Below, piece after piece: positions 1 to 37,629 of a stretch of 37,629 bases of DNA (position 1 is the first letter of the stretch; every line of letters begins with the position of its first letter). A program made the translations under genes and the position numbers. This DNA is from Actinomycetota bacterium (lineage in GTDB: Bacteria > Actinomycetota > Actinomycetes > Actinomycetales > Microbacteriaceae). A model generated the notes under the pieces. It was not told where the DNA came from and did no database searches. It saw nothing but the letters and a program-made list of their open reading frames with translations. The stretch covers positions 1 through 37,629 of the forward strand of contig JAFDWP010000207.1 in assembly GCA_018268435.1 (NCBI GenBank). Reading direction: 5' to 3'.

Positions 1-189
1 GGCTTCGACCGCGTCCTCGCGACGCGCCTGGGACTGCACGCCGCCGACGCCCTCGTCGACCGCGCCTGGGGTCAGATGGTGGCGATGCGCGGCACCGACA
101 TCGTGCGGGTGCCGTTCGCCGAGGCGCTCGGCGAGCTGAACACCGTCCCGCTGCAGCGCTACGAAGAGGCCGCGGCACTGTTCGGCTGA
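1..189 (+). CDS. pfkA: 6-phosphofructokinase, C-terminal fragment
   Basis: The reading frame is open from the first base and ends in TGA at 187-189, giving the last 62 residues of a protein whose start lies outside the window. The stretch with LGLHAADALVD, WGQMVAMRGTDIV and RYEEAAALFG matches, by recall of the family, the C-terminus of actinobacterial 6-phosphofructokinase, the enzyme that phosphorylates fructose 6-phosphate in glycolysis. The catalytic and nucleotide-binding parts are not visible, so ATP versus pyrophosphate use cannot be judged. It converges on the next gene, with 188 bp between them and no convincing terminator hairpin. Confidence 0.8.
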   Translation, partial: GFDRVLATRLGLHAADALVDRAWGQMVAMRGTDIVRVPFAEALGELNTVPLQRYEEAAALFG

Positions 190-197
190 TATGTAGC
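182..197 (+). repeat. 16-bp direct repeat, copy 1
   Basis: TCGGCTGATATGTAGC occurs here across the stop codon of the phosphofructokinase gene. It recurs identically and in the same orientation at 37502-37517, across the stop codon of the last P450 gene. The flanks differ. Function is unknown; chance cannot be excluded because both copies begin with a common Gly-stop ending. Confidence 0.5.
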
Positions 198-377
198 TGC
201 CCGCCGAGGCCCGTTGTGCAGGACGAGCGACGGTGGCTCGGGCAGCACACGGGAACAGGCGATCACGCAGGGTCAGGCGACCGCCGCCCGGATCCGCCTC
301 ATTCCGCGTGTCTGCCTGATCCCGCGTCGGGAGCGCGCGCGGAGGGTGCCCCACGTGAAGTGCGCGCAGGACGCCTC

Positions 378-2510
378 TCAGACGGCGGCGACCCCCAGGC
401 GGTCCAGGATCCAGGCCAGCTCGAACGCGCGCTCGCGCCATGAGTTGTAGCGGCCGGTGACGCCGCCGTGGCCGGCCACCATCTCGCACTTGAGCAGCAC
501 GTCCTCGGCCCCCGCGTCACGCAGCCGGGCGACCCACTTCGCGGGCTCGACGTACAGCACGCGCGTGTCGTTGAGCGAGGTGACGGCGAGGATCGACGGG
601 TACGCGACGCCCTCGCGCACGTTCTCATACGGCGTGTACGACTTCATGTAGGCGTACACCTCGGCGTCGTGCAAGGGGTCGCCCCATTCGTCCCACTCGA
701 TCACGGTGAGGGGGAGGGACGGATCCAGGATCGTGGTCAGGGCGTCGACGAACGGCACCGAGGCGAGCACGCCGCCGAACAGCTCCGGCGCGAGGTTCAC
801 GACCGCGCCCATGAGCAGTCCGCCCGCGCTGCCGCCCTCGGCGACCATCCGCTCCGGCTCGGTCACGCCCGCGGATACGAGGTGCCGGGCCGCGGCGACG
901 AAGTCGGTGAACGTGTTGGTCTTCCTGCCGAGCTTGCCGTCCTCGTACCACTGCCGGCCCATCTCGCCGCCGCCGCGCACGTGCGCGACCGCGAACACCA
1001 CGCCGCGGTCGAGCTCGCTCAGCCGCATGACGGAGAAGCCCGGGTCGATCGAGTGCTCGTACGAGCCGTACCCGTACAGGTGCACGGGGCGCGGCGCCGA
1101 TCCGGGCTCGCCGAAGGAGCGCCGCCACACCAGCGAGATCGGCACCCGGGTGCCATCCTCGGCCACGGCCCAGTCGCGGCGCTGTCCGTAGGCGGAGGGG
1201 TCGTAGCCGCCGAGCACGGGCTGGCGCTTGCGCAGGTGCAGCGTGCGCGTCGCCAGCTCCAGGTCGTACACGGTCGACGGCGTCACGAACGAGCCGTAGC
1301 CGAGCCGGAGGTACGGCGAGGACCACTCCGGGTTGCCGCCGAAGCCGGCGGAGAACAGCGGCTCGTCGAAGCCGAGCTCCTCGAGCGTCCCCGCGGCGGA
1401 ATCGAGGAGCGCGATCCGCTCGAGGCCCTCGAGCCGGTATGCGACGACGGTGACGTCCCGGAAGGCGTCGACGTCGAGCAGGCGCCGCCCCGGCGTGTGC
1501 GCGAGCACGACGCGGCGCGGGCCCTGCGGGTCCTCGGCCGACACCGCGACCAGCTCGAAGTCGAGGGCTCCGTCGTTGTGCAGCACGAGCAGCTCGTCCC
1601 GACCCTCGACCACCGTGTGCTCGATCGCGTATTCCACGCCCTCGCGCCGAGGCCACACCACGCGCGGCGGCGCGGTGATGTCGTCGAGGTCGACCAGGAG
1701 CTCCTCGCTGGTGATCGAGGATCCGACCCCGATGACGAGGTACCTCCGGCTGCGGGTGATCCCCGCACCGAGCCAGAACCTCTCGTCCGGTTCGTGGAAC
1801 AGCTGCACGTCATCGGACACCGGGGTGCCGATCCGGTGCAGCCAGAGGGTGTCCGGGCGCCAGGAGTCGTCGACGGTCGTGTACAGCACGGCGGTGCCGT
1901 CCGGCGTGAAGAACGCGCCGGACGTGCCGGGGATCTCATCGGGCAGGGTCTCGCCGGTGGTCAGTTCGCGCACCCGCACCGTGTACCGCTCATCACCCTC
2001 GAAGTCGGTCGACCACAGCAGCCGGGTGGCGTCGTCCGACACGTCGAACGCGCCCATCGCGAAGAACTCGTGGCCCTCCGCCTCGACGTTGCCGTCGAGC
2101 AGGATCTGCTCGCCCGCGACCGGGACGGCCGGGTCCAGCAGCGGAGGGGTCCAGTCGTCGGGGGAGGAGACCGCGGCACGGCACTGCAGCCCGTACTGCT
2201 GGCCCTCGACCGTGCGGCCGTAGTACCACCAGTCGCCGCGGCGCGTCGGCACCGACAGGTCGGACTCCTGCACGCGCCCCTTGATCTCCTGGAACAGGGT
2301 CTCCCGCAGCGGCTCGAGGTGGGCCACGCGGGCATCCGTGTACGCGTTCTCGGCCTCGAGGTGGGCGACCACCTCCGGGTCGTCTTTCGCGCGCAGCCAG
2401 TCGTACGGATCGTCGAACACGTCGCCGTGATGGCTGCGGATCCGCGAACGGCGGGCCGCGCGCGGCGGGAGTGGGGATGCGGAGGAGGGCGTCGCAGAGA
2501 CAGAGGTCAC
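378..2510 (-). CDS. ptrB: oligopeptidase B (S9 prolyl oligopeptidase family)
   Basis: A 710-residue cytosolic serine peptidase of family S9A; oligopeptidase B cleaves short peptides after Arg or Lys. The N-terminal half has the beta-propeller type sequence that begins DPYDWLRAKDDPEV, and the C-terminal third is an alpha/beta hydrolase. The likely triad is Ser561 in GGSAGG, Asp648 in SLNDTRV and His681 in AGHGG. The length is typical and no signal peptide is seen. The start is the GTG at 2510-2508, chosen because a -10 hexamer TAGCGT lies exactly 6 nt upstream, so the mRNA is probably leaderless. The gene is divergent from the phosphate permease. Family assignment is strong; the Arg/Lys specificity is inferred from overall similarity. 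Confidence 0.9.
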   Translation of the reverse strand: MTSVSATPSSASPLPPRAARRSRIRSHHGDVFDDPYDWLRAKDDPEVVAHLEAENAYTDARVAHLEPLRETLFQEIKGRVQESDLSVPTRRGDWWYYGRTVEGQQYGLQCRAAVSSPDDWTPPLLDPAVPVAGEQILLDGNVEAEGHEFFAMGAFDVSDDATRLLWSTDFEGDERYTVRVRELTTGETLPDEIPGTSGAFFTPDGTAVLYTTVDDSWRPDTLWLHRIGTPVSDDVQLFHEPDERFWLGAGITRSRRYLVIGVGSSITSEELLVDLDDITAPPRVVWPRREGVEYAIEHTVVEGRDELLVLHNDGALDFELVAVSAEDPQGPRRVVLAHTPGRRLLDVDAFRDVTVVAYRLEGLERIALLDSAAGTLEELGFDEPLFSAGFGGNPEWSSPYLRLGYGSFVTPSTVYDLELATRTLHLRKRQPVLGGYDPSAYGQRRDWAVAEDGTRVPISLVWRRSFGEPGSAPRPVHLYGYGSYEHSIDPGFSVMRLSELDRGVVFAVAHVRGGGEMGRQWYEDGKLGRKTNTFTDFVAAARHLVSAGVTEPERMVAEGGSAGGLLMGAVVNLAPELFGGVLASVPFVDALTTILDPSLPLTVIEWDEWGDPLHDAEVYAYMKSYTPYENVREGVAYPSILAVTSLNDTRVLYVEPAKWVARLRDAGAEDVLLKCEMVAGHGGVTGRYNSWRERAFELAWILDRLGVAAV

Positions 2511-2516
2511 GCTTCC

Positions 2517-2522
2517 ACGCTA
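2517..2522 (-). promoter_or_regulatory. -10 element TAGCGT for oligopeptidase B
   Basis: On the reverse strand TAGCGT is followed by six bases (GGAAGC) and the GTG start. With transcription starting about 7 nt after a -10 box, the mRNA would begin at the start codon itself. No clear -35 box is seen. Confidence 0.55.
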
Positions 2523-2605
2523 GTCGAGGCGGCGCCGTCGGCGGCCGGATGCCGGGGGTCTCAAGTTGACCGGCCTGGGTCGGGGTGGGAGGATGCTTTC
2601 GGCCC

Positions 2606-2644
2606 GTTAACGGATGCTGAACCCCCGGTGAACTCTTCGTTCGT
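2606..2644 (+). promoter_or_regulatory. Pho-box-like 11-nt direct repeats upstream of the phosphate permease
   Basis: GTTAAC (2606), CTGAAC (2617) and GTGAAC (2628) stand exactly 11 nt apart, and a weaker fourth unit GTTCGT follows at 2639. Repeats with a GTGAAC/GTTCAC core and 11-nt period are the known binding pattern of actinobacterial phosphate-response regulators (PhoP, PhoR and RegX3 type). The site lies 26-65 bp before the permease start, consistent with control by phosphate. The regulator itself is not in the window. Confidence 0.6.
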
Positions 2645-2670
2645 CACGTCCCTCGACTCGAAAGCGATCG

Positions 2671-3921
2671 GTGGAAACCGCAGCCCTCATCGTCGTGCTG
2701 GTGATCCTGCTGGCACTGTTCTTCGACTTCACCAACGGGTTTCACGATACGGCGAACGCCATGGCGACGCCCATCGCGACCGGAGCCCTCAAGCCCCGCA
2801 CCGCGGTCATGCTGGCGGCCGGCCTCAACCTGGTCGGCGCGTTCCTGTCCACCGAGGTGTCCAAGACCATCTCGGGCGGGATCGTCCGCGAGGACCAGAT
2901 CCACGGCGATCTGTTCCCCGCCCTGATCTTCGCGGGCCTGATCGGCGCGATCACCTGGAACATGCTCACGTGGTTGCTGGGGCTGCCGTCCAGCTCCTCG
3001 CACGCGCTGTTCGGCGGTCTCATCGGCGCCACCCTGGTCGGCATCGGCATGAACGGCATCGACTTCGGTGCCGTGCTGTCCAAGGTCGTGCTGCCGGCGC
3101 TCATCGCCCCGGTCACCGCCGGGCTCATCGCGTTCCTCGCCACGAAGCTCGCCTATCTGGTGACCCGCCGCTACGACGGCAAGCCCGACGGCCGCAGCGG
3201 GTTCCGCTGGGGACAGATCTTCACGTCCTCCCTGGTCGCCCTCGCACACGGCACGAACGACGCGCAGAAGACCATGGGCGTCATCACGCTCGCCCTGATC
3301 ACGGTCGGATGGCAGTCGGGTGCGCACCACGAGCCGCAGCTGTGGGTCATCATCGCCTGTGCCTGCACGATCGCCCTGGGCACCTACCTCGGCGGCTGGC
3401 GCATCATCCGCACCCTCGGGCGCGGCCTCACCGACGTGAAGCCCGCGCAGGGCTTCGCGGCGGAGACCTCCACCGCCGCCACGATCCTGGCCTCCAGCGC
3501 CCTCGGCTTCGCGCTGTCCACGACGCAGGTCGCCTCGGGATCCGTGATCGGATCCGGACTCGGTCGCCGCGGCTCCACGGTGCGCTGGCGGACCGCCGGG
3601 CGCATCGCGCTGGGCTGGGTGCTCACGCTTCCCGCCGCAGGAGCGGTCGGCGCCCTCGCCGCACTCATCGTCGTGCTGGGCGGCGGCTGGGGCGTGCTGA
3701 TCGACGCGATCCTCGCTCTCGCCGTGATCATCGGACTGTTCCTGCGTTCGCGCCGCAACGCCGTGACGGCGAACAACGCCTTCAGCGAGGTGGCCCACTC
3801 CGGCCGCGCCATCGAGGTCCCGGAGGAGCCGCCGCTCACTCCGCGTCAGGCCAGGGCGCAGCGCGCCCGTGAGCGTGCCAAGGCGAAGGCCAAGGCCAAG
3901 GCGAAGGGGACGGACCAGTGA
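2671..3921 (+). CDS. pitA: inorganic phosphate transporter, PiT family
   Basis: A 416-residue integral membrane protein with about ten hydrophobic segments. It is a PiT-family, proton- or cation-coupled phosphate permease. The family signature appears twice: FDFTNGFHDTANAMAT near residues 17-32 and ALAHGTNDAQKTMGVI near residue 190, each holding the conserved G(F/T)(H/N)D core. The start is GTG at 2671; an ATG alternative would remove the first membrane helix. The C-terminus ends in a Lys/Ala-rich tail written as near-perfect AAGGCC/AAGGCG codon repeats (about 3888-3908). The gene overlaps the next one by 4 bp (GTGA), so the two are probably translationally coupled. A Pho-box-like array lies upstream. 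Confidence 0.92.
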   Translation: METAALIVVLVILLALFFDFTNGFHDTANAMATPIATGALKPRTAVMLAAGLNLVGAFLSTEVSKTISGGIVREDQIHGDLFPALIFAGLIGAITWNMLTWLLGLPSSSSHALFGGLIGATLVGIGMNGIDFGAVLSKVVLPALIAPVTAGLIAFLATKLAYLVTRRYDGKPDGRSGFRWGQIFTSSLVALAHGTNDAQKTMGVITLALITVGWQSGAHHEPQLWVIIACACTIALGTYLGGWRIIRTLGRGLTDVKPAQGFAAETSTAATILASSALGFALSTTQVASGSVIGSGLGRRGSTVRWRTAGRIALGWVLTLPAAGAVGALAALIVVLGGGWGVLIDAILALAVIIGLFLRSRRNAVTANNAFSEVAHSGRAIEVPEEPPLTPRQARAQRARERAKAKAKAKAKGTDQ

Positions 3922-4250
3922 CCGTGATGATCCATTGGGACGCCTTCTTCGAGGTGCTCGGCGCCGCATTGGTGGGCACCCTGATCGTCGTGGGCTTCTA
4001 CGCCCTGGGTCTGCGGATGCTGGTGCGGGCCGGACGCTCGCCGGTCGTGTCGCCGGCGGAGTTCACCGACGCGATCACCGTGATCAGCGACAAGGAGGCG
4101 AAGCGCGCCGCCAAGGCCGCCGCCAAGGCGGCGCGGAAGAGCCCCCTCAGCGACGGGCAGAAGACGCTCGCGCAGATCGCGGCCTACGGCTGCTTCGCCG
4201 TGTGCGCCGCCGCCGTGGTCGCAGGCATCCTGCTCATCGTCGTCAAGTAG
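3918..4250 (+). CDS. small two-helix membrane protein, partner of the PiT permease
   Basis: A 110-residue protein starting at a GTG that overlaps the permease stop codon. It has a hydrophobic segment at about residues 10-32, a Lys/Ala-rich cytosolic stretch (KEAKRAAKAAAKAARKSP, about 57-75) and a second hydrophobic segment at about 83-108. No enzyme motif is visible. Small membrane proteins directly after PiT genes are common in actinobacteria by recall, so it may be a stabilising or regulatory subunit; that role is inference. GTG is preferred to the ATG a few codons later because of the overlap with the preceding gene. Confidence 0.75.
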   Translation: MTVMIHWDAFFEVLGAALVGTLIVVGFYALGLRMLVRAGRSPVVSPAEFTDAITVISDKEAKRAAKAAAKAARKSPLSDGQKTLAQIAAYGCFAVCAAAVVAGILLIVVK

Positions 4251-4292
4251 TCACGTCACGTCACGTCGCGGTGCCGGGTCCGCGGGCGGCGC

Positions 4293-4298
4293 TAGCCT
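4293..4298 (+). promoter_or_regulatory. -10 element TAGCCT for the CpdA-type phosphoesterase
   Basis: TAGCCT is followed by six bases and the ATG at 4305, so a leaderless transcript is predicted. Just upstream, TCACG is repeated three times in tandem (4251-4265). Confidence 0.55.
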
Positions 4299-4304
4299 AG
4301 CGGC

Positions 4305-5207
4305 ATGACAGCGCAGTTCGGCCGCTCCGCGGCGCCCACGCACACGCTCGTGCATGTGAGCGATCCGCACCTGCTCGCCGGGGGAGCGGCCCTCGGCGGC
4401 CGGTTCGACGTGGACCGCACGCTGGCCCGCACCCTCGCCGCGATCGAGCGCGCGGCCGACCGGCCCGACGCGATCGTGGTCACCGGGGATCTCGCCGATC
4501 TCGGCGAGCCCGACGCCTACCGGCGCCTGCGCGCGGCCGTGGAACCCGTCGCGGAGCGCCTCGGCGCGCCCGTGATCTGGGTCGCGGGCAACCACGACGA
4601 GCGCCCCGCGCTGCGTGAGCACCTGCTCGGGGCGGACCCCACCGAGGAGCCGGTCACCGGAGTGTGGGACCTGAACGGGCTGCGGGTGATCGCGCTGGAC
4701 TCCACCGTGCCCGGCTGGCATCACGGCGACATCGACCCCGGCCAGCGGGCCTGGCTCGCCGAGCAGCTGCGCACGCCCGCCCCGCATGGGACTCTGCTCG
4801 CGATGCACCATCCGCCGGTGCCCAGCCACATCCCGTTCTTCGACATCCTCGAGCTGCGCCATCAGGACGAGCTCGCCGAGATCGTGCGCGGTTCCGATGT
4901 GCGCGGCATCCTGGCGGGGCACCTGCACTACTCGCTGCACGCCACGTTCGCCGGCGTCCCCGTGAGCGTCGCCGGCGCCACCTGCTACACGATGGACGTC
5001 GCGAGCCCCGCGGACCGCGTGAACGGCATGGACGCCGCGCAGTCGTTCCAGCTCGTGCACGTGCGGCCCGAGACGATCACGCACACCGTGGTGCCGGTGG
5101 TCGAGGCGTCCCCGGTCGACACGTTCAGCCCCGCGTGGGTGGCGCGGATGGCGGCGCTGAGCCCGCAGCAGCGGCTGGAGGCGTTCTCGCGCAAGCCCGG
5201 CCGCTGA
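4305..5207 (+). CDS. cpdA: metallophosphoesterase, 3',5'-cyclic-nucleotide phosphodiesterase CpdA type
   Basis: A 300-residue cytosolic calcineurin-like phosphoesterase. The two-metal motifs are all present: SDPH (Asp20, His22), GDLADLG, GNHDE, MHHPP and GHLH. This set and the length fit the class III cyclic nucleotide phosphodiesterases (CpdA, Rv0805) that hydrolyse cAMP, although related enzymes act on other phosphodiesters. The start ATG is supported by the -10 hexamer 6 nt upstream rather than by a ribosome-binding site. It stands alone between the phosphate permease unit and aspartase. Family is certain; cAMP as substrate is inferred. Confidence 0.82.
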   Translation: MTAQFGRSAAPTHTLVHVSDPHLLAGGAALGGRFDVDRTLARTLAAIERAADRPDAIVVTGDLADLGEPDAYRRLRAAVEPVAERLGAPVIWVAGNHDERPALREHLLGADPTEEPVTGVWDLNGLRVIALDSTVPGWHHGDIDPGQRAWLAEQLRTPAPHGTLLAMHHPPVPSHIPFFDILELRHQDELAEIVRGSDVRGILAGHLHYSLHATFAGVPVSVAGATCYTMDVASPADRVNGMDAAQSFQLVHVRPETITHTVVPVVEASPVDTFSPAWVARMAALSPQQRLEAFSRKPGR

Positions 5208-5233
5208 CGCCCGGTCGCCGAAGTCCGGCCGGG

Positions 5234-5239
5234 TAGGAT
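5234..5239 (+). promoter_or_regulatory. -10 element TAGGAT for aspA
   Basis: TAGGAT lies about 47 bp before the chosen aspA start and gives a leader of about 40 nt. A GAGGA ribosome-binding site (5275-5279) lies 7 nt before the ATG at 5287. No good -35 box is seen. Confidence 0.45.
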
Positions 5240-5286
5240 GGACGCATCCCCCTTCCCTGTTCGCCATCACCCACGAGGATGTGTCC

Positions 5287-6747
5287 ATGGCCGCCGTTGC
5301 GCCTGCCACCCGAACCGAAACCGACTCCCTGGGAAGCAAGGAGATCCCGGCCGACGCGTATTGGGGGATCCATACACTCCGCGCCGCAGAGAACTTCCCG
5401 ATCACGAAGCGGCCCATCTCGGTCTACCCCGAGCTGATCGAAGCCCTGGCGATGGTCAAGCAGGCGAGCGCCCGCGCCAACAAGGAGATCGGCGCCCTCG
5501 ACGCCGAGCGGGCCGACCTCATCGACGCCGCCGCGCAGAAGGTCATCGACGGCGAGTTCCACGACCAGTTCATCGTCGGGGTCATCCAGGGCGGCGCCGG
5601 CACCTCGACCAACATGAACGCGAACGAGGTGATCACCAACATCGCGCTCGAACTCGCCGGGCGCGAGAAGGGGGACTACGCGTTCCTCTCGCCGATCGAC
5701 CACACGAATCGCAGCCAGTCCACGAACGACGTCTACCCGACGGCGATCAAGATCGGGCTGTCGCTGAACCTGCGCTCCCTGCTCGACGAGCTGGACCTGC
5801 TGCGCGTGTCGTTCCTGAACAAGGCCCGCGAGTTCCACGATGTGCTGAAGGTCGGCCGCACGCAGCTCCAAGACGCCGTGCCGATGACGCTGGGCCAGGA
5901 GTTCCACGGCTTCGCCTCGACGCTCGGCTACGATCACACGCGCCTCACCGAGAACGCCTGGCTCATGTACGAGATCAACATGGGCGCCACCGCGATCGGT
6001 ACCGGCATCACGACGCACCCGAACTACGCACCCGCCGTGCTGAAGCACCTGCGCGAGATCTCCGGCCTGGACCTGGCCACCGCGACCGACCTCGTCGAGG
6101 CCACGAGCGACACCGGATCCTTCATGTCGTTCTCCTCGTCGCTCAAGCGCAACGCGATGAAGCTCTCCAAGATCTGCAACGACCTGCGTCTGCTCTCCTC
6201 CGGTCCGCAGGCGGGTCTCGGCGAGATCAACCTGCCCGCCATGCAGGCGGGGTCCAGCATCATGCCGGGCAAGGTCAACCCGGTCATCCCGGAGGTCGTG
6301 AACCAGGTCGCCTTCGCGGTTGCCGGCTCCGACATGACGGTGACGATGGCGGCCGAGGCGGGCCAGCTCCAGCTGAACGCGTTCGAGCCGGTGATCGCGC
6401 ACTCGATCTTCCAGTCCATCACCTGGATGCGCCAGGCCATGTGGACCCTGCGCGTGAACTGCATCGACGGCATCACCGCCAACCGCGACCGCCTCGGCGG
6501 CATGGTGGGCTCGTCGGTCGGCGTGATCACCGCGCTGACCCCGTTCATCGGATACGCCGCGTCCGCCGCCCTCGCGAAGACGGCGCTGCTGACCAACCGC
6601 AACGTCGCCGACCTCGTCGTCGAGGCCGGGCTGATGTCGCGCGAGGAGGTCACCAAGCAGCTGTCGCCCGCGCGCCTGTCCGGTCTGGAGACCGTCACCG
6701 CGGCGATCCCGGTGATCCCCTCGAAGGACGTCGACGCCGGGGCCTGA
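5287..6747 (+). CDS. aspA: aspartate ammonia-lyase
   Basis: A 486-residue enzyme of the aspartase/fumarase superfamily, which reversibly deaminates L-aspartate to fumarate and ammonia in the cytosol. The superfamily signature GSSIMPGKVNP is intact, as are TSTNMNANEV, the substrate-binding SPIDHTNRSQSTND stretch and KVGRTQLQDAVP. The SxxDHTNxSQSTND wording favours aspartase over class II fumarase. A GTG two codons upstream (5281) is possible, but it would sit directly against the GAGGA ribosome-binding site, so the ATG at 5287 is chosen. The unit ends at a strong hairpin. Confidence 0.9.
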   Translation: MAAVAPATRTETDSLGSKEIPADAYWGIHTLRAAENFPITKRPISVYPELIEALAMVKQASARANKEIGALDAERADLIDAAAQKVIDGEFHDQFIVGVIQGGAGTSTNMNANEVITNIALELAGREKGDYAFLSPIDHTNRSQSTNDVYPTAIKIGLSLNLRSLLDELDLLRVSFLNKAREFHDVLKVGRTQLQDAVPMTLGQEFHGFASTLGYDHTRLTENAWLMYEINMGATAIGTGITTHPNYAPAVLKHLREISGLDLATATDLVEATSDTGSFMSFSSSLKRNAMKLSKICNDLRLLSSGPQAGLGEINLPAMQAGSSIMPGKVNPVIPEVVNQVAFAVAGSDMTVTMAAEAGQLQLNAFEPVIAHSIFQSITWMRQAMWTLRVNCIDGITANRDRLGGMVGSSVGVITALTPFIGYAASAALAKTALLTNRNVADLVVEAGLMSREEVTKQLSPARLSGLETVTAAIPVIPSKDVDAGA

Positions 6748-6765
6748 CCGCCGCGCGGTACGTCG

Positions 6766-6799
6766 AACGGCCCGTCGCCGGACAAGCGACGGGCCGTTT
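6766..6799. terminator. hairpin terminator between aspA and the FAH-family gene
   Basis: AACGGCCCGTCG (6766-6777) pairs perfectly with CGACGGGCCGTT (6787-6798) across a 9-nt loop and is followed by a short T run. It lies between two convergent genes and could serve both strands. Confidence 0.8.
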
Positions 6800-6826
6800 C
6801 GCGTGCCGGCCGGTGCCGGCGTCGGA

Positions 6827-7696
6827 TCAGTCCAGGATCCGGCAGTGCGTCGTGAGCTCGCCGATGCCGTCGATGCCGACGGTCACGGTGGAGCGGTCGC
6901 GGAGGAAGATCTGCGGATCGCGGGAGTAGCCGGCCCCGCCGGGGCTGCCCGTGGAGATGAGCGTCCCCGGCCGCAGCGTGAGCGAGCGCGACAGGTGCGC
7001 GATGAGCGTCGAGACGGGGCGCACCATCTGCGCGGTCGACGCATCCTGCACGGTGTGCCCGTCGACCACGGTCCAGATGTGCAGGTCCTGCGGATCCGGG
7101 ACCTCATCGGCGGTCACGACCACCGGGCCGGTGGGGGAGAAGCCGTCGAACGACTTGCACCGCGACCACTGCGCCTCGGCGAACTGGATGTCCCGGGCGG
7201 TGATGTCGTTGACGACGGTGTAGCCCCAGACGTGATCGAGCGCGTCCTCGGCGGACACGTCCTTGGCCGCGGCACCGATCACGACGCCGAGCTCGGCCTC
7301 GTAGTCGACCGACTCGGACAGCGCGCGCGGCCAGGACGTGGTCTGCCCGTGGCCGGACAGCGAGTTGGGCCAGAGGGTGAACACCGTCGGCGCGGTGTCC
7401 GTCTTGAGCCCCAGCTCGCTGGAGTGCGCGGCGTAGTTCAGGCCGATCGCCAGCACCACCGGCGGCGCGAGCACGGCCGCGCTGAAGCCGAATCCGCCGA
7501 GCGGGTGCACCGGGGCGGTGCCGTCGGCGTGCGCGCGGCGCACGGCGTCGAGCAGGGCATCGCCGCCCTCGATGAGCTGCTGGAGTGTGGCAGGGGCCGG
7601 ATCCACGAGATCGGAGACGAGCGTCGCGACGTCGCCGTCGAGGACGGCGAGGACGGGGACGTCGGACTCGGGACGGCGCAGATGAGCGAACCGCAT
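6827..7696 (-). CDS. fumarylacetoacetate hydrolase (FAH) family protein
   Basis: A 289-residue protein with an FAH N-terminal domain and a C-terminal FAH catalytic fold. Metal-binding positions of the family are visible: VDYEAELGVVIG holds two acidic ligands and VNDITARD the Asp. IGLNYAAHSSE and FDGFSPTGP are also typical. Members hydrolyse or decarboxylate beta-diketo acids, for example acylpyruvases or 5-oxopent-3-ene-tricarboxylate decarboxylases, at the end of aromatic or amino acid breakdown. No pathway partner is adjacent, so the substrate is unknown. The ATG at 7696 is backed by a -10 hexamer 6 nt upstream. Confidence 0.85.
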   Translation of the reverse strand: MRFAHLRRPESDVPVLAVLDGDVATLVSDLVDPAPATLQQLIEGGDALLDAVRRAHADGTAPVHPLGGFGFSAAVLAPPVVLAIGLNYAAHSSELGLKTDTAPTVFTLWPNSLSGHGQTTSWPRALSESVDYEAELGVVIGAAAKDVSAEDALDHVWGYTVVNDITARDIQFAEAQWSRCKSFDGFSPTGPVVVTADEVPDPQDLHIWTVVDGHTVQDASTAQMVRPVSTLIAHLSRSLTLRPGTLISTGSPGGAGYSRDPQIFLRDRSTVTVGIDGIGELTTHCRILD

Positions 7697-7702
7697 GGCT
7701 CC

Positions 7703-7708
7703 ACGCTA
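7703..7708 (-). promoter_or_regulatory. -10 element TAGCGT for the FAH-family gene
   Basis: On the reverse strand TAGCGT is followed by GGAGCC and then ATG, a 6-nt gap that predicts a leaderless mRNA. It is the same hexamer as at the oligopeptidase B gene. Confidence 0.5.
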
Positions 7709-7743
7709 CCGGGCGCGTCCGCGACCCCGGCCGGGTGAGCCTC

Positions 7744-7749
7744 TAGGCT
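7744..7749 (+). promoter_or_regulatory. -10 element TAGGCT for the PrsW-type gene
   Basis: TAGGCT is followed by TTGGGC and ATG at 7756. The 6-nt spacing favours this ATG over the in-frame TTG at 7750 and predicts a leaderless transcript, divergent from the FAH-family gene. Confidence 0.55.
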
Positions 7750-7755
7750 TTGGGC

Positions 7756-9129
7756 ATGAGTTTTGGAGGACACGGCGATCCTGCCGCGCAGCGCCCCGCC
7801 TCGCGTCCGTCCGCATCGCAGCCGCAGGACGTCCCCCGGCAGCCCTCCGCGCCGCAGTCGCCGTCGTACGCGCAGCCGCAGTACGCGCAACCGCCGCAGC
7901 CGCAGTACGTGCAGCCGCAGAGCCATCCGCAGACGGCATCGACGCCGGTCTCGCCGGTGTACGCCTCGGTGCTCGCGCGGCGCCCGGAGCATCACGCCGC
8001 CGCCGCGTATGACGCGTACACGCCGCCCGCACCCGCACAGGCGGTGCCCGCGCTGCCGGTGCCGTCGGCGAAAGGGCGGCACGCGTCGGTCTGGGCGTTC
8101 GGCGCGCTGGGCTTCGTGATGCTCGGACTCATCGCCTACTTCGTGTGGGCGCTCGGGCCGGCCGCCTCGCTCGCGGGCATGCTGCTTGCGCTCGTGCCAC
8201 TCACGATCGTCTTCTTCGGAGCGTTCTTCATCGACCGCTGGGAGCCGGAGCCGAAGTCGGTCGTCGCGTTCGCGATCGCGTGGGGCGCGATCGCCTCGGT
8301 CGGACTGGCACTGCTCGTCGACCTGCTGCTGACGCTGCTGTTCGGACAGCGCGACGACGCCCTGTCCGCCGTGATCCAGGCGCCGCTCGTCGAGGAGACG
8401 GCCAAGGGCCTCGGCGTGTTCCTCGTCTTCGTGATGGCGCGACGCACCTTCGACGGCCCGGTCGACGGCATCGTGTACGGGGCGTTCGTCGGAGCCGGGT
8501 TCGCCTTCACGGAGAACATCCAGTACTTCGCGATCAGCCTCATCGAGGGCGGGGCCTCCGATCTCACGTTCACGTTCGTGCTGCGCGGGCTCATGTCCCC
8601 CTTCGCGCACGCCATGTTCACCTCCGTGACGGGATTCGCGATCGGCCTCGCCGCGCGCCGCGGCGCCTCGGCCGGACGCGCGCTGGGCTTCGGTGCCGTG
8701 GGGCTCATCGGGGCGATGGCGCTGCACGCGCTGTGGAACGGCTCGTCGATGATCGGCAACTTCTTCGTGCTGTACTTCGTGCTGCAGGTGCCGCTGTTCA
8801 TCGGCTTCATCGTCGCGATCATCCTGCTGCGCAAGGAGGAGGCCCGCCTGACCTACGCCCGACTGGGCGACTACGCGACCGCGGGCTGGTTCACTCCACA
8901 GGAGGTGTCCATGCTGGCGACGCCCGCGGGGCGGCGGGCCGGGATGCAATGGGCCGCCGGCCTGCGGGGTGATCGGCGCCGGATCATGCGCGGCTTCATC
9001 AAGGACGCGACCACGCTCGCCTCGGTGCGCCAGCGCATCATCACCGGGAGGGATCCGCTGGCCACGCAGGACGAGCAGACGCTGCTGCATCGCACGCACG
9101 CCGCCCGGGATGCGCTGCTGGCGGTCTGA
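7756..9129 (+). CDS. PrsW-family intramembrane metalloprotease
   Basis: A 457-residue membrane protein. Residues 1-105 are a Pro/Gln-rich, low-complexity cytosolic region with PQYAQP-like repeats. About eight hydrophobic segments follow, between residues 110 and 355, and then a basic cytosolic tail. The PrsW catalytic motifs are present: EETAK (Glu213, Glu214), FAFTENIQYF, HAMFTS and HALWNG, which supply the acidic and histidine metal ligands. PrsW of Bacillus subtilis cleaves the anti-sigma factor RsiW at site 1. The target here is unknown, since no anti-sigma factor is nearby. The Pro/Gln-rich head may mediate protein contacts; that is inference. Confidence 0.85.
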   Translation: MSFGGHGDPAAQRPASRPSASQPQDVPRQPSAPQSPSYAQPQYAQPPQPQYVQPQSHPQTASTPVSPVYASVLARRPEHHAAAAYDAYTPPAPAQAVPALPVPSAKGRHASVWAFGALGFVMLGLIAYFVWALGPAASLAGMLLALVPLTIVFFGAFFIDRWEPEPKSVVAFAIAWGAIASVGLALLVDLLLTLLFGQRDDALSAVIQAPLVEETAKGLGVFLVFVMARRTFDGPVDGIVYGAFVGAGFAFTENIQYFAISLIEGGASDLTFTFVLRGLMSPFAHAMFTSVTGFAIGLAARRGASAGRALGFGAVGLIGAMALHALWNGSSMIGNFFVLYFVLQVPLFIGFIVAIILLRKEEARLTYARLGDYATAGWFTPQEVSMLATPAGRRAGMQWAAGLRGDRRRIMRGFIKDATTLASVRQRIITGRDPLATQDEQTLLHRTHAARDALLAV

Positions 9130-9134
9130 GCAAG

Positions 9135-9185
9135 ACTCAGCGCCCGGTGCTGCGGCGATGCCTGCAAGTCCTCCGGGCGCTGAGT
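9135..9185. terminator. 13-bp inverted repeat after the PrsW-type gene, possible terminator
   Basis: ACTCAGCGCCCGG (9135-9147) pairs perfectly with CCGGGCGCTGAGT (9173-9185) around a 25-nt loop. It begins 5 bp after the stop codon. There is no T run, and the long loop makes simple intrinsic termination less certain. Confidence 0.5.
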
Positions 9186-9187
9186 TG

Positions 9188-9201
9188 GTCTGAATTCAGA
9201 C
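9188..9201. promoter_or_regulatory. 14-bp perfect palindrome, candidate operator
   Basis: GTCTGAATTCAGAC is a perfect palindrome between the hairpin and the FKBP gene, about 120 bp before that gene's start. Its AT-rich centre stands out in GC-rich DNA. No regulator is known for it. Confidence 0.35.
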
Positions 9202-9286
9202 TGCACCCGACGTGCGGCGATGTCAAGGATCCGGTGTGTGCCGACGCAGGGAACCGGCCTGTTCGCCGTCGGCGCAGTGCCTCACG

Positions 9287-9316
9287 TTGACCCCGCCCCG
9301 CGCCCTCGGGTTGGAT
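9287..9316 (+). promoter_or_regulatory. promoter of the FKBP gene
   Basis: TTGACC (9287-9292) and TTGGAT (9311-9316) are separated by 18 bp. The -10 hexamer ends 6 nt before the ATG at 9323, again predicting a leaderless mRNA. It is the most complete promoter of the leaderless group. Confidence 0.6.
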
Positions 9317-9322
9317 GGACGC

Positions 9323-9691
9323 ATGACTGAGCGCACCAAGCCCGAGTTCGACGCCCCCACCGGCCCCGCTCCCACGGAGCTCGTGATCCGCGACATCATC
9401 GAGGGAACCGGCGACGAGGCAAAGCCCGGCGACACCGTGACCGTGCACTACGCCGGAGTCGAGCACGACACCGGTGAGGAGTTCGACTCCTCGTGGGGCC
9501 GCGGCGAGACCATCCAGTTCCCGCTGCGCGGCCTGATCCAGGGCTGGCAGGAGGGCATCCCCGGCATGAAGGTCGGCGGCCGCCGCGAGCTCATCATCCC
9601 GCCGCACCTCGGTTACGGACCCGCCGGATCCGGTCACTTCCTCGGAGGCAAGACCCTCATCTTCATCATCGATCTCGTCGCCGTCGGCTGA
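9323..9691 (+). CDS. FKBP-type peptidyl-prolyl cis-trans isomerase
   Basis: A 122-residue single-domain FKBP. Hallmarks are KPGDTVTVHYAGV, GEEFDSSWGRG, LRGLIQGWQEGIPGMKVGGRREL, the pocket segment IIPPHLGYG, and a closing LIFIIDLVAV strand. It catalyses prolyl isomerisation in protein folding. With no signal peptide or lipobox it should be cytosolic. The ATG at 9323 follows the promoter directly. It is followed by a hairpin terminator. Confidence 0.93.
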   Translation: MTERTKPEFDAPTGPAPTELVIRDIIEGTGDEAKPGDTVTVHYAGVEHDTGEEFDSSWGRGETIQFPLRGLIQGWQEGIPGMKVGGRRELIIPPHLGYGPAGSGHFLGGKTLIFIIDLVAVG

Positions 9692-9705
9692 CCGATCGCA
9701 CCGAG

Positions 9706-9728
9706 GGCCCCGTCGTCGACGGGGCCTT
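9706..9728 (+). terminator. hairpin terminator after the FKBP gene
   Basis: GGCCCCGTC (9706-9714) pairs with GACGGGGCC (9718-9726) across a GTC loop and is followed by TT. It begins 14 bp after the FKBP stop codon. Confidence 0.75.
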
Positions 9729-9774
9729 CGTCGTGTCGGCCGCCCTTCGCGAAAATAATCCGGGGAATCGGGAA

Positions 9775-9792
9775 TGCATTCACCTGAATGCA
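9775..9792. promoter_or_regulatory. inverted repeat TGCATTC-N4-GAATGCA, candidate operator of the YceI gene
   Basis: Two perfect 7-bp arms flank ACCT, about 60 bp before the YceI start. The size and AT-rich arms suit a dimeric winged-helix repressor such as a MarR-family protein. No such regulator is encoded nearby, so the assignment is inference. Confidence 0.5.
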
Positions 9793-9852
9793 GGTTGGAC
9801 TCTCATGTCGCCTCCGGGCGGCTCCCAAGAACACTTCCGACGAGGAGCACTC

Positions 9853-10401
9853 ATGACCATCGACATCCCCGGCTACCGCAGCGGCACCTGGAACCTCGAC
9901 CCCGCACACAGCGAGGTCACCTTCAGCGTGCGTCACATGATGATCTCGAAGGTGCGCGGCACGTTCGGCGTGAAGAGCGCCACCCTCGTCGCCCCGGAGA
10001 ACCCGCTCGAGGCGCGCGTCGAGGCGAGCGTCGACGTGACCTCGCTCGACACCGGCGACGCCGGCCGCAACGGCCACCTGATGTCGGCCGACTTCTTCGA
10101 CGTCGAGAAGTACCCGACCATGGAGTTCGCCTCCACGGGCGCCCGCCTCGAGGACGGCGACTTCTACGTCGACGGCGACCTCACCATCCACGGCGTCACC
10201 AAGCCGGTCACGTTCGAGCTCGACTTCGGCGGCTTCGGATCCGACCCGTACGGCAACTACAAGGCCGGCGCATCGGCCAAGGCCGTCATCAACCGCGAGG
10301 ACTTCGGGCTCACCTGGAACGCGGCGCTGGAGACCGGCGGCGTGCTCGTCGGCAAGGACGTGACCATCACACTCGACCTGCAGGGCGCTCTCGCGGCCTG
10401 A
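9853..10401 (+). CDS. YceI family protein
   Basis: A 182-residue YceI domain protein, a lipocalin-like beta-barrel that binds polyisoprenoid-type lipids in known members. Typical pieces are GTWNLDPAHSEVTFSVRHMM near the start, VRGTFG, MSADFFDVEKYPTMEFAST, LTIHGVTKPVTFEL and INREDFGLTWN. There is no signal peptide, as in many actinobacterial members, which are thought to be cytosolic. The ATG at 9853 follows GAGGAGCAC, which holds a ribosome-binding site. An 18-bp inverted repeat upstream suggests repressor control. The exact role is not known; stress or lipid-cofactor handling is often proposed. Confidence 0.88.
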   Translation: MTIDIPGYRSGTWNLDPAHSEVTFSVRHMMISKVRGTFGVKSATLVAPENPLEARVEASVDVTSLDTGDAGRNGHLMSADFFDVEKYPTMEFASTGARLEDGDFYVDGDLTIHGVTKPVTFELDFGGFGSDPYGNYKAGASAKAVINREDFGLTWNAALETGGVLVGKDVTITLDLQGALAA

Positions 10402-10410
10402 TCCCCCTCT

Positions 10411-10450
10411 CGCCGAAGGGCGGGCGCCGCATGGCGCCCGCCCTTCGGCG
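10411..10450. terminator. 18-bp-stem bidirectional terminator
   Basis: The arm at 10411-10428 (CGCCGAAGGGCGGGCGCC) is perfectly complementary to 10433-10450 around a GCAT loop. It separates the convergent YceI and DNA glycosylase genes. Confidence 0.8.
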
Positions 10451-10481
10451 TCCCACGTACCGCCTCCACCCGGCCGCGGCC

Positions 10482-11375
10482 TCAGGCCGCGTTGTGGGCG
10501 CCGAGCCGGGATCCGACCGCGCGCAGGGCCACCGCCGCCCACGTGCGGAACGGGCGCCAGGCCTCGGCGATCTCCGCCAGCTCGGCGTCGCCAGGGGCGT
10601 GGTCCAGCCCGTACAGGGCCTCGACTGCGGCACGCGTGTGCTCCTCCTGGGTCGACAGCACATCGGCGAGACCGCAGGCGCGGATCACGATCAGGGCGCT
10701 GTAGAAGGGGCCGATGCCGGGCAGTCGCTGCATCTCCAGCATCGCATCGGTCGGCGTCATCGCCACCAGTCGACGCACGTCGAGCATGCCGTCCAGTGCC
10801 GCGCGCGCGATCGCGTGCAGGCGCGGGATCCGATCCGCCGGGAGTCCGGGGAACGCCTCCAGCTCGAGCAGCTGCGCGGGCAGCGGCAGTGCGGCCTCGC
10901 CGCGCCCGGCGAGCTCGAAGACCGCGCCGTGCTGCTCGGAGAGCCGTCGTCGCAGCACGATGCCCTGTCGGCGGGCGCGACGGGCGGACAGCACGGCCCA
11001 CACCGCGGCCTCGTACGGACTGGAGAAGTTCGAGGGGCGGAAGCCCGGCGCGGCCTCGTGCACACGGGCGAGCACCGGATCCGCCGCGCACACCGCCGCC
11101 CACGCGTCCCCGTCGTGATCGGCGGACACGATCCGGGCGACCTGTGCGGCGATCGCGGCGAGATCGCCGTCGCCCTGCACGGTCAGCGCGAGCGCGTCGT
11201 CCGTCTGGCGTACCTCGACACCGACCTGCGCGTCCAGCGCATCGGTGCAGAATGCCAGCCGCATGACGCCGTCGAAGGCGGACTCGTCGCGGTGGCCGAA
11301 CCCCATGAGTGCGACCTCGCCGAGGTCGTACGGCCCCACGAGGGGCAGCGTGATGGTGCGAACAGGAGTGCTCAT
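10482..11375 (-). CDS. DNA-3-methyladenine glycosylase-like HhH-GPD protein
   Basis: A 297-residue protein of the AlkA/HhH-GPD superfamily. It has an AlkA-like N-terminal domain followed by the helix-hairpin-helix LPGIGPF (218-224). Such enzymes remove alkylated bases from DNA in base-excision repair. In E. coli AlkA the helix after the hairpin carries an Asp-Asp pair with the catalytic Asp. Gapless alignment here gives Gln243-Glu244, so the catalytic Asp is apparently replaced. Related actinobacterial proteins may share this, so the protein may be a variant or inactive. The ATG at 11375 has CAGAGT 6 nt upstream. It lies 57 bp after the MFS gene on the same strand and may also be read from that promoter. 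Confidence 0.75.
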   Translation of the reverse strand: MSTPVRTITLPLVGPYDLGEVALMGFGHRDESAFDGVMRLAFCTDALDAQVGVEVRQTDDALALTVQGDGDLAAIAAQVARIVSADHDGDAWAAVCAADPVLARVHEAAPGFRPSNFSSPYEAAVWAVLSARRARRQGIVLRRRLSEQHGAVFELAGRGEAALPLPAQLLELEAFPGLPADRIPRLHAIARAALDGMLDVRRLVAMTPTDAMLEMQRLPGIGPFYSALIVIRACGLADVLSTQEEHTRAAVEALYGLDHAPGDAELAEIAEAWRPFRTWAAVALRAVGSRLGAHNAA

Positions 11376-11381
11376 GCGGAC

Positions 11382-11387
11382 ACTCTG
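11382..11387 (-). promoter_or_regulatory. -10-like element CAGAGT for the DNA glycosylase gene
   Basis: On the reverse strand CAGAGT is followed by GTCCGC and ATG, the 6-nt spacing seen at other leaderless genes here. It deviates from TANNNT in its first base, so it may be a weak internal promoter. Confidence 0.35.
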
Positions 11388-11432
11388 CTCCCGGCCGGGG
11401 ACATTCGTCGCGGCTTGCGGAGCCCCGGGTGC

Positions 11433-12722
11433 TCAGGGCTGCGGATCCTCCGCGTCATAGGCGCGGAAGCGCGGGCTGAGGCGCATGAGCACGGCGACCA
11501 GGCCGATCACGAGCAGGCCGCCGAGCAGCGGCGGGAACCACAGGGCGGTGAGCGAAGCCAGCACGCCGGCGTAGAGGGCGCCGAGGCGCGGTCCGCCCGC
11601 GACGACGATCACGAACACGCCCTGCAGCCGGCCGCGCATGGTGTCGGGCACCGCGGCCTGCATCATCGTGTTGCGGTAGATCGCGCTGACGTTGTCGGCC
11701 GCCCCGGAGAGCGCGAGTGCGATGCAGGCGAGCACGATGAGCGTCGCGTCGGGGGACGACGACGACGCGGACGAGCCTGCGGGGCGCAGCGCGCCCACCA
11801 CGAGCACCACGCCGAACAGCACGATCATGGCGCCGTAGAGCTGCACGGCGCGGGCGATGCCGCGACCATGCCAGCGGTAGTGCACGACGCGTCCGGAGAA
11901 CAGGCTGGACAGGAACGCCCCGACCGCCACGGCGGCGGTGAGCAGGCCGGTCGTGACCGCTCCGCCGCCGAGGATCACGGTGCCGAGCGCGGGGAACAGC
12001 GCCAGCGGCTGGCCGAAGGTCATCGCGCAGATGTCGAGGATGTACTGCATGCGGATGTTGCCCGCCCGCCGCAGGAAGCGCCATCCGTCTGCGAGCGAGG
12101 CGAGCCCGGGCCGGACGACCTCGCCCTCCGGCTTGAGCGCGGGCAGCGTCCACAGGCCGAGGAACATCGACAGCATCAGGACCACGTCGATCGTGTAGGT
12201 CCATCCGTAGCCGGTGAGCGCCACGAGGATCCCGGCGAGGGCCGGACCCGCCATCACCGTCATGCCGAAGGCGATGCCGTTGAGCGCCGAGGCCGGGGCG
12301 AGCAGCTCGCGGGGGAGCAGCCGCGGCACGATCGCGGTGCGGGTGGCGAAGCCGACGGAGTTCGCAGCGGCGATGACCATGCTGAGCGCATACAGCCACC
12401 AGATCGTCTCGGAGTGCGTCCAGGTCAGGGTCGCCAGCAGCGCGGTCGCCGCGAAGGCGACGACGGCGGCGATGAGCGCCACCCGGCGCCGGTCGAAGGC
12501 ATCGGCGAGCATGCCGCCGTAGAGCCCGGCGAGGATCATCGGCAGGAGCCCGGCCACCGCGATCATAGACACGGCGAACGTGCTCCGGGTGAGGTCGAAC
12601 ACGTGCAGCATCACCGTGACCACGGTGAGCTGGCCGCCGATGCCGCTGAGGGTGGAGCCGACCCACATCCGGGCGAAGGCCGGAGAACGCCGGAACGGGC
12701 TCAGGTCGATCAGATGTCTCAC
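11433..12722 (-). CDS. MFS transporter
   Basis: A 429-residue major facilitator protein with about twelve hydrophobic segments. It begins [28 protein letters not shown], typical of the MFS_3/enterobactin-exporter-like branch found in actinobacteria. The cytosolic loop [15 protein letters not shown] matches the MFS signature between helices 2 and 3. The frame extends further upstream, but the GTG at 12722 is chosen because TACGCT lies exactly 6 nt before it and because the longer N-terminus is Arg-rich and would overlap the rpsO promoter. It is an efflux pump of unknown substrate, perhaps in an operon with the DNA glycosylase. Confidence 0.82.
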
Positions 12723-12728
12723 CTGTCG

Positions 12729-12734
12729 AGCGTA
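12729..12734 (-). promoter_or_regulatory. -10 element TACGCT for the MFS gene
   Basis: On the reverse strand TACGCT is followed by CGACAG and the GTG at 12722. The 6-nt gap matches six other genes in this region and fixes the start codon. Confidence 0.55.
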
Positions 12735-12791
12735 TCGGCGCCCGGGGCGGCCGCGGATCCGGGCCCGGCGCACGGACCCTCCCGGTGCTGA

Positions 12792-12886
12792 TAGACTTGT
12801 GCGGTTGCCGTTCGATCGGCCGCGGAGAAAGAGAGCCCACGCATCAGGCGTCGGGCACCGCGCAGCAAAGAGGAAGGGGATCACCT
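12792..12886 (+). promoter_or_regulatory. rpsO -10 element and 5' leader
   Basis: TAGACT (12792-12797) is a plausible -10 box and would give a leader of about 83 nt ending in a purine-rich AGAGGAAGGGG ribosome-binding site. S15 proteins often repress their own mRNA by binding the leader. A leader of this length could hold such a structure, but I could not identify one with confidence. Confidence 0.45.
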
Positions 12887-13156
12887 ATGGCACTGGATGC
12901 AGACGTCAAGAAGGCGATCATCGAAGAGTACGCGACGCACCCCGGTGACACCGGATCCCCCGAGGTGCAGGTTGCGATGCTGACGCAGCGCATCAAGGAC
13001 CTCACCGAGCACCTCAAGGAGCACAAGCACGACCACCACTCGCGTCGTGGCCTGTTCCTGCTCGTCGGTCAGCGTCGTCGTCTGCTCGGCTACCTCCAGG
13101 ATGTCGACATCGAGCGCTACCGCTCGCTGATCGAGCGTCTGGGGCTCCGCCGCTAA
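12887..13156 (+). CDS. rpsO: 30S ribosomal protein S15
   Basis: An 89-residue S15 protein of full usual length. Family hallmarks are [35 protein letters not shown], and [11 protein letters not shown]. It binds 16S rRNA early in small-subunit assembly. The ATG follows a strong AGAGGAAGGGG site. In most bacteria rpsO is followed by pnp (polynucleotide phosphorylase); here it is followed by its own terminator and then a catabolic gene cluster. Confidence 0.98.
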
Positions 13157-13194
13157 GCAGCGCAGCCGCGTACAATCGCGCGAAACATTCTTGC

Positions 13195-13225
13195 GAGGCC
13201 CGTCCCACGGTGTGGGGCGGGCCTC
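13195..13225 (+). terminator. rpsO terminator
   Basis: A 13-bp stem, GAGGCCCGTCCCA (13195-13207) with TGGGGCGGGCCTC (13213-13225), contains one G-T wobble and a 5-nt loop. It begins 39 bp after the rpsO stop and marks the end of the housekeeping region. Confidence 0.8.
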
Positions 13226-13333
13226 GATCGTCGTCCGGACCGGCGATCCGCGATGACCCGTGCGACGCCGTGTCGGAGCGCACCCTGCGAGATTCCGACT
13301 CCATGCGGCTGAATGACGCGCGCCCGGATTGAT

Positions 13334-13347
13334 TGACTGGCGCCAGT
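13334..13347 (+). promoter_or_regulatory. possible -35 box and 12-bp palindrome before the first island operon
   Basis: TTGACT (13334-13339) resembles a -35 box and overlaps ACTGGCGCCAGT (13336-13347), a perfect 12-bp palindrome. This would suit a repressor site, but no convincing -10 box is found at normal spacing. Confidence 0.3.
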
Positions 13348-13399
13348 GCCCCACGCGCAAGGGTGGCGGGTCGACGACGACAGGCAGGAAGCGGGAAAC

Positions 13400-14851
13400 A
13401 TGGGTGTGCTCAGCGAGGAGATCTCGGCCGGACGGATCTTCACCGGAACGTGGGTCCCGGCCCACGGCGGCACCACCGACGTCCACGACGTCGCGACGGG
13501 TGCGACCATCGGACGCGTCGGCCTCGGCGACGCCCAGGACGTGGACGCGGCCGGACGCGCCGCTCGTGCGGCCCAGCCGGCGTGGGCCGCAACGCCCCCG
13601 TCCGAGCGCGCCGCGATCCTGTTGCGCGCGGCGGACGCCCTGGAGCGGCTGAGCCGGGACGAGCGCGTCCTGCTGCAGCGCGAGGAGGGTGCGATCGCGG
13701 CGAAGGTCGACGGCGAGATCCACAAGTCCGTCGAGGAGCTCCGCGCCGCGGCCGGTCTCGTCGACCAGCCGTACGGTGATCTGCTACCGCACGAGGACCC
13801 GGCGGTCCTGTCGATGGCCCGCCGCGTCCCGGCCGGTGTCATCGGCGTGATCGCCCCGTGGAACGCACCGATGCTGCTCGCGATGCGGTCGGTTGCTCCG
13901 GCCCTGGCACTGGGCAACGCCGTGATCCTCAAGCCGGACGTGAAGACCGCGGTCTCCGGCGGCACCGCGATCGCCCTCGCGTTCGAGGAGGCGGGCCTGC
14001 CCGAGGGCGTGCTGCACGTCATCCCCGGCGGCCCGGAGACGGGCCAGGCGGTCGTCGCCTCGCCGCACACCGACGTCATCTCGTTCACCGGTTCGACGGC
14101 CGCGGGTCGCCGTGTCGGCGAGGTCGCCGGCGGTCTGCTGAAGAAGGTCGTGCTCGAGCTGGGCGGAAACAACGCGCTCATAGTCCTGGAGGACGCGAAC
14201 CTCGACGAGGCGATCGCCGCCGCGGTGTCCGGATCGCTCCTGCACAACGGTCAGATCTGCATGGCCACAGGGCGTCACCTCGTGCACGAGTCGATCGCCG
14301 ACGAGTTCACGCGCCGCCTGCACGCCGCCGTCGCGGCGCTGCCCTTCGGCGATCCGACGGACGCCGCCACCCGCGTCGGCCCGCTCATCAGCGAGCTGCA
14401 GGCCTCCCGCGTGCAGGAGATCGTGGATGCGGCCGTCGCCGGTGGCGCAGAGGTGCTCACCGGCGGGACTCATGAGGGCCCGTTCTTCCGGCCGACCGTG
14501 CTCGACAAAGTCGTCCCGGGCAACGCCGCGTTCGAGCAGGAGATCTTCGGACCCGTGCTGCCGATCGTCCGCTTCACCGACGACGCGCACGCGATCGAGC
14601 TGGCCAACGCGACCCCCTACGGTCTGTCCGCGGCCATCCACACCGGGGACATGTCGCGCGGCCTCGCGCTCGCGGGCAAGGTGCGCACCGGCATGGTGCA
14701 CATCAATGGCATCACCATCAACGATTCCCCGTACGTCCCCATGGGCGGCATGGGGCAGTCCGGCAACGGCGGCCGCTACGGCGGTCATTGGAACCTCGAC
14801 GAGTTCACCAGCACCCAGTGGGTCACCGCGCGCAGCGTCGCTCGCGGGTGA
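13400..14851 (+). CDS. aldehyde dehydrogenase (benzaldehyde dehydrogenase-like)
   Basis: A 483-residue NAD(P)-dependent aldehyde dehydrogenase. Visible motifs are APWN (Asn155), LKPD (Lys178), FTGSTAAG (229-236), ELGGNN (Glu253) and NGQICMATGR (catalytic Cys287). The wording resembles benzaldehyde or salicylaldehyde-type dehydrogenases, so it probably oxidises an aromatic aldehyde to the acid. The ATG at 13400 is chosen for the AGGAAG/GGGAAA site upstream. It is first in an operon with a P450 (35 bp) and an alcohol dehydrogenase. A gapless paralogue lies at 31451-32902. The precise aldehyde is unknown. Confidence 0.88.
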   Translation: MGVLSEEISAGRIFTGTWVPAHGGTTDVHDVATGATIGRVGLGDAQDVDAAGRAARAAQPAWAATPPSERAAILLRAADALERLSRDERVLLQREEGAIAAKVDGEIHKSVEELRAAAGLVDQPYGDLLPHEDPAVLSMARRVPAGVIGVIAPWNAPMLLAMRSVAPALALGNAVILKPDVKTAVSGGTAIALAFEEAGLPEGVLHVIPGGPETGQAVVASPHTDVISFTGSTAAGRRVGEVAGGLLKKVVLELGGNNALIVLEDANLDEAIAAAVSGSLLHNGQICMATGRHLVHESIADEFTRRLHAAVAALPFGDPTDAATRVGPLISELQASRVQEIVDAAVAGGAEVLTGGTHEGPFFRPTVLDKVVPGNAAFEQEIFGPVLPIVRFTDDAHAIELANATPYGLSAAIHTGDMSRGLALAGKVRTGMVHINGITINDSPYVPMGGMGQSGNGGRYGGHWNLDEFTSTQWVTARSVARG

Positions 14852-14886
14852 CCGCCCCGGCAACACCCGAAGAACGGAGCACCACC

Positions 14887-16068
14887 ATGTCCATCCCCAC
14901 CCTGGATGACGTCGACCTCACCGCCGAGGACTACGTCGAGAACCCGCATCCGACCTACGACCGCATCCGCGCGGCCGGCGACGCGGTCTACCTCAGCAAG
15001 CACGACGCGTTCGGCATCGGACGATACGACGCCGTCCGCCAGGTGCTGAGCGATTGGGAGACCTTCAGCTCGGCCCGCGGCATCGCGCTCAACCCGATGA
15101 CCAACGAGGCCACCACCGGCATGATCATCGCGACCGACCCGCCCGAGCACGACGCGCTGCGCGAGGTTCTCGCCGACAAGCTCTCGCCGCGCGCCCTGCG
15201 TGCGCTGAGCGAGGACATCCACGCCCAGGCGAAGGTGCTCGTCGACGATCTGCTCGCCCGGACCACGTCGTTCGACGGCGTCGTCGACCTCGCGCAGTCG
15301 TTCCCGATCCAGGTCGTGCTCGACCTCGTGGGTCTGCCGGCCGACGGTCGCGACGAGGTGCTGCGCTGGGCGGACTCCGCCTTCTCCGCGGCTGCTCCCA
15401 TGAGCGACCGGACGATGGCGGCGTTCCCGCTGCTGCAGGAGCAGCTGGCGTACCTCTCCGGCATCCGCAAGGACGACCTCGTCGAGGGCTCGATGGGGCG
15501 CGCGATCTACGACGCCGCAGAGGCGGGGAAGATCCCGGCGGAGTCGTGCGTCCCGCTGATGTCCGCCTACGTCACGGCGGGCGTGGACACCACGATCAAC
15601 GGAATCAGCAACGCGATCCAGCTCTTCGCGGAGAACCCCGAGCAGTGGGACAGGATCCGCGCCGACCGCTCGCTGCTGAACAACGCCGTCAACGAGATCC
15701 TGCGCTACGACTCGCCGCTGCAGTACTTCTGCCGCGTCGCGACGAAGGACGCCCGGATCGGCGAGGACGAGGTCAAGGAGGGCGACCGCCTTGTCGTGTT
15801 CTACCCGTCCGCCAATCGCGACGAGCGCAAGTGGGGCAACCCGCTGGACTTCGACGTGGCCCGGGAGGACGCGGCGGAGCACCTCGCCTTCAGCTACGGC
15901 GTGCACGGCTGCGCCGGCCAGGGCCTCGCGCGCCTGGAGGCGCACGCGATGCTCTCGGCCCTCGCCGACCGCGTCGAGCGCTTCGAGGTCGGCACGCCCG
16001 AGCGCCGCCTGAACCAGCTCATCCGCGGACTCGCGCACCTGCCGACGACGGTTGTGCTGGCCGACTGA
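14887..16068 (+). CDS. cytochrome P450 (bacterial class I, CYP199-like)
   Basis: A 393-residue soluble P450. The I-helix oxygen-binding motif is AGVDTT (231-236), the K-helix ExxR is Glu270-Arg273, and the heme loop FSYGVHGCAG places the ligand at Cys342. The loop GVHGCAGQGLARLE resembles CYP199-type enzymes that O-demethylate or hydroxylate para-substituted benzoates; this resemblance is by recall. It would need a ferredoxin and a ferredoxin reductase. A ferredoxin gene is at 35849, but no reductase is in the window. It overlaps the next gene by one base (TGATG). A close paralogue is at 36334. Confidence 0.88.
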   Translation: MSIPTLDDVDLTAEDYVENPHPTYDRIRAAGDAVYLSKHDAFGIGRYDAVRQVLSDWETFSSARGIALNPMTNEATTGMIIATDPPEHDALREVLADKLSPRALRALSEDIHAQAKVLVDDLLARTTSFDGVVDLAQSFPIQVVLDLVGLPADGRDEVLRWADSAFSAAAPMSDRTMAAFPLLQEQLAYLSGIRKDDLVEGSMGRAIYDAAEAGKIPAESCVPLMSAYVTAGVDTTINGISNAIQLFAENPEQWDRIRADRSLLNNAVNEILRYDSPLQYFCRVATKDARIGEDEVKEGDRLVVFYPSANRDERKWGNPLDFDVAREDAAEHLAFSYGVHGCAGQGLARLEAHAMLSALADRVERFEVGTPERRLNQLIRGLAHLPTTVVLAD

Positions 16069-17111
16069 TGCGCAGCAGCTGGGCCGACGGGACGCGCAGC
16101 ATCGGCATCGCCGAGGTGGGCGATCCCGAGATCGAGCAGTCGACGGACGTCATCGTCGACGTCCACTTCGCGGCCGTGTGCGGCTCGGACCTCTGGCCCT
16201 ACCGGGGTCTGCTCCCCGGACACCGGGCCGGCAGCACGGGGCACGAGTTCCTCGGCGTCGTGAGCGAGGTCGGTGGCGCCGTCACCGGCCTCGCCCCCGG
16301 CGACGCCGTGATCGCGCCGTTCATGTACTCGGACGGGGCGTGCTCGGCGTGCCGCCACGACCTGCCCTCGCAGTGCGAGCACGGCGGGCTGTGGGGGCGC
16401 GACGGTGCGGGTGCCCAGGCCGAGCGGATCCGAGTCCCGTACGCGGACACGACGCTGGTGAAGCTGCCGTGGGCGATCGACGAGATCACGCCGGAGCGGG
16501 CTCGTGCGCTGCTGCCCCTCGCCGACGTCTTCGCCACGGGCTATCACGGGGCGGTGCTCGCCGGCGTGGGCCCCGGTGACGTCGTCGCGGTGGTCGGCGA
16601 CGGCGCGGTGGGCATCTCCGCCGCCGTCGGCGCACTGATGCAGGGCGCCGCGCGCGTGATCGTGCTGGGGGAGAACCCCGAGCGGCTCGCCGTGGCCGCC
16701 CGGTTCGGCGCGGAGACCCTGCGGGTGAGTCGCGAGGAGTCCGGGGCCGAACGGCTGCGTGCGGCCTTCGACGATCTCGAGGTGGACCGCGTCGTGGAGG
16801 CTGTGGGCATGCAGGGCGCCTTCGACACGGCGCTCGACGTCGTGCGCGTCGGGGGTTCCGTCGGCTTCGTCGGCGTGCCCCACGCCGTCGAGCCGATCGC
16901 GCCCATGCGCCTGTTCGGCAAGGCGCTGCAGCTCGCCGGCGGCACGGCGCCCGCGCGGCGCTACCTCGACGAGTTCGTCGCCGCCACGATCGCGGGCGAT
17001 CTCGACATGTCGGCGCTCATCGACCACACCTACGCCTTCGACGACATCGCCGAGGCGTATCGGGCGATGGATGCGGGGGAGACCCTCAAGGCGATGCTCG
17101 TCATCCGCTGA
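16068..17111 (+). CDS. zinc-dependent alcohol dehydrogenase (MDR family)
   Basis: A 347-residue medium-chain dehydrogenase. The catalytic zinc site is Cys38 (VCGSD) with His59-Glu60 (GHEF). The structural lobe has Cys92, Cys95 and Cys103, three of the classical four cysteines, as in the threonine-dehydrogenase-like branch. The Rossmann motif is GDGAVG. It probably oxidises an aromatic alcohol, or a one-carbon by-product of demethylation, with NAD(P). Its ATG overlaps the P450 stop codon, so the two are coupled. A strong terminator follows. Confidence 0.87.
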   Translation: MRSSWADGTRSIGIAEVGDPEIEQSTDVIVDVHFAAVCGSDLWPYRGLLPGHRAGSTGHEFLGVVSEVGGAVTGLAPGDAVIAPFMYSDGACSACRHDLPSQCEHGGLWGRDGAGAQAERIRVPYADTTLVKLPWAIDEITPERARALLPLADVFATGYHGAVLAGVGPGDVVAVVGDGAVGISAAVGALMQGAARVIVLGENPERLAVAARFGAETLRVSREESGAERLRAAFDDLEVDRVVEAVGMQGAFDTALDVVRVGGSVGFVGVPHAVEPIAPMRLFGKALQLAGGTAPARRYLDEFVAATIAGDLDMSALIDHTYAFDDIAEAYRAMDAGETLKAMLVIR

Positions 17112-17124
17112 CATCCGACCGATC

Positions 17125-17164
17125 GCAGACAGGCCCCCGGCGCTCTCGCCGGGGGCCTGTCTGC
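17125..17164. terminator. 18-bp perfect hairpin terminator
   Basis: The arm 17125-17142 (GCAGACAGGCCCCCGGCG) pairs perfectly with 17147-17164 around a CTCT loop. It closes the first island operon and insulates it from the next promoter. Confidence 0.85.
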
Positions 17165-17195
17165 GCATCCGCGCGGATCCCGCGCCCGTGGACGC

Positions 17196-17209
17196 CCGAT
17201 TATCGGGAT
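17196..17209. promoter_or_regulatory. candidate operator CCGATTATCGGGAT, copy 1
   Basis: The core CCCGATTATCGGG (17195-17207) is an inverted repeat 14 bp upstream of the -35 box of the large operon. The same 14 bases occur in reverse complement at 33022-33035, upstream of the amidohydrolase at 33132. A position upstream of -35 suits an activator. The IclR-type regulator in the cluster is a candidate; this is inference. Confidence 0.55.
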
Positions 17210-17223
17210 CCCCGTGCCCCGTG

Positions 17224-17252
17224 TTGACGCCCTTCACGCAAACAAATAACAA
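17224..17252 (+). promoter_or_regulatory. promoter of the ten-gene catabolic operon
   Basis: TTGACG (17224-17229) and TAACAA (17247-17252) are separated by 17 bp in an unusually AT-rich patch. The start codon at 17290 follows about 30 nt after the predicted start site, with GGAGGAAC-like bases (about 17279-17285) as ribosome-binding site. Confidence 0.6.
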
Positions 17253-17278
17253 TAAGACAATTCGTACGACGGAGTGCG
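17248..17278. promoter_or_regulatory. candidate GntR/FCD operator, copy 1 (two-part)
   Basis: AATAAGACAATT (17251-17262) abuts the -10 box and is followed by CGTACGACGGAGTGCG (17263-17278). The first element recurs inverted at 28748-28759. The second recurs with 14 of 16 matches, in the same orientation, at 28773-28788, before the RraA operon. Overlap with the start of transcription suits a repressor, most likely the GntR protein at 27990. Confidence 0.55.
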
Positions 17279-17289
17279 GGAGGAACAGC

Positions 17290-18249
17290 ATGGGCGACAT
17301 TTCGCAGGGTGGTGTGCAGGTCATCACCGGGCAGCAGGACTTCAAGATGGCGGCGCGCCGCTTCGCCAGCGGCGTCACCGTCGTCACGACGCGACTGGAC
17401 GACGACACGGTGCACGGACTGACGGTCTCGTCCTTCGCCAGCCTGTCGCTGAACCCGCTGCTGGTCACCGTGTCGCTGCTGGCCGAGAGCCGCATGCTGG
17501 AGTTCGTCCGCCGGAGCGGGCACTTCGCCATCAGCATCCTCGCTGAGCACCAGCAGGACGTCTCCGGCTACTTCTCGCAGCGCGGCCGCGAGCCGCAGGT
17601 GAGCATGTTCGAGGGCATCGCTTCGGACGTCCAGGTCACGGGGGCTCCCGTGATCGCCGACGCCGCGGCCTACTTCGACTGCACCGTGCACGAGATCATC
17701 CCCGGTGGCGATCACGAGATCCTGGTGGGCAGCGTGGTGGCGTCCGGCGGCAGCCAGGCCAAGCCGCTGCTGTACTTCGACGGCGGCTACCGCAGCCTTC
17801 CGGATCTCGCAGACAGCATGCAGGTCCAGGTGCGACTGGCCGGCCTCGAGGCCGAGGAGATCGCGCAGACGCAGACGGCGCTGGACCCGGCGGTCGCGGC
17901 GCTCGCCGCCGAGCACGCCACCGACGAGGACATCCGGGTGCTGCGCGCCCTGCTCGACGAGGAGAGCGCCGCCTTCGACGACCAGGAGCGCTTCACGGCT
18001 CTCGGCATGCAGTTCCACGTCGCGATCGCGCAGGCGTCGGGCAACCGGTTCCTGCACGCCTCGCTGGAGGCGATGCGCCGGGAGCGCCAGGCGCTGTTCG
18101 CGCCGCGCAACGAGGTCGCCAAGGCGCAGCGCTCCCACGACTTCCACTGCCGGGTCGTCGAGGCCATCGAAGCGCGCGACCCGGAGGCCGCGCGCGCCGT
18201 GATGGCCGCGCACGTCGGTGTGATCGGGGAGCGTCTGCGCGCCGGCTGA
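17290..18249 (+). CDS. flavin reductase fused to a GntR-type FCD sensor domain
   Basis: A 319-residue two-domain protein. Residues 15-170 form an HpaC/RutF-like flavin reductase (FASGVTVVTT, TVSSFASLSLNPLLVTVSL, FDGGYRSLP) that would supply reduced FMN or FAD to the hydroxylase encoded next. Residues 178-315 form a complete FCD domain, the ligand-binding half of FadR-type GntR regulators, but there is no winged-helix DNA-binding part. The three FCD histidines are present (His243, His286, His308), while the usual Asp four residues before the first is Gly239. Hand alignment with the regulator at 27990 gives 30 identities in 57 residues. The fusion suggests that the aromatic substrate or a metabolite controls reductase activity. 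A functional parallel is the C1 reductase of Acinetobacter 4-hydroxyphenylacetate hydroxylase, whose extra C-terminal domain is MarR-like and senses the substrate. Confidence 0.85.
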   Translation: MGDISQGGVQVITGQQDFKMAARRFASGVTVVTTRLDDDTVHGLTVSSFASLSLNPLLVTVSLLAESRMLEFVRRSGHFAISILAEHQQDVSGYFSQRGREPQVSMFEGIASDVQVTGAPVIADAAAYFDCTVHEIIPGGDHEILVGSVVASGGSQAKPLLYFDGGYRSLPDLADSMQVQVRLAGLEAEEIAQTQTALDPAVAALAAEHATDEDIRVLRALLDEESAAFDDQERFTALGMQFHVAIAQASGNRFLHASLEAMRRERQALFAPRNEVAKAQRSHDFHCRVVEAIEARDPEAARAVMAAHVGVIGERLRAG

Positions 18250-18295
18250 GCGCGTCGACCTCGGACAGTTGTTGGACCTAGAGATTGAGGAGAGC

Positions 18296-19789
18296 ATGAC
18301 AGACACTCAGACCCGCACCCCGTTCGAGCAGGTGCTGCTCGCGGACGGCCCGGGAGCGATGACAGGCGAGCGCTACAAGGAATCCTTGCGCGACGGTCGC
18401 GAGGTGTGGCTCAACGGTGAGCGCATCGAGGACGTCACCACGCACCCGGCGTTCAAGGGCACCGTCGACCGTCTCGCCGAGCTCTACGACATGCAGAACA
18501 GCGATGAGCTGCGCGACACCATGACGTACGTCGACGACGAGACCGGCATCCGCATCAGCAAGTCGTACCTGCTGCCGCGCACGCTCGACGAGCTCAAGGA
18601 GAAGTACGCCAACAGCCACGCCTGGATGCGCAGCACCTGGGGCCAGCTCGGACGCTCCCCGGACTACATGGCCAACGTCGTCGTGGGCCTCTACGACTTC
18701 CGCGACGAGCTGGAGGCCAACCGCCCCGGCTTCGGTCAGAACGCCGTGGACTACTGGAAGCACTGCGCCTACAACGACCTCGCGCTCACGCACGCGCTGG
18801 GCGACCCGCAGATCGACCGCAGCAAGTCGGTTCTGGACGACCCCGACCAGGGCCTGAAGATCATCGAGGAGCGCGAGGACGGCATCGTCGTCCGCGGCGC
18901 CAAGCAGCTGGCCACCCTCGCGCCGCTGTCGAACGAGGTGCTCTCCTACCTCTCGGCGAGCTTCGCCGTCCGCGAGGCCGAGGAGTACGTGCTGTGGTTC
19001 GCGCTCCCGATGAACGCCCCGGGACTGAAGATCCTCTGCCGCGAGCCGCTGGGCGACCACCAGCACGGCCACGCGCACCCCCTCGCCCGTCAGTACGACG
19101 AGCAGGACTCGATGCTGTTCTTCGACGACGTGTTCATCCCGTGGCAGCGCGTGTTCCTCATGCACGACGGCCCGCTCGCGCTCAACGGACTGCGCCGGAT
19201 CACCCCGTGGGCCGGCTACAGCTCGCACATCCGCTTCGAGCAGCGAATGAAGACCTATCTCGGGGTGGCCTCGCTGGCCGCCGACGCGATCGGCGTCTCC
19301 GGTTTCCGCAACATCCAGGAGCAGCTGGGCGAGATCACCTCGGTCGTCGAGATCGCACGACTGCTGACCCTCGCCACGGAGGCGCAGCACAAGGTCACCC
19401 CGGGTGGTCTCGTCGCGCCGGTCAGCTCGGCCGCGGTGGGCGTCTACTCCGCCAACATCTCCAGCCGCGTGCAGGAGATCCTGCGCAAGATCGCGGCGTC
19501 GGGACTGCTCATGCAGCCCACCCAGAAGGATCTGGAGAACCCGGAGCTGCGTCCGTTCCTGGACAAGTACATGAAGGGTGCCGACGGACTGGGCGTGGAG
19601 GAGAAGTCCCGCATCTTCCGCCTCGCCTGGGACCTCGCCGGCGACGGCTTCGGGCAGCGCCAGGAGCTGTACGAGTACCTGCACCGCGGCGACGTGGCCC
19701 GCAACCTGATCGGCCTCTACCACCGCTACGACAAGTCCGAGATCATCGGCCGCATCCAGGAGCTGGTCTCCTCGCCGCTGCCCGAATGA
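18296..19789 (+). CDS. flavin-dependent monooxygenase, 4-hydroxyphenylacetate 3-hydroxylase (HpaB/PvcC) family
   Basis: A 497-residue oxygenase component of a two-component flavin hydroxylase. The HpaB N-terminal signature is clear: MTGERYKESLRDGREVWLNGE, then SHAWMRSTWGQLGRSPDYMANVV. The acyl-CoA-dehydrogenase-like core follows. These enzymes use reduced flavin and oxygen to hydroxylate a phenol ortho to its OH group. The reductase is encoded 46 bp upstream. A GAGGAG ribosome-binding site precedes the ATG. The product would be a catechol-type substrate for the extradiol dioxygenase downstream. The actual phenol (hydroxyphenylacetate, hydroxybenzoate, chlorophenol or other) cannot be told from sequence. 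Confidence 0.9.
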   Translation: MTDTQTRTPFEQVLLADGPGAMTGERYKESLRDGREVWLNGERIEDVTTHPAFKGTVDRLAELYDMQNSDELRDTMTYVDDETGIRISKSYLLPRTLDELKEKYANSHAWMRSTWGQLGRSPDYMANVVVGLYDFRDELEANRPGFGQNAVDYWKHCAYNDLALTHALGDPQIDRSKSVLDDPDQGLKIIEEREDGIVVRGAKQLATLAPLSNEVLSYLSASFAVREAEEYVLWFALPMNAPGLKILCREPLGDHQHGHAHPLARQYDEQDSMLFFDDVFIPWQRVFLMHDGPLALNGLRRITPWAGYSSHIRFEQRMKTYLGVASLAADAIGVSGFRNIQEQLGEITSVVEIARLLTLATEAQHKVTPGGLVAPVSSAAVGVYSANISSRVQEILRKIAASGLLMQPTQKDLENPELRPFLDKYMKGADGLGVEEKSRIFRLAWDLAGDGFGQRQELYEYLHRGDVARNLIGLYHRYDKSEIIGRIQELVSSPLPE

Positions 19790-19826
19790 CCCTCACCGAC
19801 ACCGCGACACAAGGAAGTGAATCGAT

Positions 19827-20204
19827 ATGACAGCAGTGACACAGCGGGTCCACGTCGGACCTGACTCCGACTTCGAAGAAGGCTCGCGCAAGATCGTCGA
19901 GGTCGAGGGCAAGCGCGTCGGCGTCTTCAAGTTCCGAGGCGGCTATCTGGCCTACCTCAACATCTGCCTGCACCAGGGCGGTCCGGTCTGCGAGGGGCAA
20001 TACTTCCCGCGCACGACCGCCGAGGTGGGCTCCGGCGGAGAGCTGATCGCGGAGGGGTCGGACTTCGACGCACCGCGGCTGGTCTGCCCGTGGCACGGCT
20101 GGGAGTACGACCTGGCGACGGGTGAGCACGTCGCCGACAAGAACTACGCACTGAAGAAGTACGACGTTGTCGTCGAGAACGGAGACGTTTATGTCCAGTA
20201 TTGA
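19827..20204 (+). CDS. Rieske [2Fe-2S] protein, orphan
   Basis: A 125-residue Rieske protein. The cluster ligands are Cys47 and His49 in CLHQGG, and Cys87 and His90 in CPWHGW. The loop between the two boxes (about 37 residues) is longer than in plain ferredoxins and resembles the N-terminal domain of ring-hydroxylating oxygenase large subunits. No oxygenase catalytic domain, beta subunit or reductase is nearby, so its electron donor and acceptor are unknown. It lies between the hydroxylase and a small unknown protein whose start overlaps its last 14 bases. That context points to a subunit of an operon-encoded enzyme rather than a free ferredoxin; this is inference. Confidence 0.85.
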   Translation: MTAVTQRVHVGPDSDFEEGSRKIVEVEGKRVGVFKFRGGYLAYLNICLHQGGPVCEGQYFPRTTAEVGSGGELIAEGSDFDAPRLVCPWHGWEYDLATGEHVADKNYALKKYDVVVENGDVYVQY

Positions 20205-20517
20205 CCTCTCGGTCCGGGCGCAGAGCCTGACCGAACTGGCTGACCAGCTCGAGAGCATCAACGCCACCGCGGACACGGCGGACCTCCCGGTGGAGGACAT
20301 GCAGCGCGTCTTCACCGCGGCGTTCCACCTCTACTCCCGCCTCGCCGAGGAGCGCGGGATCGGTGACCCCTTCACCCCGACCAACGGCATCACCGCGACC
20401 CAGGTCGTCACGACGGCGTTGGCGATCCTTCACGCGCAGAACCTCGAGGTCTTCGAGCTCGCGCTGTGGCAGTCGTGGGGCGGCGCCCCGTGGAAGAACC
20501 AGGAGGCCGGGGCATGA
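20191..20517 (+). CDS. small conserved-looking protein of unknown function
   Basis: A 108-residue acidic, mostly helical protein. I do not recognise a family. It has no Cys, no membrane segment and no signal peptide. The C-terminal half contains GITATQVVTTALAILHAQNLEVFELALWQSWGG. The ATG at 20191 overlaps the Rieske gene by 14 bp, and its TGA overlaps the amidohydrolase ATG (ATGA), so the three are probably made in fixed ratio. It could be a small subunit of the Rieske or amidohydrolase enzyme. It does not resemble the alpha subunit LigA of protocatechuate 4,5-dioxygenase. Confidence 0.75.
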   Translation: MSSIDLSVRAQSLTELADQLESINATADTADLPVEDMQRVFTAAFHLYSRLAEERGIGDPFTPTNGITATQVVTTALAILHAQNLEVFELALWQSWGGAPWKNQEAGA

Positions 20518-21755
20518 GCCGCGAGCTGTACACCCGAAGCAACGTGTGGGTGGAGAACACCCTCTCCAACGCCCGCGAGCAGGCCGCCGAGCGCGGCTAC
20601 GACGACTTCCTGATCATCGACGTCGACGCGCACCACTACGAGAACCGCGCCTGGGTGGACATCGTGCCGTTCATGGAGGACGGTCCGATGAAGGAGTGGG
20701 CGACCGCCCAGGTCTACCGCGGCAGCACGAACGGCCAGGGCGGGAACGCCTCGGCCGCCCTCACCGGCGTCCAGATCGGCAACCAGGAGGTGGGCGGACG
20801 CATCGTGCGCGCCGGCCGCAACTTCAAGGATGCCGTCACCGAAGCCGACGACGAGCGGCACTACGACGTCGTCCGCATGCTCTGGGCCATGGACAACATG
20901 GGCGTGGACTACACGGTCATGTTCCCGACCCCGATGCTGAACCTCGGCATGCACCCGCAGATCGAGGCGGAGGTGTCCCTGGCCCGCGCCTACAACCGCT
21001 GGCTGACGCAGGTGCTGCTGCCGCAGGACGACCGCATCAAGACGATGATCTACCTGCCCTTCAACGACCCGAAGGCGGCGCTGGAGTTCGTCCACGAGTT
21101 CGGTCACCTGGACTCCGTGGTCGGCTTCATGGTCACGAGCGTGCGCAACCGCATGGTGCACCACAACGACTACGCGCCGGTGTACTCCGCGATCCAGGAC
21201 CTCGGCAAGCCGCTGGCCTTCCACGCGGCCTACAACTGGAACGAGCCGAGCCTCGCGCAGCTGAACAAGTTCATCTCGATCCACGCGCTGGGCTTCACCA
21301 CCAGCAACATGGTGCACCTGACGAACTGGATCATCAACGGCCTGCCCGAGCGCTTCCCGAAGCTGGACGTGCTCTGGATCGAGAGCGGTCTGGCCTGGAT
21401 CCCGTTCATGATGCAGCGTCTGGACAACGAGTACATGATGCGCGCCTCCGAGGCGCCGCTGCTGAAGAAGCTGCCGAGCGAGTACATGCGCGACATGCAC
21501 TTCTCGACGCAGCCGATGGAGCTGCACCACAACGAGAAGGCGCTGGAGGTCACCTTCGAGATGATGGACGCCCCCAACCGTCTGCTGTTCTCGTCGGACT
21601 ACCCGCACTGGGACTACGACCTGCCCTCGACGATCTACGACCGTCCCACCCTCAGCGAGGAGGACAAGCGCAAGATCCTCGGCGGCAACGCCCAGCGACT
21701 GTTCAAGCTGCCGGACGGAGTGCGCAAGAAGCTCTCCCGTTCCACGGACTGGTAA
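20514..21755 (+). CDS. amidohydrolase-family (Amidohydro_2/ACMSD-like) protein
   Basis: A 413-residue TIM-barrel metal-dependent enzyme. The N-terminal metal motif reads IDVDAHHYEN, the D-x-H-x-x-E form (Asp38, His40, Glu43) rather than HxH. Further ligands are likely in FHAAYNWNEP (His) and SSDYPHWD (Asp). ACMSD-like enzymes decarboxylate aromatic or ring-cleaved acids, or hydrate or hydrolyse them. Its start overlaps the small protein gene, and the LigJ-like gene follows 14 bp later. An N-terminal extension of about 30 residues precedes the barrel. Decarboxylation of a ring acid or cleavage product is a fair guess, not a demonstration. Confidence 0.8.
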   Translation: MSRELYTRSNVWVENTLSNAREQAAERGYDDFLIIDVDAHHYENRAWVDIVPFMEDGPMKEWATAQVYRGSTNGQGGNASAALTGVQIGNQEVGGRIVRAGRNFKDAVTEADDERHYDVVRMLWAMDNMGVDYTVMFPTPMLNLGMHPQIEAEVSLARAYNRWLTQVLLPQDDRIKTMIYLPFNDPKAALEFVHEFGHLDSVVGFMVTSVRNRMVHHNDYAPVYSAIQDLGKPLAFHAAYNWNEPSLAQLNKFISIHALGFTTSNMVHLTNWIINGLPERFPKLDVLWIESGLAWIPFMMQRLDNEYMMRASEAPLLKKLPSEYMRDMHFSTQPMELHHNEKALEVTFEMMDAPNRLLFSSDYPHWDYDLPSTIYDRPTLSEEDKRKILGGNAQRLFKLPDGVRKKLSRSTDW

Positions 21756-21769
21756 TCGGAGGAGGCGTC

Positions 21770-22777
21770 GTGATCATTGACATCCATGCGCACCTGAGCT
21801 CGCCCCCGGAGCTGTACGCCTACAAGGGCGCGCTGCTCTCGCACCGAGGCGCACACGGTCGCGGCGCCGTCTCCGTGACCGATGACCAGATCCGCGAGGC
21901 GTACCAGAAGCCCAATGCGAGCTTCGGGAACATCTCGCACCTCGAGCACATCGACGGTGCGGGCATCGACATGCAGCTGCTGTCCCCGCGGCCCTACGCC
22001 GCGGGGCACAGCGAAGAGCCGGCCAAGCTCGTGCAGTGGTACACCGAGGAGACCAACAACCTCATCGCACGATCCGTCGAGCTGTTCCCGGATCGCTTCC
22101 GCGGGGTGGCGGGGCTGCCGCAGTCGCCGTCGGTCTCGCCCGCGCAGTGGACCCAGGAGCTGCGCCGCACGGTGCGCGAGCTCGGGTTCGTCGGGGCGCT
22201 GCTGAACCCGGACCCGATGGAGGGCACGCATCCGCCGAAGCCTCCGCTGGGGGATCGGTACTGGTATCCGGTCTGGGAGGCGCTCGTCGAGCTCGGCGTG
22301 CCGGCGCTCGTGCACTCGGCCGGGTGCAAGCCGCCGGCGCGCGAGTCGTACAGCATGCACTTCCTGGTGGAGGAGACCATCAACCTCGTCAGCCTGGTCA
22401 ACTCGAAGGTCTTCGAGGACTTCCCGGAGCTCAAGGTGGTCTTCTCCCACGGCGGCGGGGCCATCCCGTACCAGGTGGGCAGGTTCATGCCCGGCGCGCT
22501 GCGGCACGGGAAGACGTCCTTCATCGACAAGATGCGCAACGTCTACTACGACAGCTGCCTGTACACGCAGGACGCCCTGGAGCTGCTGATCCGCACGGTC
22601 GGCGCCGACCGGGTGCTGTTCGGATCGGAGAAGCCGGGGACCGGGTCCTCGATCGATCCGGCCACCGGCCGCTGGTTCGACGACATCCACCTGCTGCTCG
22701 CCGACATCGACTGGCTGACGCCGGCCGAGCGCGAGCAGATCCTGAGCGGGAACGCACGCGAGCTGTTCCGGCTCTAG
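21770..22777 (+). CDS. amidohydrolase-family hydratase, LigJ (4-oxalomesaconate hydratase)-like
   Basis: A 335-residue protein starting at GTG 21770, which is preceded by a strong GGAGGAGG site. The metal motif HAH is at residues 6-8. LVHSAGC, VFSHGGGAIPYQVGR and LFGSEKPGTGSSIDPATGRWFDD resemble LigJ-type 4-oxalomesaconate hydratases, where Glu replaces the usual amidohydrolase Asp in the GSE motif. LigJ adds water to 4-oxalomesaconate to give 4-carboxy-4-hydroxy-2-oxoadipate in the protocatechuate 4,5-cleavage and gallate pathways. The neighbouring LigB-type dioxygenase and the RraA-type aldolases supply the preceding and following steps, so the context agrees. Confidence 0.75.
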   Translation: MIIDIHAHLSSPPELYAYKGALLSHRGAHGRGAVSVTDDQIREAYQKPNASFGNISHLEHIDGAGIDMQLLSPRPYAAGHSEEPAKLVQWYTEETNNLIARSVELFPDRFRGVAGLPQSPSVSPAQWTQELRRTVRELGFVGALLNPDPMEGTHPPKPPLGDRYWYPVWEALVELGVPALVHSAGCKPPARESYSMHFLVEETINLVSLVNSKVFEDFPELKVVFSHGGGAIPYQVGRFMPGALRHGKTSFIDKMRNVYYDSCLYTQDALELLIRTVGADRVLFGSEKPGTGSSIDPATGRWFDDIHLLLADIDWLTPAEREQILSGNARELFRL

Positions 22778-22812
22778 CCGCTCCCCCCACGGTACGAAAG
22801 GAAAGCGATCTC

Positions 22813-23823
22813 ATGGCTGAACTCATTCTCGGCGCGGGCACGTCACACGGACCGATGCTGGTGACACCCCCGGAGCGCTGGGACCAGCGCGCGCTGGCGG
22901 ACCGGAAGAACCGGTCGCTGAACTACCACGGACGCAACCACGACTTCGAGGAGCTCCTGGCGTTGCGTGCGGGGGAGGGGTTCGCGGAGCAGGTGACGCT
23001 CGAGCTGCATCGGGAGCGGTATGCGCGCGTGCTCGCCGCGGTGCAGAAGCTCGGCGAGCAGATCCTCGCCGCGGACCTGGATGCGCTCATCATCGTCTCG
23101 AGCGATCACAAGGAGATCTTCGACGACGAGCTGCTGGCCCCGTTCAGCGTGTACTGGGGCGAGAGCATGCAGCACATGCCGGTGAACGAGGAGTCCCTGG
23201 CGAAGATGGGCCCGGGGCTCGCGCTCTCCGCACACGCGTACGCGCCCACCGAGCCGACGACGATCGCCGGCGTGCCGGACCTCGGCCGAGCGATCATCGA
23301 TCACTCGCTCGAGGCCGGTTTCGATATCGCGTCCTCGCTGCGCCTTCCGCCGGGCAAGCACGGCAACCACGCGCTGCCGCACGGCTGGGGGTACATCCTC
23401 GAGCAGGTGCTCGGCGGCACGCGGCTGCCCATCGTGCCGATCTTCGTCAACACGTTCTGGAGCCCGACTCCGCCCACAGCCCGGCGCTGCTACGCGTGGG
23501 GGCAGGAGATCGGCGCGGCGATCCGCGCCTGGGACTCCACCGCGCGGGTGGGCATCATCGCCTCGGGCGGCCTCAGCCACATGGTCATCGATGAGGAGCT
23601 CGACGCGCGGGTGCTCGAGGCGCTGCGCACCGACGACGGGGAGGCGCTCGGCGCCATCCCGTCCACGTGGCTGGAGAGCGGCTCGTCGGAGATCCGCAAC
23701 TGGATCGTCACGGCCGGCGCGATGTCCGGTGCCGGTCTCGAGTTCGACCTGCTGGACTACGTCCCGCTGTACCGCTCGGAGGCGGGCACGGGCAACGCGG
23801 CGGGATTCGCCCTGTGGCATTGA
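22813..23823 (+). CDS. class III (LigB-type) extradiol ring-cleavage dioxygenase
   Basis: A 336-residue protein of the LigB family, which uses non-heme Fe(II) to cleave dihydroxylated rings next to the hydroxyl pair. Expected active-site residues are His12 (TSHGPM), His99 (SSDHKEIF), His186 or His190 (GNHALPHGWG), His256 (GGLSHMV) and Glu293 (SSEIRNWIVTAGAM). It is a single-chain form with no LigA-type small subunit next to it. The ATG at 22813 follows AAAGGAAAG. It ends 2 bp before the importer genes. Possible substrates are protocatechuate, gallate, O-methylgallate or a homologue. Confidence 0.85.
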   Translation: MAELILGAGTSHGPMLVTPPERWDQRALADRKNRSLNYHGRNHDFEELLALRAGEGFAEQVTLELHRERYARVLAAVQKLGEQILAADLDALIIVSSDHKEIFDDELLAPFSVYWGESMQHMPVNEESLAKMGPGLALSAHAYAPTEPTTIAGVPDLGRAIIDHSLEAGFDIASSLRLPPGKHGNHALPHGWGYILEQVLGGTRLPIVPIFVNTFWSPTPPTARRCYAWGQEIGAAIRAWDSTARVGIIASGGLSHMVIDEELDARVLEALRTDDGEALGAIPSTWLESGSSEIRNWIVTAGAMSGAGLEFDLLDYVPLYRSEAGTGNAAGFALWH

Positions 23824-23825
23824 CG

Positions 23826-25610
23826 ATGATGCCGGAGTCGCCGCCGACCAGCCCGGCGACGGCGACGATCCGCCGACCCAACCAGCGCCGGCTCGCGCCG
23901 GCACGGCTGCCGCGCGCCACCCGGGTGACGCTCGGCGTCCTCTTCGCCCTCGTCGCCCTGCTGTTCGTCGGGCCCGTGGTGATGCTCGTCGTGGGCGCGT
24001 TCCGCACGGCCCCTCCGGGACAGGAGGGCACCTGGTCGGCCGAGTCCTTCCTCGCTGCCTGGAGCAGCCCGCGCACCCTCGCCGTCCTCGGCGCCACCAT
24101 CCTGCTGGCGGTGATCGTGACGGTCGTCTCGGTCGCCGTCGCGGTGGCGATCGTGTATGTCGTCACCCGCACCGATGCGCCGGGGCGCCGCTTCGTCACG
24201 CCGCTGATGGCCGTGGCCTTCGCCACGCCGACGCTGTACTTCGCGATCAGCTGGGGGATGCTCGGCAACAAGCAGGTCGGGCTGCTCAACGGAGTGCTGG
24301 GCGCCGTGACCGGCGCCGACGTCCACCTGATCGACATCAACAACTGGATCGGCGTCGGCTTCGTGATGGCGCTGAAGATGGTGGCCTCGCACTACATGCT
24401 CTTCATCGGACCGTTCTCGGCGATCGACAGGTCGCTCGAGGAGGCGTCGCAGGTGTCGGGCGGCGGGCGCCTGCGCACCTTCGTGAACGTCACGATCCCG
24501 GTGATGGCGCCGACCATCACCAGCGTGATGATCCTCGGCTTCGTCATCTCGCTCGGCGCGCTCGACACGCCCCTCGTGATCGGCACCCCGGCCGGCATCG
24601 AGGTGTTCAGCAGCCGCATCTTCGGGTTCATCCGCTTCGAGGCGTCGCCCGACTACGCGGGAGCCAGCGCCCTGTCGATCTTCCTCGCCGTGGTGATCGT
24701 CGCGGTGGTGCTGCTGCAGCAGATGTCGCTGAGCAAGAAGAACTTCACGACGATCACGGGGAAGTCCTACCGCACCGACCCGTGGCGGCTCGGGCGCTGG
24801 CGTCAGCCGGCGAGCGCGGCCGTGGGCCTCTACTTCGTGCTCGCCCTCGTCCTGCCGCTGATCCAGCTGTTCCTGGGATCGCTGCAGCCGATGTTCGGAC
24901 TCTGGGGCAGCCTGGGCTTCGGGAACTACGCCAAGATCTTCGCGCGCCCGGACCTCAGCCAGGCGGTGGCCAACACCATCACGCTGGGCGTCGGCGGCGG
25001 CTTCGCGGCCATGACCATCGCGTTCGTGCTGCTGATGATCGCGCGCCGCTTCCCGGGACGCCTCACCCGCACCATGCTGCTGGTGACGTGGCTGCCATGG
25101 GCGCTGCCCGGCGTCGTCCTCGGCCTCGCGATGTCGTGGGCGTACCTCTCGGTGCCGGGACTGAAGTCGCTGTACGGCTCCGTCGCGCTGCTCGGGATCG
25201 CGCTCATGGTGGCGGTCGTGCCGCTCGCGGCGCGGTCCCTGGAGGGGCCGCTCGCCGGCATGTCGTCCGAGCTGGAGGAGTCTGCGCGCACGAGCGGCGC
25301 CGGCGCCCTGGCGACCGCGGTGACCGTCACCGTGCCGCTGCTGGCGCGCAGCTTCCTCAGCGGCTGGTTCATCACCGGCCTCGTGATCGCGTCGAACTTC
25401 GACGTGCCGCTGCTGCTGTCCACGGCCTCGAATCCGAGCGTCCCGGTGATCGCGTACCAGCTCTACACCCAGGGCGATACCCCGCTCGCGGCCGCGCTGT
25501 TCTGTCTCCTGCTGGCGATGATCGCGGTCGGCTACGTACTCATCACGGCGGCGACGGCACTCATCCGCACCATCAACCGCGCCGCGCGCGCCTCAGGACA
25601 GGAAGGCTGA
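23826..25610 (+). CDS. ABC importer, fused double permease (FbpB/ThiP-like)
   Basis: A 594-residue membrane protein with two binding-protein-dependent permease domains in one chain and about twelve hydrophobic segments. The cytosolic EAA-type loops are SLEEASQVSGGGRLRTF (first half) and ELEESARTSGAGALATA (second half), each with the conserved Glu-Ala/Ser and Gly. This layout is usual in FbpB/ThiP-type iron, thiamine or phosphonate importers. Here it is buried in a catabolic operon, with 2 bp to the dioxygenase and 1 bp to the ATPase, so it more likely imports the aromatic substrate. ATG at 23829 is an equally possible start. Confidence 0.87.
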   Translation: MMPESPPTSPATATIRRPNQRRLAPARLPRATRVTLGVLFALVALLFVGPVVMLVVGAFRTAPPGQEGTWSAESFLAAWSSPRTLAVLGATILLAVIVTVVSVAVAVAIVYVVTRTDAPGRRFVTPLMAVAFATPTLYFAISWGMLGNKQVGLLNGVLGAVTGADVHLIDINNWIGVGFVMALKMVASHYMLFIGPFSAIDRSLEEASQVSGGGRLRTFVNVTIPVMAPTITSVMILGFVISLGALDTPLVIGTPAGIEVFSSRIFGFIRFEASPDYAGASALSIFLAVVIVAVVLLQQMSLSKKNFTTITGKSYRTDPWRLGRWRQPASAAVGLYFVLALVLPLIQLFLGSLQPMFGLWGSLGFGNYAKIFARPDLSQAVANTITLGVGGGFAAMTIAFVLLMIARRFPGRLTRTMLLVTWLPWALPGVVLGLAMSWAYLSVPGLKSLYGSVALLGIALMVAVVPLAARSLEGPLAGMSSELEESARTSGAGALATAVTVTVPLLARSFLSGWFITGLVIASNFDVPLLLSTASNPSVPVIAYQLYTQGDTPLAAALFCLLLAMIAVGYVLITAATALIRTINRAARASGQEG

Positions 25611-25611
25611 C

Positions 25612-26715
25612 ATGGCCGGAGTAACGATTTCCTCGCTCGGCAAGGCCTACGGCGACAACACGGTGATCGAGGGGCTGGACATCGACGTCCGCGACGGCGA
25701 GTTCCTCACCCTGCTCGGACCGAGCGGGTGCGGCAAGACCACGACCCTGCGCTGCGTCGCGGGGCTGGAGCAGCCGAACGAGGGCAGCATCGCGATCGGC
25801 GCGGACCCCGTGTTCGACGCCGCGGCAGGACGCTTCGTGCAGCCGCAGGACCGTCGAGTCGGCATGGTGTTCCAGAGCTATGCGCTGTGGCCGCACATGA
25901 GCGTGGAGCAGAACGTCGCGTATCCGCTGCGCATGCAGCGCATCAAGAAGGCCGACGCCCGTCCGCGTGTGGCCGAGGCGCTGGAGATGGTCGGGCTGGG
26001 CGAATTCGCCCGGCGACCCGCCACCGCGCTCTCCGGCGGGCAGCAGCAGCGCGTCGCGCTGGCACGCGCGATGGTCAGCAAGCCCGAGGTGCTGCTGTAC
26101 GACGAGCCGCTGAGCAACCTGGACGCGAAGCTGCGCGGACAGATGCGCAACCTCCTGCTGCGCCTGCACCGCCTGGTTCCGACGACGTCGATCTACGTCA
26201 CGCACGACCAGGTCGAAGCGATCACCCTGTCCGACCGCATCGTGGTGATGCGCGATGGTGAGATCGCCCAGGTGGGCACGCCCCGGGAGATCTACACCCG
26301 CCCGGCGAGCCCGTTCGTGGCCGACTTCCTCGGCTTCGACAACATCGTGGCCGCGACCGTGGTGGCGGCCGACGACGACGTCAGGCGGGTGCGCCTGGAG
26401 GACGAGGACGTCGAGTTCGATGCGGCGACCGTGGCGGGCGAAGTCGGCATCGGCGACGAGGTCGCGCTCGCGGTGCGCGCGGACCGGCTGCGGGTGAGCA
26501 CCGCCGTCGAACGCCCGTCCCGCGAGGCCGTGGCCGCCTCGGTCGGCTATGTGGTCTACCTCGGCGACGAGTTGGAGATGGGTCTTCGCGTGGGCTCCAC
26601 GCGCTTGACCTCGAGGGTGTCGGCTTCGGCACTCGGTGCAAACGTGCCCCATCAGGGGGACGACGTGTGGTTGACGATCGCGGCGGACGACATCGTCGTC
26701 CTCCCGCCGCAATGA
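25612..26715 (+). CDS. ABC importer, ATP-binding subunit
   Basis: A 367-residue ATPase. It has Walker A GPSGCGKT, a Q-loop in VFQSYALWPHM, the signature ALSGGQQQR, Walker B VLLYDEPLSNLD and the switch His in YVTHDQVEA. A C-terminal extension of about 120 residues is a TOBE_2 regulatory domain, as in PotA/FbpC-type subunits. It would form a dimer under the fused permease and drive import. Start ATG lies 1 bp after the permease stop, with AGGAAGG as ribosome-binding site. Confidence 0.92.
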   Translation: MAGVTISSLGKAYGDNTVIEGLDIDVRDGEFLTLLGPSGCGKTTTLRCVAGLEQPNEGSIAIGADPVFDAAAGRFVQPQDRRVGMVFQSYALWPHMSVEQNVAYPLRMQRIKKADARPRVAEALEMVGLGEFARRPATALSGGQQQRVALARAMVSKPEVLLYDEPLSNLDAKLRGQMRNLLLRLHRLVPTTSIYVTHDQVEAITLSDRIVVMRDGEIAQVGTPREIYTRPASPFVADFLGFDNIVAATVVAADDDVRRVRLEDEDVEFDAATVAGEVGIGDEVALAVRADRLRVSTAVERPSREAVAASVGYVVYLGDELEMGLRVGSTRLTSRVSASALGANVPHQGDDVWLTIAADDIVVLPPQ

Positions 26716-26731
26716 GAGAAAGCAGCGCGAC

Positions 26732-27868
26732 ATGAAAACGTACGACAGGCTCCTGCGGGCACTTCCCGTCGTGGCCGTAGCAGCCCTCGTCCTCACCGGC
26801 TGTGGGGGCGCGGCCGTCGGGGACACCTCCGGCGGTGACGCCGGCGCGAGCACCGCCAGCGCGGATCCGGTCGAGGCGCTGGGAGGACAGGCGGCGGCGG
26901 ACCAGCTCGCAGAGCTCTACGACGCGGCGAAGAAGGCCGGCGAGAGCTCGGTCACCATCTACGGTCCGTCGGATCAGGCCCTCGCCGACGCCGGCCTGTA
27001 CAAGCGCTTCACCGACCGCTACCCGGGCATCAGCGTGAACATCGTCACGACGTTCGGCGCGGAGATGGACCAGAAGGTGACGAACGAGGCGGCCTCCGGC
27101 AACGCCGTGGGCGACGTCGTGCACACCGGTACGACGGTCATCAAGTGGGCGAAGGCGGGCCTGCTGCAGAAGTTCGAGCCGGTGGGGGCGAAGGATCTGC
27201 CGGCGGAGCTCGCGAGCCCGGACGGCTACTACTTCGGCAACCAGTTCGGGGCCATCGGCTTCATGGTCAACACCTCGAAGATCTCGCTGGACAAGGCGCC
27301 GAGTAACTGGGAGGACCTCGCGGACAAGAAGTTCTCCGGCACCTACGCCATGACCAACCCCTCGGGGGCGGGCTCGCTGTCGGACATCTTCGCGACGCTG
27401 GCGTTCGCCGGCCTCATGGACGAGTCGGACTTCGCGGCGATCAAGGCGAACGATCCGCTCGTGGTGGGATCGACCGACCTCGCCGTGCAGGCGGTCGTCA
27501 CCGGGGAGCGCCCGGTGGCCATCGGGATCGGCATGACCGCGTTCCTGAAGGCCAAGGAGGCCGGGGCGCCCGTCGACTTCGTGTTCCCGATGAAGGGCAA
27601 GACCCCCGTCGTCGTGACGAATGTGGGCGTGCTGACGCATGCGCCGAACCCCAATGCGGCGAAGCTGCTCGCGGCGTGGCTGTTCACGCCCGAGGCGGCG
27701 GCGGCACTCCCTGCCGGCGGCCTGTACGGCACCCGCGCGGACAGCCCGGCACCCGAGGGCTTCCCGAAGCTCGTCGAGTCCGACCTGGTGCTCCCGCCCC
27801 CGGCCGAGGCCATCAGCGACAACACCAAGAAGACGCTCGCGATGCTGGCGAAGCTGTTCGCCGAATGA
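26732..27868 (+). CDS. ABC importer, substrate-binding lipoprotein (FbpA-like)
   Basis: A 378-residue extracellular solute-binding protein. The signal peptide ends in the lipobox LTGC (Cys24), so it should be lipid-anchored on the outer face of the membrane. A Gly/Ser/Ala-rich linker follows. The mature domain, starting near residue 60 (SVTIYGPSDQALADAGLYKRF), has the family 1/FbpA-type fold found in iron and aminoethylphosphonate binders. The paired tyrosines typical of iron-binding FbpA are not obvious near the C-terminal part, which leaves room for an organic ligand. It is the last gene of the catabolic run before the regulator. Confidence 0.87.
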   Translation: MKTYDRLLRALPVVAVAALVLTGCGGAAVGDTSGGDAGASTASADPVEALGGQAAADQLAELYDAAKKAGESSVTIYGPSDQALADAGLYKRFTDRYPGISVNIVTTFGAEMDQKVTNEAASGNAVGDVVHTGTTVIKWAKAGLLQKFEPVGAKDLPAELASPDGYYFGNQFGAIGFMVNTSKISLDKAPSNWEDLADKKFSGTYAMTNPSGAGSLSDIFATLAFAGLMDESDFAAIKANDPLVVGSTDLAVQAVVTGERPVAIGIGMTAFLKAKEAGAPVDFVFPMKGKTPVVVTNVGVLTHAPNPNAAKLLAAWLFTPEAAAALPAGGLYGTRADSPAPEGFPKLVESDLVLPPPAEAISDNTKKTLAMLAKLFAE

Positions 27869-27874
27869 TGACCG

Positions 27875-27913
27875 CCTCGCCACATGGCCGCGACACGCGG
27901 CCATGTGGCGAGG
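27875..27913. terminator. 17-bp perfect hairpin between the importer and regulator genes
   Basis: CCTCGCCACATGGCCGC (27875-27891) pairs perfectly with 27897-27913 around a GACAC loop. Outer bases (GATG and CATC) can pair after a small bulge. It begins 6 bp after the importer stop codon. It may terminate the big operon, attenuate it or protect the mRNA. There is no T run. Confidence 0.65.
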
Positions 27914-27950
27914 GCATCATGTCGGTGTGTGCCGCGACCGGCCAGACCGC

Positions 27951-27956
27951 TAGGGT
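27951..27956 (+). promoter_or_regulatory. -10 element TAGGGT for the GntR regulator
   Basis: TAGGGT would start transcription near 27963 and leave a leader of about 27 nt with a clear GGAGGA site (27981-27986) before the ATG at 27990. No good -35 box is seen. Confidence 0.4.
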
Positions 27957-27989
27957 GCTTCTATCACACCGCCCATACCAGGAGGAATC

Positions 27990-28709
27990 ATGACCCCCGA
28001 CGTTCGGCTCCGGGCCGAGAACGCGCCCACCTGGGGTGCGGTGCGGCCTCGCCGCCTCTCGAGCGAGGTGGTGGAGCAGATCATGAAGACCACCCTCGAG
28101 CGGCTGAAGCCCGGAGAGTGGCTCGGCAGTGAGGCCACCCTGGCGGCGGAGTTCGGGATCTCGCGGGTGACCTGCCGCGAGGCCATCCGCGAGCTCGAGG
28201 CCAAGGGCGTCGTCGAGGTCAAGGTCGGTGCGGACGGGGGCATCCGCGTCGCCCGGCCCCAGCCGACGCGCGTGGCAGAGGTGCTCGGAGTGCAGATGCA
28301 CCTGCTGGAGATCTCGCACGACGAGATCGTCGGCGCCCAGCGCGCCCTGGGCCCCGCGGCGGCGTCCCTGGCGGCGCAGAACGCCACAGATGAGGACATC
28401 GCCGATCTCCGCCGCCTGGTCGATGCGCAGGAGGCCGCGATCGGGGACCGTCAGCGCTTCACCGAGCTGGGGATGAATCTGCACGCCCGCATCGGTGAGG
28501 CCAGCGGCAACCGGATCATCTCGATCATCCTCAACGCGATCGATCCGCTGGATCATTCGGCGTTCTCGGCGCGCGCGGACGACGTGCGCAGCTCGCGGAT
28601 CGTGGACGCGCACCGCAGCGTGGTGGACGCCATCACGGCGCACGACGTCGAGGCCGCGGCCGCCGCCATGTCGTCGCACCTGGCCAACTTCGGCGCCGAC
28701 ACCCCCTGA
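27990..28709 (+). CDS. GntR-family regulator, FadR/FCD subfamily
   Basis: A 239-residue repressor-type protein. The winged helix covers about residues 22-88 (SSEVVEQIMKTTLERLKPGEWLGSE, ISRVTCREAIRELEAKGVVEV). An all-helical FCD ligand domain covers about 100-232. FCD histidines are His165, His208 and His230, but the usual metal-binding Asp is Gly161, exactly as in the reductase-linked FCD domain at 17290. The protein probably controls the catabolic operon and the RraA operon through the motif shared by their promoters, and is released by a pathway compound. The -10 box and hairpin upstream allow separate expression. Confidence 0.9.
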   Translation: MTPDVRLRAENAPTWGAVRPRRLSSEVVEQIMKTTLERLKPGEWLGSEATLAAEFGISRVTCREAIRELEAKGVVEVKVGADGGIRVARPQPTRVAEVLGVQMHLLEISHDEIVGAQRALGPAAASLAAQNATDEDIADLRRLVDAQEAAIGDRQRFTELGMNLHARIGEASGNRIISIILNAIDPLDHSAFSARADDVRSSRIVDAHRSVVDAITAHDVEAAAAAMSSHLANFGADTP

Positions 28710-28747
28710 TGCCCGTGCTCGGCGTTCCCGGGGACACGCGTCGATCT

Positions 28748-28788
28748 AATTGTCTTATTATTTTATTTAACTCGCACGACGGCGTGCG
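28748..28788. promoter_or_regulatory. candidate GntR/FCD operator, copy 2 (two-part), RraA operon promoter region
   Basis: AATTGTCTTATT (28748-28759) is the exact reverse complement of the element at 17251-17262. It is followed by AT-rich DNA and then TCGCAC-GACGGC-GTGCGA (28772-28789), a perfect 6-6-6 inverted repeat that matches the second element at 17263 in 14 of 16 positions. It lies 20-60 bp before the first RraA-like gene. The promoter itself is not clear; the AT-rich tract could hold the -10 box. Confidence 0.55.
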
Positions 28789-28808
28789 ACAACGCATCGG
28801 AGGAAGCA

Positions 28809-29468
28809 ATGGAGCTCAACCTGAGAGACCGACTGTCACGACTCGACACCTGCGCGCTGTCTGATGCGCTCGACGAGCTGGGGCTGCCCGGCGCCGCGAT
28901 GGGGCTGTCCAGCATCACGCTGCCGGACGCCGCGGTCGTCGGACGCGTGCGCACCGTCGAGGTGGGACCGCGGGTCGACGGGGAACCGCAGGCGCACGTC
29001 GCCGCGGAGCTCGTCGACATCGCCGAGCCGGGAGACGTGATCGTGATCGCCAACAGCGGCCACGAGGACGTGTCGTGCTGGGGCGGCCTGCTCGGTCGCG
29101 CCGCGGCGCTCCGGGGCGTGGCGGGCGTCATCGTCGACGGCGTCTTCCGCGATGTGGCCGAGAACGCCGGCTGGGGGCTTGCCGTCTTCGCCCGCGGGGC
29201 GGTTCCGCGCAGCGCTCGGGGCCGGGTGGTGCAGGTCGCGATGGACGATCGCGTGAACGTGTGCGGCGTGCGCGTCGATCCGGGCGACTGGGTGGTCGCC
29301 GACCGCAGCGGCGTCGTGTTCGTGCAGGGGATCGATGCCGAACGGGTGCTCGACATCGCCGAGCGCATCGTGATGCGCGAATCGCTCATGCTCACCGCGG
29401 TCGAACTGGGCCACGGCGTCACCGATGTGATGCACGACGAGCGCTTCGCCGAGGCGGTGGCCCGATGA
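28809..29468 (+). CDS. RraA/HMG-aldolase-like protein 1, Asp-to-Gly variant
   Basis: A 219-residue RraA-fold protein. Class II HMG/CHA aldolases of this family cleave 4-hydroxy-4-methyl-2-oxoglutarate or 4-carboxy-4-hydroxy-2-oxoadipate using a D-X20-R-D motif. Here R-D is present (Arg114, Asp115) but the position 21 residues earlier is Gly93 (WGG) instead of Asp. It may therefore be inactive, altered in reaction, or a subunit. It is the first of three overlapping paralogues (ATGA overlap with the next). An AGGAAG site precedes the ATG at 28809. Confidence 0.82.
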   Translation: MELNLRDRLSRLDTCALSDALDELGLPGAAMGLSSITLPDAAVVGRVRTVEVGPRVDGEPQAHVAAELVDIAEPGDVIVIANSGHEDVSCWGGLLGRAAALRGVAGVIVDGVFRDVAENAGWGLAVFARGAVPRSARGRVVQVAMDDRVNVCGVRVDPGDWVVADRSGVVFVQGIDAERVLDIAERIVMRESLMLTAVELGHGVTDVMHDERFAEAVAR

Positions 29469-30106
29469 GCCTCGGATGGGGCGAGCTGCCCACCGCGACG
29501 CTGTCGGACGCGCTCGACAGGCTCGGCCTGGACGGCTCGATGCCCGGCATCCTGCCGCTGCGCGACGGGCAGCGCGTCTGGGGTCGGGCGTACACCGTGG
29601 GCTACGTCCCGGCGGCGGACCCGCCGGGCACGGTCGGCGACTACCTCGATGCCGTGGCACCGGGCGAGGTCGTCGTGATCGACAACGGCGGACTCCTGGA
29701 CGCCACGGTCTGGGGCGACATCCTGACGGCGATGGCGCATGCGCGCGGCGTCGCGGGCACCGTCATCGACGGGGTGAACCGCGACGTCGCCAAGGCGTTG
29801 GAGCTGGGCTACGCCGTCTATTCGCGCGGGCGCCACATGCGCACCGGCAAGGACCGCGTGGAGGTGGCGGCCGAGCAGGTGCCGGTTTCGGTGGGCGGCG
29901 TGCGCGTGGAGCCCGGGGACATGATCGTGGGCGACGACGACGGCGTCGTGCGGGTGCCCCGGGCCCGCGAGGAGGATGTCCTCGCGCTCGCGCAGGAGAT
30001 CGAGGAGCGCGAGTCCCGGATCATGGCGGACGTCCTGACCGGGGCCACGATCACCGAGGCCCGTGCGCGCCACGGCTACCACCTGCTGCAGCGGCGCGAC
30101 GCATGA
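29465..30106 (+). CDS. RraA/HMG-aldolase-like protein 2, canonical motif
   Basis: A 213-residue paralogue that keeps the full D-X20-R-D motif: Asp85 in WGD, then Arg106-Asp107 in GVNRD. It is the best candidate for an active aldolase cleaving the hydrated ring-fission product into pyruvate and a second oxo acid, the step after a LigJ-type hydratase. RNase E inhibitor RraA proteins carry the same motif, so fold alone does not prove aldolase activity; the catabolic setting does the work. It overlaps both neighbours by 4 bp. Confidence 0.83.
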   Translation: MSLGWGELPTATLSDALDRLGLDGSMPGILPLRDGQRVWGRAYTVGYVPAADPPGTVGDYLDAVAPGEVVVIDNGGLLDATVWGDILTAMAHARGVAGTVIDGVNRDVAKALELGYAVYSRGRHMRTGKDRVEVAAEQVPVSVGGVRVEPGDMIVGDDDGVVRVPRAREEDVLALAQEIEERESRIMADVLTGATITEARARHGYHLLQRRDA

Positions 30107-30732
30107 CGGCCGTCGACGCCGAGCGGATCCTGGAGCTGGGATCCGCGACGGTCCACGAGAGCTGCGCCGGCGCCAACGCCCTGCCCGCGCGCATCCGTCC
30201 GGCCTGGCCGGGCGCCGCCGTGGTGGGTCCGGCGTACCCGGTGCTCGCTGCCCCCGGCGACAACCTGGCGATGCACTGGGCCCTGGAGAACGCCGCACCG
30301 GGCGACGTGCTCGTGGTGGACGCGCACCACGGCGAGTACGGCCACTGGGGCGAGGTGATGGCGGTGATGGCCCAGGCGCGCGGCATCGCCGGACTCGTGA
30401 TCGCCGGCGGGGTCCGCGACGTCGACGCCCAGTGCGATCTGGGCTTCCCGGTGTTCAGCAGCAGCGTGACCGTGCGCGGCACGGTCAAGAACTGGTCCGG
30501 CGTGCAGGGCGAGCCGATCATGATCGGCGGCGTGCGCGTCGCCCGCGGCGATCTCGTGGTGGCCGACGCCGACGGCGTGGTCGTCGTCACGCAGGCCAAG
30601 ATCCAGGTCACCCTGCGACGCGCCGAGGCCCGCGTCGCGAAGGAGCGCATCATCATGCGCGCCCTCCGCGACGGCGGATCGACGCTCGACCTCTACGACC
30701 TGCGGGAGATCGACGAACCCTGCCGGGCGTGA
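30103..30732 (+). CDS. RraA/HMG-aldolase-like protein 3, Glu variant
   Basis: A 209-residue paralogue with Glu84 (WGE) at the Asp position, followed by Arg105-Asp106 (GVRD). The Glu could keep metal-water chemistry with altered geometry. A His-rich DAHHGEYGHWGE segment lies beside it. The last 40 bp run into the end of the IclR gene on the other strand. Three diverged copies in one operon suggest a hetero-oligomer or consecutive use on related substrates. Confidence 0.83.
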   Translation: MTAVDAERILELGSATVHESCAGANALPARIRPAWPGAAVVGPAYPVLAAPGDNLAMHWALENAAPGDVLVVDAHHGEYGHWGEVMAVMAQARGIAGLVIAGGVRDVDAQCDLGFPVFSSSVTVRGTVKNWSGVQGEPIMIGGVRVARGDLVVADADGVVVVTQAKIQVTLRRAEARVAKERIIMRALRDGGSTLDLYDLREIDEPCRA

Positions 30733-31454
30733 CGCCCGGGGCGCGCGGCGGTCGCCTCCGGGGCCAGACGGGCCTGGAGCCGCGCTCCGGCCGCCCGCGC
30801 CATCTCGCCGGCCTGCAGGGCTGTGGGGGAGTCGGTCTCGCCGAACACCAGGGTGACCGTGCCGACGAGCCCCATGTCGTCCAGGTGCAGCGGGGCGGCC
30901 GAGGCGACGGAGCCGGCCGCGATCGCCGCGTGACTCACCGCGAATCCGAGCCGTCGGGTCCGCGCGACGCTCGGGCGCTCATCCGGCGGCGCCGCGAGCG
31001 CGGCCAGCGCCGCGAGCCCGCAGGCGCCGGTGCCGAGCGCGATCTGCTCGCCTTCGCGCAGGTGCGCCTGCACGCGCGCGCGGGCCGAGGCCGCGGTGGC
31101 GAGGATGACGACCGTGTCGTCGTGCACCACCCCGAGCAGCGCCGAGCATTCGAACTCCTCGGCGATGGCTTCCAGTGCCGGCCGTGCCCTCGAGGCGAGC
31201 GTGTGCCCGACGCTGCGGTTGCCGAACACGAACAGGCCGAGGGAGAGCTCGTAGCGCTTGTCCGCGCGGACGCGCACCATGCCGCGCCGGGCGAACGTCG
31301 TCAGCAGGCGGTGCACGATCGTGCGGGCGAAATCCGCCTGCTCGACGAGCTCGGCCAGGGACAGCGGTCGTTCGGCCCGCGCGAGCAGGTCGAGCAGCAC
31401 GATGCCGCGGTCCAGCGTCTGCGAGTGCGAGCGGGCGGCGGCGGCGGTGCTCAC
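30693..31454 (-). CDS. IclR-family transcriptional regulator
   Basis: A 253-residue IclR protein. The N-terminal winged helix covers about residues 11-75 (SQTLDRGIVLLDLLARAERPLSLAELVEQ, FARTIVHRLLTTFARRGMV) and the effector-binding domain about 85-245. IclR members such as PcaR and PobR often activate aromatic catabolism genes in response to a pathway acid. The start is the GTG at 31454, which overlaps the stop of the aldehyde dehydrogenase (GTGA), so the two are coupled. The end overlaps the third RraA-like gene by 40 bp. It is a candidate reader of the CCGATTATCGGGAT sites. Confidence 0.87.
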   Translation of the reverse strand: MSTAAAARSHSQTLDRGIVLLDLLARAERPLSLAELVEQADFARTIVHRLLTTFARRGMVRVRADKRYELSLGLFVFGNRSVGHTLASRARPALEAIAEEFECSALLGVVHDDTVVILATAASARARVQAHLREGEQIALGTGACGLAALAALAAPPDERPSVARTRRLGFAVSHAAIAAGSVASAAPLHLDDMGLVGTVTLVFGETDSPTALQAGEMARAAGARLQARLAPEATAARPGRHARQGSSISRRS

Positions 31455-32902
31455 GCGAATCCCGCCCGGTCGACGGTGACCCACTGCCACGTGGTGAACT
31501 CGTCCAGATTCCAGTGGCCGCCGTAGCGCCCGCCGTTGCCGGACTGCCCGCGCCCGCCCATCGGCACATGCGGTGAATCGGCGACCGTCGTGCCGTTGAT
31601 GTGGACCATGCCGGTGGCGAGCCGGTCGGCGACGTCCATCGCCCGACGCATGTTGCGCGAGTGCACGGCGGCCGCGAGCCCGTAGCCGGTGTCGTTCGCC
31701 AGGCGGATGGCCTCGTCGTCGGTATCGAACGTCGTCACGGCCAGCACCGGTCCGAAGATCTCGCGCTCGAACGCTGCGTTGCCGGCGGTGACGCCGTCGA
31801 GCAGGGTCGGCGGGAAGAACGCCCCGTCGTGCGTGCCGCCGGTGCGGGCCGAGGCGCCGCCTGCGATGGCATCGTCGACGATCTGCTGCACGCGCTCGGC
31901 CTGCAGCTCGCTGATGAGGGGCCCGAGGTCCACGTCCGGCTCGGTCGGGTCGCCGACGCGCAGCCCGCGCAGGTGGTCCTCGAGGCGCCGGGTGTACTCG
32001 GCCGCGAGGGAGGAGTGCACCAGGTGGCGCCCCGTGGCCATGCAGATCTGGCCATTGTGCACCAGCGACCCGCGGGTGCCGGCGCGCACGGCGCGATCGA
32101 GGTCGGCGTCGTCGAGCACGATGAGGGCGTTGTTGCCGCCGAGCTCGAGCACGACGCGCTTGAGCAGGGCGCCGGCGACCTCGCCGACGCGCTTGCCCGC
32201 GGCGGTCGACCCCGTGAACGAGATGACCTGCGTGTGCGGCGATGCGACGACCGCCTCGCCGATCTCTGGCCCGCCCGGCAGCACGTGCAGCACACCTGCC
32301 GGCAGTCCCGCGGCCTCGAACGCGAGGGCGATGACGAGGCCCCCGGAGATCGCCGTCTTGGGGTCCGGCTTGACGATCACCGCGTTGCCGAGCGCGAGCG
32401 CGGGGGCGATGGCGCGCATCGCCAGGAGCAGCGGGGCGTTCCACGGCGCGATCACGCCCACGACGCCCACCGGGACGCGCCGCGCGAAGGACAGCACGTC
32501 GTCGCCGTCGTGGGGGAGCAGCTCGCCGTACGCGTGCTGCAGCAATCCCGTCGCCGCCCGCAGCTCCTCGGCGGACTTGCGCAGCTCTCCGTCGATCTTC
32601 CCGGCCGTCGCCCCCTCCTCCCGCTGCAGGATCAGCCGATCCTCGCGGGGCAGGGACTCGAGGGCGTCGGCGGCGCGCAGCAGCACCGCGGTGCGTTCGG
32701 TGGCGGACAGCGCCGCCCAGGCGGGCTGCGCGGCCACGGCGGCGGCACCGGCGCGGGCGACGTCGTCCGTATCTGCGAGCGCGACCGTGCCGAGCGCGGC
32801 CCCGGTGGCGATGTCGCGGGCGGTCAGGCCGGTGTCGCGGGGGGCGAGCCAGGCGCCGGAGTAGAGGGAGGGGTGGTGCAGGACTTCGTCAAGATGCGTC
32901 AT
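31451..32902 (-). CDS. aldehyde dehydrogenase, paralogue of the one at 13400
   Basis: A 483-residue aldehyde dehydrogenase of the same length as its paralogue at 13400 and alignable to it without gaps over at least 300 residues. Key residues are in the same register: Asn155 (APWN), Lys178 (VKPD), Glu253 (ELGGNN) and Cys287 (NGQICMATGR). It should oxidise a related aromatic aldehyde. It heads a reverse-strand operon with the IclR gene. The two copies lie in opposite orientation about 18 kb apart, each in a block associated with a P450. Confidence 0.88.
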   Translation of the reverse strand: MTHLDEVLHHPSLYSGAWLAPRDTGLTARDIATGAALGTVALADTDDVARAGAAAVAAQPAWAALSATERTAVLLRAADALESLPREDRLILQREEGATAGKIDGELRKSAEELRAATGLLQHAYGELLPHDGDDVLSFARRVPVGVVGVIAPWNAPLLLAMRAIAPALALGNAVIVKPDPKTAISGGLVIALAFEAAGLPAGVLHVLPGGPEIGEAVVASPHTQVISFTGSTAAGKRVGEVAGALLKRVVLELGGNNALIVLDDADLDRAVRAGTRGSLVHNGQICMATGRHLVHSSLAAEYTRRLEDHLRGLRVGDPTEPDVDLGPLISELQAERVQQIVDDAIAGGASARTGGTHDGAFFPPTLLDGVTAGNAAFEREIFGPVLAVTTFDTDDEAIRLANDTGYGLAAAVHSRNMRRAMDVADRLATGMVHINGTTVADSPHVPMGGRGQSGNGGRYGGHWNLDEFTTWQWVTVDRAGFA

Positions 32903-32934
32903 CAGGATCCCCGTTCGTCGTTGAACTTGAAAAG

Positions 32935-32964
32935 ATCATACTGTTATACATTCCGAGCGGCCAA
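32935..32964 (-). promoter_or_regulatory. promoter of the aldehyde dehydrogenase-IclR operon with candidate operator
   Basis: On the reverse strand TTGGCC (32964-32959) and TATGAT (32940-32935) are 18 bp apart. TGTATAACA (32950-32942) sits between them, next to the -10 box. It has the TGT-N3-ACA form seen in many GntR-type operators. The patch is AT-rich compared with its surroundings. Confidence 0.5.
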
Positions 32965-33021
32965 GGATGCCCCTGTCATCCGAGGACTCTTCCGGTGCTG
33001 GCGCGGGATCGACCATCTCCC

Positions 33022-33035
33022 ATCCCGATAATCGG
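33022..33035. promoter_or_regulatory. candidate operator CCGATTATCGGGAT, copy 2 (inverted)
   Basis: ATCCCGATAATCGG is the exact reverse complement of 17196-17209. It lies in the divergent region between the aldehyde dehydrogenase-IclR operon and the amidohydrolase, about 30 bp before a TAGCCT -10 box. Confidence 0.55.
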
Positions 33036-33066
33036 ACGCCGATGCTGCTTCGCGCATCCCTGCCCC

Positions 33067-33072
33067 TAGCCT
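33067..33072 (+). promoter_or_regulatory. -10 element TAGCCT for the third amidohydrolase
   Basis: TAGCCT would start transcription near 33079 and give a leader of about 53 nt ending in GAGGACGAGG before the ATG at 33132. The -35 region is weak, consistent with a need for an activator at the operator upstream. Confidence 0.4.
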
Positions 33073-33131
33073 CGGGGCAGAACGCGGGCGGCGGGGTCGC
33101 CGTCCGCCCGTATCGAGGACGAGGCCCAGCC

Positions 33132-34220
33132 ATGAACGCACGTTTTGACCTGCACACGCACTTCTACCCCCGGGAGTTCTTCGACATCATCGAAGAAGCG
33201 GACAGCGACTTCTCGTTCGGCGTGGGTGCCGACGGCGGCCGGTTCATCGCGTACCAGGGTGCACGGTTCTTCGGGCTCACCGAGCCGATGTCGTCGATCG
33301 ACCTGCGCCTGCACGCCATGGACCGTGCGGGCATCGACGTGGCGATCCTGTCGGTCGGCCCGCTGCCGCAGTTCATCAAGGACACGGCGCAGCAGATCCG
33401 TGCCTCGAAGTTCCTGAACGACAAGTACCAGGAGCTCATCGAGGCGCATCCCGACCGGCTGGGCGCCTACGCCACTGTGCCGATGGCGGACCCGCGCGCG
33501 GCCATCGCCGAGGTCGATCGGATGGTCGACGGCGCGGGCTTCAACGGCGTGATCCTGCCGTCCAACATCGCGGGGGAGTACTACGACGCCGAACGCTTCG
33601 AACCGTTCCTGCGCGAGGCCGACGATCGCGGCCTCACCCTCTTCATCCACCCGCTGCTCGCTCCGGCCAACAACACCCTCACCGAGTACGTGATGGGGCC
33701 GATCCTCGGGTTCATGTTCGACACCACGATCTCGGTGAGCCGCCTGGTGTACTCCGGGACGATCGAGCGCTACCCGAACATCAAGTGGCACATCGGTCAC
33801 GCCGGCGGGGCCGCGCCGTGGCTGGCCGAGCGCATCGACAATGGCTGGCGCGACTACGCCGAGACCCGGCGCAACACGGACGTGCTGCCCAGCGACTCGA
33901 TCAAGAAGCTCTACTTCGACACCGTGACCTTCAACCAGCACAACCTCCGCTTCCTGCGCGACATGGTGGGCTCCGATCACATGGTGCTCGGCACCGACTT
34001 CCCGCATCCGCTCGGAGGCATCGAGAAGGGCGTGCAGTCCATCCTCGACATGGAGGCCACGGCGCTGGACAAGCAGAACATCTTCTCGAACACGGCGCTG
34101 AGCCTGCTCAACAACGCCGAGCGGCTGGCGGCCATCGCACCGACGGCATCGGTGAGCGGCACGGCCATCACCGCGCCGCGGGAGCCGCTGCGCAACAGCG
34201 CGGTGCACGGCGAGGCGTGA
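33132..34220 (+). CDS. amidohydrolase-family (ACMSD/gamma-resorcylate decarboxylase-like) protein
   Basis: A 362-residue metal-dependent TIM-barrel protein. The first metal motif is HTH (His8, His10). Others are FIHPLLAP, HIGHAGGAAPW and GTDFPHPLGG, which provide His and the catalytic Asp. This set matches ACMSD-like nonoxidative decarboxylases (aminocarboxymuconate semialdehyde, gamma-resorcylate, 5-carboxyvanillate types). The C-terminal tail after residue 335 is low-complexity. It is transcribed alone under its own promoter with the operator shared with the large operon, so it probably serves the same pathway. It converges on the FAD hydroxylase gene. Confidence 0.82.
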   Translation: MNARFDLHTHFYPREFFDIIEEADSDFSFGVGADGGRFIAYQGARFFGLTEPMSSIDLRLHAMDRAGIDVAILSVGPLPQFIKDTAQQIRASKFLNDKYQELIEAHPDRLGAYATVPMADPRAAIAEVDRMVDGAGFNGVILPSNIAGEYYDAERFEPFLREADDRGLTLFIHPLLAPANNTLTEYVMGPILGFMFDTTISVSRLVYSGTIERYPNIKWHIGHAGGAAPWLAERIDNGWRDYAETRRNTDVLPSDSIKKLYFDTVTFNQHNLRFLRDMVGSDHMVLGTDFPHPLGGIEKGVQSILDMEATALDKQNIFSNTALSLLNNAERLAAIAPTASVSGTAITAPREPLRNSAVHGEA

Positions 34221-34275
34221 GCCGGTCGCGCCGGCACGCCCCGACGCGTCCTCGGGGGTGCCGACGCCACGCGAC

Positions 34276-35862
34276 TCAGCGTCGGCCGATCGCCGTCTCC
34301 AGCACATCGGCGGCGTGGATGGCGACGGACGCTCCGGCGCGCCAGGCGACGAACTGGTCGGGCCGCACCAGCACGAAGCCCGCCTCGTAGCGCGCCGCGC
34401 TGGCCTCGTCGAGCGCCACGACGGCGAGCGGGACGCCCAGCGGCTCCGCCTCCGCGACGAAGGCCGCGGGGTCCGCATCCGGGGCGTGCAGCAGCGTGAA
34501 CCCGCTGCCGAGAGCGGCGAAGACCTCGTCGCCCGCGTCCGTGCGCCCCGGCGCGAGGTGATGACCGGCGCGCGCCGCGTGCGAGTGCGCCCCGACGGCG
34601 CTCGTGGTCCCCGACGAGGCGATCACCGGTGAGCCGTCGTAGTGCGGCTCGAAGCGATCGACCTCGTCGACGGCGTCGGAGCTGCGCGCCTGCCAGGCCG
34701 CCGCGAACGCCGCGGCGTCGCGCTCCGGGGAGTGCGCGGCGAAGAACGCGCGGTCGTCGAAGATCGCCTTCTCGATGAACTCGTCCCGGGTGGCGGCGAA
34801 GACGGGGCGCCGCTCGGCGTCGTACGAGTCCAGCAGCGTCTCCCCTCCCCAGCCGCCGAGCGTCGCGGCGAGCTTCCACCCGAGGTTGCGGGCGTCCTCG
34901 AATCCGGAGTTGATGCCGTAGCCGCCGTAGGGCGGATGCGAATGCGCGGCGTCGCCGGCGACGAACACCCGTCCGGCGCGGTACGAGTCCGCGAGGGTGA
35001 AGCGCAGGTCCCAGAATCCGAGGTACTGGATGTCGAAATCGATGGCCCGCCCGGCGGCGCGCGCCAGGATCGGCGCGAGATCCAGGGTCTCGGCGGTCGA
35101 GGAGGGATCGACGGGGCAGTGGAAGAACCAGGTCTCGGACGCGTCCACGCGCCCGAAGAACTGCCAGTAGCCCTCGAGCTCCGGTTCCATCACGTTGACG
35201 AACGCGGCATCCGGGTACGCCGACATCACCGCGTCGAAGTCGGGTGAGCGGAAGACGGCGAGCACCATCAGGCGGTCGTGGTCGGCGCGCGTCTGGGTGA
35301 TGCCCGCGGCCTCGCGCACGATCGAGCCGCTGCCGTCCGCTCCGACGACGTAATCGGCGACGACGGTGATCTCCTCACCGGTCGTGCGGGAGCGCGCGAT
35401 CACGCGGGCCGCGTCGTCGTCCTGGGAGACCGCGACGCCCTCCCACTCCCACAGCGCCCGGATGCCGGCGAACGCCGCCGTGCGCTCGCGGAGGACCGCC
35501 TCGGTGCGGTACTGCGGCAGGCGCATGTTCTTCGCGGAGTAGTACTCCGCGACGCCGCCGCGCCGCATCCACGGGTACGCATGTCCGCTGCTGAGGGATC
35601 CGTACGCCGTCATGCCCGCCGAGACCTGGTCGTCGGTCATGGTGCGGGCGTTCGTGAGCTCGTCGGCGATGCCCCAGCGGCGGAAGTGCTCGACCGTGCG
35701 CTGCGTGAGGTTCTGCCCCTTCGGCACAGGCTGCGGGGACGCGTGCTTCTCGATCAGGACGACGTCGACGCCGTGCTGCGCGAGCGTGATCGCGAGCGCC
35801 GCGCCGACCGGTCCGCCGCCGACGACGGCGACCTCGCAGCGCAGTCGGTCAGGCGTCGACAC
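34276..35862 (-). CDS. FAD-dependent aromatic hydroxylase (PheA/TfdB/MhpA type)
   Basis: A 528-residue single-component flavoprotein monooxygenase. The dinucleotide-binding motif VVGGGPVG is near residue 13, the DG motif VVGADGSGSIVRE in the middle and the GD motif GDAAHSHPPYGGYGINSGFEDA near residue 300. A C-terminal thioredoxin-like domain of about 150 residues completes the PheA/TfdB layout. Such enzymes hydroxylate phenols or hydroxybenzoates with NAD(P)H and oxygen. Its start overlaps the ferredoxin gene by 14 bp, which is odd because this enzyme type needs no ferredoxin; the ferredoxin more likely serves the divergent P450. Confidence 0.87.
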   Translation of the reverse strand: MSTPDRLRCEVAVVGGGPVGAALAITLAQHGVDVVLIEKHASPQPVPKGQNLTQRTVEHFRRWGIADELTNARTMTDDQVSAGMTAYGSLSSGHAYPWMRRGGVAEYYSAKNMRLPQYRTEAVLRERTAAFAGIRALWEWEGVAVSQDDDAARVIARSRTTGEEITVVADYVVGADGSGSIVREAAGITQTRADHDRLMVLAVFRSPDFDAVMSAYPDAAFVNVMEPELEGYWQFFGRVDASETWFFHCPVDPSSTAETLDLAPILARAAGRAIDFDIQYLGFWDLRFTLADSYRAGRVFVAGDAAHSHPPYGGYGINSGFEDARNLGWKLAATLGGWGGETLLDSYDAERRPVFAATRDEFIEKAIFDDRAFFAAHSPERDAAAFAAAWQARSSDAVDEVDRFEPHYDGSPVIASSGTTSAVGAHSHAARAGHHLAPGRTDAGDEVFAALGSGFTLLHAPDADPAAFVAEAEPLGVPLAVVALDEASAARYEAGFVLVRPDQFVAWRAGASVAIHAADVLETAIGRR

Positions 35863-36058
35863 GGGCGAACTTCAGCGCCGCGACGGGGCACACGCGCACC
35901 GCGGCCTCGGCGCGGTGGATCTCGGCGTCGGTCTCGACGTCCTTCAGCGCGTGCAGGATGCCGTCGTCGTCGAGCTCGAGAAGCGTCGGAGCGGATTCGG
36001 CGCAGAAGCCGTACCCCTCACAGCGGGACTGGTCGATGTCGATGCTGCCGTGGGCCAT
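35849..36058 (-). CDS. [3Fe-4S]-type ferredoxin for P450
   Basis: A 69-residue ferredoxin. Cluster ligands are in CEGYGFC (C-X5-C) and the final CP pair VCPVAALKF, the three-cysteine pattern of 3Fe-4S ferredoxins that feed actinobacterial P450s. Two start codons lie in tandem. The second, at 36058, is chosen because the AAGGA site is then 6 nt away instead of 3; using the first would add one Met. It is divergent from the P450 at 36334, a usual arrangement. No ferredoxin reductase gene is present in the window. Confidence 0.88.
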   Translation of the reverse strand: MAHGSIDIDQSRCEGYGFCAESAPTLLELDDDGILHALKDVETDAEIHRAEAAVRVCPVAALKFARVDA

Positions 36059-36254
36059 CATCGGTCCTTTCGTTGCTCATCCGCCGCGGCATCGGTGCGC
36101 GCGGGGGGCGGACGATGCCGCGTGCCGGTGGGCTGACGTGCTCGTCGTCGCGTCATCGGCGGCATCAGGCTATGGCAGTCGCGTCGCGGTGGTGAGGGCG
36201 CGGCGCGAACTTCCGACGCCGCGTCCAGACGGCCCGTCGCACGCTCCGACACGG

Positions 36255-36289
36255 TGCCCGAGGGCAGTGCCGCACCGACCTCCTAGCCT
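36255..36289 (+). promoter_or_regulatory. promoter region of the second P450
   Basis: TAGCCT (36284-36289) is a likely -10 box with a leader of about 38 nt. TGCCC-GA-GGGCA (36255-36266) is an inverted repeat covering the expected -35 position and could be an operator. The rest of the 275-bp divergent region (36059-36333) shows nothing else I can support. Confidence 0.35.
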
Positions 36290-36333
36290 GGGATCCAGGC
36301 GCGATGTGGCGCCGGAATCAGGAGATCAACGCG

Positions 36334-37509
36334 ATGACGCAGGCATTGGCGGCAGACATCGATCTGTTCACGGATGACGCACTCGCCCACCCGCACGAGC
36401 ACTACCGCCGCATCCGCGACGCCGGGACCGCCGTGCACCTCGACCGCTACGGGGTGTGGGCGCTGGGCCGCTACGACGACGTCCGGGCGGCGCTGAACGA
36501 CTGGCAGACCTTCACCTCGAGCGAGGGCGTCGCGCTGAACCCGGCGTCGCGTGCGACGACCAAGGGGCTCATCATCGCGACCGACCCGCCGTACCACGAC
36601 GTGCTCCGCGGGGTCCTGACCGAGAAGCTGTCGCCGCGCGCGCTGCGCGTGCTGCACGGCGGCCTGCACGAGCAGGCCCAGGTGCTGGTCGACGAGGTCA
36701 TCGCCCGCGGCGAGTTCGACGCCGTGCACGATCTCGCCCGCGCCTTCCCGGTGCAGGTCGTGATGGACCTCATCGGGCTTCCGCGCTCCCTGGGCGACCG
36801 CGCCCTCGGCTGGGCGGAGGCCGCCTTCAACGCCGGCGGTCCCGACATCGCGCGCACTCGTGACGCGATGCCGCTGCTGGAGGACCAGTTCGCCTTCCTC
36901 GCCGAGATGCACAAGGACGACCTCGTCGAGGGATCCTTCGGCTGGGTGATCTTCGATGCCGCTGACCGGGGCATCATCGAACGCGAGTCTGTCGTGCCCC
37001 TCATGAGCGCCTACGTCACGGCGGGCCTGGACACCACGATCAACGCCATCAGCGCCGGGATCGGCTACTTCGCCGACCACCCCGACCAGTGGGCCGCGCT
37101 CCGCGCCGACCGCAGCCTGATCCCCTCGGCCTTCAACGAGATCGTCCGACTCGAGTCGCCGCTGCAGTGGTTCAGTCGCGTCACGACGCGGGACGTGGTC
37201 TACGACGACGTCACGATCCCGGCCGGTGAGCGCGTCCTGATGCTGTACGGCTCGGCGAACCGCGACGAGCGCAAGTGGGGCGAGGACGCCGACGTCTTCG
37301 ACGTGCGCCGCGACAACATGGATCACATCGGATTCGGCAGCGGCGTGCACGGCTGCGCGGGGCAGGGCCTCGCGCGCCTCGAGGGCCTCGCCGTCTTCAC
37401 CGCGCTCGCCGAGCGGGTGTCGTCGTTCGAGGTCGGTGCGCGCGAGCGGCGCCTGAACAACCGCATCCGCGGCTGGGCGAGCCTGTCCACCACGGTCACG
37501 CTCGGCTGA
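36334..37509 (+). CDS. cytochrome P450, paralogue of the one at 14887
   Basis: A 391-residue soluble P450. The I-helix has AGLDTT (230-235), the K-helix ExxR is at about 269-272, and the heme loop FGSGVHGCAG gives the ligand Cys341. It shares long identical stretches with the P450 at 14887, such as PLMSAYVTAG, SANRDERKWG and GVHGCAGQGLARLE. The heme loop here has the standard FGSG form, whereas the paralogue has FSYG. It is probably a CYP199-like benzoate-type O-demethylase or hydroxylase, paired with the divergent ferredoxin. The ATG at 36334 follows AGGAGATC. Confidence 0.88.
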   Translation: MTQALAADIDLFTDDALAHPHEHYRRIRDAGTAVHLDRYGVWALGRYDDVRAALNDWQTFTSSEGVALNPASRATTKGLIIATDPPYHDVLRGVLTEKLSPRALRVLHGGLHEQAQVLVDEVIARGEFDAVHDLARAFPVQVVMDLIGLPRSLGDRALGWAEAAFNAGGPDIARTRDAMPLLEDQFAFLAEMHKDDLVEGSFGWVIFDAADRGIIERESVVPLMSAYVTAGLDTTINAISAGIGYFADHPDQWAALRADRSLIPSAFNEIVRLESPLQWFSRVTTRDVVYDDVTIPAGERVLMLYGSANRDERKWGEDADVFDVRRDNMDHIGFGSGVHGCAGQGLARLEGLAVFTALAERVSSFEVGARERRLNNRIRGWASLSTTVTLG

Positions 37510-37517
37510 TATGTAGC
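37502..37517 (+). repeat. 16-bp direct repeat, copy 2
   Basis: TCGGCTGATATGTAGC, identical to 182-197, covers the P450 stop codon and the first bases after it. Confidence 0.5.
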
Positions 37518-37540
37518 GTTCGCTGTCAAGTGGGCAGGGT

Positions 37541-37575
37541 GAAGTGCCGCCGGGCTGGCTGTCCGGCGGCACTTC
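37541..37575 (+). terminator. hairpin terminator after the second P450
   Basis: GAAGTGCCGCCGG (37541-37553) pairs perfectly with CCGGCGGCACTTC (37563-37575) around a 9-nt loop. It lies 31 bp after the stop codon and closes the island as seen in this window. The last 54 bases hold no recognisable gene. Confidence 0.7.
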
Positions 37576-37629
37576 GTCATCCGCTGGGGTCCGTGCGCGG
37601 GGTGCGGCGTGTCTGGTGACGCGTGGTCA

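Follow-up and report, generated by a model that had tools for sequence, protein, structure and literature searches.

A flavin reductase joined to an FCD domain without a winged helix, encoded beside an HpaB-type oxygenase gene in an actinobacterial genome

Introduction

A reductase of a two-component hydroxylase that runs without substrate consumes NADH to no purpose and may generate peroxide. Substrate gating of the flavin supply has been studied in C1, the reductase of p-hydroxyphenylacetate hydroxylase, whose C-terminal MarR domain, according to the accessible part of PMC10816480, binds the substrate and relieves self-inhibition, making flavin reduction at least 30-fold better. C-terminal helix-turn-helix parts are described as general among the 4-chlorophenol, 4-fluorophenol and 4-nitrophenol reductases, with substrate recognition as their expected role, in the available portion of PMC6205950. 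Fusing regulator parts to the C-terminus of a flavin reductase is a recurrent kind of arrangement, and its general idea is known. The fusion described here, first noticed in the DNA sequence, is therefore no isolated oddity, as these reports and the fusions of reductases with whole regulators found in the present analysis show. Its new element is an FCD domain without the winged helix on a flavin reductase, of which no description was found among the titles listed from the open-licence literature, a search result that does not imply absence from print overall; PMC6016940, which has both flavin reductase and FCD domain in its text, appears from its title and abstract to be unrelated.

A flavin reductase followed by an FCD domain

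The gene lies within the window, by which we mean the whole stretch of 37,629 nucleotides that was analysed (Table 1). It forms a single uninterrupted frame on the forward strand, from an ATG at 17290, directly preceded by a Shine-Dalgarno-like GGAGG, to a TGA at 18247-18249. In Pfam, the product matches PF01613 (Flavin_Reduct) at residues 23-170 (1.2e-40, 139.5 bits against a cut-off of 27) and PF07729 (FCD) at 190-309 (9e-24, 84.7 bits against a cut-off of 24.3), the latter being nearly full-length, with profile positions 1-123 of 125 covered. No other Pfam family was found at 1e-3, neither a helix-turn-helix family nor MarR; the winged helix expected N-terminal of the FCD in GntR/FadR regulators is absent, and the reductase domain occupies its place. 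Against solved structures, phmmer aligns residues 8-184 with flavin reductases and residues 181-317 with regulators of the GntR family. HpaC-type flavin reductases typically carry a GDH motif, and GGDH at 139-142 is invariant in both proteins of this architecture (flavin reductase followed by FCD, here FR-FCD) found so far, the second being described below. The protein is an HpaC-type flavin reductase with an FCD and without a DNA-binding part, as the original prediction had it; the FCD bounds given there (178-315) are slightly wide relative to the Pfam match, and fit the stretch of homology to the GntR regulator encoded in the window.

An AlphaFold2 model of the whole fusion, built on a six-row alignment, reached a mean pLDDT of 78.9 and a pTM of 0.55. 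Its N-terminal half is rich in strands, and six helices are bundled at the C-terminal end, over 188-318; blocks 91-110 and 161-190 are weaker, and the mutual placement of the two domains is not reliable. A predicted likeness to C1 was found in a Foldseek search with this model, in which C1 (5zyr) came first, over 320 columns, though with a TM by query of 0.36 and an rmsd of 14, followed by SMa0793. Flavin reductases or oxidoreductases made up all of the best 50 matches, and a search with the whole model is for this reason silent on the FCD.

Table 1. Positions of the fusion gene and of surrounding features in the window
Feature	Position	Strand	Remarks
Aldehyde dehydrogenase	13397..14851	+	64% to G511 cluster member
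Zinc alcohol dehydrogenase	16068..17111	+	60% to G511 cluster member
Promoter-like TTGACG - 18 nt - AACAAT	17224..17253	+	consensus match only; ends 36 bp before fusion ATG
Operator-like 12-mer AATAAGACAATT	17251..17262	+	overlaps -10-like hexamer; 27 bp before ATG 17290
FR-FCD fusion gene	17290..18249	+	319 aa; flavin reductase 23-170, FCD 190-309; Pfam, homologue, models
Linker helix and FCD, residues 172-319	17803..18246	+	Pfam, alignment, model; candidate metal ligands H243, H286, H308
HpaB-type oxygenase	18296..19789	+	497 aa; Pfam and sequence; 46 bp downstream of fusion gene
Rieske ferredoxin	19827..20204	+	125 aa; Pfam
Amidohydro_2 protein AmH1	20514..21755	+	start approximate; Pfam
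Amidohydro_2 protein AmH2	21803..22777	+	start approximate; Pfam
LigB-type extradiol dioxygenase	22852..23823	+	Pfam
ABC importer	23718..27868	+	permease to 25610 (start uncertain), ATPase 25612-26715, binding protein 26732-27868
GntR/FCD transcription regulator	27990..28709	+	239 aa; FCD 43% to fusion's
Second copy of AATAAGACAATT	28748..28759	-	between GntR-FCD gene (just downstream) and RraA1
RraA-like aldolase 1	28809..29468	+	
RraA-like aldolase 2	29465..30106	+	by homology to G511; 29465 one candidate start
RraA/LigK-like aldolase 3	30103..30732	+	

A homologue in a second genome

Among 366 genomes of the genus, including the window's own, a match over both domains was found in two, the window's and a second one, here called G511, assembled as one contig of 3.6 Mb and 99% complete. 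The G511 homologue (E 1.2e-72) is 47% identical over 16-314, has no stop, and contains Flavin_Reduct at 33-179 and FCD at 212-332, the FCD scoring 78.4 bits against the same cut-off. Since the window's genome is a draft of 308 contigs (3,343,802 bases), a frameshift, a misassembly or a misread stop could in principle have joined a reductase gene and a regulator gene. The recurrence of the architecture on a single contig refutes this for the architecture, GC3 is even across the joint (0.94 and 0.95), and the probability left to an artefact is negligible.

In the 33 kb around the G511 fusion, HpaB (56%), AmH2 (63%), LigB (48%) and the alcohol dehydrogenase (60%) are kept in a rearranged order, together with three stretches resembling RraA and two aldehyde dehydrogenases, whose identity to the window's enzyme is 64% and 42%. 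A search of this region at 1e-3 found no counterpart of the Rieske protein, the P450s, the ABC ATPase or the binding protein. The sole GntR match within these 33 kb is the fusion itself. The same holds for the best match to the window's GntR regulator on the whole G511 contig (34%, FCD only); the next is 30% identical at 8.7e-15, and among the matches listed none exceeds 34%, so that no convincing orthologue was found. G511 keeps the fused FCD without such an orthologue, and the job of this domain is therefore independent of the window's GntR; judged from the gene content, the FCD appears to persist in G511 where only an enzyme role is obvious. The G511 cluster also contains a gene for a PucR-type regulator (L029:5656-6963, minus strand), and a FAD_binding_3 hydroxylase gene adjoins its fusion gene (L029:15233-16933, plus strand).

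Fold, kinship and candidate metal site of the FCD

Modelled alone on a two-row alignment, residues 172-319 gave a pLDDT of 82 and a pTM of 0.79. In this structure prediction, a check that the original prediction had proposed, the part takes the fold of GntR effector domains: the first four Foldseek matches are NanR, DhdR, PdhR and again DhdR, with a TM by query of 0.69-0.76. Sixteen matches have E <= 0.001, and the best 50 of 176 matches are transcription regulators, among them NanR, DhdR, PdhR, Atu1419 and FadR. The matched folds are inducer-binding domains, including those of DhdR and NanR in ligand complexes, which supports a ligand-binding reading.

The FCD of the window's GntR regulator, which is encoded 10 kb downstream of the fusion gene and does not figure in the original prediction, is 43% identical to that of the fusion, with homology spanning fusion residues 164-313. 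Two further FCD regulators occur in stretches with LigB homologues, making three with that of the window: the cluster regulator of the Aminobacter plasmid pSR1 (34-36% to the fusion, 37-42% to the window's GntR) and a regulator of genome G046 (35% to the fusion, 40% to the window's GntR), the match to which lies 1.6 kb from the LigB homologue. These identities place the fusion's FCD in a subfamily found in regulators beside LigB homologues.

In the metal-binding subgroup of GntR/FadR regulators, the metal site of the FCD comprises an Asp or Asn and three His, and the His residues of Atu1419 bind zinc and hold three helices, as stated in the accessible text of PMC7797058. By our own alignment, H243, H286 and H308 of the fusion, located in helices 232-249, 276-294 and 298-318 of the whole-fusion model, would correspond to these zinc-binding His, and all three are kept in both FR-FCD fusions. 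Because the residue at the Asp/Asn position (239) is Gly in the window's fusion and Ala in that of G511, a metal-dependent pocket may be altered; the position is also Gly in the window's GntR and Ser in the G046 regulator. In the cluster regulator of Aminobacter, His is missing from the second and third metal positions, so the metal site is not fixed in the FCD subfamily.

Dimerisation is a further property of FCDs and leaves room for roles that need no ligand. The fused domain might only dimerise or dock, holding reductase dimers together or bringing the reductase to HpaB without any ligand, a reading consistent with the position of FCDs in dimer interfaces of GntR regulators (PMC7797058, in its accessible part), with the likely activity of reductases of this type as homodimers, and with the Gly or Ala substitution, which could mark a lost ligand site. 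We nevertheless find it rather improbable: neither fusion has lost any of the three metal His, regulators of related clusters carry FCDs of the same subfamily, and in the C1 system reduced flavin can diffuse without protein contact, according to the available portion of PMC10816480.

The partner hydroxylase and its neighbourhood

The gene encoded next, 46 bp downstream, is indeed that of an HpaB-type hydroxylase, as anticipated. Among proteins of known structure, the closest to it in sequence is Thermus HpaB (2yyg, 6.7e-90), with which it has GRSPDY and THAL in common, stretches that we take to hold the residues named R100, Y104 and H142 in the accessible part of PMC10816480. It scores under the curated HpaB-1 cut-off (375 against 480 bits), so the substrate of the hydroxylase may differ.

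The LigB, Amidohydro_2 and RraA/LigK homologues suggest a gallate- or protocatechuate-like meta cleavage pathway; a pyridine pathway (PMC7356986, known to us in part) was considered as an alternative for the cluster. The three RraA-like aldolase genes at window 28809-30732 lie in different frames, and a long frame at 29476-30732 hides the second; the Aminobacter cluster likewise has three RraA-like stretches, as does G511. Further downstream are a third Amidohydro_2 gene and a second P450 gene (window 32967-34220 and 36304-37509). In the pSR1 cluster of Aminobacter sp. SR38 (L031), AmH1 (52%), AmH2 (49%), LigB (40%) and RraA (43%) have counterparts, and neither HpaB nor the reductase domain of the window's fusion has a match there. 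Aminobacter plasmids hold the related LigB, amidohydrolase, Rieske and RraA genes together with a gene for an FAD-dependent oxidoreductase. In G046, the GntR/FCD regulator is encoded near a LigB homologue (50%; L056:10310-13608), and its 19.9-kb stretch has no match to the reductase domain or HpaB.

An operator-like 12-mer and the GntR regulator

The upstream region of the fusion gene was compared with six others, and the 12-mer AATAAGACAATT was found post hoc in this way. At up to one mismatch, exactly two copies are present in the 3,343,802-base genome, both within the window, and none of a reversed-pattern control; with up to two mismatches allowed, the expectation for the window is 0.03 copies. 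The GntR gene itself has no copy in front of it, and none was found at up to two mismatches in the G511, Aminobacter and G046 stretches. The G046 regulator gene is preceded by a one-mismatch match to the 10-mer core, with two more such matches within its stretch. FadR-type sites often have TKGT/ACMA boxes and NanR sites are direct repeats, according to the accessible part of PMC4494728; the TTGT of the 12-mer fits one half-box only. We infer that the window's GntR protein binds both copies.

With both operator-like sites in the window, two FCDs that are 43% identical, and a fusion that lacks a DNA-binding part, the fusion could act as an anti-repressor, titrating the GntR protein through FCD-FCD heterodimers and thereby coupling the enzyme level to induction. 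The retention of the fusion in G511 without a convincing GntR orthologue disfavours this as the main role, and we hold it to be very improbable. A more far-reaching reading, which we think possible though doubtful, is that the pathway's transcriptional sensor was copied onto the enzyme, one metabolite both releasing GntR from the operon and switching on the supply of reductant to the hydroxylase.

Origin of the fusion

Three other proteins look, from their sequences, like reductases fused to a whole GntR/FCD regulator (here FR-wHTH-FCD). One from the same family as the window (L019:1411-2619) has Flavin_Reduct and FCD (6.7e-14), with no Pfam match in the stretch between. Another from the same order (L040:859-2157, minus strand) has FCD (8.5e-11) and a weak GntR match (0.0024), and its residues 224-415 match the GntR regulator 3fms over 8-192 of 209; its gene adjoins that of a luciferase-like monooxygenase. 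The third, encoded on a Dietzia lutea plasmid (WP_108849405.1; L048:6001-7191), has FCD (4.1e-9) and GntR (1.9e-7).

In the reductase tree, a stand-alone reductase (L024) joins the two FR-FCD proteins in a supported clade (100/99), and the winged-helix types fall in another (100/100), which includes a stand-alone Bacillus badius reductase. On the reductase domain, a single group of all five FCD-bearing fusions is rejected (p-AU 3.6e-5), which supports the predicted independent invention with respect to the FR-wHTH-FCD proteins. Derivation of the fusion from an FR-wHTH-FCD protein by loss of the winged helix was rejected, the reductase clades being apart; with the FCD data alone, in which long branches were flagged, a common group for the FCDs of all fusions is not rejected (p-AU 0.403). 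A single origin of the two FR-FCD fusions is not rejected by the reductase (p-AU 0.124) or by the FCD (0.432). Because L024, the nearest stand-alone reductase, is placed within the clade of the fusions (91/89), vertical retention of a single fusion is not proven.

In the FCD tree, both FR-FCD fusions fall among regulators, namely the window's GntR, the G046 regulator, two FCD proteins of the window's own genome (C299 and L006) and the Aminobacter cluster regulator, a group split from FR-wHTH-FCD at 97/94 and poorly resolved inside. Pairing of the window's FCD with the window's GntR has a p-AU of 0.316, and the pair is not in the free tree. A first FCD tree of 12 rows paired the long-branched own_L004 with the fusion (91/85); the second, of 10 rows, left out own_L004 and own_L007. 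The second reductase tree retained 20 of the 26 rows of the first, without L010, L013, own_L005, L020, L037 and the YC-RL1 protein.

Occurrence

Beyond the genus, a match over both domains was found in the window's own genome only in the family (one of 100 genomes, cut-off 1e-20), class (one of 394, 1e-30) and phylum (one of 396, 1e-40) samples and, with a three-row model, in the order sample (one of 297, 1e-42); the genome samples overlap, and each sample centred on the window's genome contains it. In the class of an Aureimonas genome, none of 115 genomes had both domains, and nine had a reductase match at 1e-32, ending at or before model position 199. Two sets without a positive control gave none either, the class of a gammaproteobacterial genome (0 of 114 at 1e-32) and 197 class genomes searched with A3 (0 at 1e-55). 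Of 72,556 plasmid records, 834 had some match and none reached 80% coverage. An A1 pattern gave 72 matches in viral contigs, none of them a relative, and a scan of genome contigs gave four loci with frames of 162-180 aa, none with an FCD. Such both-domain searches would miss more diverged fusions, as L019 from the family sample and L040 from the order sample illustrate, both of which were recognised as FCD fusions only from their frames.

Only two FR-FCD fusions were found in the genome samples searched, and between them the FCD diverges faster (34%, 50/146, linker included) than the reductase (57%, 88/155), as would suit a vestigial or neutral domain that remained after a reductase gene and a regulator gene had fused by chance. 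A domain free of constraint should decay, however, and at 34% identity this one is nearly full length, scores above the Pfam cut-off in both proteins and keeps its His residues; we judge this reading quite unlikely.

Proposed function

On balance, and by analogy with C1, we think it somewhat probable that the FCD responds to a compound of the pathway by binding it, and in this way adjusts the reduction of flavin for the HpaB-type hydroxylase. Further points in favour are the nearly full length of the FCD and the three candidate metal His that both fusions retain even though the FCD is less conserved than the reductase, the kinship of the FCD with regulators beside LigB homologues, and its persistence in G511. 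The fusion would be the reductase half of a two-component flavin hydroxylase with the HpaB encoded at 18296 as its partner, and its reductase domain, from the activity of its family, would reduce flavin with NADH for HpaB. The FCD may bind a small pathway molecule, either the compound that the hydroxylase acts on or a carboxylic or aromatic intermediate close to it. Ligand binding would alter flavin reduction or release, most likely by relieving inhibition, such that NADH would be spent and oxygen-reactive reduced flavin made only with substrate present. Activation by the substrate, as in C1, seems more likely than product inhibition.

If the FCD gates the reductase, this would show that gating has evolved more than once through the recruitment of ligand-binding halves from pathway regulators. 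A gated FCD-bearing reductase would offer an enzyme readout to find ligands of orphan FCD regulators, as well as a modular part for substrate-gated biocatalysis. If one sensor does act at both levels, flavin reductases would have taken up sensors of transcription factors several times: MarR, GntR/FCD on at least two occasions, and perhaps IclR.

Comparison with known reductases

Several flavin reductases carry C-terminal extensions of other kinds. L021:805-2151 (minus strand) and L020:1225-2649 (plus strand) encode extensions of about 230 aa, the former with a weak IclR_C match (2.8e-4, under the Pfam cut-off) and the latter similar by eye, with no Pfam match. SMa0793 of Sinorhizobium meliloti (3rh7), which we take to be the S. 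meliloti 2011 gene L039, has an extension without a Pfam match at 0.1. The FR-wHTH-FCD proteins combine a reductase and an FCD in one chain, as the fusion does, but have an extra stretch between the two that is absent from the window's protein.

On plasmids of Pseudarthrobacter chlorophenolicus A6 and Arthrobacter YC-RL1, 259-aa reductases (L047:7965-8744 and L049:5965-6744) show a weak winged helix without an FCD, their genes lying near those of an HpaB-type oxygenase, an intradiol dioxygenase and a maleylacetate reductase. The A6 protein, recorded as 'flavin reductase', is identified by us as CphB from its cluster and the accessible part of PMC6205950. Like the fusion, CphB has a GntR-like regulator piece at the reductase C-terminus and an HpaB-type oxygenase gene nearby, whereas it is 259 aa long, has a winged helix (a weak Pfam match, under the cut-off) and no FCD match, and belongs to a different reductase clade. 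The A6 and YC-RL1 proteins would thus carry the half of a GntR/FCD regulator opposite to the FCD of the fusion.

C1 of Acinetobacter baumannii (5zc2, 5zyr) resembles the fusion in joining a flavin reductase to a C-terminal domain of a transcription-factor family, in length (315 against 319 aa) and in being a reductase for a two-component hydroxylase. Its partner prefers FMNH-, according to the available part of PMC10816480, while that of the fusion is nearest to Thermus HpaB. The sequence match to C1 extends only over fusion residues 16-171, and the C-terminal domain is MarR in C1 and FCD in the fusion, a difference of sensor family that supports the predicted independent invention with respect to C1.
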